From positions 3,906,001 through 3,970,000 of the forward strand of contig NZ_CP045393.1 of NCBI RefSeq assembly GCF_009363655.1: DNA of 64,000 bases. The letters are read 5' to 3'. Positions 1 to 64,000 of this stretch are shown here, piece by piece. Both the position numbers and the translations under genes were made by a program. This stretch comes from Roseovarius sp. THAF27. GTDB lineage: Bacteria; Pseudomonadota; Alphaproteobacteria; Rhodobacterales; Rhodobacteraceae. Below the pieces are notes generated by a model, which did not search any database, was not told the DNA's origin, and saw only the letters and a program-made list of their open reading frames with translations. Within the stretch, counting starts at the first letter, position 1. Each line of letters starts with the position of its first letter.

Positions 1-1
1 C

Positions 2-562
2 GCGGCCACGCCGGATCAGATTGACGGCCTGCACCTCCTGCAATCCGACGGCCACGAGATCGCCTGCCACACCCGCACCCATCCAAGGCTGAAACCCTAC
101 CTCGCAACCCACGGCCTAGACCACTGGCTCGAACACGAGGTCGACCGCGCCATCGCCGAGCACCGCGCGGCAGGCTTCCCGGCCCGCAGCTTCGCCTGCC
201 CCTTCCACGCCTCGACGCCCGAGACCCGAACCGCCTTGGCCACCCGGTTCGAAATCGTCCGAACGGAGGGCCCCCGCAGCCTCGATCCCGCCAACCCCGC
301 CTCCCGAATCTATGCGGAGATCCCCGCCTCACGCTGTCTCGACAACCTCGGCTTCGCCGACATGCAGCACAAGGCCTTCCCCGGCTGGCCCCGGCATCAC
401 ACCCTGCTCGATCTCATCGCCCAAACCGATGGCTTGGCCGTCTTCACCGGCCACGACATTCGCGCAAGGAAATCCGGCCCTGGCTTCTACAGCACCGCCC
501 GCCAGATCGGACGTTTACTGGAGGCCGCAACCACGCGAGGCATCACGGTGAGGCCTGCGTAG
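2..562 (+). CDS. Polysaccharide deacetylase family protein, 3' part
   Basis: The frame is open from the first bases of the window, so the N-terminus is missing and 186 residues are visible. Near the visible start there is a GHEIACHTRTH stretch, which fits the second NodB-type motif (two metal-binding histidines four residues apart). About 50 residues later SFACPFH resembles the third motif that usually reads RPPYG. Family members remove acetyl groups from sugars such as chitin oligomers or peptidoglycan. The TAG stop lies inside a small hairpin repeat (558-584). The family call rests on these motifs only, and the substrate cannot be told. Confidence 0.7.
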   Translation, partial: AATPDQIDGLHLLQSDGHEIACHTRTHPRLKPYLATHGLDHWLEHEVDRAIAEHRAAGFPARSFACPFHASTPETRTALATRFEIVRTEGPRSLDPANPASRIYAEIPASRCLDNLGFADMQHKAFPGWPRHHTLLDLIAQTDGLAVFTGHDIRARKSGPGFYSTARQIGRLLEAATTRGITVRPA

Positions 563-584
563 GGTGGGTGAAAACCCACGCGTG
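558..584 (+). repeat. GTAGGGTGGG hairpin repeat, copy 1
   Basis: The short element contains a perfect 6-bp stem (GTGGGT, loop GAAA, ACCCAC). It supplies the TAG stop codon of the deacetylase. Near-identical copies lie at 26739-26764 and 27765-27789, and longer paired versions at 24422-24476 and 22694-22769. The position at gene ends suggests a transcript-end or mRNA-stability hairpin. Confidence 0.75.
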
Positions 585-598
585 CCGGGCAAGGTGCA

Positions 599-1018
599 TC
601 AAACCCCGTCCACCTTCCCCCTCAGCGCCTTCACCTCCGCCCGCTTCTTCTTCGCCTCGACCCGTTTGCGCTTCTGGTTCTTCGACACTTTCGTGGGGAT
701 CCGCCGCTTCGGCTTTTCACACGCCTTCCGCACCAACTCCGCCAGCCGCTCCCGCGCGATCTCGCGGTTGCGCGCCTGGCTGCGCTCCTCCGACACCTGC
801 AACACCACCGCACCGTCCTTGGTCCAGCGCCGCCCGGCCAGCCGCCGCAGCCGCCGCTTCACAGGGTCGGGCAGGTTGGGCGAGCGCTCGGCCTCGAACC
901 GCAATTCCACCGCCGAGGACACCTTGTTCACGTTCTGCCCGCCCGGTCCGGACGCGCGCGTGAACTGCTCGGTCAGCTCCCAATCCTCGATCGTGATCTT
1001 GTCGTTGATCTTCATCAT
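599..1018 (-). CDS. arfB: Alternative ribosome-rescue factor ArfB (YaeJ family)
   Basis: The 139-residue protein has the release-factor catalytic motif GPGGQ at residues 24-28 (GGQ at 26-28), followed by the typical NVNKVSSAVELRF segment. The C-terminal tail is strongly basic (KVSKNQKRKRVEAKKKRAEVKALR), the part that in ArfB enters the empty mRNA channel. It hydrolyses peptidyl-tRNA on stalled ribosomes. Length matches the family. Two ATGs in tandem (1018 and 1015) make the start ambiguous by one residue. The gene stands alone, about 400 bases downstream of the queuosine-precursor transporter on the same strand, with structured DNA between them. Confidence 0.92.
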   Translation of the reverse strand: MMKINDKITIEDWELTEQFTRASGPGGQNVNKVSSAVELRFEAERSPNLPDPVKRRLRRLAGRRWTKDGAVVLQVSEERSQARNREIARERLAELVRKACEKPKRRIPTKVSKNQKRKRVEAKKKRAEVKALRGKVDGV

Positions 1019-1032
1019 GCCCTGTCAAATAT

Positions 1033-1132
1033 AGCGTTTAGACTTTTAGGTGAAGCAGACTGCATCACCTTTTGCGTTGAAACCGTTAGGTTTCAGGCAG
1101 CGAAAGGTGAGTCATTGAAAAGTCGAAACGCT
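1033..1132. repeat. Nested inverted repeat, possible three-way-junction structure upstream of arfB
   Basis: The outer arms are 1033-1047 and 1118-1132 (15 bp with two mismatches). Inside are a hairpin with arms 1048-1057 and 1061-1070 (AGGTGA-A-GCA against TGC-A-TCACCT) and a second one with arms 1078-1084 and 1089-1095 (TGAAACC, loop GTTA, GGTTTCA). A third GGTGA copy follows the second hairpin. Together they could fold as a three-way junction in RNA or as a cruciform in DNA. On the minus strand it would lie in the arfB leader. I do not recognise it as a known riboswitch. Confidence 0.6.
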
Positions 1133-1135
1133 TTA

Positions 1136-1187
1136 GCACCGACGCGATGCGCCTCAAAGACCGACGCGATACCGACGCGCCATTTTC
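1136..1187 (-). repeat. 52-bp dispersed repeat, copy 1 (GTCGGTATCG type)
   Basis: The segment aligns without gaps over all 52 bases with 29062-29113 (39 identities by my count). Each copy has internal direct repeats: here ACCGACGCGAT occurs twice and ACCGACGCGC once. Both copies lie in intergenic DNA. Function is unknown. Confidence 0.6.
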
Positions 1188-1194
1188 ACACTAA

Positions 1195-1230
1195 AAGGGC
1201 CGCCCCAACCTCGTGGAACGGCCCTTCTAA
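1195..1230 (-). terminator. Rho-independent terminator-like hairpin
   Basis: Arms AAGGGCCG (1195-1202) and CGGCCCTT (1219-1226) form a perfect 8-bp stem. Read on the minus strand the stem is followed by TTTTAG. It lies about 70 bases beyond the 18-codon frame on that strand, so it would end a short independent transcript before arfB. The T-run is short. Confidence 0.65.
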
Positions 1231-1294
1231 AAGTTTCGGAGGCGAGGTCGGTTAGGCCCTGCCAATCCGGGTGTTTACATGCCCAAGGGCTGCC

Positions 1295-1351
1295 TCAGAC
1301 ACGAACCTCCCTGACTGTTCCGACACCTCTCTCCAATCCCTTTATAGACAC
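1295..1351 (-). CDS. Putative 18-residue peptide behind a perfect Shine-Dalgarno sequence
   Basis: A GTG start at 1351 opens VSIKGLERGVGTVREVRV followed by TGA. Immediately upstream is GAAAGGAGGTGATCCAG, which places GGAGG seven bases before the GTG and is complementary to the 16S rRNA 3' end over 17 bases. A TTGACA box lies about 60 bases upstream and a terminator about 70 bases downstream, so the unit looks like a self-contained tiny gene or small RNA of roughly 150-190 nt. I do not recognise the peptide. The alternative is a non-coding RNA whose SD-like part pairs with 16S rRNA. Confidence 0.45.
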   Translation of the reverse strand: MSIKGLERGVGTVREVRV

Positions 1352-1384
1352 TGGATCACCTCCTTTCAGTTGTTGAACTCAAGG

Positions 1385-1414
1385 GTAGCCTGCCACAGAT
1401 TTTGCATTTGTCAA
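1385..1414 (-). promoter_or_regulatory. Candidate promoter for the 18-codon unit
   Basis: On the minus strand TTGACA occupies 1414-1409. A 17- or 18-base spacer leads to AGGCTA or GGCTAC, a poor -10 match of the loose kind common in alphaproteobacteria. Position suits a start site near 1378. Only the -35 box is convincing. Confidence 0.35.
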
Positions 1415-1421
1415 AACAAAA

Positions 1422-2045
1422 TCATGTGGTCCTGCCACTAAGCGACCCCACGATGATGCGAAACGGCACAAGTGCCAAGATTGCCAGCACCAGCTTCACC
1501 AGCCAGTCCGCCACCGCCAGCGACACCCACAGCGGCACCACCGGCCCCACACCCAACAGCGGCAAAGCCTCGCCGGCCCAGCTCACATCGTTGCCCGGCT
1601 CCAGGAATGTCAAGCTGGCGGAAAACGCGATGGTAAAGAACAGGCCCGTGTCCACGCTGCCCCCGATCAGCGACGACACCACCGGCGCCCGCCACCACGC
1701 CCCGCTCCGCAGCCGGTCGAACACCGCGATATCCAAGAGTTGCGCGGTCAGGAACGCAACCGCCGAGCCCACCGCGATCCGCACCGTCACCAGCGGCCCG
1801 AACTCGCCCGAAATCTGTGTGCCGATAAAGGAACAGACCAGCCCCACCACGAACCCCGCCAGCACCACGCGCCGCGCCGCCGCGCGGCCATAGACACGGT
1901 TCATCACGTCCGTCACCAGGAACGCCAGAGGATAGGTGAACGCCCCCCATGTCAGCCACTGACCGAACAGGAATTGCACCAGGATGTTAGACGCGACGAC
2001 AATCGCCGCCATCGCCAGAACACCGGGAAGGATTTTGGATGTCAT
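1422..2045 (-). CDS. yhhQ: Queuosine precursor transporter (YhhQ/VUT family)
   Basis: A 207-residue integral membrane protein with about six hydrophobic helices. It carries the family pattern ITVxxxxP-like TYPLAFLVTDVMNRVYG near residue 40, with later IGGSVDT and conserved polar residues within helices. YhhQ proteins import pre-queuosine bases for tRNA modification. ATG at 2045 was chosen; a GTG two codons upstream (2051) is also possible and neither has a strong ribosome-binding site. The gene is isolated between mepA and the structured intergenic region, so its role rests on family membership. Confidence 0.85.
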   Translation of the reverse strand: MTSKILPGVLAMAAIVVASNILVQFLFGQWLTWGAFTYPLAFLVTDVMNRVYGRAAARRVVLAGFVVGLVCSFIGTQISGEFGPLVTVRIAVGSAVAFLTAQLLDIAVFDRLRSGAWWRAPVVSSLIGGSVDTGLFFTIAFSASLTFLEPGNDVSWAGEALPLLGVGPVVPLWVSLAVADWLVKLVLAILALVPFRIIVGSLSGRTT

Positions 2046-2117
2046 GCTCACAGGCCCCCGATACGCGTTTAAATCAGGGGCCTGCGCCTAGTCACTTTGC
2101 GGCGAAACCGCAAGACC

Positions 2118-3044
2118 TCACTCCGATTGCAGCACGCCCAGGCACTGCGCCGGCAGGTCCGCCATGGTCAACTCACGGCGCGGCTTGGGCGGCGGCGCGT
2201 TGGGGTCGGGCGGAGGCGGGTTCAGGATGTTGCGCTGCCACTGCCGCGCATCGGCGCAGCCATCCCCGGCGGGCGGCGCGGCCTGATCGACACACCCCTT
2301 CGCCCCACGCGGACATTTCAGCCGCACGTGGAAATGATAGTGATGCCCGTACCAGGGCCGGATCTTGCGCAGCCAGCTGCGGTCGCCGGTCTCTTCCTCG
2401 CACATCCGCACCTTGGCCCCCGGAAAAACGAAGATCCGCGCAACGCGCGGATCCTTCGCCGCCGCCTTCATGATCTCGTGATGCGTGCGATTGTAATTGT
2501 CGTTCGTGTAGGCCCCGTTCGCCCGCCGCAGCGAAATCGACGACAGGCTTTCACGCTGCGCCCGGCTGAGGTTCAGGTTGTTCGCCGGCCGCAGCCAGAT
2601 ATCCACGTCCAGCCCCATCTGGTGGCTGCGATGCCCGGTCAGCATCGGCCCGCCCCGCGGCTGGCTGATATCCCCGACATACAGCCCCTTCCATCCCGGC
2701 TGCGTCGCGGCAAAGCGCGAGAGTTTCTGGACAAAGTCGATCACCTCGGGATGGCCCCAGTTGCGGTTCCGGCTCAGGCGCATCGCCTGCCATGTCGGCC
2801 CCGTCTCGGGCAGTTGCACGCCACCGGCCACGCATCCCTTGGCATAGCCGCCAAAGGGGCGCGCCGGCTGCTGCGAGCCGCCCCGCTTGGCCCCGAACAG
2901 CTGTTTCGCCTGCACCCCGCGCATGTCCGCCGGAATGTTCTGCGTCGACAGCACCGCGGGCTGGACGCTCTCCTGTTCTGCCGTGGAGCCGCCACAGCCT
3001 GCCAGCACCAGCGCCAGCAAAACCGGCTTTACGATACGGACCAT
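2118..3044 (-). CDS. mepA: Penicillin-insensitive murein endopeptidase MepA, lipoprotein form
   Basis: The 308-residue protein begins with a hydrophobic signal and a lipobox LAGC (lipidated Cys17), so it should be anchored in a membrane facing the periplasm. MepA/LAS-type zinc ligands are visible in HRSHQMGLDVDIWL and again in HYHFHVRLKCP. MepA cleaves D-alanyl-meso-diaminopimelate cross-links in peptidoglycan. Its start overlaps the end of the upstream MFS transporter by 16 bases, so the two are probably cotranscribed. E. coli MepA is a soluble periplasmic enzyme, so the lipobox is a difference worth noting. Confidence 0.9.
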   Translation of the reverse strand: MVRIVKPVLLALVLAGCGGSTAEQESVQPAVLSTQNIPADMRGVQAKQLFGAKRGGSQQPARPFGGYAKGCVAGGVQLPETGPTWQAMRLSRNRNWGHPEVIDFVQKLSRFAATQPGWKGLYVGDISQPRGGPMLTGHRSHQMGLDVDIWLRPANNLNLSRAQRESLSSISLRRANGAYTNDNYNRTHHEIMKAAAKDPRVARIFVFPGAKVRMCEEETGDRSWLRKIRPWYGHHYHFHVRLKCPRGAKGCVDQAAPPAGDGCADARQWQRNILNPPPPDPNAPPPKPRRELTMADLPAQCLGVLQSE

Positions 3045-4408
3045 GTTTCACTATCCCCTTTTGCCTGCACCCAGCGTAGCAAGATCAACCCCACGAGGAA
3101 AAGCAGAATAAGGGGCGTGACCCCAATTCGCGCGCTTCCGCTGATATAGGTCACCAGCCCGATCAACGCGGGCGCGATAAAGGCCGTCGCGCGCCCCGAC
3201 AGCCCGTAAAGGCCAAAGCTTTCCGTCGGCACCGAAGGGTCCGTGTGCCGCACCATCAACGACCGGCTGGCCGATTGCAGCGTCCCGCCCAGGCCCCCGA
3301 TCAGGATACCGCAGCCAAAGAACACCATGTCCGGCAAGGCCGAGCCCTCCTCCAGCGGTAGGCCGAAGAACATCGTCCGGTCCATGCTGACGATGGTGAT
3401 GCAGACCCCGATCAGGATCCACACCGCCACCACGATCACCGGCTTCGGCCCGTATCGCTTGTCCAGCCTGCCGCCGACCCAGCTGAACGCCGCCGCCGCG
3501 ATGGCGCTGACGATGCCGAAAATGCCCACCCTCACGATCGACCAGTCCAGCACCAGCGTCGCGTAAGTGCCGCCGAAACTGTAGAGGCCGTTCAAAGCGT
3601 CGCGATAGAACATCGACGATCCCAGGTAGGCCAGCAGGCTGCGGCGGTTGGGCAGGTTGGCCAGCGACTTCTTCAACAGCGCCATCGCCCCGACGAACCC
3701 CGCGCCCTTCGGCGCGGTGTCCGCATCGCGCACCCACAGGAAATAGGGGATCATGAACACCACGTACCACGCAGCCGCCAGCGGCCCGACGATGCGCTTG
3801 TCCTCGTCCTGCGCGGCGTCCAGCCCCAGCGCCGGCTCCAAACCGACGATCGTGCGCCCCCCGTCCATGGTCTGAAAGAACACCAGCATGATCGCCAGCG
3901 ACACCAGCCCACCCAGATAGCCAAAGGCGAATCCGCTGCCCGAGGTCGATCCCACATCCTCCGCCGTCGCCACCGACGGCAGCTGCGAATTGACGAAGAT
4001 CAGCGCGTATTCCGCGCCGATAAAGCCGATGCCGAACATCACCAGCATCAGAACCATGTTCGACCCGTCCGGCGCGGTCCACCACAGCCCCGCCGCGCCC
4101 ACCACATAGAGCACGGAAAAGAACAGCATCCACGGAATGCGCCGCCCGGTCGAATCCGCCATCGCGCCCATGATCGGCGCACCGAAGGCGATGACCAGCC
4201 CCGACAGCGCCAGGCACCACGACCACAGCGTCTGCGCCCGCGCATCCGCCGCCTCTTCCGCCAGCCCGGTGCCAAGAAAGTAATTCGAGGCGACAGCCGC
4301 AAAGAACGGCCCGAACACGAAAGTCACCAACAGGGTATGATACGGCTGGCTGGCCCAGTCGAAAAAGAACCAGCCCCAGATGCGCTTGCGTGCCGAAACC
4401 TCTGCCAT
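3029..4408 (-). CDS. MFS transporter, UMF1 (Atg22-like) family
   Basis: The 459-residue protein starts MAEVSARKRIWGWFFFDWAS, the UMF1/Atg22-type N-terminus, and contains about twelve hydrophobic helices with the inter-helix motif GAMADSTGRR around residue 95. The start at 4408 follows a G-rich ribosome-binding site (GAGGGGGCGAG); an upstream in-frame ATG at 4516 would run into the neighbouring gene and was rejected. The yeast relative exports amino acids from the vacuole, but the bacterial substrate is unknown. The stop overlaps mepA, which hints at coupling with wall recycling. Confidence 0.85.
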   Translation of the reverse strand: MAEVSARKRIWGWFFFDWASQPYHTLLVTFVFGPFFAAVASNYFLGTGLAEEAADARAQTLWSWCLALSGLVIAFGAPIMGAMADSTGRRIPWMLFFSVLYVVGAAGLWWTAPDGSNMVLMLVMFGIGFIGAEYALIFVNSQLPSVATAEDVGSTSGSGFAFGYLGGLVSLAIMLVFFQTMDGGRTIVGLEPALGLDAAQDEDKRIVGPLAAAWYVVFMIPYFLWVRDADTAPKGAGFVGAMALLKKSLANLPNRRSLLAYLGSSMFYRDALNGLYSFGGTYATLVLDWSIVRVGIFGIVSAIAAAAFSWVGGRLDKRYGPKPVIVVAVWILIGVCITIVSMDRTMFFGLPLEEGSALPDMVFFGCGILIGGLGGTLQSASRSLMVRHTDPSVPTESFGLYGLSGRATAFIAPALIGLVTYISGSARIGVTPLILLFLVGLILLRWVQAKGDSETWSVS

Positions 4409-4481
4409 CTCGCCCCCTCGTTTGGCCGCGATCAAACGCGGTTCGAGGTCCGGTGGCAAGCCCTTCGTTCGGCTTTCCGCG

Positions 4482-5018
4482 TCAGTCCCGCATCGGCGGC
4501 CAGGGCCGCTTGGCATCCGCCTCGATCCACGCGGTCACCCATTCCGGTGCCTCGGGCCGCTCGACAAGTTTGCCCAGCGCCGCCATCACCTCGTCAGGCG
4601 GCACGATCCCTTTCTTTCCGGTCACCGCCGAGCGATAGACGATGTGATTGGCGCACTCGCCGTCCGCCTTCCACATCGACTGTTCCAGATAGACGAACCG
4701 CGCGTCCCACCACACCGCGCGGGACCGCATCTCGACCGTCTCGAACATCCGGATCCGGCGGCGATACCGCACGCTCGCCCCCGCCATGGTCAGCCCCCAG
4801 CGGTTCTTTTTCAGAACCTTCACCAGCCCCGCCCGCATCGCCAGCGGGATACGCCCAAGATCATACAGTGTCAGCGTCCGCCCGTTGTTCAGCTCCATCC
4901 AGAGGTCGATATCCCACGGCAGGCACACATGCCGCGACACATGCGTATCGGTCGGCGCCAAGGGTGGCGAATTGCGGTGCTTGAAAAGCTGCCAGAACAT
5001 GCGGATGACAGGATACAT
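4482..5018 (-). CDS. Thioesterase-like (hot-dog fold) protein
   Basis: The 178-residue protein has the 4HBT_2/THEM6-like layout: the segment DIDLWMELNNGRTLTLYDLGR resembles the D-x-N-x-H-x-N active region of acyl-CoA thioesterases, followed by RYRRRIRMFETVEM. The start at 5018 follows AAAAGGAGCGCCCG, a strong ribosome-binding site. The likely job is hydrolysis of an acyl-CoA or a related thioester in the cytoplasm. No pathway genes adjoin it, so the substrate is unknown. The divergent gene yggT begins about 125 bases away. Confidence 0.7.
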   Translation of the reverse strand: MYPVIRMFWQLFKHRNSPPLAPTDTHVSRHVCLPWDIDLWMELNNGRTLTLYDLGRIPLAMRAGLVKVLKKNRWGLTMAGASVRYRRRIRMFETVEMRSRAVWWDARFVYLEQSMWKADGECANHIVYRSAVTGKKGIVPPDEVMAALGKLVERPEAPEWVTAWIEADAKRPWPPMRD

Positions 5019-5144
5019 CGGGCGCTCCTTTTGCCCGAGGTCTTGACGCAACTCACGGCCACGTCAACCACAACCTCGCGTAAAGCTTGCGGAATACCGC
5101 CATGAAGCTTACCTATGCCGCGCAGCAAGCAAGAGGTTCATCAG

Positions 5145-5453
5145 ATGCAGGCAATCGCAGGTCCCATCGGGCTCATTCTGGACGTGGTGTTCTTCATCAT
5201 GATCATCCACATCATCATGAGCTGGCTGATCAACTTCCAGGTCCTGAACCTCAGCCAGCAATTCGTGGCCCAGATCTGGTACGGCCTAAACCGCCTGCTG
5301 GAGCCGATCTACCAACCCATCCGCCGCATCCTGCCGGATACCCGACCCTTGGACCTTGCCCCGCTGGTGGCCTTCGTCGCGCTGATCTCGCTGCGCGACT
5401 TCATCCTGCCGGAACTGCTGTGCAACGGACGCCCCCTAGGCTACTGCGGATAG
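5145..5453 (+). CDS. yggT: YggT family membrane protein
   Basis: The 102-residue protein has two hydrophobic helices separated by the family signature LLEPIYQPIRRILP (residues 47-60). YggT proteins are small inner-membrane proteins linked to osmotic tolerance and, in some bacteria, to division-site or photosynthetic membrane organisation. ATG 5145 is preceded by AGAGG; an upstream ATG at 5115 adds ten polar residues. The stop lies two bases before the first copy of the large palindromic repeat, which may act as its transcript end. Confidence 0.85.
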   Translation: MQAIAGPIGLILDVVFFIMIIHIIMSWLINFQVLNLSQQFVAQIWYGLNRLLEPIYQPIRRILPDTRPLDLAPLVAFVALISLRDFILPELLCNGRPLGYCG

Positions 5454-5454
5454 A

Positions 5455-5624
5455 CGCGCCATCGCGGCCCCCCGGGGTGGCGATCCACGGCTTGATCGGC
5501 AGCACTTTATCCAAGCCAAACCCGAAAAACATCCGAGCGTCGCGCCAGGACTTGCCAAATCGCCGCCCCCAGGGAAGGGGGGCCGCGATGGCGCGGCGGC
5601 CTGCGGCCTTGACTCCGCGCGGCC
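5455..5624 (+). repeat. Large palindromic dispersed repeat, copy A
   Basis: Perfect 19-bp inverted arms (5455-5473 and 5577-5595) bound a 141-bp core that aligns with copies at 8639-8774 and 9167-9304 (inverted) and partly with 8841-8955. A right flank up to 5624 is also shared with the copy near 9.2 kb. No open frame of note lies inside. It resembles a miniature inverted-repeat element or an extended REP-type repeat and sits directly behind the yggT stop. Confidence 0.8.
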
Positions 5625-5683
5625 TAGGCCGAAACCAAAGCCCAATCCGGGACTTGTTTACGATTCCTTAGTGTGGGACTGTC

Positions 5684-5717
5684 ACCTGTAAGAGCAGAAA
5701 ACTAAAATCTTACAGGT
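5684..5717 (+). promoter_or_regulatory. 10-bp inverted repeat over the recQ ribosome-binding region
   Basis: ACCTGTAAGA (5684-5693) and TCTTACAGGT (5708-5717) are perfect 10-bp arms separated by 14 bases. The right arm holds the only SD-like AGG and ends five bases before the recQ ATG. It could be a repressor operator or an mRNA hairpin that limits recQ translation. It lacks the GAAC-N7-GTTC form of alphaproteobacterial LexA boxes. Confidence 0.6.
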
Positions 5718-5722
5718 TCCCC

Positions 5723-7762
5723 ATGCAAAGCGCTGCCACGCTGCTGCAAGACGTCTTCGGATTCTCCGCCTTCCGCCCCGGCCAGGAGGAAATCGTCCAG
5801 ACCGTCGCCGAAGGGTCCAACACCCTTGCCATCATGCCCACCGGCGGCGGCAAATCCCTTTGCTACCAACTGCCCGCGCTGCTGCGCGACGGCGTCACCG
5901 TCGTCATCTCCCCGCTCATCGCGCTCATGCGCGACCAGGTCCGCGCCCTCCGCGCGGCGGGGGTCGAGGCCGGCGCGCTCACCTCCGGCAATACCGAGGA
6001 AGAAACCCAGGCCGTCTGGGACGCGCTCGACGCAGACCGCCTGAAACTGCTCTACATCGCGCCCGAACGCCTCGCCGCCGGCTCCGCCATGGGGATGCTG
6101 CGCCGCATCGGCGTCAGCCTCATCGCCGTTGACGAGGCCCATTGCGTCAGCCAATGGGGCCACGACTTCCGCCCCGACTACCTGCGCATCGGCGAGCTGC
6201 GCCGCGCCCTGGACGTGCCGCTGGCCGCCTTCACGGCCACCGCCGACGCCGAAACCCGCGCTGAAATCGTCGAGAAACTGTTCGAGGGCCAGCAGCCCGA
6301 AACCTTCCTTCGCGGCTTCGACCGCCCCAATATCACCCTCGCCTTCTCGGCCAAGGACAGCCCCCGGCAGCAGATCCTCAGCTTTGCCGCCGCCCGCAAG
6401 GGCCAGTCCGGGATCGTCTATTGCGGCACCCGCGCCAAGACCGAAACGCTGGCCAAGGCCCTGCGCGAGGACGGCCATTCCGCCTGCCACTATCACGGCG
6501 GCATGGATCCGAACGACCGGCGCCATGTCGAACACCGCTTCAGCACCGAGGACGGGCTGGTGGTGGTCGCCACCATCGCCTTCGGCATGGGCGTCGACAA
6601 GCCAGACATCCGCTGGGTCGCCCATGCCGACCTCCCGAAGTCGATCGAGGCTTATTACCAGGAAATCGGCCGCGCGGGCCGCGATGGCGCGCCCGCCGAC
6701 ACGCTGACGCTCTTCGGCCCCGACGACATCCGTCTGCGCCGTGCCCAAATCGACGAGGGCCTCGCCCCGCCCGAACGCCGCGCCGCCGATCACGCCCGTC
6801 TCAACGCCCTTCTGGGCCTTGCCGAAACCCACGCCTGCCGCCGCCAGGCCCTGCTGCGCTATTTCGGCGAGGATCCGGCCCCTTGCGACAATTGCGACAC
6901 CTGCACCACACCGCCTGAAACCTTCGACGGCACGCAGGACGTGCGCAAGGCGCTCTCGGCCATCCTGCGCACGGATGAATTCTTCGGCGCCGGCCACCTG
7001 ATCGATATCTTGACCGGCAACGAGACCGACAAGATCCGGGCGCGCGGCCATGACGGCCTGCCCACCTTCGGCGTCGGCCGCGACACCGACCGCCGCACGT
7101 GGCAGGGCATCTTCCGCCAGATGATGGGCCACGATCTCATCCGCCCCGATCCCGAACGCCACGGCGCCCTGCGCATGACCGACCGCGCCATCCCCATCCT
7201 CAAGGGCGAGGATCAGATCACCCTGCGCCGCGACACCCTCGCGCCCAAGTCCCGCCGCCCCGCCGCCAAGACGCTGGTGGCCGAAGAAGACGCGCCGCTC
7301 CTGTCCGCGCTCAAGGCCAAGCGCCGCGCGCTGGCCGAGGCCGCCAAGATGCCCGCCTACATCGTCTTCAACGACCGCACCCTGATCGAGATGGCCGAAA
7401 CCCGGCCCCGCACGCTCGACGACATGGCCCGCATCTCGGGCGTCGGCTCCAAGAAGCTTGAACAGTACGGCGCCGCCTTCCTCGAGGTCATCAACGGCGA
7501 AGCCGAGGTCATGCACCCCACCCGCCGCAAGCTGGCGGGCCGCGAGACCGGCACGGTCTACGACCGCCTGCTGGAGGTTCAGGCCAACCTCCAACGCGGC
7601 GAGGATGGCATCGACAAGCCGCTTTCGTGCTCAGCCAGCCTGCTGGCCCGCGTCGCGGCCTCCAAGCCCCGCGATCTGGGTGACCTCGAACGCCTCCTGG
7701 GCGACAAAAGGACCGAGCGTTTCGGCCCCGCCTTTCTGGACGTTCTGCACACGGCGGACTAA
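5723..7762 (+). CDS. recQ: ATP-dependent DNA helicase RecQ
   Basis: The 679-residue protein has full RecQ architecture. The helicase core has Walker A PTGGGKS (catalytic Lys44) and a DEAH box starting at Asp137 followed by CVSQWGHDFRPDY. The RQC region contains a zinc-binding cysteine cluster (CRRQ..CDNCDTC around residue 390), and a C-terminal HRDC domain covers roughly the last 90-160 residues. RecQ unwinds forked and recombining DNA in RecF-type repair. A perfect inverted repeat lies just before the start. yaaA follows after 34 bases, so the two DNA-damage and oxidative-stress genes are probably cotranscribed. Confidence 0.95.
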   Translation: MQSAATLLQDVFGFSAFRPGQEEIVQTVAEGSNTLAIMPTGGGKSLCYQLPALLRDGVTVVISPLIALMRDQVRALRAAGVEAGALTSGNTEEETQAVWDALDADRLKLLYIAPERLAAGSAMGMLRRIGVSLIAVDEAHCVSQWGHDFRPDYLRIGELRRALDVPLAAFTATADAETRAEIVEKLFEGQQPETFLRGFDRPNITLAFSAKDSPRQQILSFAAARKGQSGIVYCGTRAKTETLAKALREDGHSACHYHGGMDPNDRRHVEHRFSTEDGLVVVATIAFGMGVDKPDIRWVAHADLPKSIEAYYQEIGRAGRDGAPADTLTLFGPDDIRLRRAQIDEGLAPPERRAADHARLNALLGLAETHACRRQALLRYFGEDPAPCDNCDTCTTPPETFDGTQDVRKALSAILRTDEFFGAGHLIDILTGNETDKIRARGHDGLPTFGVGRDTDRRTWQGIFRQMMGHDLIRPDPERHGALRMTDRAIPILKGEDQITLRRDTLAPKSRRPAAKTLVAEEDAPLLSALKAKRRALAEAAKMPAYIVFNDRTLIEMAETRPRTLDDMARISGVGSKKLEQYGAAFLEVINGEAEVMHPTRRKLAGRETGTVYDRLLEVQANLQRGEDGIDKPLSCSASLLARVAASKPRDLGDLERLLGDKRTERFGPAFLDVLHTAD

Positions 7763-7796
7763 GTCCCCGGAAAGCTTAATTTCTCAAAGGTCAAAA

Positions 7797-8555
7797 ATGC
7801 TCGTCGTCGTCTCGCCTGCCAAGAAAATGGACATGTCGCCGGCCAAGGGGATCCACCCCACCGGCCCCGCCTTCGCCAAGGACGCCCATGCCTTGGCCGA
7901 GGTGGCCCGCGACCTCAGCCAGGCCGACCTGAAAAAGCTGATGGGCATCTCCGACGACCTCGCGAAACTCAACGCCGACCGCTTCCGCGACTTTGGCAAA
8001 CAGGATAAAAAACCCGCCGCGCTCGCCTTCGCCGGCGATACCTACCAGGGGCTCGAGGCCGGCTCGCTCGACACCGACGAACTCGACTGGGCGCAGGATC
8101 ACCTGCGCATCCTTTCGGGTCTCTACGGCCTCCTGCGACCCCTGGATAATATCGAGCCCTACAGGCTCGAGATGGGCAGCCGCCTCAAAACCGAAAAGGG
8201 CAAATCGCTCTACGATTATTGGGGCGACCGCCTGTCGAAGGCGCTCAACCGCTACGCCGACGACGTGAACGCCAACGTCCTGGTCAACTGCGCCAGCCAG
8301 GAATATTTCGGCGCGGTCGACCGCGACGCGCTCAAGCTCAGGGTCATCACCCCCACCTTCCTCGACACCAAGAACGGCGAAGCCAAGGTCATCAGCTTCT
8401 TCGCCAAGAAGGCCCGCGGTGCCATGGCCCGCTTCATCGTCCAGAACCGCCTGACCGATCCCGAAGCCCTCAAGGATTTCGACTCCGGCGGCTACCGCTA
8501 TGACGCCGCGCGCTCGACCGAGGACGAACCGGCGTTTATCCGCGACGAGCAGTAG
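7797..8555 (+). CDS. yaaA: Peroxide stress protein YaaA
   Basis: The 252-residue protein begins MLVVVSPAKKMD and keeps the family segments LSGLYGLLRPLD and NCASQEYF. Length is typical of YaaA (formerly UPF0246). In E. coli YaaA lowers free iron during hydrogen peroxide stress and binds DNA. The ATG at 7797 was selected because the family N-terminus begins exactly here, although the ribosome-binding site is weak (AAAGG). Its position behind recQ links it to genome protection. A 920-base gene-free, repeat-rich block follows. Confidence 0.9.
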   Translation: MLVVVSPAKKMDMSPAKGIHPTGPAFAKDAHALAEVARDLSQADLKKLMGISDDLAKLNADRFRDFGKQDKKPAALAFAGDTYQGLEAGSLDTDELDWAQDHLRILSGLYGLLRPLDNIEPYRLEMGSRLKTEKGKSLYDYWGDRLSKALNRYADDVNANVLVNCASQEYFGAVDRDALKLRVITPTFLDTKNGEAKVISFFAKKARGAMARFIVQNRLTDPEALKDFDSGGYRYDAARSTEDEPAFIRDEQ

Positions 8556-8638
8556 GGCGTTCCGCGCAGGGCAAAGCCTCTGTTATTGGCAAGCGGCCAA
8601 TATCCGCTTTGCGGTACAAAGCCGCCGTTCACGACGGA

Positions 8639-8774
8639 GGCCATCGTCAGCCCCTGGGGTGGCGATCCGACGGGAATTCTGAAGCACTTCATGCCCGCCA
8701 AACACGTCCTCGGAAGGGTCGTTGCGCCCAGCCTCAGCCAAATCGCCAGCCCGTGGGAGGGGCTGACGATGGCC
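8639..8774 (+). repeat. Large palindromic dispersed repeat, copy B
   Basis: Perfect 17-bp inverted arms (8639-8655 and 8758-8774; GGCCATCGTCAGCCCCT and its complement) enclose a core alignable to copy A at 5.5 kb. Sequence flanking the arms (about 8622-8638 and 8775-8802, ending in TTAACCGGCTGGG) recurs around the internally deleted copy at 47429-47500. Confidence 0.8.
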
Positions 8775-8840
8775 GGGCCGCTTCGCGGCTGTTAACCGGC
8801 TGGGTGCGCGATACCAGTGTCTTGACTGCGATGAGACGCG

Positions 8841-8955
8841 CATCGACGGGCCGTGGTGCGGCGAACCGACGATGGGTATGGGCAGTTTATGCCTGCCAAG
8901 CACATCCAACCCGATAGCGTGGCATTTCACCTGCCAAATCGCCGTGCCGTCGCAC
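8841..8955 (+). repeat. Large palindromic dispersed repeat, diverged copy C
   Basis: The core is similar to the other copies, with GCAG-TTTATGCC-GCCAA-CACATCC in the middle and CAAATCGCC towards the right. The terminal arms are shorter and imperfect (GACGGGCCG against the complement of CCGTGCCGTC), which suggests an older, decayed copy. Boundaries are approximate. Confidence 0.55.
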
Positions 8956-8959
8956 CAAA

Positions 8960-9075
8960 GGTGCGCCAACTATAGGCGGCACGCCTCTGGCGTGACGGGG
9001 CGGCCCGTCGCGCCGAAGGCGCGCATATAAAGTGACGCGCCTCTGGCGCGATGCGCGGCGTGCTTCGCCCTTGTT
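8960..9075. repeat. Two tandem units of small GC-rich hairpins
   Basis: Two units about 59 bases apart each start AGG-GCGC, pass through an A/T-rich joint and contain a hairpin with a CTCTGG or GAAGG centre (ACGCCTCTGGCGT, GCGCCGAAGGCGC, GCGCCTCTGGCGC). The pattern resembles a short REP cluster. No coding potential is apparent. Confidence 0.5.
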
Positions 9076-9137
9076 CCGCGCGGGGCGTTCGCGTTGAACG
9101 TTCGCTTTGCGGGACATGAAAGACGTTCGATCCACAG

Positions 9138-9304
9138 CCCCGGCGCGGAGTCAGGCCGCAGGCCCCGCGCCATAGACGGGCCGCCCCCACGGCCCGGCGA
9201 TTGTGTTAAGTTCGGTGCCTCGCTCGGCCCTGTTTCGGATCTGGCCTGGAAAAAGCGCTGCCGACCCACCGTCGGATCGCCGCGCCGCGGCCCGTCAATG
9301 GCGC
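9138..9304 (-). repeat. Large palindromic dispersed repeat, copy D (inverted)
   Basis: Arms 9167-9184 and 9287-9304 match in 17 of 18 positions. Read on the minus strand the core and the right flank down to about 9138 follow copy A closely, including the flank GGCCTGCGGCC-TGACTCCGCGC. Copies A and D therefore form one subfamily, and copies B and E another. Confidence 0.75.
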
Positions 9305-9475
9305 TCGGGACTATAAATCACACGTGTCCGCAAAAGCTCACACCGGACCTTCGCCGCAAGGAAAACGAACGTCCCTCGGGACCAGCGCCACCTCTCACTG
9401 ACAGCCATCATCTGCCAGACCTCAAACGCCAGTCATTCGTCGCAGCGCAAGGCCCCGACCACGTCCACTATCCGC

Positions 9476-11656
9476 TCACGCCGCGCTCTGCCCCTCCTCG
9501 GGCGGGCGCACGCCTACTGGGCAGGCCGCGCTCACGTGGTCGATCAACACCTGTTTCGACAGCGGCTTCGACAGGTAGTGATCTATCCCCGCCGACAGGA
9601 TGTCGTCCTCGTCTCCGTCCATCGCGTGCGCCGTCATCGCCACGATGGGCACATGCACGCCGCCATCCGCTTCGATCTCGCGAATGGCGCGGGTAGCCTC
9701 CTTGCCGTCCATCTCGGGCATCGAGATGTCCATGAACACGATATCGGGCGCGAAAGACCGGTAGAACGCCACCGCCTCCTCGCCGTTCACGGCGAATTTC
9801 AGGTCGATGTCCAGCGCCTTGACCATCTTGGAAAAGACCAGCCGGTTGGTCTTGTTGTCCTCCGCCGCCAGCACGCGCATCACGCGGCTGGGCTCCTGCG
9901 GCAGGTCCGGTTCCGCCACGCCCCCCGCCAGCGAGCCCGAGAGCCGTGTCAGGGCGGCAAAAAGCTCGGCGCGGGGGAAGGGTTTCTGAAGCACCGCGTC
10001 GACAAAGCCGCGTCCCGGGTCCTGTTCCACGCTGCCGGTGTTTCCGCTCAGCAGCAGCACCGGCGCCGCGTGTCCGGCCGCCTTCAGCGCCTCGGCCAGT
10101 TCGATCCCGTCCATCCGGGGCATGACGTGGTCGGTAATCACCAAGCTGACCGACCCGTCCGTCGCCTCCAGCGCCGCCGCACCGCTGTCGCAGCATGTCA
10201 CGTCGATGCCCAGCGCCGCGAACAACCTCTCCAGGATCGCGCGGTTCAGCGCGTTCGTCTCGACGATCAGCACCTTGCGCAATCCATCGGGCACGCTGAA
10301 GTCCTGTTCCGCGTCCGGCTCGGCCAGCGGCAGTTCCACGGCAAACCCGAAGGTCGAGCCCTGCCCCTCCACCGAGTCGACCCAGATCTCGCCACCCATC
10401 AGTTTTACCAACTTCTCAGAGATCGCGAGGCCGAGGCCCGTGCCTTCGAACTTGCGATTGCTCTCACCGTCCACCTGGTTGAACTCGCCGAAGATGTGCC
10501 GGACCTTGTCGTCGGGAATACCGATCCCGCTGTCCTCGATCGTCACATGCAGGCGCGCCGCGCCCTGGGCCGCGCATTCGACGCCCACGACGCGCACCAT
10601 CACGTGCCCCTCTTCGGTGAATTTCACCGCGTTGCCCAGAAGGTTCGTCATGATCTGCCGCAGCCGCCCCGGATCACCCACAAAGCGCGTCGGCAGGAAC
10701 AGGTCGTAATCCACCAACAGCTCGATCCCCTTGTCCCGCGCGTTCACCTGCATCAGCATGATCAGCTCGTGAATGCAGCGTTCCAGGTCGAACGGCTCGG
10801 CATGAAGCACCAGCTTCTCCGCCTCGATCTTGGAATAATCCAGCACGTCGTTGATGATCACCAGCAGCGCCTCGCCCGAGTTCTTGATCGTGTTGGCATA
10901 CAGCAGCTGTTCCTCGTCCAGCTCGGTATCCTTCAGCAGCTCCGCCATGCCCACAACCCCGTTCATCGGCGTGCGGATTTCGTGGCTCATGTTGGCCAGG
11001 AAGGACGATTTCGCCCGGCTCGCCATCTCGGCCTTGCGCCGGGCTTCCTTCAGCCGTTCCTCGTACCGGATCGTGTCGGTGATGTTCAGTGCCAGGCTCA
11101 CCACGTCGCCGGTGGGCCCGCGCTGGTCGATCAGCTTGATATAGGCCCCGTTCCACAGCCGGACGATCTCGGGCTCGGGCGCCACCGTCTGCCAGCGGTC
11201 CAGCATCTTCTCGCGCCACGCGGCGGGGTCGGCGTCGCCGATATCCACGACCCCCTCCTCGGTCACGCATTGCAGGATCTCGACATAGCTGATGCCGGGC
11301 TTGACGTCCTCCAGCCCCTCGAACACGCCCAGCCAGGCGTGGTTGGCGGCGATCATCCGGCTGTCGGCGTCGAAAAAGGCAAACCCGTCCTGGATCGTCT
11401 CGATCGAGTGCCACAGCCGCCGCTCGGCGATGGCGACCTTCTCGTTGGCCATGTTCAGGTCGGATTTCACCCGCGCATTCTCGTCCCGAACGGTCTGCAC
11501 CTCGGCGCGGGTCTCGACGATCTCCTCGCTCAGGGCACGGGCATGCCGGCCCAGCTTGCGGTTCGCGGCCTGCAACTCCGCCTGTTTCTGTTCCAGCAGA
11601 CGTTCGGCGGCCAGCCTGGCGCGCCGTTCCTCCGCCAGTTTGTTGGCAAGGCTCAT
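9476..11656 (-). CDS. Hybrid sensor histidine kinase with two receiver domains
   Basis: The 726-residue protein has no obvious membrane helix. Order of domains: a long coiled coil (residues 1-80), a PAS-like domain (about 82-200, with [16 protein letters not shown]), a HisKA domain with phospho-acceptor His225 in [10 protein letters not shown], an HATPase domain ([27 protein letters not shown]), a first receiver (Asp509 in [11 protein letters not shown]) and a second receiver (Asp643 in [11 protein letters not shown]). The first receiver has Glu-Thr (466-467) where an acidic pair is usual; the second keeps Glu-Asp. The signal and output partner are unknown, since no response-regulator gene adjoins it. 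It converges on the repeat-rich block. Confidence 0.9.
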
Positions 11657-11810
11657 GCCCCAACCTCCGCCCGTGCCGGTGACTCTCGGGGCTCAAACTC
11701 CCTGATTATGGTGAACAAGTGTTTAAACCCTGACCCGCGACAGGCGCGGGAATCGTTGTCTTGCCCCGGGGGGCGTGGCACGATGCCGCCATTCGTTGAA
11801 GGAGGGTATT

Positions 11811-14800
11811 ATGCTCCAACGCTTTCTTGCCGCCATCGTCCTCAGCCTTTCCGCCAGCCTCGTCGCGTCCGCCGCGCTGGCCCAGGATGCCGTGCCCGAC
11901 AGGCGCGAGGTGGTCACCAAGGATGTCGACTTCTACGGCTCCGATCTGGAACCGCTTTTCGACATCACGCTCGAGGCCTGCCGCAACCTCTGTTTTTCCA
12001 ACAATGCCTGCCGCGCCTACACCTTCAACACCCGCTCCAGTTCCTGTTTCCCCAAAAGCGCCCTGACCGAGACCAAGCCCTACGAGGGCGCGATTTCCGC
12101 CGAGGTCTTCAACACCGACACCCGCGTCCTGTCAGATGCCCCCGCCCGCACCGCCGATCTGGATTTCCTCAACCCCGGCGACCTGAACCAGGCCCGCGAC
12201 CAGGCCACCGGCATCGGCGCGCGCCACCCCGGCGGGCAATGGGACGTGCCCGCCATGGTCAACGCCGCGCAGGACCGCATCGCGCAGCAGGACTACCTCA
12301 ACGCCATGCGCTGGATGGGGGCCGCCGTGGCCCGCTCGGACGCCGCCGACCAATGGGCGGAATATGCCCGCCTGTCGCTCCTCATCCCCACGCAGAATGA
12401 CTCCGAGAAACGCAACTATGCCAGCCGCGCCTTCCAGGCCGCGATCAACGCCTATCTGCGCGCGCCCGGCGATCCCGCCCGCATCAACGCGCTTTTGCTC
12501 ATGTCCCAGGCGCTCGAAACGATGGGCCGCGGCCAGGCCACCGTGCCCACCCTGCGCCTTGCGGAATCCATCCAGCCGCGCGATGACGTTCTGACCGCGC
12601 TCGATGCCGCCATCGCGAAGTACGGCTTTCGCATCACCGACCACCGCGCCGACAGCGACAGCGCCCAGCCGCGCCTCTGCGCCGAATTCTCCGAACCATT
12701 GGTCGAGGCCGGCACCGATTACACGCCCTTCGTCCGCCTGCCCGATCCCGGCCTCGTGGTCCAGCCCGACGGCAACCAGATCTGCATCGCTGGCGTCCAG
12801 CATGGCGAACGCTACCGCGTCACCTTCCGCGAGGGGCTGCCCGCCGCCAGCGGCGAAACCCTCCAGCGCGACACCGAAATCACGCTTTACGTCCGCGACC
12901 GCTCCCCGCGCGTCAGCTTTCCGGGCCGGGCCTATATCCTGCCCAAGGCCGCCGACACCGCCCTGCCCATCGAGACCGTCAACCTTACCGAGGTCAAGCT
13001 GCTCTTGCGCCGCGTCTCCGACCGCAACCTTCTGCGCACCATGCAGGAGGACTATTTCGGCCGCCCCCTCAGCCAGTACCAGGAACGCGAGTTCGGCAAT
13101 GACATCGCCGAGGAGGTCTGGACCGGCAACGGCGAGGTGCAGAACACCCTCAACCAGACCATGACCACCCGCCTGCCGCTGGGCGAGGTGCTGGCGAACG
13201 AGGCCCCTGGCATCTACGCCCTGACCGCCACCATTCCCGGCGCCGACCCTTATGACAATCCCGGCGCCACCCAGTGGTTCGTGCTGACCGACCTTGGCCT
13301 GACCACCCTCAAGGGCACCGACGGCCTTCATGTCTTTGTCCGGGGTCTGGCCGATGCCCAGGCGGAATCCGGCGTCGAGCTGTCCTTGCTCTCGCGCTCC
13401 AACCGCGTGCTTGGCACCGCTACGACCGACGATCAGGGCCACGCGCTCTTTGCCCCCGGCTTGACGCGCGGCACCTCCGGCTCCGCCCCGGCGATGATCC
13501 TTGCCAAGGCCGGCCCCGACGACATGGCCTTCCTGTCGCTTACCGATCCCGCCTTCGACCTCTCGGATCGCGGCGTCGAGGGCCGCCCGCCCGCGCCGCC
13601 CATCGACGTCTTTCTCGCCACCGACCGCGGCGCCTATCGCCCGGGCGAGGTGATCCACGCCACCGCGCTGGCGCGTGACAATGTGGCCGAGGCGATCCCC
13701 GGCCTGCCCCTCACGGCCATCCTGCGCCGCCCCGACGGGGTGGAATATTCCCGCCAGTTGTCCGGCGACGACGCCGCGGGCGGCCATGTCTTTACCCTGC
13801 CCGTGGGCGCATCCGTCCCTACCGGCAGCTGGACGCTCGACATCCTGTCGGACCCCGAGGATGAACCGCTGGTCAGCCGCACGCTCCTGATCGAGGATTT
13901 CCTGCCCGAGCGCATCGACTTCGACCTGTCGCTGCCCGACGGCCCCATCCGCCCCGGCGACACGCCCCCGCTCACCATCGACGCGCGCTATCTCTTCGGC
14001 GCGCCGGGTGCCGGGCTGGTCGCGGACGGCAACGTGCGCCTCATGGCCCGCACCACGCTCGACGCCTTCCCCGGCTACCGCTTCGGCCGTCACGATGAAC
14101 TGGTCGGCGGCCGCATCACCTACCTGCCCGGCGGCAAGACCGGCGCGGATGGCCAGCTTCAGATGGCCGCAGAAATGCCCGAATTCGACGTCACCGACCG
14201 CCCGTTCGAGGCCGACATCACCGTCACCCTGCAAGAAGGCTCAGGTCGCCCGGTCGAACGCAGGCTCAACCGCATGCTCGCCCCCGCCGGCCCCATGATC
14301 GGCATCAAGCCCTTGGCCGACGACGTCGTGCCGGAAGGCACCGAGGCAAGTTTTCAGGTCATAGGCATCTCGCCCGATCTCACGCCCATCCCGATGGACG
14401 TCAAATGGACGGTCAACCGCATCACCACACGCTATCAATGGTACCAGGACTACGGCTCGTGGAACTGGGAGCCGATCACGACCCGCGAACAGGTTGCCAC
14501 CGGCGACGCCACGCTGGGGCAAGAGCCCCTCACCGTCTCCGCCCCCGTCGAATGGGGCCATTATGAACTGGTCGTCGAACGCACCGGCGGCGACTATGTC
14601 TCGTCCTCCACCGATTTCTACGCCGGCTGGTACGCCCCCGCCGACGCCAGCGACACGCCCGACACGCTCGAACTCTCGCTGGACCAACCGGAATACACCC
14701 CCGGCGACACCGCCCAACTGCGCGTCGTGCCCCGCTATGCCGGCACGGCGCTGATCACCGTCATGTCCAACCACGTCATCGAACGCCAGGCGGTCGAGGT

Positions 14801-17252
14801 TTCAGAGGGCGAAAACACCATCCCCCTTTCCGTCACCGAGGACTGGGGCGCAGGCGCCTATGTCACCGCGCAAGTGATCCGCCCGATGAACGTTAGCGCC
14901 GGCCAGAACCCGGCCCGCTCCCTCGGCCTCAGCTACGCCAAGATCGCCCCGGGCGAAAAACAGCTCTCAGTCTCCATCGACGCGCCCGACACCGCCGCCC
15001 CGCGCGGGCCGCTGGATGTCACCGTAAACGTCGATGGGCTGGCCGACGGCCAGACCGGCTATGTCACCCTCGCCGCCGTGGACGTGGGCGTGCTCAACAT
15101 CACCGGCTTCCAGTCGCCCGACCCGTCCGGTCACTACTTCGGCCAGCGCCGCCTCGGCGTCGAGATCCGCGACCTCTATGGCCGCCTCATCGACGGCATG
15201 AACGGCGCCCAAGGCCAGGTCCGCTCCGGCGGCGACGCGGGCAATCCCCTGTCCGGCACACAGCCGCCCCCCACCGAGGACCTCGTCGCCTATTTCACCG
15301 GCCCGCTCGAAATAGGCCCCGACGGCACGGCAAAAGCCAGCTTCGACATGCCCGACTTCAACGGCACCGTCCGCTTCATGGCCGTCGCATGGTCCCCCAC
15401 CGCCGTGGGCCAGGCCGAGGATCAGACCATCGTGCGCGACCCGGTCGTCGTCACCGCCTCCCTGCCGCGCTTCCTCGCCCCCGGCGACGAAAGCCGCCTG
15501 CTGCTGGAAATCCAGCACACCGAAGGGCCGACGGGGCGCATGGGCCTCGACGTCTCCGGCACGGGCCTCACGCTCGGCGGCACAATCCCCTCCGGCCTCG
15601 AACTGGGCGAACAGGAAAAAACCACGCTCAGCCTGCCCATCACCGCGGGCGACGTGGGCGACGCCACCGTGCGCATCGCCCTCACCACGCCCGATGGCAA
15701 GCAACTGACCAAGGAGATGCCGCTTGGCATCCGCGCCAACGATCCGGTCATCGCCACCACCCGCCGCTTCTCTCTCGGCGCGGGCGACAGCTTCACGCTG
15801 GGCGCGGACGTCTTCGCCGACCTGCGCCCCGACACGGCCAGCGCCATCCTCGCCGCCGGACCGCTGGCGAAACTCGACGCCCCCCGCCTTCTGGCCGCGC
15901 TCGACCGTTACCCTTATGGCTGCACCGAACAGGTGGTCAGCCGCGCCATGCCGCTGCTCTACTTCAACCAGGTCGCCGCCGCGATGGGCCTCGCCTCCGA
16001 AGCGCAGGCACAGGAACGCATCGACCAATCCATCGCCCGCATCCTGACCCGGCAATCCTCCGGCGGCAGCTTCGGCCTCTGGCGGGCCAGCTCGGGCGAT
16101 TTCTGGCTCGACGCCTATGTCGCCGACTTCCTGTCGCGCGCCAAAGCGGAAGGCTTCGACATCCCCGACACCGCCTACACCATGGCGATGGACAACCTGC
16201 GCAACCGCATCAACTACGCACCGGACTTCGACTCCGGCGGCGAAGACATCGCCTACGCCCTCATGGTCCTCGCCCGCGAGGGGGCCGCCCGCATGGGCGA
16301 CCTGCGCTACTACGCGGACGTCAAGGCACAGGCCTTCGCTACGCCCCTGGCCCAGGCCCAGCTTGGCGCCGCCCTCGCCTTCTACGGCGACCAGACGCGC
16401 GCCGACCGCATGTTCGCCGCGGCCCAGCAAAGCATCAACCAGACCTCCGGCGACGAAGGCCAGGTCTGGCGGGCAGACTACGGCACCCGCCTGCGCGACC
16501 GCGCCGGCGTGCTGACCCTGGCGACCGAGGCGGGCAGCACCGCCGTCAACGCCGACGCTCTGGCCAGCGCCATCACCGCCGAAGGCCCGCACATGTCCAC
16601 GCAGGAACAGGCGTGGTCCCTTCTGGCCGCCCGCGCGCTCCTTAGTGATCCATCCGTCTCGGGCCTCTCGCTCGACGGCGAGCCGGTCTCGGGCCCCTTC
16701 GTGCGCAACATTTCGGCCACGTCATTGACCCCCCAGACCCTCACCAACACCGGCGCGAACGCCACCGACATCACCCTCACGACCCTCGGCGTGTCGGTGA
16801 CCCCGCCCGAGGCCGGCGGCTATGGCTACGCCATCGAGCGCAGCTATTTCGACATGGACGGCACGCCCGTGGACCTGTCGATAGTGCCCACCGGCACCCG
16901 CCTCGTCACCGTTCTGACGGTGCGCCCCTTCGAAAAGGGCGAGGCGCGGCTCATCATCGACGACCCTCTCCCCGCCGGTCTGGAGATCGACAACCCGAAC
17001 CTCCTGCGCTCGGGCGACGTGAACGCGCTCGACTGGCTCGACCCGGCCAACGCCGAGCATTCCGAGTTCCGCGCCGACCGCTTCATCGCCGCCGTCGACT
17101 GGCGCTCGGACAAGGCCTTCCGCCTCGCCTATATCGTCCGCGCGATCAGCCCCGGCAGCTACCACCACCCGGCAGCCTCGGTCGAGGACATGTACCGCCC
17201 GCAATACCGCGCGCGCTCGGCCACCGGGCGGATGACGGTCACGGCAGAATGA
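11811..17252 (+). CDS. Bacterial alpha-2-macroglobulin (YfhM-like) with N-terminal PAN/Apple-like domain
   Basis: The 1813-residue protein has a cleavable signal peptide (ends near ALAQ, residue 24) and no lipobox, so it should be soluble in the periplasm. A cysteine-rich PAN/Apple-like segment (EACRNLCFSNNACRAYTF, about residues 45-90) precedes the A2M repeats. The thioester motif is CTEQ in YPYGCTEQ, with Cys1371. Bacterial A2Ms trap proteases that breach the outer membrane. ATG 11811 follows GGAGGG; an upstream ATG at 11775 lacks this. The stop overlaps the next gene by four bases, and pbpC follows, which is the classic A2M-PBP1C pairing. A substrate or specificity role for the PAN part is inference. 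Confidence 0.92.
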   Translation: MLQRFLAAIVLSLSASLVASAALAQDAVPDRREVVTKDVDFYGSDLEPLFDITLEACRNLCFSNNACRAYTFNTRSSSCFPKSALTETKPYEGAISAEVFNTDTRVLSDAPARTADLDFLNPGDLNQARDQATGIGARHPGGQWDVPAMVNAAQDRIAQQDYLNAMRWMGAAVARSDAADQWAEYARLSLLIPTQNDSEKRNYASRAFQAAINAYLRAPGDPARINALLLMSQALETMGRGQATVPTLRLAESIQPRDDVLTALDAAIAKYGFRITDHRADSDSAQPRLCAEFSEPLVEAGTDYTPFVRLPDPGLVVQPDGNQICIAGVQHGERYRVTFREGLPAASGETLQRDTEITLYVRDRSPRVSFPGRAYILPKAADTALPIETVNLTEVKLLLRRVSDRNLLRTMQEDYFGRPLSQYQEREFGNDIAEEVWTGNGEVQNTLNQTMTTRLPLGEVLANEAPGIYALTATIPGADPYDNPGATQWFVLTDLGLTTLKGTDGLHVFVRGLADAQAESGVELSLLSRSNRVLGTATTDDQGHALFAPGLTRGTSGSAPAMILAKAGPDDMAFLSLTDPAFDLSDRGVEGRPPAPPIDVFLATDRGAYRPGEVIHATALARDNVAEAIPGLPLTAILRRPDGVEYSRQLSGDDAAGGHVFTLPVGASVPTGSWTLDILSDPEDEPLVSRTLLIEDFLPERIDFDLSLPDGPIRPGDTPPLTIDARYLFGAPGAGLVADGNVRLMARTTLDAFPGYRFGRHDELVGGRITYLPGGKTGADGQLQMAAEMPEFDVTDRPFEADITVTLQEGSGRPVERRLNRMLAPAGPMIGIKPLADDVVPEGTEASFQVIGISPDLTPIPMDVKWTVNRITTRYQWYQDYGSWNWEPITTREQVATGDATLGQEPLTVSAPVEWGHYELVVERTGGDYVSSSTDFYAGWYAPADASDTPDTLELSLDQPEYTPGDTAQLRVVPRYAGTALITVMSNHVIERQAVEVSEGENTIPLSVTEDWGAGAYVTAQVIRPMNVSAGQNPARSLGLSYAKIAPGEKQLSVSIDAPDTAAPRGPLDVTVNVDGLADGQTGYVTLAAVDVGVLNITGFQSPDPSGHYFGQRRLGVEIRDLYGRLIDGMNGAQGQVRSGGDAGNPLSGTQPPPTEDLVAYFTGPLEIGPDGTAKASFDMPDFNGTVRFMAVAWSPTAVGQAEDQTIVRDPVVVTASLPRFLAPGDESRLLLEIQHTEGPTGRMGLDVSGTGLTLGGTIPSGLELGEQEKTTLSLPITAGDVGDATVRIALTTPDGKQLTKEMPLGIRANDPVIATTRRFSLGAGDSFTLGADVFADLRPDTASAILAAGPLAKLDAPRLLAALDRYPYGCTEQVVSRAMPLLYFNQVAAAMGLASEAQAQERIDQSIARILTRQSSGGSFGLWRASSGDFWLDAYVADFLSRAKAEGFDIPDTAYTMAMDNLRNRINYAPDFDSGGEDIAYALMVLAREGAARMGDLRYYADVKAQAFATPLAQAQLGAALAFYGDQTRADRMFAAAQQSINQTSGDEGQVWRADYGTRLRDRAGVLTLATEAGSTAVNADALASAITAEGPHMSTQEQAWSLLAARALLSDPSVSGLSLDGEPVSGPFVRNISATSLTPQTLTNTGANATDITLTTLGVSVTPPEAGGYGYAIERSYFDMDGTPVDLSIVPTGTRLVTVLTVRPFEKGEARLIIDDPLPAGLEIDNPNLLRSGDVNALDWLDPANAEHSEFRADRFIAAVDWRSDKAFRLAYIVRAISPGSYHHPAASVEDMYRPQYRARSATGRMTVTAE

Positions 17253-17827
17253 CGGGCAAGACCGTCGCCACGATCACCTGGCGCGCGCTCTATTGCGAGG
17301 GGCAGGACACCTGCCGCCTCGCCCGCGCCGATCACGGCTGGCTTCTGGTCGGCCACGCCCGCTTTCACGACGATGACGGCTTCGCCGCGCTGGATTACGT
17401 CGTGCGCTGCTCTGAGGAGTGGCAGACCCTCGACGCCGATATCGCCGGCACCCATGGCGAGATGGACGTCCGCCTGCATATCGACCACCGCAACGGCGAA
17501 TGGCTGCTGAACGAGACACCGCAACCCGGGCTAAAGGACGCCACCGACATCGACCTCAGCTTCACCCCCGCCACCAACCTCATGCCCCTGCGTCGCCTCT
17601 TCAAACAGCAGGACGACGCCCTGACCACCCGCGCCGCGTGGCTGCACTATCCCGCCGCCACCCTCGCGCCTCTGGACCAGACCTACAGCCGTACGTCTAC
17701 GTATGGCGTGATCGACTACCGCGCCGAACAGACCGACTACACCACCACGCTCGAGGTCAACGACGCGGGCTTCGTCACCGACTATCCCGGCCTCTGGCAC
17801 GCGGAAGACCAGCATGTTCCGCTTTGA
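17249..17827 (+). CDS. Putative glycolipid-binding domain protein
   Basis: The 192-residue protein matches what I know of the glycolipid-binding family PF06475: an N-terminal ITWRAL start, YVVRCSEEWQT, the central DIDLSFTPATNLMPLRRL and a C-terminal YPGLWHAED. It has no signal peptide, so it is probably cytoplasmic. It is joined on both sides by overlaps (ATGA with the A2M gene, 14 bases with pbpC), so translation of the three is probably coupled. The family is poorly characterised. In the E. coli arrangement A2M and pbpC lie next to each other without this gene, so its inclusion is unusual to me. Confidence 0.75.
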   Translation: MTGKTVATITWRALYCEGQDTCRLARADHGWLLVGHARFHDDDGFAALDYVVRCSEEWQTLDADIAGTHGEMDVRLHIDHRNGEWLLNETPQPGLKDATDIDLSFTPATNLMPLRRLFKQQDDALTTRAAWLHYPAATLAPLDQTYSRTSTYGVIDYRAEQTDYTTTLEVNDAGFVTDYPGLWHAEDQHVPL

Positions 17828-19862
17828 CCGCCTCCTCCTGCTGCTGGCCCTCGCGCTCTTTGCCTCCGGCCTCGGGCGCGACAAGCTCGACCAGTGGATC
17901 GCCGCAACCGACCTCCCGCCACTCCTGACGCCCCTCTCCACCGAGGTCCGCGACCGCACCGGTACGCTCCTGCGGGTCTATACGGTCGAGGACGGCCGCT
18001 GGCGGCTCGGCGCCACGCCCGACGCGGTGGATGCGGGCTACCTCGACATGCTCATCGCCTACGAGGACAAACGCTTCTACACCCATTCCGGCGTCGATCC
18101 CCGCGCCATCCTCCGCGCGACCGCGCAGGCCATCTGGAACGGTGAGGTCGTCTCGGGTGCCTCCACCCTCACCATGCAGGTCGCCCGCCTGCTCGAGGAC
18201 AGCGGCACCGGGCGGCTTTCCGGAAAGCTGCGACAGGCCCGCGTCGCGCTCGCCCTCGAACGCCGCCTGACCAAGCAGCAGATCCTTCAACTCTACCTCG
18301 AACGCGCGCCCTTCGGCGGCAATATCGAAGGCGTCCGCGCCGCTAGCTACGCGTGGTTCGGCAAGGACCCGCGCCGCCTGACCCCCGCCGAGTCCGCGCT
18401 GCTCGTCGCCCTGCCGCAATCCCCCGAATCCCGACGCCCCGACCGGCACCACTTCCAGGCGGCCGAGGCCCGCGCCCGCGTCCTCGCCCGCGCGGAACGC
18501 GACGGCCTGCTGACCCAAGGCGCGGTCGAGGCCGCCCTGACCGAGCCGGTGCCCCACACACGCCGCGCCTTCCCGTCCCTCGCGCCGCACATGGCCGACC
18601 GCGCGATATCCGACGACCCCGCCCGCCTGCGCCATGACCTCACGCTCGACGCCCCCCTGCAAGCCGCGCTGGAACGCCTCGCCACCCACAGCCTGCGCGA
18701 TCTGCCCCCGGACGTTTCCATCGCCATGATGATCGCCGACCACAAGACCGGCGACATCCTCGCCTCCGTCGGGTCCGCCACCTATGGCATCGGCGACGCC
18801 CGCTCCGGCTTCGTCGACATGACACAGGCCATGCGCTCCCCCGGCTCGACGCTGAAGCCCTTCATCTACGCCATGGGTTTCGACCGCGGCCTCGCCCATC
18901 CGCAAACCCTCATTCACGACCGCCCTGTCGCCTTCGGCACCTACGCGCCACAGAATTTCGACGGCGCCTTCCGGGGCGAGCTGACCGTGGCCGACGCCCT
19001 GCGCCAGTCGCTCAACATCCCGGTGGTTCTGCTGCTGGACGAGATCGGCCCCGCCCACCTGCTCGACACCCTGCGCCGCGCCGGCGTGCCGACCGAGCTG
19101 CCCGGCGACCAGCCCGGCCTTGCCGTCGGCCTCGGCGGCCTCGGCATCACGCTAGAAGGCCTGACGACCGCCTACGCCATGCTGGCAAATAGCGGCCAGA
19201 CACGTCCGCTGAACTGGCGTCAGGACGCCCCCCAACATACGCCAACGAATGTTCTGAACCGCGCCGCCGCCTGGCACGTGGCCGATATCCTCGCGGGCCT
19301 CGCGCCACCGCCCGGCGCACCCAAGCGTCGCCTCGCCTACAAGACCGGCACCTCCTACGGCCACCGCGACGCGTGGGCCGTGGGCTTCGACGGCCGCCAT
19401 GTCGCCGCCGTCTGGATCGGCCGCCCCGACGGCACGCCCGTCCCCGGCGCCTTCGGCGGGGACCTCGCCGCGCCGGTGCTGTTCGAGGCGTTCCAGCGTC
19501 TGAAACCCAAAGCCGACGCCCTGCCGCCGCCTCCGCCCGAGACGCTGCTCTTGCCCACCGCCCGCCTGCCGCAACCCCTGCGCCGCTTCGCCGGGCGCGA
19601 CGCGGTGTTCCAACCGTCCGAGGATGCGCCCAAGCTGATCTTCCCCCCAGCCGGCGCCCGCCTGCCCGTCCAGGACGGCCGCCTCACGGTCAAACTCCGC
19701 GACGGCAAGCCGCCCTTCACCTGGCTCGCCAACGGCACGCCGCAGAAAACCGGCACCCGCCGTCGCGAGGCCGAGCTGACCGGCCTCGCCCGGGGCTATT
19801 CCAAACTGTCGGTGATCGACGCAACGGGCCGCTCCAGCAGCGTCACCGTCTGGATCGACTGA
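17814..19862 (+). CDS. pbpC: Penicillin-binding protein 1C
   Basis: The 682-residue bifunctional enzyme starts with one membrane helix. The GT51 glycosyltransferase domain has the catalytic Glu84 in AYEDKRFYTHSGVD. The transpeptidase domain has the SxxK motif with Ser345 and Lys348 (SPGSTLKPF), SLN, and KTGTSYGHRDAW. The last 90 residues fit the BiPBP_C domain of PBP1C. It polymerises and may cross-link peptidoglycan. Coupling to A2M supports the model in which PBP1C repairs the wall where A2M meets invading proteases. Its stop is followed by four palindromes shared with a convergent thiolase gene. Confidence 0.94.
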   Translation: MFRFDRLLLLLALALFASGLGRDKLDQWIAATDLPPLLTPLSTEVRDRTGTLLRVYTVEDGRWRLGATPDAVDAGYLDMLIAYEDKRFYTHSGVDPRAILRATAQAIWNGEVVSGASTLTMQVARLLEDSGTGRLSGKLRQARVALALERRLTKQQILQLYLERAPFGGNIEGVRAASYAWFGKDPRRLTPAESALLVALPQSPESRRPDRHHFQAAEARARVLARAERDGLLTQGAVEAALTEPVPHTRRAFPSLAPHMADRAISDDPARLRHDLTLDAPLQAALERLATHSLRDLPPDVSIAMMIADHKTGDILASVGSATYGIGDARSGFVDMTQAMRSPGSTLKPFIYAMGFDRGLAHPQTLIHDRPVAFGTYAPQNFDGAFRGELTVADALRQSLNIPVVLLLDEIGPAHLLDTLRRAGVPTELPGDQPGLAVGLGGLGITLEGLTTAYAMLANSGQTRPLNWRQDAPQHTPTNVLNRAAAWHVADILAGLAPPPGAPKRRLAYKTGTSYGHRDAWAVGFDGRHVAAVWIGRPDGTPVPGAFGGDLAAPVLFEAFQRLKPKADALPPPPPETLLLPTARLPQPLRRFAGRDAVFQPSEDAPKLIFPPAGARLPVQDGRLTVKLRDGKPPFTWLANGTPQKTGTRRREAELTGLARGYSKLSVIDATGRSSSVTVWID

Positions 19863-19886
19863 CCCCATTTTCTACGCAGTTTCGCA

Positions 19887-19979
19887 GCAAGAATTTTCAA
19901 AAATTCTTGCCCGATTTCTTGCAAGAAATCGTTCCGAAAAATTGCAATTTTTCGCCGCGGAATTTTGCAAAATTCCGCG
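19887..19979. terminator. Four consecutive palindromes between convergent genes
   Basis: Within 93 bases there are four separate palindromes: 19887-19910 (11-bp arms, two-base centre), 19912-19931 (20 bp, perfect), 19935-19954 (20 bp, perfect) and 19956-19979 (24 bp, perfect). Three have the centre TTGCAA, and all are A/T-rich inside with G/C-rich ends. They fill the gap between the pbpC stop and the thiolase stop. A bidirectional terminator is the simplest reading, but four in a row is excessive for that. Confidence 0.7.
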
Positions 19980-19987
19980 ACCGGCCC

Positions 19988-21163
19988 TCACATCCGCTCG
20001 ATCGCCACGGCAATCCCCTGCCCGCCGCCGATGCACATGGTGATCAGCGCTTTTGTCCCGCCGATCCGCTCCAACTCATAAAGCGCCTTCACCATCAGGA
20101 TCGCCCCCGTCGCGCCCACCGGATGCCCCAGCGCAATCGCGCCGCCGTTCGGATTCACCTTGTCCGTGTCCAGCCCGAGCCCACGGTTCACCGCAATCGC
20201 CTGCGCCGCAAACGCCTCGTTCGATTCCACCACGTCGAAATCCGCCGCACTCAGCCCGGTCTTCTCCAGCAAACCCTCCACCGCCGGCACCGGCCCGATC
20301 CCCATCACCTCGGGGCGCACGCCCGCATGAGCATAGCCCAACACCCGCGCCTTGGGTTTCAACCCGGCCCTCTCAGCCGCCTCCCCGCGGGCAAAGACCA
20401 GCGCCGCTGCGCCGTCATTGATGCCGCTCGCGTTGCCAGCCGTCACCGTGCCGTCCTTCTGGAACGCCGCCCGCAGCCCGGCCAGCCCTTCGGCGGTCGT
20501 GGGCTTGGGGTGCTCATCCGTCTCGAACGCCACCATGTCGCGCTTCACCCGCACCTCGACCGGCACGATCTGACTGGCAAAGCGGCTTTCCTCGATCGCC
20601 TTCGCCGCCCGCGCCTGGCTTTCCAGCGCAAATGCATCCTGGTCCTCGCGGCTGACGCCATGCTCGGCGGCCACGTTCTCGGCCGTGACCCCCATATGCC
20701 CCGTCCCGAACGGACAGTTCAGCGCCCCCAGCATCATGTCCAGCGTGCGCACATCGCCCATCTTGGCGCCCCAGCGCTGGTCCGGCACGATGAAGGGCGA
20801 GCGGCTCATGTTCTCGGCCCCGCCCGCGACGCCGAAATCCGCATCGCCCAGCATCAGGGATTGCACCACCGACACCACCGCCTGCGCACCCGAGCCGCAC
20901 AGCCGGTTCACGTTCATCGCCGGGGTCGTCTCGGGAATGCCCGCCTCCATCGCGGCGACACGGCTCAGGTACATGTCGCACGGCTCAGTGTTTATGACAT
21001 GGCCGAACACCACATGGCCAATCTGCCCCGGCTCCACGCCCGACCGCTCCAACGCCGCCTTCGTCACCACGGCCCCCAGCTGCCCCGGCGGCGTGCCCGC
21101 CAGCGATCCGCCAAAAGTGCCGATGGCCGTGCGCGCGCCATCCAGAAGTACGATATCCGTCAT
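19988..21163 (-). CDS. Acetyl-CoA C-acyltransferase (thiolase)
   Basis: The 391-residue enzyme has the thiolase nucleophile Cys89 in NVNRLCGSG, the SNEAFAAQ segment, GHPVGATGA with the catalytic His, and the C-terminal CIGGGQGIA with the second Cys. It condenses or cleaves acyl-CoAs, and the sequence is close to the PhaA/BktB/AtoB group used in polyhydroxybutyrate and ethylmalonyl-CoA routes. No phaB partner is adjacent, so biosynthetic and degradative roles cannot be separated. Length is normal, and ATG 21163 follows GGGAGGC. Confidence 0.92.
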
Positions 21164-21232
21164 GAGAGCCTCCCTGCGTCAGTCCGACCGATCATCGCCT
21201 TCCGGCGCTTTTCCCGCAACCCCGACGTGCCG

Positions 21233-21931
21233 TCACGGCACCAGCGGCACCGGGCCGTCCTCGGTCAGGATCCACGCCTCCCGCCCTTCGAACACCGCCA
21301 GTTGCAAGGGCCGCCCCCAGCCCGTGCCGCAATCCAGCGCCACGCGGTTGCCGTGATGCTCGGGCGCATCGACCGGCGTGTGCCCATGCACCACCAGCTT
21401 GCCATGATCCCGGTCGTCATACAGAAACGGCTCGCGGATCCACATCAGGTCCTCGGGCACCTGGCGCTCCAGCGGCGTGCCGGGCGACACGCCCGCATGG
21501 CACAGGAACAGCTCTTCCGTCTCGAAGCTATAGGGCAAGGTGCTCAGGAACTGGCGATGCAGCCCCGGCACCTGCTCACGCCAGTCGCCCTCATACTCTG
21601 CGTTCTCGATTCCGTAAGAGGCCAGCGTTTCGCGGCCGCCAAGGTTGCCCTGCATCCACCACTGGAAGCGCACGGGTTCCATCCGGCCTTCCAGCGCATC
21701 CAGGAACATCTGGTCGTGATTGCCCCGCAGCGCGGTCCAGTTCCGCCCCTCCGCGATTCCGTCGATCAGCGTTTGCACCACGCCACGGCTGTCCGGCCCG
21801 CGGTCGGTGTAGTCGCCAAGGAACACCACCCTGGCGTCGCGGCCCGCCCGTGCGTCGATCCGCGCCAGCACGCGGTCGAGCTCGGAACGATAGCCATGGA
21901 TATCCGGGATCACGTAAAGCGGTTGGGTCAT
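21233..21931 (-). CDS. Serine/threonine-type metallophosphatase
   Basis: The 232-residue protein has the PPP-family signature set: PDIHGYRSEL (GDxHG-like), FLGDYTDRGPDS, LRGNHDQM, and histidine ligands in LCHAGVSPG and VVHGHTPV. Such single-domain bacterial enzymes dephosphorylate proteins or diadenosine tetraphosphate using two metal ions. It lies between the thiolase and the DMSP-lyase-family gene on the same strand with short gaps, but no functional link is visible. Confidence 0.9.
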   Translation of the reverse strand: MTQPLYVIPDIHGYRSELDRVLARIDARAGRDARVVFLGDYTDRGPDSRGVVQTLIDGIAEGRNWTALRGNHDQMFLDALEGRMEPVRFQWWMQGNLGGRETLASYGIENAEYEGDWREQVPGLHRQFLSTLPYSFETEELFLCHAGVSPGTPLERQVPEDLMWIREPFLYDDRDHGKLVVHGHTPVDAPEHHGNRVALDCGTGWGRPLQLAVFEGREAWILTEDGPVPLVP

Positions 21932-21972
21932 GCCCCAGACCTAATGCGCCACGGCGCGAGTGCAAACCCGGC

Positions 21973-22584
21973 TCAGGCCGCGAAGGCCCCGAACGCCTCG
22001 GCCCCGTGATGCACGCGGTAGCTCTCGATGCCGATATCTCCCGACCAGCGCCACAGCGCCACCACACCCTCGTCGCCGGTCTGGCAGGCATGGGGCAAGT
22101 AGGTGGAATGATGCACCGAATGCCCCGCCACCATCTCGCGCTGCGCGTCGCCAGCCGTCCACAGCGCCCGGCCCGCGATGATCACGTAGGTCTCGACCGC
22201 GGCATGGGAATGCAGCCCATAGCGCGTGTTCGGCCGCTGGTAATACAGCCCCGCCCGCAGGGTCGGGCAATACAGCGGCGCCTCCGGCCCCATCAGGTCC
22301 ACGACCGAAAACAGCGCCTCGTCCTCGGGCTTCATCTGGCTCGACACCGGGTTGTGGCCCCATGGCAGCACGTCATGCGCCGCCCAGGCCGCCCGGGCCA
22401 CCGCCAGGGTCGACCCCGCCAGCAGACCGCAAATCGCGTCCGTATCGCCGGGCGAGTCGTTCGTCAGCGGCGCAACCTCGGTCGCCGACAGCAGCGCCGT
22501 GGCGGTCTCATTGGCACAGGCCCGCCCCTCGGCGCGGAACACCGCCGACATCTCGGACAGGAAAAGCTGGAACGGGTCGTGCAT
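21973..22584 (-). CDS. DMSP lyase family protein (DddQ/DddL-like cupin)
   Basis: The 203-residue protein carries a C-terminal cupin with RYGLHSHAAVETYVIIAG and YLPHACQTGD. This gives the ligand set seen in DddQ/DddL enzymes: His125, His127, Glu131 and His165, plus Tyr133. Those enzymes split dimethylsulfoniopropionate into dimethyl sulfide and acrylate. ATG 22584 follows GAGGAGG; an ATG eight codons upstream has no such site. The canonical pattern in this family usually reads HHHxAEExY, so the divergence leaves the true substrate open. No acrylate-use genes lie next to it. Confidence 0.7.
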   Translation of the reverse strand: MHDPFQLFLSEMSAVFRAEGRACANETATALLSATEVAPLTNDSPGDTDAICGLLAGSTLAVARAAWAAHDVLPWGHNPVSSQMKPEDEALFSVVDLMGPEAPLYCPTLRAGLYYQRPNTRYGLHSHAAVETYVIIAGRALWTAGDAQREMVAGHSVHHSTYLPHACQTGDEGVVALWRWSGDIGIESYRVHHGAEAFGAFAA

Positions 22585-22693
22585 CGGAACCTCCTCGGCC
22601 GCATGCACCTCGCCTAACGCAAACGGGCCGCCACGGCTTTCGCCACAGCGACCCGGAAATGGTCGTTTTTCGCGCCTTTTCAGCCTGTGGCCA

Positions 22694-22769
22694 TGTCGGG
22701 CGCCAAAGGCGGGGTGAACCCCGCCCTACGCAGCCCGTAGGCCGGGGTTCACCCCGGCATCGCCCGACA
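22694..22769. repeat. Paired hairpin repeat behind serA
   Basis: An outer 9-bp stem (TGTCGGGCG 22694-22702 with CGCCCGACA 22761-22769) encloses two perfect 8-bp hairpins (22708-22725 and 22741-22758). Both inner hairpins are of the GGGGTGAACCCC type related to the GTAGGGTGGG repeats. The element lies 24 bases beyond the serA stop and probably forms the 3' end of that transcript. Confidence 0.7.
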
Positions 22770-22792
22770 CCGCAACCACGCGTCCGGGCCCA

Positions 22793-24388
22793 TCACCCAA
22801 CATCGAACTCCAGCGCCCGGATCTGCTGAAAGAGGCCCGTCTTATGCAGCTTGGCGATCACGTCCTCCGGCACCGGCGCATCGACGTACAATAGCGCAAT
22901 CGCCTCCTCCCCCGCCTTCGACCGGCCAAGGGTAAAATTCGCGATGTTCACGCCATTGCCGCCCATGGTCTGGCCCAGCGCGCCGATGATACCCGGCTCG
23001 TCGCGGTTCGTCGTGTACAGCATGTGCTGCCCGATCTCGGCGTCGATATTGATCCCCTTGATCTGGATGAAGCGCGGCTTGCCGTCGCTGAACACCGTGC
23101 CACCGATGGACCGCTCCCGCTCCGCCGTCACCACGGTCAGCTTGATATAGCCCTCGAACGCGCCCGACTTGTCCTGCTTGGTGGTCGAGATCTTGATCCC
23201 CCGTTCCTTGGCAATCAGCGGCGCTGACACCATGTTCACCTCCGGGTTCACCGCCTTCATGATCCCCGCCACGGACGCGCTGGTCAGCGCCTCGAGGTTC
23301 ATCTGGCTGACCACACCATCATAGAGCAGGTTGATCGCCTTGATCGGCTCTTCCGTCATCTGGCCGATGAAATTGCCCAGATGATCTGCCAGCTTGATCC
23401 ACGGCCCCATCACCTTGGCTTCCTCGGCGGTCACCGACGGCATGTTCAGCGCATTGGTGACCGCCCCCGTCAGCAGGTAATCCGACATCTGCTCGGCCAC
23501 CTGCAACGCGACGTTCTCCTGCGCCTCGCTGGTCGCGGCACCCAGATGCGGCGTGCAAACCACGTTGGGCAGACCGAACAGCGGATTTTCCGTCGCCGGT
23601 TCCTCGGCAAACACGTCCAGCGCCGCGCCGGCCACGTGACCCGATTGCAGCAACTCCGCCAGCGCCGCCTCGTCCACCAGCCCGCCGCGGGCACAGTTGA
23701 CGATCCGCACGCCCTTCTTGGTCTTGCCAAGGTTCTCACGGCTCAGGATATTGCGCGTCGCATCGATCAGCGGCGTGTGCAGCGTGATGAAATCCGACCG
23801 CGCCAGCAGCGTATCCAGATCCACCTTCTCGGCCCCCTTCTGCGCGATCTTCTCTTCGCTCAGCGTCGGGTCATAGGCGATCACCTTCATCTTCAGGCCC
23901 CGCGCCCGGTCGGCCACGACGCCGCCGATATTGCCGATGCCGATGATGCCCAGCGTCTTGTTGGTCAGCTCGACTCCCATGAACTTGGACTTTTCCCACT
24001 TGCCGGCATGGGTGCTGGCGCTCGCCTCGGGGATCTGCCGCGCAACGGCGAACATCATCGCGATGGCGTGCTCGGCGGTGGTCACCATGTTGCCGAAGGG
24101 CGTGTTCATCACGATCACGCCTTTCTTCGATGCCGCAGGCTTGTCCACATTGTCGGTACCGATCCCGGCGCGACCGATGACCTTCAGTTTCGTGGCCGCC
24201 TCCAGGATCGTCGGCGTCACCTTGGTGGCCGAGCGGATCGCCAGCCCGTCATAATCGCCGATCACCTCGGCCAGCTTGTCCTTGTCCTTGCCCAGCTCGG
24301 GCCTGAAATCCACCTCGATCCCCCGGTCGCGGAAGATCTGCACGGCGGTTTCACTCAGCTTGTCGGATACGAGTACTTTGGGAGCCAT
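22793..24388 (-). CDS. serA: D-3-phosphoglycerate dehydrogenase
   Basis: The 531-residue enzyme is the long SerA form. It has a catalytic and NAD-binding core (GIIGIGNIGG nucleotide motif near residue 150, HTPLIDATRNIL, NCARGGLVDEAAL, and the CTPHLGAATSEAQENVA stretch with the catalytic His), an intervening ASB domain and a C-terminal ACT domain (from about 455, RDEPGIIGALGQTMG). It oxidises 3-phosphoglycerate in the first step of serine synthesis. It lies 88 bases behind serC on the same strand, with two hairpin repeats in the gap, so expression probably depends on the serC leader. Confidence 0.96.
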   Translation of the reverse strand: MAPKVLVSDKLSETAVQIFRDRGIEVDFRPELGKDKDKLAEVIGDYDGLAIRSATKVTPTILEAATKLKVIGRAGIGTDNVDKPAASKKGVIVMNTPFGNMVTTAEHAIAMMFAVARQIPEASASTHAGKWEKSKFMGVELTNKTLGIIGIGNIGGVVADRARGLKMKVIAYDPTLSEEKIAQKGAEKVDLDTLLARSDFITLHTPLIDATRNILSRENLGKTKKGVRIVNCARGGLVDEAALAELLQSGHVAGAALDVFAEEPATENPLFGLPNVVCTPHLGAATSEAQENVALQVAEQMSDYLLTGAVTNALNMPSVTAEEAKVMGPWIKLADHLGNFIGQMTEEPIKAINLLYDGVVSQMNLEALTSASVAGIMKAVNPEVNMVSAPLIAKERGIKISTTKQDKSGAFEGYIKLTVVTAERERSIGGTVFSDGKPRFIQIKGINIDAEIGQHMLYTTNRDEPGIIGALGQTMGGNGVNIANFTLGRSKAGEEAIALLYVDAPVPEDVIAKLHKTGLFQQIRALEFDVG

Positions 24389-24421
24389 CTGTCTGGTCCT
24401 TCATCTTTGAATTCTGGGAAT

Positions 24422-24476
24422 GGTGGGTTTGAAACCCACCCTACACATCCCGCGCAGGGTGGGGTTTCACCCCACC
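24422..24476. repeat. Paired GTAGGGTGGG hairpin repeats between serC and serA
   Basis: Hairpin 24422-24440 has 9-bp arms (GGTGGGTTT and AAACCCACC) and hairpin 24458-24476 has 8-bp arms (GGTGGGGT and ACCCCACC). The second begins directly after the serC stop. They may limit read-through or stabilise the serC part of a serC-serA message. Confidence 0.7.
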
Positions 24477-25655
24477 TCACACGGTCTCGGAAAGCGCCGC
24501 GATCTCGGCGTTGAACGCCCATTCGATCCACGGCATCAGCGCGGTCACATCGGCGGTCTCCACCGTGCCCCCGCACCAGATCCGCAGTCCCGGCGGCGCG
24601 TCGCGATAAGCGCCCACGTCAAAGGCCACGCCCTCGGCTTCCAGCCGCTTGGCCACGGCCTTGGCGAACGCCGCCCCGTCGCTGATCCGATCGTCGTTGA
24701 ACTTCAGGCACACGCTCGTGTTCGACGCCGTCGCCGGGTCCTTGGCCAGGAATTCGACCCACTCATGGGTGCCGACGAAATCCGCCACCGCCTTGGTATT
24801 GGCATCCGCCCGCGCGATCAGGCCGCCCAGCCCGCCCACCGACCGCGCCCAGTCGAGCGCCAGCAGGTAATCCTCCACCGCCAGCATCGACGGCGTGTTG
24901 ATCGTCGCCCCCTCGAAGATGCCCTCGATCAGCTTGCCGCCTTTCGTCAGGCGGAAAATCTTCGGCATCGGCCAGGGCGGTGTATAGCTTTCCAGCCGTT
25001 CCACCGCGCGGGGGCTCAGCACCAGCATCCCATGCGCCGCCTCGCCGCCCAGCACCTTCTGCCAGGAGAACGTCACCACATCCAGCTTGTCCCAAGGCAG
25101 GTCCTGCGCAAAGGCCGCAGAGGTCGCATCGCAGATCGTCAGTCCCTGGCGGTCCGCCTTGATCCAGTCGCCGTCCGGCACCCGCACGCCACTGGTCGTG
25201 CCGTTCCAGGTAAAGACAACGTCATTGTCCGTATCCACGCCACTAAGATCGACGATCTCGCCATACTCGGCGGTCTTGACCTCGGCATCGAGTTTCAGTT
25301 GCTTCACCGCATCGGTGACCCAGCCCGCGCCAAAGCTTTCCCAGGCCAGCATCTCGACCTTGCGTTCGCCCAGAAGGCTCCACATCGCCATCTCGACCGC
25401 GCCGGTATCAGACGCCGGCACGATGCCGACCTTGTAGTCATCGGGAATGCCCAGCACCTCGCGCGTGCCGTCAATCGCGGCCTTCAGCTTGGCCTTGCCC
25501 ACGGCGGCGCGGTGCGACCGGCCCAGGGGCGCGTCGGCAAGCTTGCTCAGGTCGAATACGGGGGGTTTGGCACAGGGGCCGGAGGAAAAACGCGGGTTCG
25601 CCGGAACGGCGACAGGTTTAGTGTCCGGCCGCGTGCCGGGTGTCTCAATAGCCAT
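24477..25655 (-). CDS. serC: Phosphoserine aminotransferase
   Basis: The 392-residue enzyme is the alphaproteobacterial SerC type, with [10 protein letters not shown] near the start and the PLP-lysine region [15 protein letters not shown] near residue 200. It converts 3-phosphohydroxypyruvate and glutamate to phosphoserine and 2-oxoglutarate. The start at 25655 follows AAGGA in the leader hairpin; an upstream ATG at 25739 falls inside the structured leader and was rejected. serC-serA form one unit, and serB lies 1.2 kb away on the other strand. Confidence 0.95.
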
Positions 25656-25657
25656 TT

Positions 25658-25768
25658 CTGCTATCCTTCCAGATAAGCGCCCCTCGTTGGGGAGGGGTGT
25701 CCCACCTACGGGATTACGCCCGCCGGCTGAGTCCCGCAAGAGGGAAAACAGCCTTTGCGCGGCGGTTT
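25658..25768 (-). ncRNA. serC leader RNA (serC motif)
   Basis: The leader of serC on the minus strand has a GCGGGA...TCCCGT stem-loop with an internal CAGCCGGCGGGCG segment, then a GC-rich hairpin (CCCCTCC, AAC, GAGGGG; roughly 25680-25697), then GCTTATC...GGATAGC, a stem that would cover the serC ribosome-binding site. This order and place match the serC motif described in alphaproteobacteria as a putative cis-regulatory RNA. The ligand of that motif is not known to me. I call it from memory of the consensus, not from a covariance search. Confidence 0.65.
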
Positions 25769-25811
25769 ACGTGCTGAAAGCGACCCCGGGCGACTATCAT
25801 CGGAAACTTCG

Positions 25812-26594
25812 TCACCCGCACAACCGGTCATGCGCTTCGGGCAAAGCAACACCGCCTGCCGTCTCCATCGGCTGGCGGCGCACGATATTGCGAAAGTTGA
25901 CGTGCTTCTGAAGCACCTTCTGCCGGATCTCACGAGAAAAGCAATTGTCGAGGTGCCGCCTGATCTCGCTGTCGCGCCGGGCGATCTTTCTGATCTTGGC
26001 ACTGCTGATACAGAACGCGTATGCCGCTTCGGCCACGATGGTGGTGGCCGTCGACGGCTGCCCCGACAGACATGAAATCTCGCCGATGAACACGTCTCTC
26101 TCGTACCGGAAAAGACACGTGTCTTCGGAATAGACCGTCACGGCGCCCGACGCGATATAGAACAACTCCCCCGATATCTTCCCCTCGCGTGTCAGCACGG
26201 TGCCGGCCGGCAGATGCTTCCAATGCCCCGATTCAAGAAGCCGGCGCGCCCGGAACCCCCTGAGGTCGGGAAACTTGCTGGCAAGCAGAAGCTTCTCGTC
26301 CTCCTTCAGGAACAACAGGTAATCCGAAAGCCAGTTGCGCAGCAGTCCGATCGTGCTGATGGCGATAAAGCTGATCTGGATCAGGGCCGCCGACAGGTTG
26401 AAATTGGTCTGAAGACTATAAAGCACCGATCCGGCGGCAAGAATGTTCAGGAACGGATAGGTGAACCCCTGACCCCGGATCAGGCCGATTTGCAGGGCGA
26501 AATATGACGCAAGGTAGATCGTGACACCGAGCACCCCGAACAGGTCCACGAAATCGGAAATACGGCTTTGCGAAATCAGGGAAAACAATTCCAT
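25812..26594 (-). CDS. Membrane protein with C-terminal cyclic-nucleotide-binding domain
   Basis: The 260-residue protein has three or four hydrophobic helices in residues 13-90, resembling the CBU_0592-like domain, followed by a Crp-type sensory domain (about 110-220) with AGTVLTREGKISGELFYIASGAV and DVFIGEISCLSGQPSTATTIVAE. The FIGE...S.ATTIVAE part corresponds to the phosphate-binding cassette, where the usual Arg is replaced (PSTAT), so cAMP binding is doubtful. There is no DNA-binding domain. It sits between serC and serB, facing serC, without a clear functional link. Its upstream DNA is unusually A/T-rich for this genome. Confidence 0.75.
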   Translation of the reverse strand: MELFSLISQSRISDFVDLFGVLGVTIYLASYFALQIGLIRGQGFTYPFLNILAAGSVLYSLQTNFNLSAALIQISFIAISTIGLLRNWLSDYLLFLKEDEKLLLASKFPDLRGFRARRLLESGHWKHLPAGTVLTREGKISGELFYIASGAVTVYSEDTCLFRYERDVFIGEISCLSGQPSTATTIVAEAAYAFCISSAKIRKIARRDSEIRRHLDNCFSREIRQKVLQKHVNFRNIVRRQPMETAGGVALPEAHDRLCG

Positions 26595-26895
26595 GATCGA
26601 AATCCATTGAATAAAAAAATGACTTCAAAAAAAGTGTATTCAAAAAGTAGTACGTTCAGCCTTAGCATAATGTTGCGGTTTTGGAAACACTGGCATCCGT
26701 CATCCGGTGACACGGCATGCAGACCTTGCTCGCCCTGTCGTAGGGTGGGTGAAAACCCACGCGCCCCTCCCGGCAGGTGCCACGGCCTTGTTCGCACCTT
26801 CTGCCATGCGTGACCCGCGATTGCGTCCCCCCACCTAGAACCCCCTCCCAACCTGCGCTATGCCCGCACTCACAGCGCATAGCGGAGACGTCCCC
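26595..26895. other. 301-base intergenic region before serB
   Basis: The first 100 bases are markedly A/T-rich (runs of A, TTCAAAAAAAG, TTAGCATAATG) and probably contain the promoter of the minus-strand membrane protein. A hairpin repeat of the GTAGGGTGGG family lies at 26739-26764. The remainder is GC-rich leader of serB. No gene is seen. Confidence 0.6.
26739..26764 (+). repeat. GTAGGGTGGG hairpin repeat, copy 2
   Basis: The sequence is identical to the copy at 558 over CGTAGGGTGGGTGAAAACCC and on through CACGCG. Here it is upstream of serB rather than at a stop codon. Confidence 0.75.
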
Positions 26896-27768
26896 ATGTT
26901 CACCACCACCCTCATCGCGCCTCCGGGCACGCTCGACCCCGCCCTGGTCGAGAACCTGCGCAATGCCTGGGGCGGGTTCGACGCCCGCTGGCTCTCGCCC
27001 GACGAAGCGGCGGAGTTCGACATGGCCGCGCTCCCCGACAACCGGTGGGAGGTCTGGGACAACCTGCAAACCCTGCGCACCGACCTTGTGGTCCAACCGT
27101 CCGAGAATCGCCGAAAGCGGATGCTGCTGGCCGACATGGACAGCACCATGATCCAGCAGGAGTGCATTGACGAGCTGGCCGAAGAGGCCGGCGTCGGCGC
27201 GCATGTCAAGGACATCACCGCCCGCGCCATGAACGGCGAACTCGATTTCGAGGGTGCCCTTCTGGAACGTGTCGCCCTGCTCAGGGATCTCCCCGAAGAC
27301 GTCATCGCCGAGGTTCTAGACACCCGCATCACCCTCATGCCCGGCGGCGCCACCTTGCTGGCCACGATGCAGGCCCACGGTGCCTATACCGCCCTCGTGT
27401 CGGGCGGCTTCACCGCCTTCACCTCGCATGTCGCCACGCTGCTCGGCTTCGACGAGAACCGCGCCAACACGCTGCTTGTCGAGGATGGCAAGCTCACCGG
27501 CGACGTCGCCCGCCCCATCCTCGGGCGCGAGGCCAAGGTGCAGGCGCTCGCCGACATCACCACCCGCCTCAACATTTCCGAAATCGACGTGCTGGCGGTG
27601 GGCGACGGGGCCAACGACCTCGGGATGCTCGCCCGCGCAGGCAGCGGTGTGGCACTCCATGCCAAGCCGTCCGTCGCCGCCGAGTGCGAGTTGCGCATCA
27701 ACCACGGCGATCTCACGGCGCTCCTTTACCTGCAAGGTTACGACCGCAACGATTTCCAGATCCTGTAG
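26896..27768 (+). CDS. serB: Phosphoserine phosphatase
   Basis: The 290-residue HAD-family enzyme has the catalytic DMDSTM motif (nucleophile Asp80, acid/base Asp82), the SGGFTAF serine-containing second motif, and VGDGANDLGM as the last metal site. The N-terminal 75 residues fit the extra domain of the long SerB form. It releases serine from phosphoserine, the last step of the pathway begun by the nearby serA and serC. The start at 26896 follows GCGGAG; an ATG 12 codons upstream gives a poor N-terminus. The TAG stop is part of a hairpin repeat. Confidence 0.95.
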   Translation: MFTTTLIAPPGTLDPALVENLRNAWGGFDARWLSPDEAAEFDMAALPDNRWEVWDNLQTLRTDLVVQPSENRRKRMLLADMDSTMIQQECIDELAEEAGVGAHVKDITARAMNGELDFEGALLERVALLRDLPEDVIAEVLDTRITLMPGGATLLATMQAHGAYTALVSGGFTAFTSHVATLLGFDENRANTLLVEDGKLTGDVARPILGREAKVQALADITTRLNISEIDVLAVGDGANDLGMLARAGSGVALHAKPSVAAECELRINHGDLTALLYLQGYDRNDFQIL

Positions 27769-27789
27769 GGTGGGCGAAAGCCCACGCAT
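27765..27789 (+). repeat. GTAGGGTGGG hairpin repeat, copy 3, carrying the serB stop codon
   Basis: The repeat reads TGTAGGGTGGGCGAAAGCCC followed by ACGC and forms a 6-bp stem with a GAAA loop. Its TAG (27766-27768) is the stop of serB, just as copy 1 supplies the deacetylase stop. The stem bases differ from copy 1 in a compensating way (GGGC/GCCC against GGGT/ACCC). Confidence 0.8.
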
Positions 27790-27811
27790 CGTCGGACCAT
27801 TTCGTCTTTAC

Positions 27812-27836
27812 GTTAATTAACTACTATGTTAATTAC
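27812..27836 (+). promoter_or_regulatory. Inverted-repeat operator of the ArsR-type regulator
   Basis: TAATTAAC (27814-27821) and GTTAATTA (27828-27835) form perfect 8-bp arms with a six-base spacer, ending seven bases before the regulator's ATG. The A/T-rich palindrome is typical for ArsR/SdpR repressors that control their own operon. The six-base spacer and the position argue for autoregulation. Confidence 0.7.
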
Positions 27837-27841
27837 GCGTT

Positions 27842-28165
27842 ATGCCCCACCTGACCGACACCTTCGCCGCCCTCTCCGACCCGACCCGCCTTGCCGTGGT
27901 CGAGCGCCTGATGGCCGAGGGCGAGCTGCCCGCCGGTCGTCTCGTCGAACAGGCCGATATCAGCGCCCCGGCCATGTCCCGCCACCTCAAGGTGCTGCGG
28001 CAGGCCGGGCTGGTCGAACAGCGCATCCAGGGCACCAGCCGGCTCTATTCCGTCCGCCCCGAGGCGCTGAAATCCATCTCCGACTGGACGCTCGATCACC
28101 GCGCCTTCTGGCAGGCGTCGATGGACCGCCTCGCCACCCACCTCGCCCTTCAGGACGAGGATTGA
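27842..28165 (+). CDS. ArsR/SmtB-family transcriptional regulator (SdpR-like)
   Basis: The 107-residue winged-helix protein has the ArsR pattern: LSDPTRLAVVERLMAEG, recognition helix SAPAMSRHLKVLRQAGLVEQ and the wing GTSRLYSVRPEAL. It lacks the ELCVCDL metal-binding box of metal sensors, so it probably senses something other than metal. It is followed after three bases by an AHSA1-domain gene, and then by a YCII-domain gene. This trio is a common cassette in which the ArsR protein represses the group. An 8-6-8 inverted repeat lies directly upstream. Confidence 0.9.
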   Translation: MPHLTDTFAALSDPTRLAVVERLMAEGELPAGRLVEQADISAPAMSRHLKVLRQAGLVEQRIQGTSRLYSVRPEALKSISDWTLDHRAFWQASMDRLATHLALQDED

Positions 28166-28168
28166 CTG

Positions 28169-28612
28169 ATGGGCGACGTCCGCATCACCCGCGACTTCCC
28201 GGTCACGCCCGCGCGCCTGTTCCGCGCCATCACCCAGCGCGCCGAGGTACTGGAATGGTGGGGCCATGACGGCATGACCCTGCCCGACACAGCCCTCGAC
28301 TTCACCCGCGAAGGTCCCTGGCATTCCGAGATGCGCGATGCCGACGGCAACCGCTACCGCATGTCGGGGCAGGTGACGCATGTCGACCCGCCGCACAGCG
28401 TCGGCTTCACCTGGACATGGCACCTGCCCGAGGGCATGCGCGCCCCCGAAAGCCACGTCACCTTCACCGTCACACCCGCCGCGGGCGGCGCCCGGCTGAC
28501 CATCGACCACCGCGACCTGCCCGACGACGACCGCGCCGCGCGGCACGAAACCGGCTGGACAAGCGGCCCCATGGTCCGCCTCGCCCGCCATCTGCAAAGC
28601 CAACCCCACTGA
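28169..28612 (+). CDS. SRPBCC/AHSA1-domain protein
   Basis: The 147-residue protein has the AHSA1 fold pattern: ITRDFPVTPARLFRAITQ at the start, then EVLEWWGHDG, YRMSGQVTHVDPPHSVGFTW, and a C-terminal helix beginning ETGWTSGPM. These proteins form a helix-grip cavity that binds hydrophobic ligands. It starts three bases after the ArsR-type regulator, so it is almost certainly cotranscribed and under its control. The ligand is unknown. Confidence 0.85.
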   Translation: MGDVRITRDFPVTPARLFRAITQRAEVLEWWGHDGMTLPDTALDFTREGPWHSEMRDADGNRYRMSGQVTHVDPPHSVGFTWTWHLPEGMRAPESHVTFTVTPAAGGARLTIDHRDLPDDDRAARHETGWTSGPMVRLARHLQSQPH

Positions 28613-28633
28613 CCCCTGAAAGGAGACCGACAC

Positions 28634-28948
28634 ATGCCCAAGTACATCCTCGCCTATCACGGCGGCGGCCGGCCCGAGACCGAAGAAGAGGGGCTCAAGG
28701 CGATGAAGGCCTGGGAAAGCTGGCTCGGCGGCCTCGGCGGCAAGCTCATCGACCCCGGCAACCCCGTCGGCATGTCCAAGACGGTCAGCACCGAGGGCAT
28801 CGCCGACAATGGCGGGTCCAATCCCCTCTCGGGCTATTCCATCGTCGAGGCCGCGGATGACGCCGAGGCCTGCGAGATCGCCCGCGGCTGCCCGATCCTC
28901 GATGGCGGCAAGGGCAGCGTCGAGGTCGCCCCGATCGTCGAAATGTAA
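28634..28948 (+). CDS. YCII-related (DGPF-type) protein
   Basis: The 104-residue protein matches YCII/DGPF-domain proteins: MPKYILAYHGG start, AMKAWESWLGGLGGKLIDPG, and the closing ADDAEACEIARGCPIL..GSVEVAPIVEM. The fold is a ferredoxin-like dimer of uncertain function. It has a strong ribosome-binding site (AAAGGAG) and is the third gene of the ArsR cassette. Such genes often accompany AHSA1 proteins and ECF sigma factors. Confidence 0.85.
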   Translation: MPKYILAYHGGGRPETEEEGLKAMKAWESWLGGLGGKLIDPGNPVGMSKTVSTEGIADNGGSNPLSGYSIVEAADDAEACEIARGCPILDGGKGSVEVAPIVEM

Positions 28949-29193
28949 CCCACGCGTCCCGGGCTCGACCCGGGACCTCACCGGCCGTTTCGGGCCGTCA
29001 GCCCGCTCTCGACCCGCCGCAGCACCGCGCGGTGCGTCAACCCGGTGCCCCGGCGAAAATCGCACCGTCGCGATACCACCCGGATACCAACACGATACCG
29101 ACATGCCGTTTTCGGCGATTCCCAACGCCTTAACCTTCCGATTCGCCGATTCACCTTGTCCCGACCCCGGCTTGCCCCTAGGTTCCTGTTGAA
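28949..29193. other. Intergenic region upstream of the TPP riboswitch
   Basis: A perfect hairpin TCCCGGG-CTCGA-CCCGGGA lies about ten bases behind the YCII stop and is a likely transcript end. A second copy of the 52-bp dispersed repeat occupies 29062-29113. The A/T-richer stretch that follows (29120-29170) is the likely promoter region of the thi operon, but I cannot pick boxes with confidence. Confidence 0.55.
29062..29113 (-). repeat. 52-bp dispersed repeat, copy 2
   Basis: It aligns gap-free with 1136-1187 (39 of 52 positions identical by my count). GATACC is repeated three times with roughly 11-base spacing, an internal direct-repeat pattern also seen in copy 1 with GACGCG. It lies in the upstream region of the thiamine operon. 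Confidence 0.6.
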
Positions 29194-29285
29194 ACCTCGG
29201 GGTGTCGCCCGGCCCGGCCCGGCGACTGAGATGCAGATCGCGAACCCGTTGAACCTGAACCGGCTGAAACCGGCGGAGGGAAGGT
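29194..29285 (+). ncRNA. TPP (THI-box) riboswitch
   Basis: The conserved parts are in order: ACCTCGGGGTG, the P2/P3 region GGCGACTGAGATG, then ACCCGTTGAACCTGAACCGG and the closing TGAAACCGGCGGAGGGAAGG. This is the standard THI element, including the CTGAGA and GAACCTGA cores that bind thiamine pyrophosphate. It lies about 47 bases before thiB and should switch off the thiBPQ importer when thiamine pyrophosphate is plentiful. The GGAGGG near its 3' end suggests control of translation or early termination. Confidence 0.93.
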
Positions 29286-29331
29286 CATGCAGCCGCATCG
29301 CGCCGCACCCTCCACCGGAACGGAGGATGCC

Positions 29332-30324
29332 ATGAAACACCTTGTTTTCACTGCGGGATTCCTGACCGCCGCCACATCTGCGATGGCCCAGGAGTCAGAC
29401 CAGACGCCCGAACTGACCGTTTACACCTATGACAGCTTCGTCGCCGAATGGGGCCCCGGCCCGCAGATCGAAAAGGCGTTCGAGGCCACCTGCAACTGCG
29501 ACCTCACCCTCGTCGGCGTCGAAGACGGCGCAGCTCTCTTGGCCCGCGTCCGGTTGGAGGGGCAAAATACCGACGCCGACATCGTCCTCGGTCTCGACAC
29601 CAACCTCGTTGCCGCGGCCAAGGAAACCGGCCTTTTTGCCGAGCACGGCCAGTCGCCCAAACTCGATCTGCCGATCACCTGGGAAGACCCGGTGTTCCTG
29701 CCCTACGACTGGGGCCACTTCGCCTTCGTCCACAATAAAACTCTTGAAGCGCCCAGCAATTTCAAGGCTCTGGCCGACAGCGACACCTCGATCGTCATCC
29801 AGGATCCGCGCTCGTCCACCCCCGGCCTCGGCCTGCTGATGTGGGTCAAGACCGCCTATGGCGACGAGGCCCCGGCGATCTGGGAGGGGCTCTCGGACAA
29901 CATCGTCACCGTCACCAAGGGCTGGACCGAAGCCTACGGCCTCTTCCTCGAAGGCGAGGCCGACATGGTGCTGTCCTACACCACCTCGCCCGCCTATCAC
30001 CTGATCGCCGAAGAGGACGACACCAAGACCGCCGCCACCTTCGACGAAGGCCATTACATGCAGGTCGAGGTGGCCGGCAAACTGGCCTCCACCGATCAGC
30101 CGGAGCTGGCCGACCAGTTCCTCGCGTTCATGCTGACCCAGGACTTCCAGTCGGTCATTCCCACCACCAACTGGATGTATCCCGCCGTAGAACTCGATGA
30201 CGGTCTGCCCGACGGGTTCGAGACACTCGTGCAACCGGAAAAATCCCTGCTTCTCAGCGCCGAAGAGGCCGCCGCCGCCCGCGATGCGGCGCTCGATGAA
30301 TGGCTGAACGCGCTCAGCCGCTAA
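29332..30324 (+). CDS. thiB: Thiamine ABC transporter, substrate-binding protein
   Basis: The 330-residue periplasmic protein has a signal peptide (cleavage near AMAQ, residue 19), then ELTVYTYDSFVAEWGPGPQIEKAFE, the ThiB start. It also contains VLGLDTNLVAAA, PYDWGHFAFVHNK and DPRSSTPGLGLLMWV, all typical. It binds thiamine or thiamine phosphates and passes them to ThiPQ. ATG 29332 follows ACGGAGG; an ATG 15 codons upstream was rejected because the signal peptide begins here. The riboswitch upstream supports the function. Confidence 0.94.
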   Translation: MKHLVFTAGFLTAATSAMAQESDQTPELTVYTYDSFVAEWGPGPQIEKAFEATCNCDLTLVGVEDGAALLARVRLEGQNTDADIVLGLDTNLVAAAKETGLFAEHGQSPKLDLPITWEDPVFLPYDWGHFAFVHNKTLEAPSNFKALADSDTSIVIQDPRSSTPGLGLLMWVKTAYGDEAPAIWEGLSDNIVTVTKGWTEAYGLFLEGEADMVLSYTTSPAYHLIAEEDDTKTAATFDEGHYMQVEVAGKLASTDQPELADQFLAFMLTQDFQSVIPTTNWMYPAVELDDGLPDGFETLVQPEKSLLLSAEEAAAARDAALDEWLNALSR

Positions 30325-31856
30325 GCGCCAGACCGGGGTGGAGCGCCGCCGCCCTCGTGGCGGCGCTCATCTTCGGGGCGCTGCTGGCCGTGGCCTTGCG
30401 CGCCGAAACCGGGCGCGGCTTCACCGCCGCCGACTGGGCCGCCCTGCGCTTCACGCTGGTGCAGGCCACCCTCTCGGCGCTTTTCTCGGTTCTGCTGGCC
30501 GTCCCCGTCGCGCGCGCCCTCGCCCGCCGCCGGTTCCGGGGCCGCAGCCTGCTGATCGCGCTTCTGGGTGCCCCGTTCATCCTGCCGGTGATCGTCGCCG
30601 TCCTGGGCCTGATCGAGGTTTTCGGCCGTGGCGGCTGGGTCAGCGCAGCGCTTGGCACGCTCGGCCTGCCGCCGGTTCAGATCTACGGCCTGCACGGCGT
30701 GGTCCTCGCGCATGTGTTCTTCAACCTGCCGCTGGCCACTCGCCTTGTCCTGCAAGGCTGGCAGGAGATCCCTGCCGAACGTTTCCGTCTTGCCACGCTT
30801 CTGGGCATCGACGGCTGGTCGATGTTCCGGGTGATCGAACTGCCCATGCTATTGCGCCTGATCCCCGGCGCCTTCACCGTGATCTTCGCCATCTGCCTCA
30901 CCAGCTTTGCCGTCGCGCTCACGCTTGGCGGCGGGCCGCGTGCGACCACGATAGAACTCGCCATTTACCAGGCGTTCAGGTTTGACTTCGATCTTGGGCG
31001 GGCCGCGCTTCTCTCTGCCGTGCAGCTTGGCCTGACGGTTCTTGCCGGTGGCATCGCCCTCTGGCTGGCGCGCGGCGAAGGGTTCGGCTCGGGCCTCGAT
31101 CGCGGTTTGAGCCGGTTCGACGGAAAAACGACCACCGCACGGTGGGTTGACGCGCTGTTCATCTGTGTGGCGGCAGTCTTCCTGCTCGTGCCGCTCATGG
31201 CCATCGCTCTGTCGGGCCTGCCCGGCTTTGCCGACATGCCGGGACAGGTCTGGACCGCCGCGCTCACCTCGCTCTGGGTCGCGGCGCTCAGCACGGTCCT
31301 TCTGCTCTGCATGGCCTTGCCCATGGCCGCCACCATCGCAACCGAACGGGGCCGTATGGTGGAAATCGCGGGCCTGCTCGGCCTCGCCGCCTCGCCGCTG
31401 GTGATCGGCACCGGGCTCTTCATCGCGATCCGACCCTACGCCAATCCGCAGGCCTTCGCCCTGCCCGTCACCGCGCTGGTCAACGCCATCACCGTCCTGC
31501 CTTTCGCGCTGCGCATCCTCGTCCCCCGCGCCCGCGATATCGTGGCGCGCCAAGGCCGCCTCGGCCTGTCGCTCGGCATGGCCGGGCTGCCCTTTTTGCG
31601 GCATGTCCTTCTACCCCGCCTGCGCCCGCAAATCGGGTTCGCCGCCGGACTGGCCGCCGCCCTCTCGATGGGCGATCTCGGCGTCATAACGCTCTTTGCC
31701 GACCCCGACGTCGCCACCCTGCCGCTGCAGATCTACCGCCTCATGGGCTCCTACCAGATGGAGGCCGCAGCCGCCGCCTCCTTCCTGCTGCTGATCCTGT
31801 CCTTCGGGGTCTTTTGGCTGCTCGACCGTGGTGGGCACCGCCATGCTGAAACTTGA
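30300..31856 (+). CDS. thiP: Thiamine ABC transporter, permease
   Basis: The 518-residue permease contains two fused BPD_transp_1 halves with about twelve helices. The EAA-type coupling loops read GWQEIPAERFRLATLLGIDGW (first half) and RDIVARQGRLGLSLGMAG (second half). The fused form is normal for ThiP. Its ATG lies 25 bases inside thiB, so translation is coupled. It forms the membrane channel of the thiamine importer. Confidence 0.93.
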   Translation: MAERAQPLSARPGWSAAALVAALIFGALLAVALRAETGRGFTAADWAALRFTLVQATLSALFSVLLAVPVARALARRRFRGRSLLIALLGAPFILPVIVAVLGLIEVFGRGGWVSAALGTLGLPPVQIYGLHGVVLAHVFFNLPLATRLVLQGWQEIPAERFRLATLLGIDGWSMFRVIELPMLLRLIPGAFTVIFAICLTSFAVALTLGGGPRATTIELAIYQAFRFDFDLGRAALLSAVQLGLTVLAGGIALWLARGEGFGSGLDRGLSRFDGKTTTARWVDALFICVAAVFLLVPLMAIALSGLPGFADMPGQVWTAALTSLWVAALSTVLLLCMALPMAATIATERGRMVEIAGLLGLAASPLVIGTGLFIAIRPYANPQAFALPVTALVNAITVLPFALRILVPRARDIVARQGRLGLSLGMAGLPFLRHVLLPRLRPQIGFAAGLAAALSMGDLGVITLFADPDVATLPLQIYRLMGSYQMEAAAAASFLLLILSFGVFWLLDRGGHRHAET

Positions 31857-32538
31857 CGCCACCACCATCCGCAACGGCAGCTTCACGCTGGCCGCCGACC
31901 TGACCGTACCGGAACGCGCGACCGTCGCCGTCATCGGCCCCTCGGGCGCCGGCAAGTCCACCCTGCTCGAAGGCATCGCGGGATTCCTGCCCGTGGCAGA
32001 GGGGCACATGACCTGGCACGGCGTCGACATCACCAATCAAGCCCCCGGAGCCCGCCCCGTCGCCATGCTGTTTCAGGAGGACAACCTTTTCCCGCACCTG
32101 ACACTGGCGCAGAACGTCGGCCTTGGCCTCTCACCCAACCTGCGCCTGCCGCCCGCCGACAGGAGCCGCGTGACCCAGGCTCTGGACCGCGTCGGCCTGG
32201 CGGACATGGACGCCCGCAAACCCGGCGAACTGTCGGGCGGCCAGCGCAGCCGCGCGGCCCTCGCCCGCGTCATGCTGCAGGACAAGCCGTTGCTCCTGCT
32301 GGATGAACCCTTCGCCGCGCTTGGCCCGGCGCTGCGGATGGAGATGCTCGACCTCGTCGCAGAGATCGCCCGCGAAACCGGCGCGACCCTCCTGATGATC
32401 TCCCACGCGCCAGAGGACGCCCGGCGCATCACCGAACGGGCCATCCTCGTCGCCGACGGCACCGCGCATGCCCCGCGACCGACCGCCGACCTGCTCGACG
32501 ATCCGCCGCCGGTCCTGCGCGACTATCTCGGCGCGTAG
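31843..32538 (+). CDS. thiQ: Thiamine ABC transporter, ATP-binding protein
   Basis: The 231-residue ATPase has Walker A GPSGAGKS, Q-loop FQEDNLFPHLT, signature LSGGQRSRAALARV, Walker B LLLLDEPF and the H-loop ISHAPEDA. The start at 31843 overlaps thiP by 14 bases; an ATG five codons upstream is possible. It powers thiamine uptake. The FQEDNLFPHL and LSGGQR segments are typical of ThiQ. The operon appears to end here, since no further gene follows on this strand. Confidence 0.93.
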   Translation: MLKLDATTIRNGSFTLAADLTVPERATVAVIGPSGAGKSTLLEGIAGFLPVAEGHMTWHGVDITNQAPGARPVAMLFQEDNLFPHLTLAQNVGLGLSPNLRLPPADRSRVTQALDRVGLADMDARKPGELSGGQRSRAALARVMLQDKPLLLLDEPFAALGPALRMEMLDLVAEIARETGATLLMISHAPEDARRITERAILVADGTAHAPRPTADLLDDPPPVLRDYLGA

Positions 32539-32694
32539 ACCTTCATTTCAAAAGGAAAAGGCGGTACGGACCGACCCCTGAGGGGGCCTGAAGATCAAGA
32601 GGACGGACACCGATGCACTCATCTGGGGAATGTGCCCGCCTTCCGGCCCGTGCCGCGGCCCGGGCGTTTCATGAAACACCACGGGCGTCAGAAT

Positions 32695-32733
32695 GGGGCG
32701 TGCGCTCAGGATGGGGGGAAAGGCGCACGCCCC
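32695..32733 (-). terminator. GC-rich hairpin between thiQ and the EF-hand gene
   Basis: GGGGCGTGCGC (32695-32705) and GCGCACGCCCC (32723-32733) are perfect 11-bp arms with a 17-base loop. It lies 15 bases past the EF-hand stop on the minus strand and between two convergent genes. There is no T-run, so it may act as a stabilising 3' end rather than a classic terminator. Confidence 0.5.
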
Positions 32734-32747
32734 GGCCGGGTGACGGC

Positions 32748-32981
32748 CTAGGCGGGAAGGATGCCCGCCTCTTGTCCTGCCGCGACTTCGGCTTCGCTCA
32801 GCATGCCATCGGCATCAGAGTCCAGTTGCTCGAAAGTGCCGGCCGGCGCATCGGGCATCGCAGCCTGGAATTCTTCCATCGAGACCATGCCGTCGCCGTC
32901 GGTATCCGCTTCCAAGGCAAAGGCCAGGGCCGGAACGGTCAGGGCAAGCGCGAACGTCGCTGCAGAAAGTGTCTTGGTCAT
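32748..32981 (-). CDS. Small EF-hand protein, exported
   Basis: The 77-residue protein has a signal peptide (MTKTLSAATFALALTVPALA) and two EF-hand loops, DTDGDGMVSMEE (residues 26-37) and DSDADGMLSEAE (54-65), both with calcium ligands at the expected positions. It is probably a periplasmic calcium-binding protein. The start follows GGGAAACC. A longer reading from 33185 is open but its first 68 residues look non-coding. Small secreted EF-hand proteins are common in marine Rhodobacteraceae; their roles are mostly unknown. Confidence 0.8.
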   Translation of the reverse strand: MTKTLSAATFALALTVPALAFALEADTDGDGMVSMEEFQAAMPDAPAGTFEQLDSDADGMLSEAEVAAGQEAGILPA

Positions 32982-33240
32982 CTTTGGTTTCCCTTTTCTG
33001 GGTTCAGGTTGTCCGGGGCGTTTCTGCCCGCGGACCCTGAACATGATCGCGCCATTCCAATCCCGAAAGAGCCCGTCGCCGGATGAAAGCCGGTCGTGCG
33101 AAATCAGGCCTAAAGCGCCGGTTTTCCTCGGCATTGTGCTGCCGGTGTTGGGCAGGGAAACGCCGCAACGCGAAAACCAGCGCATGGCGGATACCGCAAT
33201 CGGCAGGATGTCGTCAAAGGCGCCGCGACACCTTGAAGAG

Positions 33241-34239
33241 TCAGGCCAGCAGCCCGTCCACCGGCTTCACGATTCCGGTGCGTACCTTGCGGCGATTCAG
33301 GATCGGCGCGTTCATGAATTTCAGCGTCGCCGGATGCTCGGGCGCAAGCACACCGATGCGCACCAGCAAGGCGGCGATGGTGCAATTCGCGGCCCGCGTG
33401 CTGCCATCCGCAACTTTCAGCGCGATGCCCAGCTTCCTGGTCGGCGCAATGGCCACGAAGAAGCCTTCGGCGCCCGTCTTCAGCGCCACGGGCTCGTGGC
33501 AGGCTTTCATCAGCTCGGTACAGGCGCGTTTCTCGCCCGCCACCAGCAGCGGATTGGCGATCATCGCCTCGCGCAGCCGCACCGCAGCATCCTGCCGCGC
33601 GCCACCGCCTTCGGTGGCATTGGCGAACCAGCCCATGGCGCCCCCCATCCCGCGCATTGTGGTGATCGAGTTGGGCGCGTTGCACCCGTCTGGCGCAAAT
33701 CCCGGGCTGCGCTCTCCGGTCAGTTCCTCGAACGCCTCGAAACAGGCGCGCTGCACCGGGTGGTCCGGGTCCACGTATTCGGGCCCGCCGTTCAGGTGCT
33801 TCGACAGGGTCATGAACCCGGCATGCTTGCCGGAACAGTTGTTATGCACCTGGCAGGGCGATCCGTCGGTCTTGATCAGGTGATTGAACGCCTCCCGGTC
33901 CTGCGGCATCTGCGGCCCGCAGCGGAAATCCTCGTCACTCAGACCCAGCCCGTGGATCCAGTGATTCACCGCGTCCGTATGCACCGCCGCGCCCTGGTGC
34001 GACGCGCAGGCCAGTGCCAGTTGCTGCTGGGTCAGCCCGAACGCATCCGCCGCACCGCTATCGACCAGCGGCATCGCCTGTATCATCTTGGCCGAACTGC
34101 GCGGATAGATCACCGCGTCCGGGTCTCCCCAGGCCTCAATCACCTCGCCCGCGCCATTACAGATCACGGCATGGCCCAGATGCAGGCTTTCCACGATGTC
34201 TCCGCGCCAGATTTCGGTCAGGGGAACGGCATTCGTCAC
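33241..34239 (-). CDS. L-asparaginase, thermolabile (AnsA-like, PF06089) family
   Basis: The 332-residue protein has the pattern of the Rhizobium etli-type asparaginase family: LTEIWRGDIVESLHLGHAVI near the start, YPRSSAKMIQAMPLV (the SxxK-like Ser-Lys pair), HNNCSGKHAGF and GDGCNAPN-like PDGCNAPNS. It would hydrolyse asparagine to aspartate and ammonia in the cytoplasm. GTG 34239 was chosen because GGAGG lies seven bases upstream and the family N-terminus begins here; an ATG at 34281 is an alternative. It is divergent from the IalB-like gene. Confidence 0.85.
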   Translation of the reverse strand: MTNAVPLTEIWRGDIVESLHLGHAVICNGAGEVIEAWGDPDAVIYPRSSAKMIQAMPLVDSGAADAFGLTQQQLALACASHQGAAVHTDAVNHWIHGLGLSDEDFRCGPQMPQDREAFNHLIKTDGSPCQVHNNCSGKHAGFMTLSKHLNGGPEYVDPDHPVQRACFEAFEELTGERSPGFAPDGCNAPNSITTMRGMGGAMGWFANATEGGGARQDAAVRLREAMIANPLLVAGEKRACTELMKACHEPVALKTGAEGFFVAIAPTRKLGIALKVADGSTRAANCTIAALLVRIGVLAPEHPATLKFMNAPILNRRKVRTGIVKPVDGLLA

Positions 34240-34443
34240 TTGGGGCCTCCGGTCGTCGGGCTGGTCGTCTCGGCGCGTCATTCCTACGGCGAAAATTCGC
34301 CAATTGCACCTTTCATGTCTCGCGTGTTTCAGGCTAGTATTGCAATGTCGAGAAGGAAATGGCTGCACGTGCAGAAAATCCCGTCAGGGGGTGAGTGCCG
34401 CCAGGGACGATTGAGGCAAAAGGACAGCTTGGAGGCTGGACAA

Positions 34444-34971
34444 ATGGGATTATTCAAAGCATTCGGCGCCGCCGCGGCCCTGTTGGCCATGGTCGCGTCG
34501 GGCGCAACCGCACAAGACGAAAGCACCAACCAGGTCGCCGCGAAAACCGCGTGGAGCGTGTTCGAGGACGCCGACCCGAAAGAGTGCTGGGCCGTCAGCT
34601 CACCCACCGAGACGGTGAACACCAAGGATGGGCGCGTCGTCGCCGTCCGCCGTGGCGACATCCTGCTGATGACCTTCTTCCGGCCCGGCGCGGGCGTGGA
34701 CGGTCAGATCACCTTTACCGGCGGCTACCCCTTCGCGGGCGGCTCGACCGTGAACGTCAATATCGGCGGCACCGAGTTCGAGATGTTCACCGAGGGCGAG
34801 TGGGCCTGGCCGGCAAGCGCGTCCGACGACGCCAAGATCATCGCCGCGATGAAGCGGGGCGCCGATGCCGTGCTCACCGCGCGGTCCGGGCGGGGCACGG
34901 TCACCAAGGACACGTTCTCGCTCTTGGGCTACACCGCCGCCCTGGAAGAAGCCGAGAACCGCTGCAAGTAA
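34444..34971 (+). CDS. Invasion-associated locus B (IalB) family protein
   Basis: The 175-residue protein has a signal peptide ending near ATAQ (residue 24), followed by KTAWSVFEDADPKECWAVSSP and later DGRVVAVRRGDILLMTFFRPG and GTVTKDTFSLLGYTAALEEA, the IalB layout. IalB-like proteins are periplasmic or outer-membrane-associated in alphaproteobacteria, and in free-living marine species the role is unknown. The start follows GGAGGCTGGACAA. It is convergent with tsaC, with only 13 bases between the stops. Confidence 0.85.
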   Translation: MGLFKAFGAAAALLAMVASGATAQDESTNQVAAKTAWSVFEDADPKECWAVSSPTETVNTKDGRVVAVRRGDILLMTFFRPGAGVDGQITFTGGYPFAGGSTVNVNIGGTEFEMFTEGEWAWPASASDDAKIIAAMKRGADAVLTARSGRGTVTKDTFSLLGYTAALEEAENRCK

Positions 34972-34984
34972 GCCTGGCCGCAAG

Positions 34985-35941
34985 CTAGCCGATGACGTCG
35001 CGCGGGGCCGCCGCGCGGCGCAAACGGTCATTGATCGCCCGGCCCAACCCGCTGTCCGGGATCGGTGCCACGGCGATTCCGCCTACATTGGCGGCGTCCA
35101 GCCGGTGCAGGTACCCGAAAAGATGCGCAGCCGCTTCCACCAGGTCGCCGGTGGGCGACAGGTTCAGATCGCTCTCCATCGGCCCGAAGCCCAGCATCAG
35201 CTCGCCCTCGGTCACCTCGGTCGCGTTCAGGCGCACCGCCGCCCCCGGCGCGTAATGCGAGGTCATCTGCCCCGGCGCGGTCAGCGTGCCGCCCTCGACA
35301 TGCCGCTCCAGCGATGTGCCCAGCGCGGCCTCGATGGCCTCTGCCGGAATGCCCCCGGGCCGCAACAGCGTCGGCGCGCCGTCCAGCCCCAGGATGGTCG
35401 ATTCCAGCCCCACGTCACAAGCCCCGCCCTCGACGATCGCCTCGATCCGGCCCGACAGGCCCGCCGCCACATGCGCCGGCTCGGTCGGGCTGATCCGCCC
35501 CGAGGGGTTGGCCGAGGGCGCCGCCACCGGCCCGCCGAACGCGCGCAGCAACGCCTGCGCCACGGGATGCGCGGGCACCCGCACCGCCAGCGTCGGCAAC
35601 TCCGCCGTCACCAGCGGGGACAGCCCCGCCCCGCCCCGGATCGGCAAGACCAGCGTGATCGCCCCGGGCCAGAAGGCCGAGGCGAGGATTTCCGCCGCGT
35701 CCGACCACTCCACCAGCGTCCTGGCGACGTCGGCGTCGGGCACATGCACGATCAGCGGGTTGAAGCGGGGCCGCCCCTTGGCCTCGAAGATGCGCGCGAC
35801 GGCCATGTCGTCCCGCGCATCCGCGCCCAGCCCGTAGACCGTCTCTGTCGGAAAGGCGACAAGCCCGCCCGCGCGCCAGACCTCCGCCGCCTGCGCATAT
35901 CCCTCCGCATCGGCGGTCAGGTGTCGTGTCTCAAGTGTCAT
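34985..35941 (-). CDS. tsaC: Threonylcarbamoyl-AMP synthase (Sua5 form)
   Basis: The 318-residue protein combines an N-terminal YrdC-like domain (GLVAFPTETVYGLGADARDD, then AIFEAKGRPRFNPLIVH and PSANPSGRISPT) with a C-terminal Sua5 domain that starts near residue 215 (SHYAPGAAVRLN). It makes threonylcarbamoyl-AMP for the t6A37 modification of ANN-decoding tRNAs. ATG 35941 opens the family N-terminus; a longer reading from 36061 overlaps the divergent promoter region. It is divergent from the acyl-CoA dehydrogenase gene. Confidence 0.93.
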   Translation of the reverse strand: MTLETRHLTADAEGYAQAAEVWRAGGLVAFPTETVYGLGADARDDMAVARIFEAKGRPRFNPLIVHVPDADVARTLVEWSDAAEILASAFWPGAITLVLPIRGGAGLSPLVTAELPTLAVRVPAHPVAQALLRAFGGPVAAPSANPSGRISPTEPAHVAAGLSGRIEAIVEGGACDVGLESTILGLDGAPTLLRPGGIPAEAIEAALGTSLERHVEGGTLTAPGQMTSHYAPGAAVRLNATEVTEGELMLGFGPMESDLNLSPTGDLVEAAAHLFGYLHRLDAANVGGIAVAPIPDSGLGRAINDRLRRAAAPRDVIG

Positions 35942-36074
35942 GGCCGGTCTGACGCCGCGTTTCTGTTGCCGTGTCGGGCGGGTGCAATAGTGTTGATGCC
36001 AAGCCCAAGTCACAGTTACAGATGCCCGTGCCGGATTCCAAGCCGCGCCGCCCACCGCCATTCGGGAGATACCG

Positions 36075-37790
36075 ATGCCCTATCGCGCCCCTGTCGAGGA
36101 TTTCCAGTTCCTGTTCGATCACGTGGTCGGCCTGGACCGCGTCACCGCCACCGACCGCTTCGCCGAGGCGACGCCGGATGTCACCTCCGCGATCCTGACC
36201 GAGGCCGGCAAGCTGTGCGAAGAGGTGCTGGCCCCCCTGCAACGTCCCGGCGACCTGCATCCCGCCAGGCTCGAAAACGGCGTCGTGCGCACCAGCCCCG
36301 GCTATGCCGAGGGCTACAAGGCCATCGCAGAAGGCGGCTGGGTTGCCATCGCCGCCGATCCCGAACATGGCGGCATGGGCCTGCCCATGACCGTGACCAC
36401 CGCCGTGAATGACATGATGTCGGCCGCCTGCCTGTCCCTGCAACTCAGCCCCCTGATGACGCAAGGCCAGATCGAGGCGCTGGAGCATCACGCCAGCGAC
36501 GCGCTCAAGCAGACCTACCTGCCCAAACTGGTCAGCGGCGAATGGACCGGCACCATGAACCTGACCGAGGCGCAGGCCGGCAGCGACGTCGGCGCGCTGT
36601 CCACCAAGGCCGTGCCGAACGGTGACGGCACCTACGCCATCACCGGCCAGAAGATCTATATCAGCTGGGGCGACAACGACTTCACCCCCAATGTCTGCCA
36701 CCTTGTGCTGGCCCGCCTGCCCGACGCCAAGCCGGGGACCAAGGGCATCAGCCTGTTCCTCGTGCCGAAATTCATTCCTGACGAGAACGGCGAACCGGGC
36801 CGCGCCAATGACCTCAAGGTCGTCAGCCTGGAACACAAGATGGGCCTGCATGGCAGCCCCACCGCGGTGATGCAGTATGACGGCGCCACCGGCTGGCTGG
36901 TGGGCGAAGAACATGACGGGATGCGTGCCATGTTCACCATGATGAACAACGCCCGGCTGGGTGTCGGCACCCAAGGGGTGGGCGTGGCCGACGGCGCCTA
37001 CCAGCACGCGCTGGCCTATGCGCAGGACCGCAAGCAGGGCCGCAGCACGATAGAGAACGGCACCGGCACCATCATAGACCACGCCAATGTGCGCCGGATG
37101 CTGGCCACGATGAAGGCCGAGACCTTCGCCGCCCGCGCCATCGCGCTCACCTGTGCCGCCGCCATCGACATGGAAACCGCCACCGCCGCGCCCGACTGGG
37201 CCGCCCGCGCCGCGTTCCTGACACCCATCGCCAAGGCGTTCGGCACCTATACCGGCATTTCCGTCGCCAACATGGGCATCCAGCTGCATGGCGGCATGGG
37301 CTTCATCGAGGAAACCGGCGCCGCGCAATACCTGCGCGATGTCCGCGTCACGGCGATCTACGAAGGCACCAACGGCATCCAGGCGATGGACCTCGTGGGC
37401 CGCAAGCTGATGGACGGGGGCGAGGCCGCCTATGCCCTCCTCGACGAGATCGAAAGCACCGCCGAGACCGCCCGCGCAAAGCGCCCCGAACTGGCCGAGC
37501 CCGTCTGGCAAGCCACCGAATCGCTGCGCGAAGCGACCGAGTGGATGGTCGCGCAGACCGAGATGAACAACCGCTTCGCCGGGGCCGTGCCGTTCCTGCG
37601 GGCCTTCGCGCGCGTCCTTGGCGGCCATGCGCACCTGCTGGCCGCGATGCACGACACCGATGGCACCCGCGCGCGCCTTGCGCGGTTCTACATCACCCGC
37701 ATCCTGCCCGAGGCGCAGGCCCATATCGCCCACGCCACCGCCGGGGCGGATGACCTCTACGCCCTCGCTCCAGAAGACTTCGCAGCCTGA
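36075..37790 (+). CDS. dmdC: Acyl-CoA dehydrogenase, probably methylthiopropanoyl-CoA dehydrogenase (DmdC type)
   Basis: The 571-residue flavoprotein has the long ACAD form: MTQGQIEALEHHAS, GTMNLTEAQAGSDVGAL (FAD/substrate motif), NNARLGVGTQGVGVA, GGMGFIEETGAAQYLRD and YEGTNGIQAMDL with the catalytic Glu region, plus a C-terminal extension. It closely matches my memory of DmdC from Ruegeria, which oxidises methylthiopropanoyl-CoA in DMSP demethylation. dmdB and dmdD are not adjacent, so another acyl-CoA substrate is possible. The stop overlaps an MBL-fold hydrolase gene by one base. Confidence 0.72.
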   Translation: MPYRAPVEDFQFLFDHVVGLDRVTATDRFAEATPDVTSAILTEAGKLCEEVLAPLQRPGDLHPARLENGVVRTSPGYAEGYKAIAEGGWVAIAADPEHGGMGLPMTVTTAVNDMMSAACLSLQLSPLMTQGQIEALEHHASDALKQTYLPKLVSGEWTGTMNLTEAQAGSDVGALSTKAVPNGDGTYAITGQKIYISWGDNDFTPNVCHLVLARLPDAKPGTKGISLFLVPKFIPDENGEPGRANDLKVVSLEHKMGLHGSPTAVMQYDGATGWLVGEEHDGMRAMFTMMNNARLGVGTQGVGVADGAYQHALAYAQDRKQGRSTIENGTGTIIDHANVRRMLATMKAETFAARAIALTCAAAIDMETATAAPDWAARAAFLTPIAKAFGTYTGISVANMGIQLHGGMGFIEETGAAQYLRDVRVTAIYEGTNGIQAMDLVGRKLMDGGEAAYALLDEIESTAETARAKRPELAEPVWQATESLREATEWMVAQTEMNNRFAGAVPFLRAFARVLGGHAHLLAAMHDTDGTRARLARFYITRILPEAQAHIAHATAGADDLYALAPEDFAA

Positions 37791-38830
37791 TGGCCGACGG
37801 AAGCAAGATCGCCACCCCCTGGGACGAAGCTCCCGATCACGGCGCGGCCGTCGAGGTCGCGCCCGGCATCCTGTGGATCCGCCTGCCCCTGCCCATGGCG
37901 CTGGATCACGTCAACATCTACGCGCTGGACGAGGGCGACAGCTGGACCATCGTCGATACCGGCGTGCGCACCAAGCGCTCCATCGCGCTGTGGGAGGATG
38001 TGCTGGCCGCACCGCTGCAAGGCAAACCCGTCTCACGAATCATCCTCACCCATCACCACCCCGACCATATCGGCATGGCCGGCTGGCTGATGGACCTCTT
38101 CGGCGCCGAGCTGCTGATGACCCGCACCGCCTACCTGATGGCCCGGATGCTGATCCTCGATGTCGAGGAACGCCCCACCCCGCAGGCGCTTGAATTCTGG
38201 CAACGCGCGGGCATGGACCCGGACATCTTCGAGGCCCGCAAGACCGACCGCCCTTTCAACTTCGCGGACAGCTGCGCGCCCCTCCCGGTGGGCTATACCC
38301 GCCTGCAACAGGGCGGCACGCTCACCGCCGGGGGGCGCGATTGGGACATCCATGTGGGCCACGGCCACGCGCCCGAACACCTGACGCTCTGGTCCCGCGA
38401 CGACGCGCTGGTGATCGCGGGCGATCAGATCATCTCGTCCATCAGCCCCAATATCGGCGTCTACCCCACCGAACCCGACGCCGACCCGCTGGGCGAATGG
38501 CTGGACAGCTGCGCGCGTCTGTCGGCCCTCGCCCGTCCCGATCAACTGGTCCTGTCGGGTCACAAGCTGCCTTTCACCGGCCTGCCCACACGAATGCGCC
38601 AACTGGCCGAGAATCACCACGGCGCGCTCAAGCGGCTTGAGAAACACCTCGCCACGCCCCGCACCGCCGCCCAGTGCTTCCCGCCGCTCTTCAAGCGCAG
38701 GATCGACGGCGGCACCTACGGGCTTGCCCTGGTCGAAGCGGTTGCACATCTCAACCACCTGCATCAGGCTGGCCGCGTCACGCGGACCCTGGACGACGAC
38801 GGCGCGTGGCTCTGGCAAGCGAAGGACTAG
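37790..38830 (+). CDS. MBL-fold metallohydrolase
   Basis: The 346-residue protein has the metallo-beta-lactamase core: DTGVRTKRS, the zinc motif THHHPDHIG (HxHxDH variant), GHGHAPEHLTLW and GDQII. It also has a C-terminal winged-helix-like extension, as in LACTB2 and hydroxyacylglutathione-hydrolase relatives. Its ATG overlaps the TGA of the preceding dehydrogenase (TGATG), so the two are translationally coupled. A hydrolase acting on a thioester or on a product of the same acyl-CoA pathway is a fair inference. Confidence 0.85.
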   Translation: MADGSKIATPWDEAPDHGAAVEVAPGILWIRLPLPMALDHVNIYALDEGDSWTIVDTGVRTKRSIALWEDVLAAPLQGKPVSRIILTHHHPDHIGMAGWLMDLFGAELLMTRTAYLMARMLILDVEERPTPQALEFWQRAGMDPDIFEARKTDRPFNFADSCAPLPVGYTRLQQGGTLTAGGRDWDIHVGHGHAPEHLTLWSRDDALVIAGDQIISSISPNIGVYPTEPDADPLGEWLDSCARLSALARPDQLVLSGHKLPFTGLPTRMRQLAENHHGALKRLEKHLATPRTAAQCFPPLFKRRIDGGTYGLALVEAVAHLNHLHQAGRVTRTLDDDGAWLWQAKD

Positions 38831-38837
38831 ACCCGCC

Positions 38838-39293
38838 ATGGACGACAAGATCGAGACCACCGCCGAACATGTCGAACGCGCGGTCTTCGCCCGCTGTCAC
38901 GAGGTTCACGCCGATCCCGACACGCGCTGCACCGAGGTGCCCGAGAAACTGGCAACCAAACAGGCCGTGGCGAGAAAGAGTGCCGCGCAGTGGGCCTACG
39001 AGCGGCTGATTCTCTATATCCAGAACTTCGAGAAGACGCTGGATAACGAACACGAGGTCGCCATGGGCTTCGCCGGTGGCGGCCCCGGCACCCTGAGGAT
39101 CGAGGGGATGGGCTATTTCGATCCCGACATCGTCACCTTCTACGGCTCCGACCCTTCGGGCGCCAAGACCCAGCTGATCCAGCATGTCAGCCAGCTTGGC
39201 GTGATGCTCCGCGCCCTGCCCAAGCCGTCCGAGACCGCCGAGCCGGTGCGCATCGGCTTCCGCCTGGCGCAGGATCTCGAAACCTCTGCCTGA
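38838..39293 (+). CDS. DUF6173 family protein
   Basis: The 151-residue protein contains WAYERLILYIQNFEKTLDNE, EVAMGFAGG, LRIEGMGYFDPDIVTFYG and QLIQHVSQLGVMLRALPK, which I recognise as the DUF6173 pattern frequent in Rhodobacteraceae. It has no signal peptide or membrane helix. It starts seven bases after the MBL-fold gene, so it probably belongs to the same operon. No function is known to me. Confidence 0.75.
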   Translation: MDDKIETTAEHVERAVFARCHEVHADPDTRCTEVPEKLATKQAVARKSAAQWAYERLILYIQNFEKTLDNEHEVAMGFAGGGPGTLRIEGMGYFDPDIVTFYGSDPSGAKTQLIQHVSQLGVMLRALPKPSETAEPVRIGFRLAQDLETSA

Positions 39294-39377
39294 CTGCGAC
39301 GTTCCGGGCCGTGACAGCCACATCGGAATCCGTTATCCAGTCGCAAACAGTGACAACCGCACACAAGGATCGTGATC

Positions 39378-39515
39378 ATGGCCAACGAACACAAGCACGG
39401 CGAAATGGACATCAAGGTTCAGGAAAAGACCTTCGAGGGCTTCCTGAAGGCATCGACCTACGTCGCGGCCGGCTCCATCATCTTTCTTATCCTGCTGGCG
39501 ATGATCAACGTCTAG
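39378..39515 (+). CDS. aa3-type cytochrome c oxidase subunit IV
   Basis: The 45-residue protein starts MANEHKHGEMDIKVQEKTF and has a single hydrophobic helix (YVAAGSIIFLILLAMI), the pattern of the small bacterial oxidase subunit IV (COX4_pro_2). It associates with the aa3 oxidase in the inner membrane. The main subunits are not in this window; the gene often stands alone in this family. A strong terminator follows 30 bases after the stop, so it is a monocistronic or last-in-operon gene. Confidence 0.88.
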   Translation: MANEHKHGEMDIKVQEKTFEGFLKASTYVAAGSIIFLILLAMINV

Positions 39516-39545
39516 GCCGAGCGTCGTCACATCGACAGGCATGCG

Positions 39546-39580
39546 ACGCCCCCGCAGGACACTGAGGGGGCGTTTTGTTT
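39546..39580 (+). terminator. Rho-independent terminator behind oxidase subunit IV
   Basis: ACGCCCCC (39546-39553) pairs with GGGGGCGT (39666-offset arm, at 39566-39573) across a 12-base loop, followed by TTTTGTTTT. It is the most canonical terminator of the window. Confidence 0.9.
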
Positions 39581-39611
39581 TGCCCTGATCTGCCCGCATT
39601 CGCGCGGCCCG

Positions 39612-39935
39612 TCACCCCACCAGGTACAGCATCAGGTACAGCGCAAAGCCGCCCGAAAGAATCGCCGCGATGATGTTGCGGGTCCATCCTCCCACAACGA
39701 CGGTGGCCGCCGCCGCCACCAGACGCGCCGGGTCCGGCTCTCCGTCCGTTGCCGCGGGCCACAGCACCAGCGGCGCAACCAATCCCGGCAGGATAGCGAC
39801 GGCGGTATAGCGCAGGTGCCGCAACAGCCATGGCGGCAGCGGCCTGTCCCCGACGATGCCGATAAAGAAGAACCGCAGCGCATAGCTGCCCAGCCCCAAA
39901 AGGACGATCACGGTCCAGACGGTCGCGCTGTCCAT
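39612..39935 (-). CDS. azlD: AzlD-type branched-chain amino acid exporter subunit
   Basis: The 107-residue protein has three or four helices and the AzlD pattern YALRFFFIGIVGDRPLPPWLLRHLRYT, then GWTRNIIAAIL. With AzlC it forms a small amino acid exporter. The start ATG 39935 shares a base with the azlC stop (TGATG), so translation is coupled; a GTG one codon upstream is an alternative. Confidence 0.88.
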   Translation of the reverse strand: MDSATVWTVIVLLGLGSYALRFFFIGIVGDRPLPPWLLRHLRYTAVAILPGLVAPLVLWPAATDGEPDPARLVAAAATVVVGGWTRNIIAAILSGGFALYLMLYLVG

Positions 39936-40648
39936 CACACGCTCCCTTCGGGCTGCGTCCGCCGCTCGATCTCGGCCCCGGTCATCATTGCCGCGATCCC
40001 CGCCGCGAACAGACCGAGGTTATAGGGCAGGAAGGAAAGGACCAGCGCCCCCACGACCGAGACCAGCGCAGCCGCCAGGTGCGCGCGCGTGCGCAGCATC
40101 GGCATGATCAGCGCGATGAAGGTGATCGGCACCGCGAAATCCAGCGCCATCCACTCGGGGATCGCACTGCCCAGAACAGCGCCTACCACCGTGAACAGGT
40201 ACCAGAACGGGCAGACCGGCACGACCGTCCCCCAGAAATAGACCAGCTTCTGGCGCAGGCTCCATTGCCGATTCTGTTCATAGCGGATCGAGGCGAGTGC
40301 ATAGCTCTGATCGACGATGAAATACGCCGCCAGCGCCCGGTGCCACAGCGGCGCGGCCCCCAGATAGGGCGTCAGCGCGGCGGAATACATCGCCATCCGC
40401 AGGTTCACCGCCAGCGCCGAGGCCAGCACCAGGATCACCGGCGCGTTGTCCACCATCAGCGCGAGCGCCGTGAACTGCGCCGCCCCCGCGATTACCGCAA
40501 AGGAAAAGGTCAGCGCCTCCAGCACGTTCAGCCCGGCCTCGGTCGCCACCACGCCAAACAGGGTGGCAAAGGGCGACACCACCAAAATAAAGGGGGCCGC
40601 ATCGCGTACCCCTTTGAAGAAAATCGACTTGTCGGTTTCCGTTGTCAT
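39935..40648 (-). CDS. azlC: AzlC-type branched-chain amino acid exporter subunit
   Basis: The 237-residue membrane protein has about six helices, with FFKGVRDAAPFILVVSPFATLFG at the start, GAAQFTALALM, NLRMAMYSAALTPYL and DQSYALASIR, all typical of AzlC/YgaZ. It exports branched-chain amino acids or analogues together with AzlD. It is divergent from fdhD with only about 32 bases between the chosen starts, so promoters must overlap coding or leader sequence. Confidence 0.9.
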   Translation of the reverse strand: MTTETDKSIFFKGVRDAAPFILVVSPFATLFGVVATEAGLNVLEALTFSFAVIAGAAQFTALALMVDNAPVILVLASALAVNLRMAMYSAALTPYLGAAPLWHRALAAYFIVDQSYALASIRYEQNRQWSLRQKLVYFWGTVVPVCPFWYLFTVVGAVLGSAIPEWMALDFAVPITFIALIMPMLRTRAHLAAALVSVVGALVLSFLPYNLGLFAAGIAAMMTGAEIERRTQPEGSV

Positions 40649-40680
40649 CCGAAGATCTTACGTTACCACTTACCCAAGGG

Positions 40681-41595
40681 ATGCCTATCCTGCAATTAGA
40701 GGGATCGCAATTGGCGAAGACCGACAATCTGAACGCGTACATCATAGCCCCTGACCCCAAAGCGCCCCGCCTGACGCGGGCCGTGGACGGCGCGGACCAT
40801 GACGGCAATCCCACGAATATTGCGGTGGTCGAGGAACGGCCCCTGACGATCTTCCTCAACGGTCAGGAAATCGTCACCGCCATGACCATCGGGGACTATC
40901 CCGACTATCTCGCCCTCGGCTTCCTGCGAAACCAGGGGATGCTCAAGGATGGCGAAACGGTCAAGGGCGTCGATTACGAGGAGGATCTCGAAACCGTCGT
41001 CGTGCGCACCGATGGCGAAACGACCTATGAGGAAAAGCTGAAGAAAAAGACCCGCACCTCGGGCTGTGCCGTCGGCACCGTCTTCGGCGACATGATGGAA
41101 GGGCTGGAGGACACGACCCTGCCCGACCTCAAGGTGAAAACCTCGGACCTCTACGCACTGTCGGCGACGATCAACCGCACACCGTCCCTGTACCTCGAGG
41201 CCGGCGCGATCCACGGCACCGTACTTTGTCAGGGCGACCGCCCGCTCGTTTACATGGAGGATGTCGGCCGCCACAACGCCGTCGACAAGATCGCCGGCTG
41301 GATGCTGTCGGAAGGCGTCTCGCCCGACGACAAGCTGCTCTACACCACCGGGCGGCTGACCTCGGAAATGGTCATCAAGACCGCCCTCATGGGCATCCCC
41401 GCGCTGGCCTCCCGCTCCGGTTTCACTGCCTGGGGGGTCGAGATCGCGCGCGAGGTCGGCCTCACCCTGATCGGCCGGATGCGCGGCCGCCGCTTCGTCT
41501 GCCTCGCGGGCGAGGAACGCCTGGTGCGCGACGCCGACCCGGCCTCGATCCCGGACGAAGACAAGAAGCACCGCCGCAAAAGCGCCGACGCATGA
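40681..41595 (+). CDS. fdhD: Formate dehydrogenase accessory sulfurtransferase FdhD
   Basis: The 304-residue protein has the FdhD segments ERPLTIFLNGQEIVTAMTIG, GFLRNQG, VYMEDVGRHNAVDKI and TTGRLTSEM. FdhD moves sulfur onto the molybdenum cofactor of formate dehydrogenase. In E. coli the motif is CxxC; here the loop reads TSGCAVGT, so only Cys129 is present. The start is uncertain: ATG 40681 has no good ribosome-binding site, while TTG 40711 has GAGGG seven bases before it, and TTG 40642 is also open. It opens a Moco operon. Confidence 0.9.
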   Translation: MPILQLEGSQLAKTDNLNAYIIAPDPKAPRLTRAVDGADHDGNPTNIAVVEERPLTIFLNGQEIVTAMTIGDYPDYLALGFLRNQGMLKDGETVKGVDYEEDLETVVVRTDGETTYEEKLKKKTRTSGCAVGTVFGDMMEGLEDTTLPDLKVKTSDLYALSATINRTPSLYLEAGAIHGTVLCQGDRPLVYMEDVGRHNAVDKIAGWMLSEGVSPDDKLLYTTGRLTSEMVIKTALMGIPALASRSGFTAWGVEIAREVGLTLIGRMRGRRFVCLAGEERLVRDADPASIPDEDKKHRRKSADA

Positions 41596-42137
41596 GTTAC
41601 CAGTTCCAAAGCAACGCCCCGCTCGGCGTCGAGTTGTTCATCAAGGCGTCGCACCGCCAACCCATGATGAACGCGCTTCACCGCGCCTACCTGCCGATGC
41701 AGGCCTTCATCCTCGGCCTGATGGTCTTCGTCATCGCGGGGTGTATCGCCATCGGTCTCCTGCTGATCGCATGGCTCGACGTGGACGGCACGATCGGCAC
41801 CCTTCTGCTCACGCTGCTGCCCTTCGCCGTCGCCGCGCTCATCTGGTTGGGCTTCATGCGCAGCATCGCGCGCGGCATGTACCGCCGAATGCTCGATTCA
41901 CCGCTCTACAACGGCCCTGTCCGCTACGACGTAACGCAGAAGGGCTTCGCCATGACCTCCGACACCGCCCACTGGTCGGTGGATTGGCCCGCAATGGACA
42001 AGGTCACGCGCCACCCGTCGGGTCTCTTCATGTATGCTGGCGGCTTCATCTACGCCATCCCGAAAGAGGCCGCGCCCGCCGATCAATATGACGCCATGTG
42101 GGACGACATCAGACACTGGTTCGAGGCCTCGCAATGA
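41592..42137 (+). CDS. Small membrane protein, YcxB-like C-terminal domain
   Basis: The 181-residue protein has two hydrophobic helices (residues 39-62 and 67-88) and a C-terminal soluble part with TQKGFAMTSDTAHWSVDWPAMDKV and FIYAIPKEA, resembling the YcxB-like domain. It overlaps fdhD by ATGA and mobA by ATGA, so it is translated as part of the Moco operon. A role in Moco synthesis is not established; the tight coupling is the only hint. Confidence 0.7.
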   Translation: MSYQFQSNAPLGVELFIKASHRQPMMNALHRAYLPMQAFILGLMVFVIAGCIAIGLLLIAWLDVDGTIGTLLLTLLPFAVAALIWLGFMRSIARGMYRRMLDSPLYNGPVRYDVTQKGFAMTSDTAHWSVDWPAMDKVTRHPSGLFMYAGGFIYAIPKEAAPADQYDAMWDDIRHWFEASQ

Positions 42138-42778
42138 CCGGGCCTCTCGGCGTGATCCTCGCGGGTGGCCTCGCCACCCGGATGGGCGGCGGCGACAAGG
42201 GGCTGTTGCCGCTGGGCGACGGCACGATCCTGAATCAGGTCATTGCGCGCCTGTCGCCGCAAGTGGCGGGCATGGCGCTCAACGCCAATGGCGACCCCAC
42301 CCGGTTCGACGCGTTCGGCCTGCCTGTTTTGCCCGACCCCCTGCCCGATTTCCCCGGGCCTCTCGTGGGAGTTCTCGCCGGGCTCGACTGGGCCGCGACC
42401 CAAGGCGCCGACACCATCGTGACAGTCGCCGCCGACACGCCCTTCTTCCCGGAAACCCTCGTCGCCCACCTCTCCGACACGGCACAGGACATGCCCCACC
42501 CGCTCGTCCTTGCCGCGACCCCGCGCGGCGCGGACGAGAAAACCAAGTCCATGTCCCGCTCCGGCCTCATCCGCCATCCCACCTTCGGCCTCTGGCCCAC
42601 AGCCCTGCGCGACGACCTCCGCGCGGCCTTGCAGGACGGCCTGCGCAAGGTCGTGATCTGGACCGAAAAGCACGGCGGCCGCGAGGCGCTGTTTGACATC
42701 GCGGGCGATCCGTTCTTCAACGTGAACACGCCCGAGGATCTGGCGCGCGCGCAGGACATGATGAAAGACCACGGATGA
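42134..42778 (+). CDS. mobA: Molybdenum cofactor guanylyltransferase MobA
   Basis: The 214-residue nucleotidyltransferase has the GTP-binding signature LAGGLATRMGGGDKGLLPLG (residues 8-27), then GVLAGLDWA and VAADTPFFP with the metal-binding Asp. It links GMP to molybdopterin, giving the guanine dinucleotide form used by DMSO-reductase-family enzymes. It is coupled by ATGA overlaps to the genes on both sides. Confidence 0.93.
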   Translation: MTGPLGVILAGGLATRMGGGDKGLLPLGDGTILNQVIARLSPQVAGMALNANGDPTRFDAFGLPVLPDPLPDFPGPLVGVLAGLDWAATQGADTIVTVAADTPFFPETLVAHLSDTAQDMPHPLVLAATPRGADEKTKSMSRSGLIRHPTFGLWPTALRDDLRAALQDGLRKVVIWTEKHGGREALFDIAGDPFFNVNTPEDLARAQDMMKDHG

Positions 42779-43266
42779 AACTATACGGTGTCGTAGGTTG
42801 GAAGAACGCCGGCAAGACCGGCCTGATGGAACGCCTGGTGACCGAGATCACCGGCCGCGGCTTCTCCGTTTCCACCGTCAAGCACGCGCATCACCGCTTC
42901 GACGTCGATCATCCCGGCAAGGACAGCCACCGCCACCGCGTCGCCGGCGCCACCGAGGTGCTTCTGGCCTCGCGCAACCGCTTTGCCCTGATGCACGAAC
43001 TGCGCGACGAGGACGAGCCGTCCCTCGACGCGCTCTTGTCCAAGCTTGCGCCCGTAGACCTGGTCCTGATCGAAGGCTACAAGCGCGACGCCCATCCCAA
43101 GGTCGAGGCGCACCGCTCGGTCACGGGCAATCCGCTCATTGCGCCCGATGACCCCACAATCCGCGCCGTGGCCAGCGACACCGCGTTGGACCTCGACCGC
43201 CCGGTCTTCGACCTCGACGACACCAAGGCCATCGCCGATTTCATCCTCGCCGAGACGGGTCTGTGA
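42775..43266 (+). CDS. mobB: Molybdopterin-guanine dinucleotide biosynthesis adaptor MobB
   Basis: The 163-residue P-loop protein starts MKLYGVVGWKNAGKTGL (Walker A GWKNAGKT) and includes STVKHAHHRFDVDHPGKDS and LVLIEGYK, typical of MobB. It binds GTP and assists MobA. It overlaps mobA by four bases and the moeA fusion by four (GTGA). Confidence 0.93.
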   Translation: MKLYGVVGWKNAGKTGLMERLVTEITGRGFSVSTVKHAHHRFDVDHPGKDSHRHRVAGATEVLLASRNRFALMHELRDEDEPSLDALLSKLAPVDLVLIEGYKRDAHPKVEAHRSVTGNPLIAPDDPTIRAVASDTALDLDRPVFDLDDTKAIADFILAETGL

Positions 43267-45371
43267 AGACATTCGACACGGTCGCCATCGTCGACTGGTC
43301 CGGCGGAAACGACACTGGAGCCAGACCCTGCAAAGACGCGATCTGGCTGGGCATCACCCGCGACGGAACCGATGCCGAACCGCAATACATACGCAACCGT
43401 ATTGAAGCCGAGTCGATCCTCACCGATCTCATCGAGTCTGAGACCGCCGCCAATCGCCGCCTCTTCATCGGTCTCGACTTCCCCTTCGCCTACCCGTCGG
43501 GCTTTGCCCGCGCCCTCACCGGCACCGACTCTCCCTTCGCCGTCTGGGAATGGCTGACCGACCACGTCACCGACACCCCCAAGGCCAACACCCGCTTCGA
43601 CGTCGCCGGCCAGATCAATCGCGCGATCGGCAACGGCATCGGCCCCTTCTGGGGCAATGGCCGCCCCAATCACGACGTCCCCGGCCTGCCGCGCACCAAA
43701 CATGGCTACCGCAATCTCTTTCCCGACCGCCGCGCGGTCGAAGAGCAAGCCAAGGGCAGCTTCACCTGCTGGCAACTCTCCGGTGCCGGCGCGGTCGGCG
43801 GCCAGGTCCTCACCGGCCTGCCCGTCCTGCACCGCCTGCGCCAGCGCTTCCCAGGGCTGATCGCCACATGGCCGTTCGAGCCGCTCGACACCCCCGTCGC
43901 CCTGGTCGAAATCTGGCCCGGCCTCATCAACCCCATCGTCAAGCGGGCCGAAGCACGGGGCGGCATTCGCGATGCCCACCAGGTCCGCCTGCTGGCGCGC
44001 GCCGTCGCCCGCTTGCACCCCGGTGCGCTGGCCGCCATGCTGGACGTCGACGCCCCTGTCGAAGGCTGGATCATGGGGCTTGGACACGAGGATAAACTGA
44101 TGGCCGCCGCCGACGACATCCTGCACCCCCCGCCGCTGCGCGACGACTGTTTCGCCCTGCCCGCCGGGGTGGACTGGACGCCGGTGGACGACGCGCTGGC
44201 CCTGCTGCAAGACCGGCTCCATCCGGTCGTCGGCGCCGAAACGCTGCCCCTAGACCGCGCCCGCGGCCGGATCCTTGCCGCCGATGTGACTGCCAAGAGG
44301 GCCAACCCGCCCCTGCCCAACACCGCCGTCGACGGTTATGGCTTCAACCATGCCAGCCTGACGGACAACAACCAGACCCTGCCCCTCATCCCCGGACGCG
44401 CCGCCGCCGGCATGGCGTTCGAGGGCACCGTGCCCCCGGGCCATGCCATCCGCATCCTCACCGGCGCCGCGTTGCCCCGGGGCGTCGACACGGTCATCCT
44501 GCAAGAGGACGTCACCGCCAGCGACACCGCCATCGCCTTCCGCCCCGGCATCAAGCCCGGCGCCAACACCCGCAAGGCGGGCGAGGACGTAAGGCGAGGC
44601 GACACCATTCTTCGCCAGGGCCGCAGGCTCACCCCCGCCGACCTCGCGCTCCTCTCGGCCACCGGGAACACCGACCTTACGGTCCACACGCCGCTGCGCG
44701 TCGCGGTGCTGTCCACCGGCGACGAACTGGTCGAACCGGGCGCCACCGCCGCCGCCGGCCAGATCTTCGACGCCAACCGCCCCATGCTCCTGGGACTGGT
44801 CGAGCAATTCGGGTTCACGCCCATCGACCTGGGCCGCGTCCCCGACGACCGCGACACCCTTCGCGCCACACTCGACCGCGGCGCGCAACAGGCCGACGTG
44901 ATCCTCACCTCCGGCGGCGCCTCGGCGGGCGACGAAGACCACGTCTCGGCCCTCCTGAACGAGGCCGGCGCGATGTCGCAATGGCGCATCGCCGTCAAGC
45001 CGGGCCGCCCCCTCGCGCTCGGCCTCTGGAACGGCGCGCCGGTCTTCGGCCTGCCCGGCAACCCGGTTGCCGCGCTGGTCTGCACACTGATCTTCGCCCG
45101 TCCCGCGATGGGCCTCCTGTCGGGTCAGGGCTGGCGTCGCCCGCAGGGCTTTCAGGTCCCCGCCGCCTTTTCCAAGTCCAAGAAACCCGGCCGCCGCGAA
45201 TACCTGCGCGCCCGTGTCACCGACGGGCAGGCGGAGGTCTTCAAGTCCGAAGGTTCGGGCCGCATCAGCGGCCTCAGCTGGGCCGACGGGCTGGTCGAAC
45301 TGCCCGACGGTGCCGCCACGATCTCCCCCGGGGACCCGGTCACCTACATCCCGTTCGCCAGCTTCCTCTAG
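43263..45371 (+). CDS. moeA: Fusion of an uncharacterised N-terminal domain with MoeA
   Basis: The 702-residue protein starts with GTG in a GTGA overlap with mobB. Residues 1 to about 295 form a domain with VAIVDWSGG and LFIGLDFPFAYP, whose spaced Asp residues recall DUF429/RNase H-like folds; in this family it is annotated only as a molybdopterin guanine dinucleotide synthesis protein. From about residue 300 a complete MoeA follows, with PPLPNTAVDGYGF, LTSGGASAGDEDH and GLPGNPVAAL. MoeA inserts molybdate into adenylylated molybdopterin. MoeA alone is about 400 residues, so the extra 300 are a real fusion unless a sequencing error hides a stop. Confidence 0.9.
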   Translation: MKTFDTVAIVDWSGGNDTGARPCKDAIWLGITRDGTDAEPQYIRNRIEAESILTDLIESETAANRRLFIGLDFPFAYPSGFARALTGTDSPFAVWEWLTDHVTDTPKANTRFDVAGQINRAIGNGIGPFWGNGRPNHDVPGLPRTKHGYRNLFPDRRAVEEQAKGSFTCWQLSGAGAVGGQVLTGLPVLHRLRQRFPGLIATWPFEPLDTPVALVEIWPGLINPIVKRAEARGGIRDAHQVRLLARAVARLHPGALAAMLDVDAPVEGWIMGLGHEDKLMAAADDILHPPPLRDDCFALPAGVDWTPVDDALALLQDRLHPVVGAETLPLDRARGRILAADVTAKRANPPLPNTAVDGYGFNHASLTDNNQTLPLIPGRAAAGMAFEGTVPPGHAIRILTGAALPRGVDTVILQEDVTASDTAIAFRPGIKPGANTRKAGEDVRRGDTILRQGRRLTPADLALLSATGNTDLTVHTPLRVAVLSTGDELVEPGATAAAGQIFDANRPMLLGLVEQFGFTPIDLGRVPDDRDTLRATLDRGAQQADVILTSGGASAGDEDHVSALLNEAGAMSQWRIAVKPGRPLALGLWNGAPVFGLPGNPVAALVCTLIFARPAMGLLSGQGWRRPQGFQVPAAFSKSKKPGRREYLRARVTDGQAEVFKSEGSGRISGLSWADGLVELPDGAATISPGDPVTYIPFASFL

Positions 45372-45523
45372 GCAATCGCCTTCACTGGTCCCGGAATATT
45401 CCCGCCGGAGCCACCGGCCACACGTCCCACGACCGGCACCGGCGCGTCAGGCCGGCCCCTGCTGCCCCGAGGCGGCGGCCAAGGGCCGGCGCCGAGACAC
45501 CCTGCGCGGCAAGGCCGCTCCGC

Positions 45524-47308
45524 CTATCTGTCGTCATAGCCTTTCTTCTGCGCCTGGTAGAGCCGCGCGTAGAGCCTATTCTCGGCCAGCAGGTCCTCGT
45601 GCCGGCCCTGCTCCACCAGCTGCCCGGATTCCAGCACGAATATCCGGTCCGCATCCGCGATCGAGCTCAGCCGGTGCGCCACCACGATCGTCGTCTTGCC
45701 TTTCGTCAGCCGCTCCAGCGCCGACTTGATCCGCTCCTCCGTCGCCTGGTCCAGCGCCGAGGTCGCCTCGTCCAGAAGCAGGATCGGCGCATCGCGCAGG
45801 AACGCCCGCGCAATTGCGATCCGCTGCTTCTGCCCGCCCGACAGCTGCGCCCCCTTGGGCCCCACCGGCACCTCGCCGCGCGCCCGGATCAGGTCGGCGA
45901 TCTCGGCATCCTCGGCCGCCTGCCAGACCTGCGCCTCGGTCGCCTTCGGATTGACGTAACGGATGTTGTCCCAGATCGACGCGTTGAAAATGACGATATC
46001 CTGCGCCACCACCGAAAACGCCCCGCGCAGTGCCGCCACCTGCAGGTCCCGGATGGGCGTCCCGCCAAAGGTGATGTCACCTCCCTGCACGTCGTAAAGG
46101 CGCGACAGCAGCGACAGGATCGTCGTCTTGCCCGACCCGGTCGAGCCGACGATGGCCGACACCTTCCCCCCCTCGAACGCCATGTTCAGGCCCTGGAACA
46201 GCGGCTGATCCGGCGAATAGGAGAACGTCACGTCCTTCAGAACGATATCCCCGCTGGTGTCGAACGCCGTCTTCGCCCCCTCGGCATCCCTGATGCTTGG
46301 CTCCTGGTCGTAAAGGCTTCGCACCCGGTCGAGCAGCACCAGGCTCGATTGCAGCCCGCCGAAGAACTGTGCCAGCAGGCGCGCTGGGTCGAAGACCATG
46401 ACCATGCCCAGCAGGAAGGTGATGATCCCCGCGCCATCCACGTCGTATGCGGGCGACAGCACCATGTAGCCCCCGCCCCCGATCACCAGCACATAGACAA
46501 AGGCCGAGCTGAGGTCGATCGACGGCAGCACCAGCGCCTGGGTCACCTGCACCCGGGTCGTCAGCTGCCGGATCGCATCGGTCCCGCGCATCAGCCGGTC
46601 TTTCTCGACCTCCTCCTGCCGGGCGATCTTGACGGTGCGCATCCCGTTCACCGTCTCCTCGATCCCGTTCATGTAGCCGCCCAGTGCCTCCTCGGCCTCG
46701 CCCTGGGCCTGTTTCACCCGGTCCGAGACGAAATTCATCACCACGATTATGAACGGCAGCACCACGATGGCCGACACGAACAGGATCGGGTTCTTCCAGA
46801 TAAGGTACCCCGACACCACGACCACCGTCACCGCGTCGCGCAGCGCGCCCGCCACGCCCAGGCCCACGAAGGCGCCGATCTGCTGCGTCTGCGTCACTAG
46901 CTTCTGGATGATCTCGCCCGACTTGGTGCGCTCGAAATAGGCAAGGTCCAGCGACATCAGGTGCCCCACCAGGTCCCGCCGCATCTCGAAGATCGCCTGG
47001 TTCGACACCTTGACCGTGATCATCGGCGCCAGGAAGGACACCACGCCGCGTACGGCGAACAGCACGAACACGACGATACAGACCTCGATCAGTTCACGCA
47101 TCGCGCCCGCCTCGAAGATCACCCGCAACCCGTCCTCGGTCAACGCCAGGAACTGCTGGTAAACCAACCCCTGCACCAGGATCAGCAGCAGAACCAGCAA
47201 CAGCTTGCCCTGGTGTTTGCGCAGGTAGTTCCGCCAGAACCACCGCATGTTCCGCTTGTCCGCGTCGCTATACAGCGGCTGACGTGTCTTGGTTGGGGTA
47301 TCGCTCAT
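45524..47308 (-). CDS. ABC-type exporter, fused membrane and ATPase domains (MsbA-like)
   Basis: The 594-residue half-transporter has six helices (residues 33-300) and an ATPase domain with Walker A GSTGSGKTT, Q-loop VVAQDIVIF, signature LSGGQKQRIAIARA, Walker B ILLLDEATS and H-loop VAHRLSS. Such homodimers export lipids, peptides or drugs, and the substrate cannot be read from sequence. ATG 47308 gives the natural N-terminus; an ATG nine codons upstream adds only polar residues. It is downstream-convergent with moeA and unrelated to its neighbours. Confidence 0.9.
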   Translation of the reverse strand: MSDTPTKTRQPLYSDADKRNMRWFWRNYLRKHQGKLLLVLLLILVQGLVYQQFLALTEDGLRVIFEAGAMRELIEVCIVVFVLFAVRGVVSFLAPMITVKVSNQAIFEMRRDLVGHLMSLDLAYFERTKSGEIIQKLVTQTQQIGAFVGLGVAGALRDAVTVVVVSGYLIWKNPILFVSAIVVLPFIIVVMNFVSDRVKQAQGEAEEALGGYMNGIEETVNGMRTVKIARQEEVEKDRLMRGTDAIRQLTTRVQVTQALVLPSIDLSSAFVYVLVIGGGGYMVLSPAYDVDGAGIITFLLGMVMVFDPARLLAQFFGGLQSSLVLLDRVRSLYDQEPSIRDAEGAKTAFDTSGDIVLKDVTFSYSPDQPLFQGLNMAFEGGKVSAIVGSTGSGKTTILSLLSRLYDVQGGDITFGGTPIRDLQVAALRGAFSVVAQDIVIFNASIWDNIRYVNPKATEAQVWQAAEDAEIADLIRARGEVPVGPKGAQLSGGQKQRIAIARAFLRDAPILLLDEATSALDQATEERIKSALERLTKGKTTIVVAHRLSSIADADRIFVLESGQLVEQGRHEDLLAENRLYARLYQAQKKGYDDR

Positions 47309-47733
47309 GTCAGGTGCAGTCCGATCGCTTCTCAACTGACGCCTATAGAGGGTTCAATCCCAAAGGTCAGCCCCCCGCGCGGACGCCCCTTACCAGACGC
47401 GTTGATGATCGCGACCATGTCGCGCCCCCAGCCGGTTAACAGCCGCGAAGCGGCCCGGCCATCGTCAGCCCCTCCCTTGGGCTGACGCTCGCCTCCGTCT
47501 TGAACGGCAACTCCGTCCCCATAGCCGACGTCCGGGATGACGAAACCGCCCCCGCATATTTCCGCGCGATCATTGGCCTGTTTGGAACCCTATTGCGTTC
47601 AGGGTCATACGTGGTCCTCGAACATATCCCGTACGGGGCCTGCCCGCGCGGACGCTTCCCTTTTCCTCTGGCCAAAAATATCCTGGGGGAGGCCCGGGCC
47701 TGCCCGGGACGGGGGCAAAGCCCCCCAACGCCT
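47309..47733. other. 425-base gene-free region with two repeat types
   Basis: It holds an internally deleted copy of the large palindromic repeat (47429-47500) and a second, different gene-end element (47655-47735). Between them (47520-47640) lies unique sequence without a credible gene, although short frames are open on both strands. It separates the ABC exporter from the N-heterocycle cluster. Confidence 0.65.
47429..47500 (-). repeat. Large palindromic dispersed repeat, copy E with internal deletion
   Basis: Read on the minus strand it has the left flank (GCCGTTCAAGACGGAGG), a shortened left arm CGTCAGCCC, the right arm GGGGCTGACG, and the right flank up to TTAACCGGCTGGG that copy B has near 8.8 kb. 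The roughly 100-base core is missing, so only a short hairpin with a six-base loop is left. Confidence 0.7.
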
Positions 47734-47735
47734 TC
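47655..47735 (-). repeat. Gene-end element with AATATCC-type core, copy 1
   Basis: Behind the AA_synth stop on the minus strand there is a GGGGGCTTTGCCCCC hairpin, a second GC-rich palindrome, then CCCCCAGGATATTTTTGGCC followed by AGAGGAAA. The same order (GC hairpin, ATATTT, GGCCAGA, purines) recurs at 60286-60355. It looks like a family-specific 3'-end element. Confidence 0.6.
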
Positions 47736-48315
47736 AGCGCAGCCCGTCCTCGCCCTTTACCTCGTCCACCGTCAGGCCGCCCATCCGGTCGTGGATACGC
47801 CCGCCCCGGCTCATCGCCAGCACGAAAAGCAGCTCATCGGCACGGGGTCCGTCGGGCAGGCCCACTTCCATTCCGTCGAAATGGCTGCGCACATAGGCCG
47901 CGTTGATATGCCCCAGCGGCACGTCGATCCGGCTCCCCGGCCCGCCCTGCTTCATCGACGAGGGCACGATCGCCTTCGCCTCGCCCAGCCGCGCGCGCAT
48001 CGCGTATCCCCCAGGCACATGCCACAGCGCGGTATGCTCCAGCTCCCCGGCCTCGCCCGCCATGGCGGCCTTGCCATAGCCGTCGATGCCCTCAGGGCCG
48101 CCCATCGCCTCGATCAGACGGTCGGTCATCATCAGGCCCAGCGGCTTCAAGTCGTCCATCGCCGATTGCAGATCCTCGGCATAGCTGCCCGCAAAGGGGT
48201 TTCTCACCAGAGCCGCCATGGCGGCGCGGCGGCGCGGCGTCCCGGCGGCAGGCCCGCCGTCGTGACGGATCTCCTCGACGAAAAGCGTGGTCTTGCGCAG
48301 GGTGAAGTCAGGCAT
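47734..48315 (-). CDS. Amino acid synthesis (AA_synth, former DUF1185) family protein
   Basis: The 193-residue protein matches PF06684: LRKTTLFVEEIRHDGG at the start, RAAMAALVRNPFAGSYAEDL, and the end ADELLFVLAMSRGGRIHDRMGG. A structure from this family was reported as a variant of the chorismate mutase fold, with a suggested but unproven role in amino acid metabolism. It overlaps the UPF0280 gene by eight bases and is the last gene of the block. In this context an isomerase or hydrolase step on a ring-derived product is possible. Confidence 0.8.
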   Translation of the reverse strand: MPDFTLRKTTLFVEEIRHDGGPAAGTPRRRAAMAALVRNPFAGSYAEDLQSAMDDLKPLGLMMTDRLIEAMGGPEGIDGYGKAAMAGEAGELEHTALWHVPGGYAMRARLGEAKAIVPSSMKQGGPGSRIDVPLGHINAAYVRSHFDGMEVGLPDGPRADELLFVLAMSRGGRIHDRMGGLTVDEVKGEDGLR

Positions 48316-49150
48316 GTTCTGGCTCTCTTTCTTCGATCATCAAACTCTCGCCGACGGTCACGCACTGCCCACGCAGGCTCAGGCAGGCCGCATGGATCAC
48401 GCCCCGCGTCACCAGCCCTGCCGCATGGGCGCGCCCGGCCTCCAGCGCCTCGGCAACCTCCGCCGGGGTCAGCGCCCCGACCGCCCGCGTCACCGCGCGC
48501 GCGCCAAGGTCACTGTCAGGCGACACCTCGCAGGCCGGAACACGGACAATCGTCGGATGCCCCGGCAGGTCCACGGCATTGGCGATCAGCGTGGCGGCGG
48601 CGTCGGCTGTCGCGGCGTCCCGCGCCAGCACCGTCACCGCATCGGCAATGCCTAGCGAATGGCTCCGCCCGCCCGCGCCCGAAGTCGCCACCCCGCGTAC
48701 AGGGTCACCGGACCGCAGGGTCACATGCCCCGGCACCGGGCTTGCAATCGCCAACCGCATCGCCTCTCCCGGACCGACGTGAAAGGCGACGTCGCCGCCG
48801 TTGTTCACATAGGCCTTGCGCACGCCCGACCCGCCCCGAATGGCCGCCAGGATCGTCTCCGCGCCCGCGCCCGCCACCGCCGCCATCGGCGTAACGAACT
48901 CCGGCGCAAAGGGCCGCACCGCCTCGACCATGCGCCGCGCCGTCTCTCCCTCGACTTGCCCGCCCAAGGGGCTGCGCAAACGCGGCAGCTCCGCCACCAA
49001 CTCGTCCAGCAACGTCTCGAACCGCGCCACCGCTCTCTGAAACGCCGCGTCCCGCCCCGCGCCTTCGATGCCCACGATCATGTCGATTGGTCCGTGATGC
49101 AGGTGCAGCCGTTGCCCATCCGGCAACCAGTTCGCCTGCGCGCCCGGCAT
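48308..49150 (-). CDS. UPF0280 family protein (ApbE-like)
   Basis: The 280-residue protein has the UPF0280 pattern, with RLHLHHGPIDMIVGIEG, PMAAVAGAGAETIL, AYVNNGGDVAFHV and GVATSGAGGRSHSLGIADAVTVLA. The family is related to ApbE, which transfers FMN to proteins, so a flavinylation or flavin-binding role is imaginable. It overlaps the reductase-like gene (ATG 49150 shares a base with its TGA; GTG 49153 is an alternative). The pairing with AA_synth and the reductase recurs, to my knowledge, in other proteobacteria. Confidence 0.8.
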   Translation of the reverse strand: MPGAQANWLPDGQRLHLHHGPIDMIVGIEGAGRDAAFQRAVARFETLLDELVAELPRLRSPLGGQVEGETARRMVEAVRPFAPEFVTPMAAVAGAGAETILAAIRGGSGVRKAYVNNGGDVAFHVGPGEAMRLAIASPVPGHVTLRSGDPVRGVATSGAGGRSHSLGIADAVTVLARDAATADAAATLIANAVDLPGHPTIVRVPACEVSPDSDLGARAVTRAVGALTPAEVAEALEAGRAHAAGLVTRGVIHAACLSLRGQCVTVGESLMIEEREPEHA

Positions 49151-50589
49151 CACTCGCCCTCCACGACACGCACCGCGCTGCCGTACTCGCCGCCATGCTT
49201 CAGAATATCGCTCACCGTCCGCACGGACGCATCATGTCCGCCCAGCGCACGGTAATCCGCCCGGCTCAGGGTGAATTCCAGCGGCGCCACCAGCGCGGGC
49301 GTCGGCACATGCCCGAACGATCCTTCCGGCATCTTCAGCACGTCCACCATCAGCGTGATCCCGCCCCCGGGCCAGACGAAGGCCGGCGCCCCGCCACAGG
49401 TCACCCGCGTCTTCAGCGCCTGCACCGAGCGGGTCAGCTTCACCGGGTTCTGCGTCACGCCCGAGCGCAGCGACCCACCCGCCCCCGCCTGGAACATCAC
49501 CGTGCACAGCGCCGGCTCGCAATTCTCGGCAATCAGCGCCACCGACGGTTTCAACGCCTCCGGCAACTCCGCCTCGCGCGGTTGCAAGTCGTCATCCAGA
49601 ACATAGTACCCGTGATGCTCCCCCGTGGTGCTGACCATCAAAAGCGTCAGCCCCGGCCGCGCGCCTTTCTTTTCCAGCCATGGATTCAGGATCGCCAGCG
49701 GATCGTCCAGGTCGGTACCGCCCCAGCCCTGTCCCGGCTCGGCCACCCGGAAATACCGCCCCGGCGTCGAACGTCGCCCCTTGATGCGAATGCCGGTATC
49801 GAGCCAGCCAAGCACCTTGCCCGCCTGGTGCTCGCTGACCACTCCGGTGATATGGTCGTCCACCACCACCACCTCGTCCACCAGCCCGTGCCACTGGCTG
49901 GCGAACATGCCGATCGTGGCCGAGCCGCAGCCGACGCGCATCCGCTCCTCGCGCTGACCATTGACCACGGGCGCCTGCCCGGCCTCAACGACCACCGTCG
50001 CGCCGTCGTCGATCTCCAGTTCCACCGCCTCGCGGTTGCACAGCCGCATCAGCGCATCGCAGGTCGCGCGCCCCTCGGCCTTACCGCCGCCGGTCAGGTG
50101 ATCGACCCCGCCCAGCGACAGCATCTGCGAGCCATATTCGGAGGTGGTCACATGCCCCACCGCCTCGCCATTGCTGCGCACGGTCGCGGTCTCGTGCCCG
50201 AGGTGCCGGTCGGTGTCGATCTTCACCTTCACCCCGCAATAGGAATAGATCGCCTCGGTCACCACGGTGACGAAATCGGCCCCCTCGACCTTGCGGCTCA
50301 CGATAAAGGGCGCGGGCTTGTAATCGGGATAGGTCGTGCCCGCCCCCACGCCGCTGACGAATACCTCCTCGCCGCCCAGGATCTCGCCGTCCCACTCCGG
50401 CCCAAGGAACGGCTTCACCGCATCTCCCTTGGCAACCCTACGGTCTAGTATGGTCAAGGGATCACACCGCACGATGCGGCCACCCTCGTTGGCATAGCGA
50501 TCGCACGCCCCGATCTTGCCCGGCGCGATATAGCACATGACCGGGCAGGCATCGCAGCGGATCTTTTCCTCCTGCCCCCGCTCAGCCAT
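49150..50589 (-). CDS. 6-hydroxynicotinate reductase-like iron-sulfur protein
   Basis: The 479-residue protein begins with a cysteine cluster (Cys12, Cys15, Cys19, Cys29 in RCDACPVMC...GACDR) that suits an iron-sulfur centre. The body has GVGAGTTYPDYKPAPF, VTTSEYGSQML and MRVGCGSATIGMFASQWHG. I recognise it as the family named after 6-hydroxynicotinate reductase of nicotinate-fermenting clostridia. Here it lies in an aerobic-type organism next to a molybdenum hydroxylase, so it may reduce a hydroxylated N-heterocycle. Overlaps of four and eight bases link it to both neighbours. Confidence 0.75.
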   Translation of the reverse strand: MAERGQEEKIRCDACPVMCYIAPGKIGACDRYANEGGRIVRCDPLTILDRRVAKGDAVKPFLGPEWDGEILGGEEVFVSGVGAGTTYPDYKPAPFIVSRKVEGADFVTVVTEAIYSYCGVKVKIDTDRHLGHETATVRSNGEAVGHVTTSEYGSQMLSLGGVDHLTGGGKAEGRATCDALMRLCNREAVELEIDDGATVVVEAGQAPVVNGQREERMRVGCGSATIGMFASQWHGLVDEVVVVDDHITGVVSEHQAGKVLGWLDTGIRIKGRRSTPGRYFRVAEPGQGWGGTDLDDPLAILNPWLEKKGARPGLTLLMVSTTGEHHGYYVLDDDLQPREAELPEALKPSVALIAENCEPALCTVMFQAGAGGSLRSGVTQNPVKLTRSVQALKTRVTCGGAPAFVWPGGGITLMVDVLKMPEGSFGHVPTPALVAPLEFTLSRADYRALGGHDASVRTVSDILKHGGEYGSAVRVVEGE

Positions 50590-53272
50590 GCCCCGCCTCC
50601 CGGATCGCCGCCAATACCCGGTGCGGCAGCGCGGGCAGCTCAGTCACCAACGCCCCCGTCGCATCCCGGATCGCGTTCAATATCGCGGGGGCGGTGGGGA
50701 TCAGCACATGCTCGCCCAGCCCCTTGGCGCCCATCGGCCCTTCCGGGTCCGGCACCTCCAGGAAAATCGTCTCGATCTCCGGCATGTCGCCCGTGGTGGG
50801 GATCAGGTAATCGTGCAGGTTCTCGGTGCGCCCCGGTATGAACTCCTCCATCAGCGCAAGTCCCAGCCCCTGCGCGATGCCGCCCTCGACCTGCCCCTCA
50901 GCCAGTTGCGGATTGATCACCCGGCCCAGATCGTGCGCCGCGGTGATCCTGTGCACCTTCACCGTCCCCAGGCGGATGTCCACCGACAGCTCCACCAGCT
51001 GCGCGCCGTAGCCATAGACGGCATAGGGCACCCCCTGTCCATCCTCGTCCAGCGGCTGGGTCGGCGGATCGTAACTTTCCTCGGCCCACAGCACATAGCC
51101 ATGCGCCTGCTCGGAAAGGTCTGTCAGATCAATCTGTTGCTCGCGTTCACCATCGCTGACGCGCAGCACGGTACCGTCCAGCCGCAACACCGCCTCCGGC
51201 CCCATATTCGTCTGCTTCAGGATCAGCGCCCGCAAAGCCCGCCCGGCGCGCAAGGCCGCACTGCCGGTCACGTAGGTCTGGCGCGACCCGGACGTCTTCC
51301 CGCAGTCCGGCGTCAGCGCGGTATCGGCCCCGATGATCTCGAACTGCGCCAAGGGCAGCCCCAGCGCATCCGCCGCGATCTGCGGGATCACCGTGTTCGA
51401 CCCCTGCCCGATATCCACCGCGCCCTGGTGCAGGCACAGCCGTCCGTCGCGCGTCAGCCCGATCCGAATGGTCGACGGATTGGCGATGGCCGTATTCCCG
51501 CATCCGTACCAGCAGGAGGCGATACCAACGCCATGCCGAATGTGTCCGCCCCTGGCATTGGCCGCATCGGCCCGGCGCAAGGCGTCCTGCCACGGCATCT
51601 CCAGCGCCTCCAGGCACGCCCCGATCCCCACGCCGTAAAGCGTCTGACCGCACACCGTCGCCTGCCCATCGCGCAACGCGTTCAACCTGCGGAAGGCCAG
51701 CCGGTCTATGCCCAGCTGGTTCGCCAGATCGTCGAACAGCGTCTCCTGCAGGATCGCCGCCTGCGGCACGCCGAACCCCCGGAACGCGCCGGAGATCGGC
51801 TGATAGCTGTAATTCGCCCGCGCCTCGGCGTGGTAGTTGAGGATGAAATACGGCCCAGAGGCATGGACCGGCACGCGCCCGGCCACGGTCGGCCCCCAGC
51901 TTGCATACGCTCCCGTATTGAAATCGCCGTCGAACTCCATCGCCACGATACGCCCCTCGGCGTCGGCACCGATGGTTCCACGCATGTCCGACGGGTGCCG
52001 CTTCGTGGTCGAGGCCATGCTTTCGGCCCGGCTATAGACCATTCGCGCCGGCTGTCCGGTCTTCAGCGCGACCAGCCCGATCAGCGGCTGCAGCGAGACG
52101 TCCAGCTTGGACCCGAACCCGCCGCCAGTCGCCGCCGGAATGATCCGCACCGCCTCGGGCGGCAGTCCCAGCACGGCGGCGGTATCGTCCCGGTCCATGA
52201 TCGGCGCCTGCGTGCAGGCCCGGATCACCAGCGTCTCGCCGTCCATCCAGGCGACGCCGGCCTCGGGCTCGATATAGGCGTGCTCGACATATCCCGTCCG
52301 CATGGTGCCGTGGACCATGACGACCGCGTCGGCCATCGCCTCTCGGGCCATGCCGCGCCGGACCTTGCCCGCGATCAACAGGTTGTCGGGATGCGCGTCG
52401 TGCACCGGGCGGTCCGCCGGATCCTCGCGCCAGGCGACCGGAAATCCCGACAGGTCCAAGGCCTCGATGATCGCAGGCTTGCCCGCGACCAGCGCCACCG
52501 CCTCGCCCGCCAGCCGCGCCCGGTCCTCGGCCAATGCCGGCTGGTCGCGGAACGCAGGGATCACGCCGAAACGGTTGGTCCCGGCGATATCCCTTGCGGT
52601 GAAGACGCGCACGCCCTTGTCCGCAGCCCATCCGTCGATATCGCCAAAGGCAAAGGACGCCGGCGCATAAGGGGCCCGCACCGCGCGCACCAGCAGCGCA
52701 TCCTGCGGCACCACATCCGCGCCATAGGCTTCGGTGCCGTCGACTTTCGCCGCCCCGTCGAGCCGCGCCACGGCCGCGCCCACCGCCCGGCCCGGCTGCG
52801 GCATCTCCGCCACCGTGCCGGGGGCCGCATCCATCACAGCGTCGATGATCTTGGTGTAGCCCGTGCACCGGCACAGGACACCGCCCAGCGCCTCCTCGGC
52901 TCCGGCCCGTGTCGGGGCGCGCGCGCCGCGCAGATAGGCCTCCGCCGTCATCACCATCCCGGGCGTGCAGATCCCGCATTGCGCCGCACCGTGCCGCAGG
53001 AACGCCTGCTGCAACGGGGTGTTCTTCTGCCCTTCGATCGTCTCGATGCTGCGGCCTTCGGCCTGGCCCAGCGGCGTCAGACAGGCGCAAACGGGCGCCC
53101 CGTCCAGCAGAACCGTGCACGCTCCGCAATCCCCGGCGTCACAGCCCACCTTGGTGCCGCGCAAGCCCAGACCGTCGCGCAGCACCTCGGACAAACGCCG
53201 TGCCGGGTCCGCCGGCAGAACCTGGCGCCGGCCGTTCACGGTCAGGGTACAGGTGTCCATGGGCCGGTTCAT
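50582..53272 (-). CDS. Molybdenum hydroxylase, fused [2Fe-2S] and Mo-binding subunits (xanthine dehydrogenase family)
   Basis: The 896-residue protein begins with two [2Fe-2S] domains: CDAGDCGACTVLLDG (plant-type, about residues 40-60) and CGICTPGM with LCRCTGYTKI (helical, about 95-145). The Mo-binding part follows, with GGGFGSK, GAFRGFGVPQ and the C-terminal GAKGLGEH that contains the catalytic Glu. These enzymes hydroxylate aromatic N-heterocycles next to the ring nitrogen. ATG 53272 overlaps the FAD-subunit stop (ATGA); ATG 53260 is possible. The substrate is unknown; hypoxanthine-type, nicotinate-like and other rings all fit. Confidence 0.88.
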   Translation of the reverse strand: MNRPMDTCTLTVNGRRQVLPADPARRLSEVLRDGLGLRGTKVGCDAGDCGACTVLLDGAPVCACLTPLGQAEGRSIETIEGQKNTPLQQAFLRHGAAQCGICTPGMVMTAEAYLRGARAPTRAGAEEALGGVLCRCTGYTKIIDAVMDAAPGTVAEMPQPGRAVGAAVARLDGAAKVDGTEAYGADVVPQDALLVRAVRAPYAPASFAFGDIDGWAADKGVRVFTARDIAGTNRFGVIPAFRDQPALAEDRARLAGEAVALVAGKPAIIEALDLSGFPVAWREDPADRPVHDAHPDNLLIAGKVRRGMAREAMADAVVMVHGTMRTGYVEHAYIEPEAGVAWMDGETLVIRACTQAPIMDRDDTAAVLGLPPEAVRIIPAATGGGFGSKLDVSLQPLIGLVALKTGQPARMVYSRAESMASTTKRHPSDMRGTIGADAEGRIVAMEFDGDFNTGAYASWGPTVAGRVPVHASGPYFILNYHAEARANYSYQPISGAFRGFGVPQAAILQETLFDDLANQLGIDRLAFRRLNALRDGQATVCGQTLYGVGIGACLEALEMPWQDALRRADAANARGGHIRHGVGIASCWYGCGNTAIANPSTIRIGLTRDGRLCLHQGAVDIGQGSNTVIPQIAADALGLPLAQFEIIGADTALTPDCGKTSGSRQTYVTGSAALRAGRALRALILKQTNMGPEAVLRLDGTVLRVSDGEREQQIDLTDLSEQAHGYVLWAEESYDPPTQPLDEDGQGVPYAVYGYGAQLVELSVDIRLGTVKVHRITAAHDLGRVINPQLAEGQVEGGIAQGLGLALMEEFIPGRTENLHDYLIPTTGDMPEIETIFLEVPDPEGPMGAKGLGEHVLIPTAPAILNAIRDATGALVTELPALPHRVLAAIREAGHG

Positions 53273-54132
53273 CCCGCGCGCCCCGCACACGCGACATCCG
53301 CCACAGCCCGGCGCAGCAATTCCGTTGCGGCGTGGCTCCGATACGCGGCATCGGCGCGGATATCGTCGAGCGGCGACAATGCGGCCGCCACGGCCTCTGC
53401 GTCGACACGATCCGTCAGCGTATGGTCGGCCTTGCGCCCGATCAGCGCCGCCTCGACCGCAGACAATCGCAGGGCCACCGCGCTGCACGATCCGACCGCC
53501 ATCGCGACCCGCGACACCGTGCTGTCCGTCACCTCCAGCCGCACCGCCACCATGGCGATCGAGATCACCAGGTATCTCCGCGCGCCCAGCTTCAGAAAGC
53601 GCGAGCGTCCCGCCAATGCCGGATGCGGAAGGTGTATCGCCGTGACGACCTCGCCTTGCTTCAGTGCCGTCCTGCGCGGCCCGGTGATGAAGCGTTCCAA
53701 CGGCATCCGCCGCAGTCCCGTGGCCGAGGCCAACTCGACCTCCGCCTCCAGCGCCAGCAGGCACGGCACCCCGTCCGCCGCGGGCGAGGCGTTGCAGATG
53801 TTCCCGCCCAGTGTCCCGGCGTTCTGGATCTGCGCCGCGCCGACCTCGCGCGCCGCCTGTTTCAGCATCTCGCAGGCGGGCGGCAAGTCGGCCTTCACGA
53901 TATCGCTCCAGGTGGTTGCCGCCCCGATCCGCACACCATCGTCACCCCGCGCGATCCCGCGCAGGCCCGCCACGCGGCTGATGTCCACCACCGGCCCCTG
54001 CAACGCCCGTGCCGCCGTCGCCGGAAACAGATCGGTGCATCCCGCCGCCACGCGCCCGCCACTCTGCGCCAGCAATGCCAGCGCATGGTCAAGGGTCTCG
54101 GGCCTCATGTAACCGCTCACCGCGCTCTCCAT
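53269..54132 (-). CDS. Molybdenum hydroxylase FAD-binding subunit
   Basis: The 287-residue protein has the CoxM-type FAD motifs VAAGCTDLFP (first pyrophosphate loop) and NAGTLGGNICNASPAADG (second). It passes electrons from the iron-sulfur centres of the partner protein to the final acceptor. ATG 54132 was kept, though ATG 54108 (MRPETLDHAL) fits the usual N-terminus as well. It is the first gene of the catabolic half, 94 bases behind livF. Confidence 0.88.
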   Translation of the reverse strand: MESAVSGYMRPETLDHALALLAQSGGRVAAGCTDLFPATAARALQGPVVDISRVAGLRGIARGDDGVRIGAATTWSDIVKADLPPACEMLKQAAREVGAAQIQNAGTLGGNICNASPAADGVPCLLALEAEVELASATGLRRMPLERFITGPRRTALKQGEVVTAIHLPHPALAGRSRFLKLGARRYLVISIAMVAVRLEVTDSTVSRVAMAVGSCSAVALRLSAVEAALIGRKADHTLTDRVDAEAVAAALSPLDDIRADAAYRSHAATELLRRAVADVACAGRAG

Positions 54133-54226
54133 GCCGGGGTGCGCTCATCGTGCGCCGCCGCATTTCGCCCTGTCAACTCAAAGCGTTTTGCCGTCACCCT
54201 TGCGGATCAACGAGAGGCGAAACGCG

Positions 54227-54925
54227 TCAAACCCCCACGTAACGATCCACGATCGAGTGATCCTGCCGCAGCGCTTCCGCACTCAGCACCTCGCCGTTGC
54301 GCCCGTTCTCGATGAATGCCACCCGGTCGGCCACCGAGAGTACCGCATCGACCCGCTGTTCCACCAGCAGGATCGCCACGCCCTGCGCGCGCATCTTGAC
54401 GATGACTTGCCGGATCGCCTCGATCATCGAGGGTTGCAGCCCCTCGGTCGGCTCATCGAGCAGCAGCGCCTTGGGCTGGATGCACAACGCCCGCGCCGTG
54501 GCCAGCATCTGCTGCTCTCCGCCCGACAGGGTCTGCGCCGGCTGGTCCATCCGCTCCCGCAACCGGGGAAAGAGCTCCAGCACCTCGTCCAGAACGTCCT
54601 TGCCCGCGCCACGCACCTGCAACCCGATCTCCAGGTTCTGCGCCACGCTGAGGCCCGCGAACAGCCGCCGCCCCTGCGGGATATACCCGATCCCGGCCCG
54701 CGGCACCTCGTGCGGGGGCAGGCTGCCGATATCCTGCCCGTCCAGCGTGATCCGCCCCGACATCAGCGGCAACAGCCCCATGATCGTCTGCATCGTGGTG
54801 GTCTTGCCGGCGCCATTTCGGCCCAGCAGGCACAGGATCTCCCCCGCCTCAACCCGCAAGGACAGATCCCGCAACACCTGCGCCGCGCCATACCCCGAAT
54901 TGACCGCTTGCAGTTCCAGCATCAT
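54227..54925 (-). CDS. livF: Branched-chain-amino-acid-type ABC transporter ATPase (LivF)
   Basis: The 232-residue ATPase has Walker A GRNGAGKTTT, IPQGRRLFAGLSVAQNL, signature TLSGGEQQMLATARAL, Walker B LLLDEPTEGL and the H-loop-like LVEQRVD of LivF proteins. It overlaps livG by four bases. Together with LivG, LivM, LivH and the binding protein it forms a HAAT-type importer. Its next neighbour downstream is the hydroxylase, so transport and catabolism are probably co-expressed. Confidence 0.92.
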   Translation of the reverse strand: MMLELQAVNSGYGAAQVLRDLSLRVEAGEILCLLGRNGAGKTTTMQTIMGLLPLMSGRITLDGQDIGSLPPHEVPRAGIGYIPQGRRLFAGLSVAQNLEIGLQVRGAGKDVLDEVLELFPRLRERMDQPAQTLSGGEQQMLATARALCIQPKALLLDEPTEGLQPSMIEAIRQVIVKMRAQGVAILLVEQRVDAVLSVADRVAFIENGRNGEVLSAEALRQDHSIVDRYVGV

Positions 54926-55626
54926 CCGGTCCCCAGATAGGCCGCCTGCACGTCGGCATTCTCGTGGATCTGCTCCGGCGTCCCCTCGGCCAGCATCTCT
55001 CCGAAGTTCAGCACGCTCACCGTGTCGGCGGTCTCCATCACCACCTTCATGTTGTGCTCGATCAGCAGGATCGTCGTCTCGCCCGCCAGGTCCCGGATCA
55101 ACGCCTTGAACGCGTCGATCTCGCCCTCCGAAAGGCCCTGCGTCGGCTCGTCCAGGATCAGTAAGCGCGGCGCCTGCACCAGCCCCATCGCGATCTCCAG
55201 CAGGCGCTGGTGCCCGTAGCTGAGGTTCCCCGCCTCCTCACCGGCCTGCCCTTCCAGTCCCACACGCCCCAACGCCTCCGCCACGGCGGGCTCCACCGCG
55301 CGACCCTGCAACCGCCGCCGCGCGGCCAGCGCCACGTTCTCCTGCACCGGCAGACGCGGAAAGATCGAGGTGATCTGGAAAGTGTACGCCATCCCCTTCA
55401 GGATCCGCTTGTGCGCAGGCAGACTGGTGATGTCCTCGCCGTCGAACGTCACGGTCCCGGATGTCGGCGCGATCCGCCCGCAGATCATGCCAACCAGCGT
55501 CGTCTTGCCTGCCCCGTTCGGACCAATGAGCGCCCTCACCTCGCCTTGCGGCAAGTCGAAATCCACGTTCGTGACCGCCTGCAACCCGTCAAACGACTTG
55601 GACAGTCCCCGCACCTTCAGCAGCAT
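54922..55626 (-). CDS. livG: Branched-chain-amino-acid-type ABC transporter ATPase (LivG)
   Basis: The 234-residue ATPase has Walker A GPNGAGKTTL, MAYTFQITSIFPRLPVQENV, NLSYGHQRLLEIAMGL (the LivG variant of the signature, where SYGHQ replaces SGGQ), Walker B LLILDEPTQGL and IEHNMKVVMETAD. ATG 55626 overlaps the livM stop (ATGA). A much longer open frame upstream is the shadow of livM. Confidence 0.92.
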   Translation of the reverse strand: MLLKVRGLSKSFDGLQAVTNVDFDLPQGEVRALIGPNGAGKTTLVGMICGRIAPTSGTVTFDGEDITSLPAHKRILKGMAYTFQITSIFPRLPVQENVALAARRRLQGRAVEPAVAEALGRVGLEGQAGEEAGNLSYGHQRLLEIAMGLVQAPRLLILDEPTQGLSEGEIDAFKALIRDLAGETTILLIEHNMKVVMETADTVSVLNFGEMLAEGTPEQIHENADVQAAYLGTG

Positions 55627-56570
55627 CACGGCAGTCCCTTCCACAGCCGCCGCCGCACTTCGCCGGTCAGGCCCTGCGGCGCGAAGAGCGTCAGCGCCAC
55701 CAGCGCCACGCCCGCGATCAGCATATAGGCCGAGGTGACGCCGGAACTGAGGTCGATGAGGTAGAACATGAAGAGCGTGCCCACGAACGGCCCCAGCACG
55801 GTGCCCGCGCCGCCCAAGAGCACCCACAAAAGCGGAAAGATCGAGTACTGCACCGACCCGAAGGTGGCTCCGGCATAGCCGAACAGAAGGCCGTAAAAGG
55901 CCCCCGCCGCCGCCGAGATCGTGCCCGACGCCACCATCGCCCCCAGCTTGTGCGCATAGGTGTCGTAGCCCAGCATCCGCACCCGCTCCTCGTTTTCGCG
56001 GATGGCGATCAGAGTCCGCCCGAACCGGCTCTGCACCAGCCACAACGACAGTAGGAAGCAGACCGAGAACAGCCCCCAGGCCGCGAAATACCGCGCCGTC
56101 GGGTCGATCAGGTCGATCCCCCACAGCACCCGCTGCGCCTGCTGGATCACAAACCCCTCGTCGCCCCGCGTGTATTCCCCGAAATAGAGGATCGTCAGGT
56201 AGCCCGCCTGCGCGAACATCAGCGTCACGATCATGAACGCCACGCCAGAGGTCCTGAGCGCCAACAGCGCCAGCCCCCCGGCCACCAGAGCCCCCGCCAC
56301 GATCCCCGCGATCAACGCGGGCGCGGGCGTGAACCCCGCGTGCTGGATGGTCAGCCCCATCCCGTACATGCCCGCCGCAAAAAACAACGCGTGCCCAAGG
56401 CTCAACAGCCCCGTGTAGCCGAAAAGGATGTTGTACCCCACGGCGTAAGACGCCAGCACCATGATCCGCGCAATGTTCCCCTGGTGATACGCCGGCAGCA
56501 CGAACTGCAACGCGAACAGCACCACCAGTAGGCCCAGGTGCAGCCCCAGAACGCGCCCGCCCATGCTCAT
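55626..56570 (-). CDS. livM: Branched-chain-amino-acid-type ABC transporter permease (LivM)
   Basis: The 314-residue permease has about eight helices and the LivM signature YTGLLSLGHALFFAAGMYGM, then RENEERVRMLGYDTYAHKL (cytoplasmic coupling loop) and LLGGAGTVLGPFVG. It overlaps both livH and livG by ATGA-type junctions. Confidence 0.92.
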   Translation of the reverse strand: MSMGGRVLGLHLGLLVVLFALQFVLPAYHQGNIARIMVLASYAVGYNILFGYTGLLSLGHALFFAAGMYGMGLTIQHAGFTPAPALIAGIVAGALVAGGLALLALRTSGVAFMIVTLMFAQAGYLTILYFGEYTRGDEGFVIQQAQRVLWGIDLIDPTARYFAAWGLFSVCFLLSLWLVQSRFGRTLIAIRENEERVRMLGYDTYAHKLGAMVASGTISAAAGAFYGLLFGYAGATFGSVQYSIFPLLWVLLGGAGTVLGPFVGTLFMFYLIDLSSGVTSAYMLIAGVALVALTLFAPQGLTGEVRRRLWKGLP

Positions 56571-57493
56571 GCCGTTCTGGTCCCGAACAGGCCCTGCGGC
56601 CGGAACACCAGCACCAGCCCCACCAGCAGCGTCGCCAAAATCTTCGCCAGCGTCGGCGAAAAGAAGACCGAGATGATCCCGTCACTCAACCCGATGAACA
56701 GCGCCGCCAGCACGGTTCCCGGCAGGCTCCCCAGCCCCCCGATGATGACCACGATGAAGGCCAGCAGCAACGGCTCCACCCCCATCAGGTAATGCGCCTG
56801 CTGGATCGGCACGATAAGCACCGCCCCCAGCGCCGCCAGCCCCGCGCCGATCCCGAAGACCAGCGCATAGACCCGCTCCACCGGGATGCCAAAGGCCAGC
56901 GCCATGTCCCGATCCGCCTGCGTCGCCCGCATCAACAACCCGATCCTCGTCCGCGCCATCATCGCCCAGACGCCGCACAACACCGCGCCCGCGGCAAAGA
57001 TTACGAACAGTTTGTACGAGGTGATGCTCCAGCCCCAGGGCTGCGCCATGCCGAACAGCGTCTCGAACCACTCGTACCACGGCAGCTCGACCCGGCCACT
57101 GAAGGGTGCCTCCACGGGGCGCGCCTCGGGGCCATAGGTCATCAGGGTCAGTTGCTGGATTACATAGAGCAAGCCAATCGTCGCCACGATCGTCCGCTCC
57201 GGATCATATTCAATATGCTTCAGTATGGTCACATCCGCCGCCGCCGCCAGCGCCCCCACGACCAGCGGCGCGATCACCAACGCGGCAACGAACCCCAGCG
57301 CCGGATGCCCCCCCACCATCTGCGCGACGTACCAGGCAATCACCGCACCCAGCATGTAGAACTCGCCATGCGCGATATTCACCACCCGCATCACGCCGAA
57401 CACAAGGCTCAGGCCCACGGCGGTCAGCGCCAGCACCGCAGCCGTCACCGCGCCTTCCAGCGTGGCGAGGATAAGATGAGGTCCGAATTCCAT
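56567..57493 (-). CDS. livH: Branched-chain-amino-acid-type ABC transporter permease (LivH)
   Basis: The 308-residue permease has about eight helices and the LivH signature MRVVNIAHGEFYMLGAVIAW. It also has RATQADRDMALAFGIPVERVY as coupling loop and IIGGLGSLPGTVLAALFIG. It lies 35 bases behind the binding-protein gene. Confidence 0.92.
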   Translation of the reverse strand: MEFGPHLILATLEGAVTAAVLALTAVGLSLVFGVMRVVNIAHGEFYMLGAVIAWYVAQMVGGHPALGFVAALVIAPLVVGALAAAADVTILKHIEYDPERTIVATIGLLYVIQQLTLMTYGPEARPVEAPFSGRVELPWYEWFETLFGMAQPWGWSITSYKLFVIFAAGAVLCGVWAMMARTRIGLLMRATQADRDMALAFGIPVERVYALVFGIGAGLAALGAVLIVPIQQAHYLMGVEPLLLAFIVVIIGGLGSLPGTVLAALFIGLSDGIISVFFSPTLAKILATLLVGLVLVFRPQGLFGTRTA

Positions 57494-57528
57494 CAGGTCA
57501 GGTCACACGCCCCCGCCCGCCGCACGCA

Positions 57529-58815
57529 TCACAGCGGCTGCGTGGTGTAATCCACCTCGTCGGGATACATCGTGTCGTCGATCGACGTCGTGTGCACCCG
57601 CACCAGTCGCCCGTTCTCGACCCGGCTGATATGCTGATGCCCGAACACCTGGTGCGTCTTGCCATTGAACCGCTTGGCCCCCTGCGGATGCGCCTGGCTT
57701 TCGGGCATATCGCCCATCGCCTCGACCGCCTCGATCAGCTTTGCGCGGTCCAGCGGCCCGGCATAGCCCGACGCTTCCATTCCTGCCTTGATGATGTGCA
57801 GCGTCTCCCAGCAGCCGAACATATGCGCATAGGTCGACACGTCGCTCGGGTCGCTGACCGACGCGCCGGTCTCGTCCACGCCCACGGCCTCACGATAGAA
57901 CGCCTCGTGCTCGCTCTGGTCCTCCTGCGCGTAGCGCGGCATCCCTTCCCAGAAATACGTCCCTTCCAAAAACTCCAGGCCCGGGCTGGAAATATCCACC
58001 GCCTCCAGGCTGTCGATAAAGCCGAAGATTTCCGGCCCCTGGTCGCCGAAAAACTCGCCCAATTCCTTCACGAAGGTCAGAACGGCAGGGCCGACCATCA
58101 CGTGATACAGCACCTCGGTATCGCGTGGGATCTGCGGGAAATACTTGGTAAAGCTCGTCTCGCTGGGCGGAATCGCGATCTGCTCCAAGACCTCGCCGCC
58201 CTGTTCCTCGATCGCGGCGGTAAAGAAATCCCGGTGATCGTGACCGAAGGCGAAATCGGGGAAGATCATCGTGACCTTTTTCCCGAGGTTCTCCGACACG
58301 TAAGGCGCCATCGCCTGCACCTGGCTCTTCACGTCCGTGATGCCCGGTTGCAGGGTATAGCGGTTCAGCATCCCGCTCGCCACGTGATGCCCCTCGGAGA
58401 CCACGAAATAGGGCAGCTTCAACTCCCCTGCCCGCGGCGCAGACCCGATCACCACGTGGGAAAACAGCGTGCCGAAACCGACGTCACAGCCATGCTGGTT
58501 GGCGAATTTCTCCACCACCTCGGCACCGCGCTTGGGATCCGTGCCGTCATCCTCGGCGATGATCTCGATCTTCCGTCCGTTGATGCCGCCACCCTCGTTG
58601 ATCAACTTCACCGCCGCCTCGGTGGTGCGCCCGTACCAGCGGCCATAGGCGGCCCCGATGCCGGTGCTGTGCTGCTGAAACCCGATCTTGATCGGCTCCG
58701 AGCTCTGCGCCTGCGCATACCGCGCCCAAAGCGGCAGGCTCGCCGCGCCCGCCGCTGCTCCGGCCAGTGTTTTCAACGCGCCCCGGCGCGACGTGCCCTT
58801 GATCAGCTTGGTCAT
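57529..58815 (-). CDS. ABC transporter substrate-binding protein (type I periplasmic fold), Tat-type signal
   Basis: The 428-residue protein has a twin-arginine signal (TSRRGALKTLAGAAAGAASLPL) ending near ARYAQAQ, then EPIKIGFQQHSTGIGAAYGRW and the LivJ/urea-binding-protein-like NEGGGINGRKIEIIAEDDGTDPKRGAEV. It is first in the transporter operon. Tat-dependent LivK-type proteins are frequent in alphaproteobacteria. Substrates of this group range from branched-chain amino acids to amides and aromatic acids; its linkage to the hydroxylase suggests the ring substrate of that enzyme. Confidence 0.88.
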   Translation of the reverse strand: MTKLIKGTSRRGALKTLAGAAAGAASLPLWARYAQAQSSEPIKIGFQQHSTGIGAAYGRWYGRTTEAAVKLINEGGGINGRKIEIIAEDDGTDPKRGAEVVEKFANQHGCDVGFGTLFSHVVIGSAPRAGELKLPYFVVSEGHHVASGMLNRYTLQPGITDVKSQVQAMAPYVSENLGKKVTMIFPDFAFGHDHRDFFTAAIEEQGGEVLEQIAIPPSETSFTKYFPQIPRDTEVLYHVMVGPAVLTFVKELGEFFGDQGPEIFGFIDSLEAVDISSPGLEFLEGTYFWEGMPRYAQEDQSEHEAFYREAVGVDETGASVSDPSDVSTYAHMFGCWETLHIIKAGMEASGYAGPLDRAKLIEAVEAMGDMPESQAHPQGAKRFNGKTHQVFGHQHISRVENGRLVRVHTTSIDDTMYPDEVDYTTQPL

Positions 58816-58902
58816 CGCGAACTCTCCCCGTTCTTTGAAATGACTTTGGCACGATCCTGCGAAGCCCGCCCCGGTTTGTCCAGTGTTTTGACCGGACTGC
58901 CC

Positions 58903-60282
58903 TCAACCGCGCGGCGAGGCCAGCAGCCACAGCCCGAAGAACGTGTAGGCCACCATGAACACCGCCAGCGGCGCCTGCCCCAGCACGGCGCGCCGCCGGT
59001 CGGGCCTGTCCCGCATGGCCAGCGAGTGCGCCATCAGGATCGCGACGACATGCCCCGCCACCACGGCCCCGGCCTGGCTCAGCCAGATCCGCCGCACCGT
59101 GTCTTGGGTGTTGAAGAAGCCCGTGGTCACATAGAACCCGTCGAGGCCCAGCAAGTGGGCCCCGTTCGACAACGGATCATCCAGCATCAGCACCACGTAT
59201 TGCCCTTCGACCAGGAAGGCCGGCAGGTAATGCGCCACGTGATAGCCCAGCGCGATCGGCAGGATCGACGGAGCGAACAGGCATACCGACGCCCGCAGGC
59301 TCCGCCCGGTCCCGGCAATGCGCTCGCCCAGCCACAGGCAGGCGGCGAACACCGCCAACAGACCGAAATTCGCCACCACCAATCCAATGAGATTCGGCAC
59401 CACCACCGCCGACCGCCCCGGAAACTCCAGAGGATTGACCCCGATCACCCCCAGCCACCAGAAAGTCTCGTGCAGCCCGTCAAAGCTGCCCGTCCCCAGC
59501 AGGAACACCATCAGCACCGCCAGCGCCAGCGGCGGCGCCCGCCGCACCACGCCCTGCCAGCCCCACAGGCCAACCGCCAGCCGCCCGCGCGCCTTGGCAA
59601 ACAGCCCCATGCGCCCATAGGCCCGCATCATGACCGTCACCATCTCGCCCCGCAGCAGGAACGCCGGCCCGAACAGCAGCACCCCGAACAGTACCGCGTA
59701 CCAGTATAACCCCACGACACTGGCCAACCGCGCCGGATCCGCCGGCGCCGGGTCGCACAACAGGAACGCCGCGAACGCCAGGAACAGCACAACCGCCGGC
59801 CAATACCCCCAGCCGCGCGGATAGCGCATCAACGCCCGCATCCCCGTCCACCGCGCCAACACCGCCACCACCCCGGTCCACGGGTTCGTCCAGCGCCAGT
59901 GATTGCCGATCAACCCTTGCAGGCTCACCAGCACCACCCACCACACCGTCCAGGTCAACAGCGGCATCGGGTTCTCCATCGGCGTGCGCGGCCCGGCAAA
60001 GCCCTGCCAGACGCCGAATGCCAGGATCCCCGTCGCCAGCAGGCTGGTCCCATGCCGCAATGCCCAACGTGGCCGCCGCACCAGCGGCACCGGCGAAAAC
60101 ACCGCCTCGCCCGCCCGCGCCGGCAACACCGCCAGCAACAGTACCGTCAGGACGACGCTCGCCACCCCAGCCGAAATGTAGACATCCGTCGGCAACAGAA
60201 GAACGAAACTCTGCTCCGACGCATGTGCCCGCGCCATCCCGCCCCAGAACAGGACAAGGCAGACCGGCAGAGCCCGCCTCAC
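58903..60282 (-). CDS. Multi-pass membrane protein of unknown function
   Basis: The 459-residue protein has a signal-like start (ends near GMARAHA) and about eleven to twelve further helices. Polar motifs include NHWRWTNPWTG, FGPAFLLRGEMVTVMMRAYGRMG, PNLIGLVVANFG and GYHVAHYLPAFLVEGQY with paired histidines inside a helix. I do not recognise the family with certainty; database entries that look similar in length and start are sometimes named fenitrothion hydrolase, but I could not confirm that. It is downstream of the arginine-deiminase-like gene on the same strand. Confidence 0.65.
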   Translation of the reverse strand: MRRALPVCLVLFWGGMARAHASEQSFVLLLPTDVYISAGVASVVLTVLLLAVLPARAGEAVFSPVPLVRRPRWALRHGTSLLATGILAFGVWQGFAGPRTPMENPMPLLTWTVWWVVLVSLQGLIGNHWRWTNPWTGVVAVLARWTGMRALMRYPRGWGYWPAVVLFLAFAAFLLCDPAPADPARLASVVGLYWYAVLFGVLLFGPAFLLRGEMVTVMMRAYGRMGLFAKARGRLAVGLWGWQGVVRRAPPLALAVLMVFLLGTGSFDGLHETFWWLGVIGVNPLEFPGRSAVVVPNLIGLVVANFGLLAVFAACLWLGERIAGTGRSLRASVCLFAPSILPIALGYHVAHYLPAFLVEGQYVVLMLDDPLSNGAHLLGLDGFYVTTGFFNTQDTVRRIWLSQAGAVVAGHVVAILMAHSLAMRDRPDRRRAVLGQAPLAVFMVAYTFFGLWLLASPRG

Positions 60283-60285
60283 GAT

Positions 60286-60355
60286 TTCTTCTTCTGGCCG
60301 GAAATATCCCGGGGAGAGCGTTGAAACGCAGTTTCAACGTGAGGGGCTGGCCCCT
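60286..60355 (-). repeat. Gene-end element with AATATCC-type core, copy 2
   Basis: Read on the minus strand from the arginine-deiminase-like gene: a GGGGCCAGCCCC hairpin, a 7-bp palindrome GTTGAAACTGCGTTTCAAC, then CTCCCCGGGATATTTCCGGCC followed by AGAAGAAG. The order matches the copy behind the AA_synth gene, including the purine-rich tail. It separates two minus-strand genes and probably ends the upstream transcript. Confidence 0.6.
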
Positions 60356-60394
60356 CTTCCCCACAATAAAGCGTGGCGCAGCCACTCATTCAGA

Positions 60395-61327
60395 TCACCC
60401 CGGGTCGCGAATCAGACTCTGGCACATGCAATGCACGCCGCCACCCCCTTGGGTGATCATGCTCAGGTCCGGGTCGTAAATGGTGAACCCCAGCGCGCGC
60501 AGCTTCTCCTTCAGCGTCTTCGACCCCTCGGGCAGCAGCACCCGGTCCTGCCCCAGCGCCACCACGTTGCAGCCCAGAGCGATGGTCTCCTGGAACGGCA
60601 CCTCGACGATCTCGATCTTCTTCGCGCGCAGCCAGTCGACGATCTCGGGATCGGTGCAATCGGTGCAGACCGCAGCCAGCTTCGGCGCCAGCATCACCAC
60701 CATCAGGTCGATATGCACATAGAACGGGTCGATATCGGCCAGCTTCACTTCCCAGCCCTCGGCCTCCATCCACGACGCGACCTGCCGCGCGCCCTCATGC
60801 ATCGACCGGCCTTCTTCGCCTTCCCAGCCGATCAGAACACACCCCGGCTCGATCACGTTGAAATCGCCCCCCTCGAAGGTGCCCGCAGTGACGAAATCGT
60901 AAATCGGAATGCCAAGGCCCTGGTAGGTCTCGATCGCCCGGAAATTCTCGCCCCGGCGCCAGTGTTGCGACATATGCGTGATGATTGCGCCATAGGGCGT
61001 CATCACCGAACTGTCCCGCGCATAAACCTGGTAGGGCAGTTCCGGATCCGGCACATGGGTCTGCACCTCGACGCCCGCGCTTTCATAGGCGCTCATCATC
61101 TCGGAATGCTGTTTTTTCGCAACGTTAGGGTCAAATTCCACCCCCCGCCGCAGCGTCTTCTTGCTCACCGACGAGGTCTTCAGCCAGCGGTAATTCTCGA
61201 TTGGCCCCAGCAGCACCGACCGCAACGTGCCATAGTCACTATCCGCTCCCCAGTCGTTCAGCCTGGGCGTGCCGCCGCCCTCGCGCCGTGCGCGCAGGGT
61301 AAAATTGTCAGCCGGTTGATCTTTCAT
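60395..61327 (-). CDS. Arginine deiminase/amidinotransferase-fold hydrolase (DDAH-like)
   Basis: The 310-residue protein has the guanidino-group enzyme pattern: VYARDSSVM (Asp105), GTFEGGDFNVI (Glu152), FYVHIDLMV (His205) and the C-terminal GGGGVHCMCQS with Cys300 as likely nucleophile. This is the catalytic set of dimethylarginine dimethylaminohydrolases and arginine deiminases, which hydrolyse or transfer amidino groups. The start follows AAAGGAGAGC; an ATG 15 codons upstream lies inside that leader. The substrate is not clear. It is about 1.5 kb from the hydroxylase cluster but is on its own transcript. Confidence 0.85.
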   Translation of the reverse strand: MKDQPADNFTLRARREGGGTPRLNDWGADSDYGTLRSVLLGPIENYRWLKTSSVSKKTLRRGVEFDPNVAKKQHSEMMSAYESAGVEVQTHVPDPELPYQVYARDSSVMTPYGAIITHMSQHWRRGENFRAIETYQGLGIPIYDFVTAGTFEGGDFNVIEPGCVLIGWEGEEGRSMHEGARQVASWMEAEGWEVKLADIDPFYVHIDLMVVMLAPKLAAVCTDCTDPEIVDWLRAKKIEIVEVPFQETIALGCNVVALGQDRVLLPEGSKTLKEKLRALGFTIYDPDLSMITQGGGGVHCMCQSLIRDPG

Positions 61328-61447
61328 GTCCGCTCTCCTTTGCGCGAGAGGCTGAGCCGATGCCACGTCCAAGTCAAGCGCGACCGCACTGGCACCGCCA
61401 TCGCGCCCGGTCCTTGCGCAAAACAGAGCCGTTGCGGGCGCGAAACC

Positions 61448-61726
61448 TCAAGGCCTGTACCGCTCCGCCAGGTCCTCCGTATCCCCGACCGAGGCCAGCT
61501 TGACCTCGCGGATCAGCTTCAGCGTCGGTTTCAGGCAAAAGAACACGGACCCCACGATGAACAGCCAGACCGCCACCGTTTCCGTCGCCTTCCACAGAAA
61601 CAGGATCGACCCGATCAGGAACGAGAACGCGGCGACGAAATCCGCCAGCGTGTGCAACAGCTCGAAAATGGCGTAAAGCCGGCGTGTCTCGGCATTCACA
61701 TGGCGCTTGTCCTTGAACATCTGCAT
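61448..61726 (-). CDS. YrhK family protein
   Basis: The 92-residue protein has two hydrophobic helices (residues 27-45 and 51-67) with RRLYAIFELLHTLADFVAAFSFLIGSI... and FCLKPTLKLIREVKLA, the YrhK-domain pattern as I know it. The family is of unknown function, and some members contain the domain in stress-induced membrane proteins. It stands between the DDAH-like and BLUF genes on the same strand with about 70 to 120 bases on either side. Confidence 0.75.
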   Translation of the reverse strand: MQMFKDKRHVNAETRRLYAIFELLHTLADFVAAFSFLIGSILFLWKATETVAVWLFIVGSVFFCLKPTLKLIREVKLASVGDTEDLAERYRP

Positions 61727-61799
61727 GGCACTCTCCCCGGGTCTGTCGAAAGTCGCGCCCTAGAAAGACCACGCCGCCCGAATTGGCAAGCAAAAGACC

Positions 61800-62216
61800 C
61801 TAATCCTGCGGAAAAGGCACCACGCCGTCCGCCGCCAGCCGGTTGAAAAAGCCCAGAACCTCGTCCTCGGTCGCCTGTTCCACCGCGCCCGCGCGCACCG
61901 CCTCGCGGCTCCAGACCCAAGATTGCGCTGGGTCGTCCCTCATCGCCCAGGCCGGGAACAATCGCGTTTTGATCGACCGCTCCAGCAGGTTGCGCGGTTC
62001 GATATGCCGGTCATCCTGCCGAATGCGCGCGTAACAGTGCCTAACGGCCTTGTCGGGCCCTTCCAGCAACTGTAGGTACAGATCCGCCCGACAGATCAAC
62101 GCCCCGGTGATCCCGTCCCGTTCATTGCACCGCCGCGCATCCAGCAGGATACCGGCCAGCATCGCATCGTCGTATCCGAAGGGGCGAGAGGCATAGATCA
62201 ACTGCGTGAGCGCCAT
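61800..62216 (-). CDS. BLUF-domain blue-light photoreceptor
   Basis: The 138-residue protein is a single BLUF domain with a short C-terminal cap. The flavin-network residues are in place: Tyr8 in QLIYASR, Asn31 in CNERDGITG and Gln49 in LYLQLLEG. Blue light rearranges hydrogen bonds around FAD and changes partner binding. Stand-alone BLUF proteins work through partners, and no EAL/GGDEF or regulator gene adjoins it. ATG 62216 follows GAAAGGAGCC. A gene for a light sensor next to a tRNA-synthetase unit appears to be coincidence. Confidence 0.92.
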   Translation of the reverse strand: MALTQLIYASRPFGYDDAMLAGILLDARRCNERDGITGALICRADLYLQLLEGPDKAVRHCYARIRQDDRHIEPRNLLERSIKTRLFPAWAMRDDPAQSWVWSREAVRAGAVEQATEDEVLGFFNRLAADGVVPFPQD

Positions 62217-62271
62217 GACAGGGCTCCTTTCGCGCTCAGCCTAGGCCACGAACGCTGCGCTGTCTACGCGA

Positions 62272-62721
62272 TCACGATCCGCGCTGGGCGCGAAACAGCT
62301 CTGCATTCGGAATCTGGCCCGCGCCACGGTTCAGCTTCAGATCGTCGCGCATCCGCGCATTCAGCTCGACCAGCTTTGCCTCCAGCGCCTGCTTCGCGGC
62401 CTCGATCCGCGCCGCACCCTGCCGCTCACTCCGGGCATGGTGATACGCCAGCACCGCCTCGTAGGCCTCAGTGCTGGCCCGCATCACCGCGACCGACGCG
62501 ATCACGTCGATCGCCCGGTCCGCCCCCGGCGCACGCTTAGGCAGATCCTGCCCGTGGTTCAGCGCATGCGCCATCCCGTGCAAGTGGGTCAAATGCTCGG
62601 TATAGAGCCTGATCCGCGCCTCGGTCAGCCGCCGAAACGCCCGCGCAACCTTGATTGCGATATAGGTAAGCAGAGTGGCAATCACGCACAAAAGCGCCAG
62701 AATGCCCTGCCCGACGGTCAC
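62272..62721 (-). CDS. Hypothetical protein with one membrane helix, coupled to pheS
   Basis: The 149-residue protein starts with GTG in a GTGA overlap with the pheS stop. A hydrophobic helix ([18 protein letters not shown], residues 5-22) is followed by a long charged helical region with [18 protein letters not shown] and many Ala, Arg and Glu residues, probably a coiled coil in the cytoplasm. I do not recognise the family. A longer reading from 62784 lies wholly over the end of pheS and was rejected. The overlap suggests it needs pheS translation. Confidence 0.65.
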
Positions 62722-63788
62722 CGGCTCAAGCCGCCATGCAGCGTCGGCACATCCAGCGCCGCGAAGCCGTAGTGCCGCAGCCACCGCAGGTCCGAATCAA
62801 AGAAAGCCCGCAGGTCCGGGATGCCGTATTTCAGCATCGCGATCCGGTCGATCCCCATGCCGAAGGCAAAGCCCTGCCATTCATCCGGGTCGATCCCGCC
62901 CGAGCGCAGCACATGCGGATGCACCATGCCCGACCCCAGCACTTCCAGCCAGTCGTCGCCCTCGCCCACCTTGACCGTGCCGCCTTCAAAGGCGCACTGG
63001 ATGTCCACCTCCGCCGACGGTTCGGTGAAGGGAAAGTGCGAGGCCCGGAAACGGGTCTTCACCGAGGTGCCGAAATAGGCGGTGAAGAACTCCTCCAGTA
63101 CCCATTTCAGGTTCGCCATCGAGATATCCTTGTCGATGGCCAGCCCTTCGACCTGGTGGAACATCGGCGTGTGGGTCTGGTCGTAATCGGCGCGATAGAC
63201 GCGGCCCGGCGCGATGATCCGGCAAGGCGCGCCGTGTTTTTCCAGGTGCCGGATCTGCACCGGCGAGGTGTGCGTGCGCAGCACGTCGGGCGCGCGGTCG
63301 TCCCCTTCGGCCCGATGCATATAGAACGTGTCCATCTCGGCCCGCGCCGGGTGGTGGCTGGGGATGTTCAGCGCGTCGAAATTGTACCAGTCGGTGTCGA
63401 TCTGCGGCCCCTCGGCCACGGCGAACCCCATGTCGGCGAAGATCGCCGTGACTTCCTCGGTCACCTGGCTGATCGGGTGGATCGTGCCTTGCCGCCGCGG
63501 CCGTCCCGGCAGGGTCACGTCCAGCCATTCCTCGCGCAGCCGTTCGTCCAGCGCGGCATCCGCCAGCGCCACCTTCTTGGCCGCCAGCGCAGAGTTGATC
63601 TCGTCCTTCAGCGCGTTCAGCTTCGGCCCCATCTCCTGCCGCTCTTCGGGCGTCATCTTGCCCAGCTCGCGCATCTTCAGCGCGACTTCGCCCTTCTTGC
63701 CCACGGCCTGCACGCGCAGATCCTCCAGCGCGGCCTCGTCACCGGCCTCGGCAATGGCACTCAGGTACTTGTCTCTCAGGTCATCCAT
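62718..63788 (-). CDS. pheS: Phenylalanine-tRNA ligase alpha subunit
   Basis: The 356-residue protein has an N-terminal coiled coil (residues 1-85), then class II aminoacyl-tRNA synthetase motifs: [40 protein letters not shown] (motif 2 region), [18 protein letters not shown] and the motif 3 region [17 protein letters not shown]. It forms the catalytic half of the alpha2-beta2 enzyme. The beta subunit gene pheT does not follow within the window; a hypothetical gene is coupled in its place. The 3' end of a desaturase gene lies 49 bases upstream. Confidence 0.96.
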
Positions 63789-63837
63789 GGCGTTTCACTC
63801 AATCCCGGTTTGAACGCCGGTTACCCCGACTGGCCCA

Positions 63838-64000
63838 TCAGCGCAAGGTCGCGGCATACTCTCGGGTGAATTCCACGTACCCGTCCGAGACGACACCGTG
63901 ATGCCCCTGCATCATGCCATGCAGCTCCGGCAGGCGGTGGAACGGCACCTGCGGCAGGGCGTGATGCTCGGTGTGATAGGGCATGTTCCACGCCAGGAAC
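63838..64000 (-). CDS. Fatty acid desaturase, C-terminal end
   Basis: The last 54 residues of a minus-strand gene that runs out of the window. AWNMPYHTEHHALPQVPFH contains the third histidine box (HxxHH) of membrane fatty acid desaturases, and HGVVSDGYVEFTREYAATLR ends the protein. It would introduce a double bond into a membrane lipid acyl chain or a related substrate such as a carotenoid. Only the end is visible. Confidence 0.8.
   Translation of the reverse strand, partial: FLAWNMPYHTEHHALPQVPFHRLPELHGMMQGHHGVVSDGYVEFTREYAATLR

Follow-up and report, generated by a model that had tools for sequence, protein, structure and literature searches.

An oxidise-then-reduce route for nicotinate is already known from some soil bacteria. 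Nicotinate-degradation gene clusters, among them AZC_2790-2804, blr3818-3830 and RPB_1658-1671, have been described in Azorhizobium caulinodans ORS571, Bradyrhizobium japonicum USDA110, Rhodopseudomonas palustris HaA2 and strain SG-6C, and the assignment of this cluster type to nicotinate is backed by growth and metabolite data from strain SG-6C (PMC3511419). As far as the available text of that paper goes, the cluster is counted as holding the genes of the first three steps, and the route through 1,4,5,6-tetrahydro-6-oxonicotinate (THON) in an aerobe is credited to Kitts et al. (PMC3511419). The nicotinate fermentation of Eubacterium barkeri likewise proceeds from nicotinate dehydrogenase to 6-hydroxynicotinate reductase (HNR) (PMC3511419, PMC9304392). 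The locus described here would, as predicted, follow the same order but differs from the Eubacterium system in its aerobic host, a fused FeS/Mo subunit and the absence of enamidase.

The window is a 64,000-nucleotide stretch of the Roseovarius sp. THAF27 genome. Pfam and NCBIfam models together with open reading frames recovered, in place, all ten genes of a minus-strand block delineated in an earlier note, and the overlaps of 4–8 bases said to join its last five genes measure 4, 8, 4 and 8 bases. An eleventh gene probably belongs to the same unit.

47734–48315, minus strand: AA_synth protein (PF06684, formerly DUF1185), the window-type copy AAS1; PF06684 E 1.6e-66
48308–49153, minus strand: UPF0280 protein, a distant ApbE relative and proposed HNR maturase; NF003322, 347 bits, cut-off 290
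49150–50589, minus strand: 6-hydroxynicotinate reductase-like Fe-S protein (HNR); from the NCBI name of close homologs
50582–53272, minus strand: molybdenum hydroxylase large subunit with a fused 2Fe-2S domain, proposed nicotinate 6-hydroxylase; Pfam MoCoBD_1, MoCoBD_2, Fer2, Fer2_2
53269–54132, minus strand: FAD-binding subunit of the molybdenum hydroxylase; PF00941, PF03450
54227–54925, minus strand: LivF-type ABC ATPase; PF00005, with a UrtE-like match below cut-off
54922–55626, minus strand: LivG-type ABC ATPase; PF00005, PF12399; start ATG at 55626
55626–56570, minus strand: LivM-type permease; PF02653
56567–57493, minus strand: LivH-type permease; PF02653
57529–58815, minus strand: periplasmic binding protein with a twin-arginine N-terminus, proposed nicotinate-type ligand; PF13458 E 4.2e-48
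58903–60282, minus strand: 459-aa membrane protein, the eleventh gene; no Pfam match, recurs by the binding protein

The start of the Mo/FeS fusion is placed at 53272, an ATG that fits the family, the mechanical open reading frame beginning further upstream. The twin arginine of the binding protein (SRRGAL) was read by eye in the sequence. Among the 80 nearest named loci, 57 of which span at least 19 kb, UPF0280 is present in 76 (57 of the 57 long loci), the Mo subunit in 76 (54 of 57), the FAD subunit in 68 (54 of 57), AA_synth in 66 (50 of 57) and a binding protein ortholog in 47 (40 of 57), a recurrence that places the arrangement far beyond chance. A gene of the eleventh type stands beside the binding protein in 28 of the 80 loci and 24 of the 57 long ones, and in Fuscovulum it lies between AA_synth and the binding protein. 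Within 45000–62000 no Rfam model, riboswitches included, matched over its gathering score; promoter and terminator scans did no better than shuffles (1 versus 1.6 and 7 versus 5.8), and the window cluster showed no MarR/NicR regulator gene.

Pfam and NCBI naming bear out the logic that the earlier note had read in the block, a transporter followed by a Mo hydroxylase and a 6-hydroxynicotinate reductase, as well as its count of two proteins of unknown function, UPF0280 and AA_synth. The system is not the undescribed one that had been proposed: the reductase already has its NCBI name and the core is a variant of the published cluster (PMC3511419). We infer that the two unknown proteins mentioned in the available text of that paper are UPF0280 and AA_synth (PMC3511419). 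In contrast to the published cluster (PMC3511419), enamidase is absent from the whole window genome, and HyuAB, a hydantoinase/lactamase-type pair, is its predicted substitute.

The substrate of the block is very probably nicotinate, the assignment of the published cluster type (PMC3511419), and not the unknown ring compound suggested earlier. PDB relatives of the Mo subunit include chains A, B and D of the nicotinate dehydrogenase 3hrd, with the aldehyde oxidoreductase 1dgj scoring best, which tells against this substrate. An ortholog of this subunit occurs in 65 of the 68 genomes that carry HNR in a sample of 385 alphaproteobacterial genomes, and two of the other three have the nicotinate dehydrogenase NicA/NicB instead of the FAD/Mo enzyme, adjoining HNR in G361 and on another contig in G339 (NicB relatives of 40–43% in G066, G122 and G186, all of which also have the Mo subunit, were not counted). 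NicA/NicB is also annotated beside HNR on three plasmids, and two plasmid clusters have regulators annotated NicR. Nicotinamidase (NF008623, 218.9 bits, cut-off 174) is found in 29 of the 80 named loci, many of them near-identical Mesorhizobium. In the even class sample just 1 of 67 loci has it next to HNR; its link to HNR is therefore lineage-bound.

The transporter genes around the same core are of at least two kinds, the window type and a type 35–47% identical, so the imported compound could vary, and a Rieske oxygenase, which could serve to demethylate or hydroxylate a precursor, occurs in 12 of 74 clustered loci. Both observations would fit a core that applies nicotinate-type chemistry to another pyridine or N-heterocycle, for instance a nicotinate bearing a methyl group or another substituent, or a pyridine dicarboxylate. 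We regard this as highly improbable, as the growth data published for the cluster concern nicotinate and 6-hydroxynicotinate (PMC3511419) and the hydroxylase is swapped for NicA/NicB in some relatives. Homarine or trigonelline, an idea drawn from marine distribution, was dropped for the window because a trigonelline-like gene set lies outside the block, around the second AA_synth gene of the genome.

As the earlier note had observed, the block has no enamidase gene. A homology search with a query validated as enamidase by PDB 2vun (E 2.4e-111) found none in the entire genome, the best match covering 83 residues at E 1.1e-4. We take 2vun and 3hrd to be the Eubacterium barkeri enamidase and nicotinate dehydrogenase. 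Across the 68 HNR genomes, 29 have enamidase, none has both enzymes, two, both incomplete, have neither, and 37 have one HyuAB hydantoinase/lactamase group, counted with a HyuA cut-off chosen after seeing the list (last counted match 4.1e-226; next 4.4e-223, 52% identical, in an HNR-free genome). These counts set aside weaker enamidase homologs (36–42% identity) in six further genomes and some counted ones, and HyuA paralogs (43–54% identity), including those of the enamidase genomes G001, G065, G148, G194, G231, G287, G335 and G368. On 26 HNR plasmids the pattern recurs, with enamidase on 16, HyuA on 10 and both on none. The roseobacter Sagittula stellata E-37 has a cluster of the HyuAB version, and Sulfitobacter pontiacus an enamidase. 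The HNR tree, which left out G028 (HNR in two frame pieces, the best of 239 aa), needs eight switches between enamidase and HyuAB, at least five of them forced by well-supported (starred) branches. HyuA orthologs also occur where HNR is absent, in four genomes from a single family and on seven plasmids (59–61% identity), and G082 has enamidase in the absence of HNR. The mutual exclusion of enamidase and HyuAB among HNR genomes is new, and we found no assignment for the ring-opening gene of the 39 of 68 HNR genomes without enamidase.

This either/or pattern singles out one pair of enzymes as the candidate. The window genome encodes HyuAB of the same group about 70 kb away, outside the window (HyuA 70% identical), and replacement by HyuAB best explains the missing enamidase. 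We therefore consider HyuAB to be the likely ATP-dependent opener of the THON ring. The Fuscovulum HyuA ortholog has as its best NCBIfam match the caprolactamase CapA (NF050156, E 9.6e-142), at 473.6 bits and thus below the cut-off of 1000. CapAB and OplAB belong to the same HyuA/HyuB family and work on lactams with six- and seven-membered rings (PMC11033972, PMC8453981), OplAB opening delta-valerolactam (PMC11033972). Unlike these enzymes, HyuAB keeps company with nicotinate genes, and THON, unlike their lactams, is an enamide bearing a carboxylate.

The AA_synth protein matches PF06684 with 223.6 bits (Pfam cut-off 27) and has 3byq and 2qtp as PDB relatives. It is present in 59 of the 68 HNR genomes, and 43 of the 67 loci sampled have a match of at least 38% identity next to HNR. 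The family name derives from neighbouring branched-chain amino-acid-type transporter genes and from the fold (PMC2954203); nothing was found to suggest the modified amino acid that the earlier note had entertained as a product. Family members TgnF (trigonelline) and HcdD (7-hydroxycoumarin degradation) belong to operons for the catabolism of aromatic compounds or pyridines (PMC7913881). The flavin monooxygenase and other genes of these operons are absent from the window block; the operons resemble the second AA_synth locus of the genome, a monooxygenase operon. Such recurrence in ring-degrading operons (PMC7913881), together with the setting of the second copy, would be consistent with a model in which AA_synth opens the THON ring in genomes lacking enamidase and HyuAB has a different task in the same pathway. 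We find this unlikely. Nine of the 68 HNR genomes, eight of which are 90% or more complete, have no AA_synth, which rules it out as a universal ring opener, and eight of the nine carry a HyuA ortholog; AA_synth also occurs together with enamidase, so the two do not alternate; and the CapAB/OplAB precedent favours HyuAB. A second AA_synth subfamily, AAS2, was likewise considered as a strict enamidase partner. Its full-length members, taken at 65% identity or more, occupy the same 30 class-sample genomes as enamidase, but the E-value edge is thin (2.1e-77 versus 4.3e-77 for G195, 70% over residues 1–180), close relatives occur in a further two HyuA genomes (G080, 68%; G104, 61%) and HyuAB plasmids have relatives at 58–64%; the group was not used as evidence. 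As for the window copy, it is conceivable, though improbable, that AA_synth helps to handle a reactive enamine or formyl acid.

HNR and UPF0280 occur in an identical set of 68 of the 385 genomes and in none of the other 317, and UPF0280 adjoins HNR on the same strand in all 64 loci holding it (67 sampled). By co-occurrence, UPF0280 is thus an obligate HNR partner; this pairing is new. The window HNR is 59–72% identical to reductases annotated on plasmids, and no Pfam or NCBIfam model matched it over cut-off. The window UPF0280 protein is related to PDB 2o34 (E 2.2e-4; profile 1.1e-12) and scores 16.6 bits against ApbE (PF02424), under the Pfam gathering score of 25.6; 18 of 36 UPF0280 members match that model below cut-off (best E 0.0017). 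UPF0280 most likely serves the maturation of an HNR cofactor, and may install or mature the HNR flavin. That it is an HNR maturase of some kind is probable; that it is specifically a flavin transferase for HNR falls just short of an even chance.

COG2122 and UPF0280 are taken here as a single family. Members from Desulfovibrio and methanogens share with the window protein the broad family (PDB 2o34) and a single dedicated partner enzyme, but serve homocysteine synthesis, whereas the partner in the window is HNR and the subfamily model NF003322. By analogy with COG2122 and DUF39, UPF0280 could instead handle sulfur or iron-sulfur assembly for HNR, a role to which we give perhaps one chance in three. 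In Desulfovibrio, COG2122 and DUF39 are required together, with a fitness r of 0.98 across 170 experiments, and a persulfide role has been put forward (PMC5764234). Of the cysteines in HNR itself, at least seven are fully conserved (all 68 rows for Cys 12, 15, 19, 29, 118 and 221; all 67 for Cys 357), as would suit such a role. Against it speak the distant kinship to ApbE, a genome in which no ApbE was found (with E. coli, which has one, as control), and the covalent flavin that Alhapel reportedly described on the Eubacterium HNR in 2006. The ApbE client motif D-x-x-[S/T]-G-A-[S/T] (PMC12052999) was not found in HNR, the nearest candidate, GSAT at 222–225, departing from the pattern. Thr225 was rejected as a flavinylation site: it is invariant in 31 near relatives but replaced by Ala in 12 of 68 wider rows.

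Overall, the block is very likely a locus by which an aerobic roseobacter takes up nicotinate (vitamin B3) and breaks it down along the reductive THON route, with HyuAB as the predicted ring opener. The ABC transporter would import nicotinate; the FAD/Mo enzyme, judging by its family, the published clusters and its replacement by NicAB, would convert it to 6-hydroxynicotinate; and HNR, by homology, would reduce this to THON. HyuAB, tied to the route by association, would use ATP to open the lactam to an enamine, giving 2-formylglutarate and ammonia. Decarboxylation and oxidation would then lead, in the manner reported for Azorhizobium, to glutarate, glutaryl-CoA and acetyl-CoA. UPF0280 would mature the flavin or another cofactor of HNR, and AA_synth might assist with the reactive enamine or formyl acid. 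A bolder joint reading, which we advance only tentatively and think rather doubtful, would make HyuAB a THON lactamase that repeatedly replaces enamidase in aerobes, UPF0280 a dedicated cytoplasmic HNR flavin transferase and second protein-flavinylation lineage in a genome without ApbE, and AA_synth proteins general helpers for unstable enamine or formyl acids from opened pyridine rings.

The apparent novelty in the pathway lies at ring opening: the usual enzyme for this step is missing, and an ATP-driven enzyme from another part of the genome seems to take its place. Nicotinate is set free by every decaying cell, and the route is carried by about one in six of the sampled alphaproteobacterial genomes (68 of 385). 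Its perfect pairing with HNR gives UPF0280 a single partner for biochemical testing, and may inform work on the relative in homocysteine synthesis.

The ten minus-strand genes at 47734–58815 were confirmed. They encode AA_synth, UPF0280 (48308–49153), a 6-hydroxynicotinate reductase-like Fe-S protein (HNR, 49150–50589), a Mo/FeS fusion, a FAD subunit, LivF, LivG, LivM, LivH and a binding protein. The first five of this list, which are the last five in the direction of transcription, overlap by 4, 8, 4 and 8 bases. The following gene is probably an eleventh member of the cluster:

58903–60282, minus strand, 459-aa membrane protein, upstream of the cluster, recurring beside the binding protein and without a Pfam match

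This protein has at least 2275 homologs at E 1e-5 or better (8000 candidates); among the best 120 of the 2275, two are named 'Fenitrothion hydrolase' and most other named ones 'hypothetical protein'. The genome measures 4.46 Mb, and it resembles a Roseovarius in that its HNR shares 97% identity with a reductase named from Roseovarius atlanticus and 95% with that of R. confluentis.

The earlier note regarded the cluster as a candidate undescribed system and set against this claim any published assignment of the same core to a known pathway. Such an assignment exists, as the cluster type has already been published for nicotinate (PMC3511419, available portion), and the claim is not supported. 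The same portion describes growth of strain SG-6C on nicotinate and 6-hydroxynicotinate with transient 6-hydroxynicotinate, and credits Kitts et al. with the aerobic route through 1,4,5,6-tetrahydro-6-oxonicotinate (THON). The substrate of the cluster is likely nicotinate. Among 385 Alphaproteobacteria drawn evenly across the class, 68 carry HNR and 65 of these possess the same Mo subunit as the window; G361 and G339 have a NicB relative instead (~0.8 kb from HNR in G361), and no NicB relative was found in the third genome, G041. Three plasmids, from Paracoccaceae La 6, Neorhizobium and a Comamonadaceae strain, have NicA/NicB near HNR, that of La 6 bearing an additional, distant Mo/FAD/FeS set farther from HNR. 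NicR-labelled MarR regulators adjoin two plasmid clusters. MarR relatives (≥35% identity) occur in 54 of the 80 nearest named loci and in 38 of the 67 loci of the even class sample (window excluded), and nicotinamidase (NF008623, above cut-off) in 29/80 named loci, in two different arrangements, and in only 1/67 sampled loci. The Sulfitobacter pontiacus cluster is adjoined by genes for an AMP-binding protein, a 3-hydroxyacyl-CoA dehydrogenase, an enoyl-CoA hydratase and an acyl-CoA dehydrogenase, which in this single case would match the needs of a glutaryl-CoA end route. A VanA-type Rieske oxygenase adjoins HNR in 12/74 clustered loci (locus L171, 6879–7925, and relatives), which suggests that a precursor is demethylated or hydroxylated ahead of the nicotinate route.

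UPF0280 occurs in the identical 68 genomes as HNR. The two genes share one strand in 64/67 sampled loci, with at most 214 bases between matches except at one locus with a split HNR (809); in G087, G231 and G292, UPF0280 was found on a different contig from HNR, which is located at the end of its own. Among plasmids, UPF0280 is present in 27 records, namely 26 with HNR and that of Hydrogenophaga sp. BPS33, whose UPF0280 follows an HNR remnant of 30 residues (57% identity, E 8e-9) adjoining an IS1071 transposase. This plasmid (L197) contains repeated IS1071-associated units encoding UPF0280, a MarR regulator and a Rieske oxygenase (7105–8037 and 17914–18846), the HNR remnant standing ahead of UPF0280 at the second copy, and tblastn places UPF0280 at four positions. 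UPF0280 weakly resembles ApbE (18/36 members match, best E 0.0017, under cut-off), no ApbE was found in the window's genome, and the Eubacterium barkeri HNR enzyme reportedly carries covalent flavin. On these grounds, we propose that UPF0280 may be a flavin transferase specific for HNR; handling of sulfur or Fe-S clusters for HNR is another candidate role.

Enamidase, the known THON ring-opener, was not found in a whole-genome search, and the cluster is therefore a variant of the published nicotinate cluster rather than a plain member. The predicted substitute is a hydantoinase/lactamase pair, HyuAB, whose genes lie outside the window at a distance of ~70 kb from the cluster:

C1:3881898–3883922, own genome, HyuA (70% identity), with HyuB beside it

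Close enamidase homologs (66–77% identity) occur in 30 genomes of the class sample, 29 with HNR, and the HyuA ortholog group (54–70%) in 41, 37 with HNR. The 68 HNR genomes comprise 29 with enamidase, 37 with HyuA, none with both and two with neither (G226, 70% complete; G313, 86% complete). The HyuA cut-off was set after the list was seen and its margin is thin; the two weakest members, G104 and G367, have HyuA inside the HNR locus, which backs their membership. Within the fetched stretch lie HyuA in 21/36 HyuA genomes and enamidase in 16/29 enamidase genomes, never both together. Since relatedness inflates simple tests, including the Fisher value for this split (3e-17), the number of tree switches counts for more: the HNR tree (67 rows) contains 8 enamidase/HyuA label changes, at least 5 of them forced by well-supported branches, and the window and two HyuA neighbours are nested within an enamidase-genome group. 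The 26 HNR plasmids divide into 16 with enamidase (65–100% identity; 12 are Sulfitobacter and not independent) and 10 with HyuA (62–100%), with none carrying both openers and none lacking both; one of the enamidase plasmids also bears a 44% HyuA paralog. The Comamonadaceae plasmid has a clear enamidase beside HNR (PDB 2vun, E 2.4e-111), and in enamidase-free plasmid clusters HyuA and HyuB adjoin HNR or the Mo genes. A Sagittula stellata E-37 plasmid typed as conjugative (L196) holds a nicotinate cluster with HyuB-HyuA immediately following the Mo/FAD genes.

By sequence, HyuAB is assigned to the ATP-dependent lactam hydrolases. The best NCBIfam match of HyuA is caprolactamase CapA, under cut-off, and its best PDB matches, an N-methylhydantoinase and a '5-oxoprolinase', outrank carboxylases. 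According to the available parts of the sources, CapAB opens caprolactam (PMC8453981) and OplAB opens delta-valerolactam (PMC11033972), which is a six-membered lactam, as is THON. Opening of THON would yield an enamine and, upon hydrolysis, 2-formylglutarate and ammonia, by established chemistry that we infer to apply here.

AA_synth is present in 59/68 HNR genomes. In the available parts of the sources, its relatives TgnF and HcdD belong to trigonelline and 7-hydroxycoumarin operons (PMC7913881), and solved AA_synth structures are chorismate-mutase-like hexamers without known ligand (PMC2954203). AA_synth might act with unstable enamines or formyl acids, a tentative role compatible with both nicotinate and trigonelline. 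The own genome's second AA_synth (40% identical to the window copy; ~8.1–14.0 kb of locus L083, G000:C1:981000-1000500) is followed by genes for an alpha/beta hydrolase, a flavin reductase, a luciferase-like monooxygenase and an aldehyde dehydrogenase, and is preceded by those for an oligopeptide-type ABC transporter. We take this operon, by its appearance, to be of trigonelline or homarine type.

Ferredoxin-NADP reductase genes adjoin HNR in 3/67 sampled and 13/80 named loci. A 2-oxoacid:ferredoxin oxidoreductase-like pair does so in 6/74 clustered loci (L182, 5710–8640, and relatives) and might supply HNR with reduced ferredoxin.

Among the openly licensed papers listed, none was found that ties hydantoinase-type genes to nicotinate ring opening or UPF0280 to HNR. 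The interest of the cluster lies in these two features, the predicted replacement of enamidase by HyuAB and the pairing of UPF0280 with HNR.
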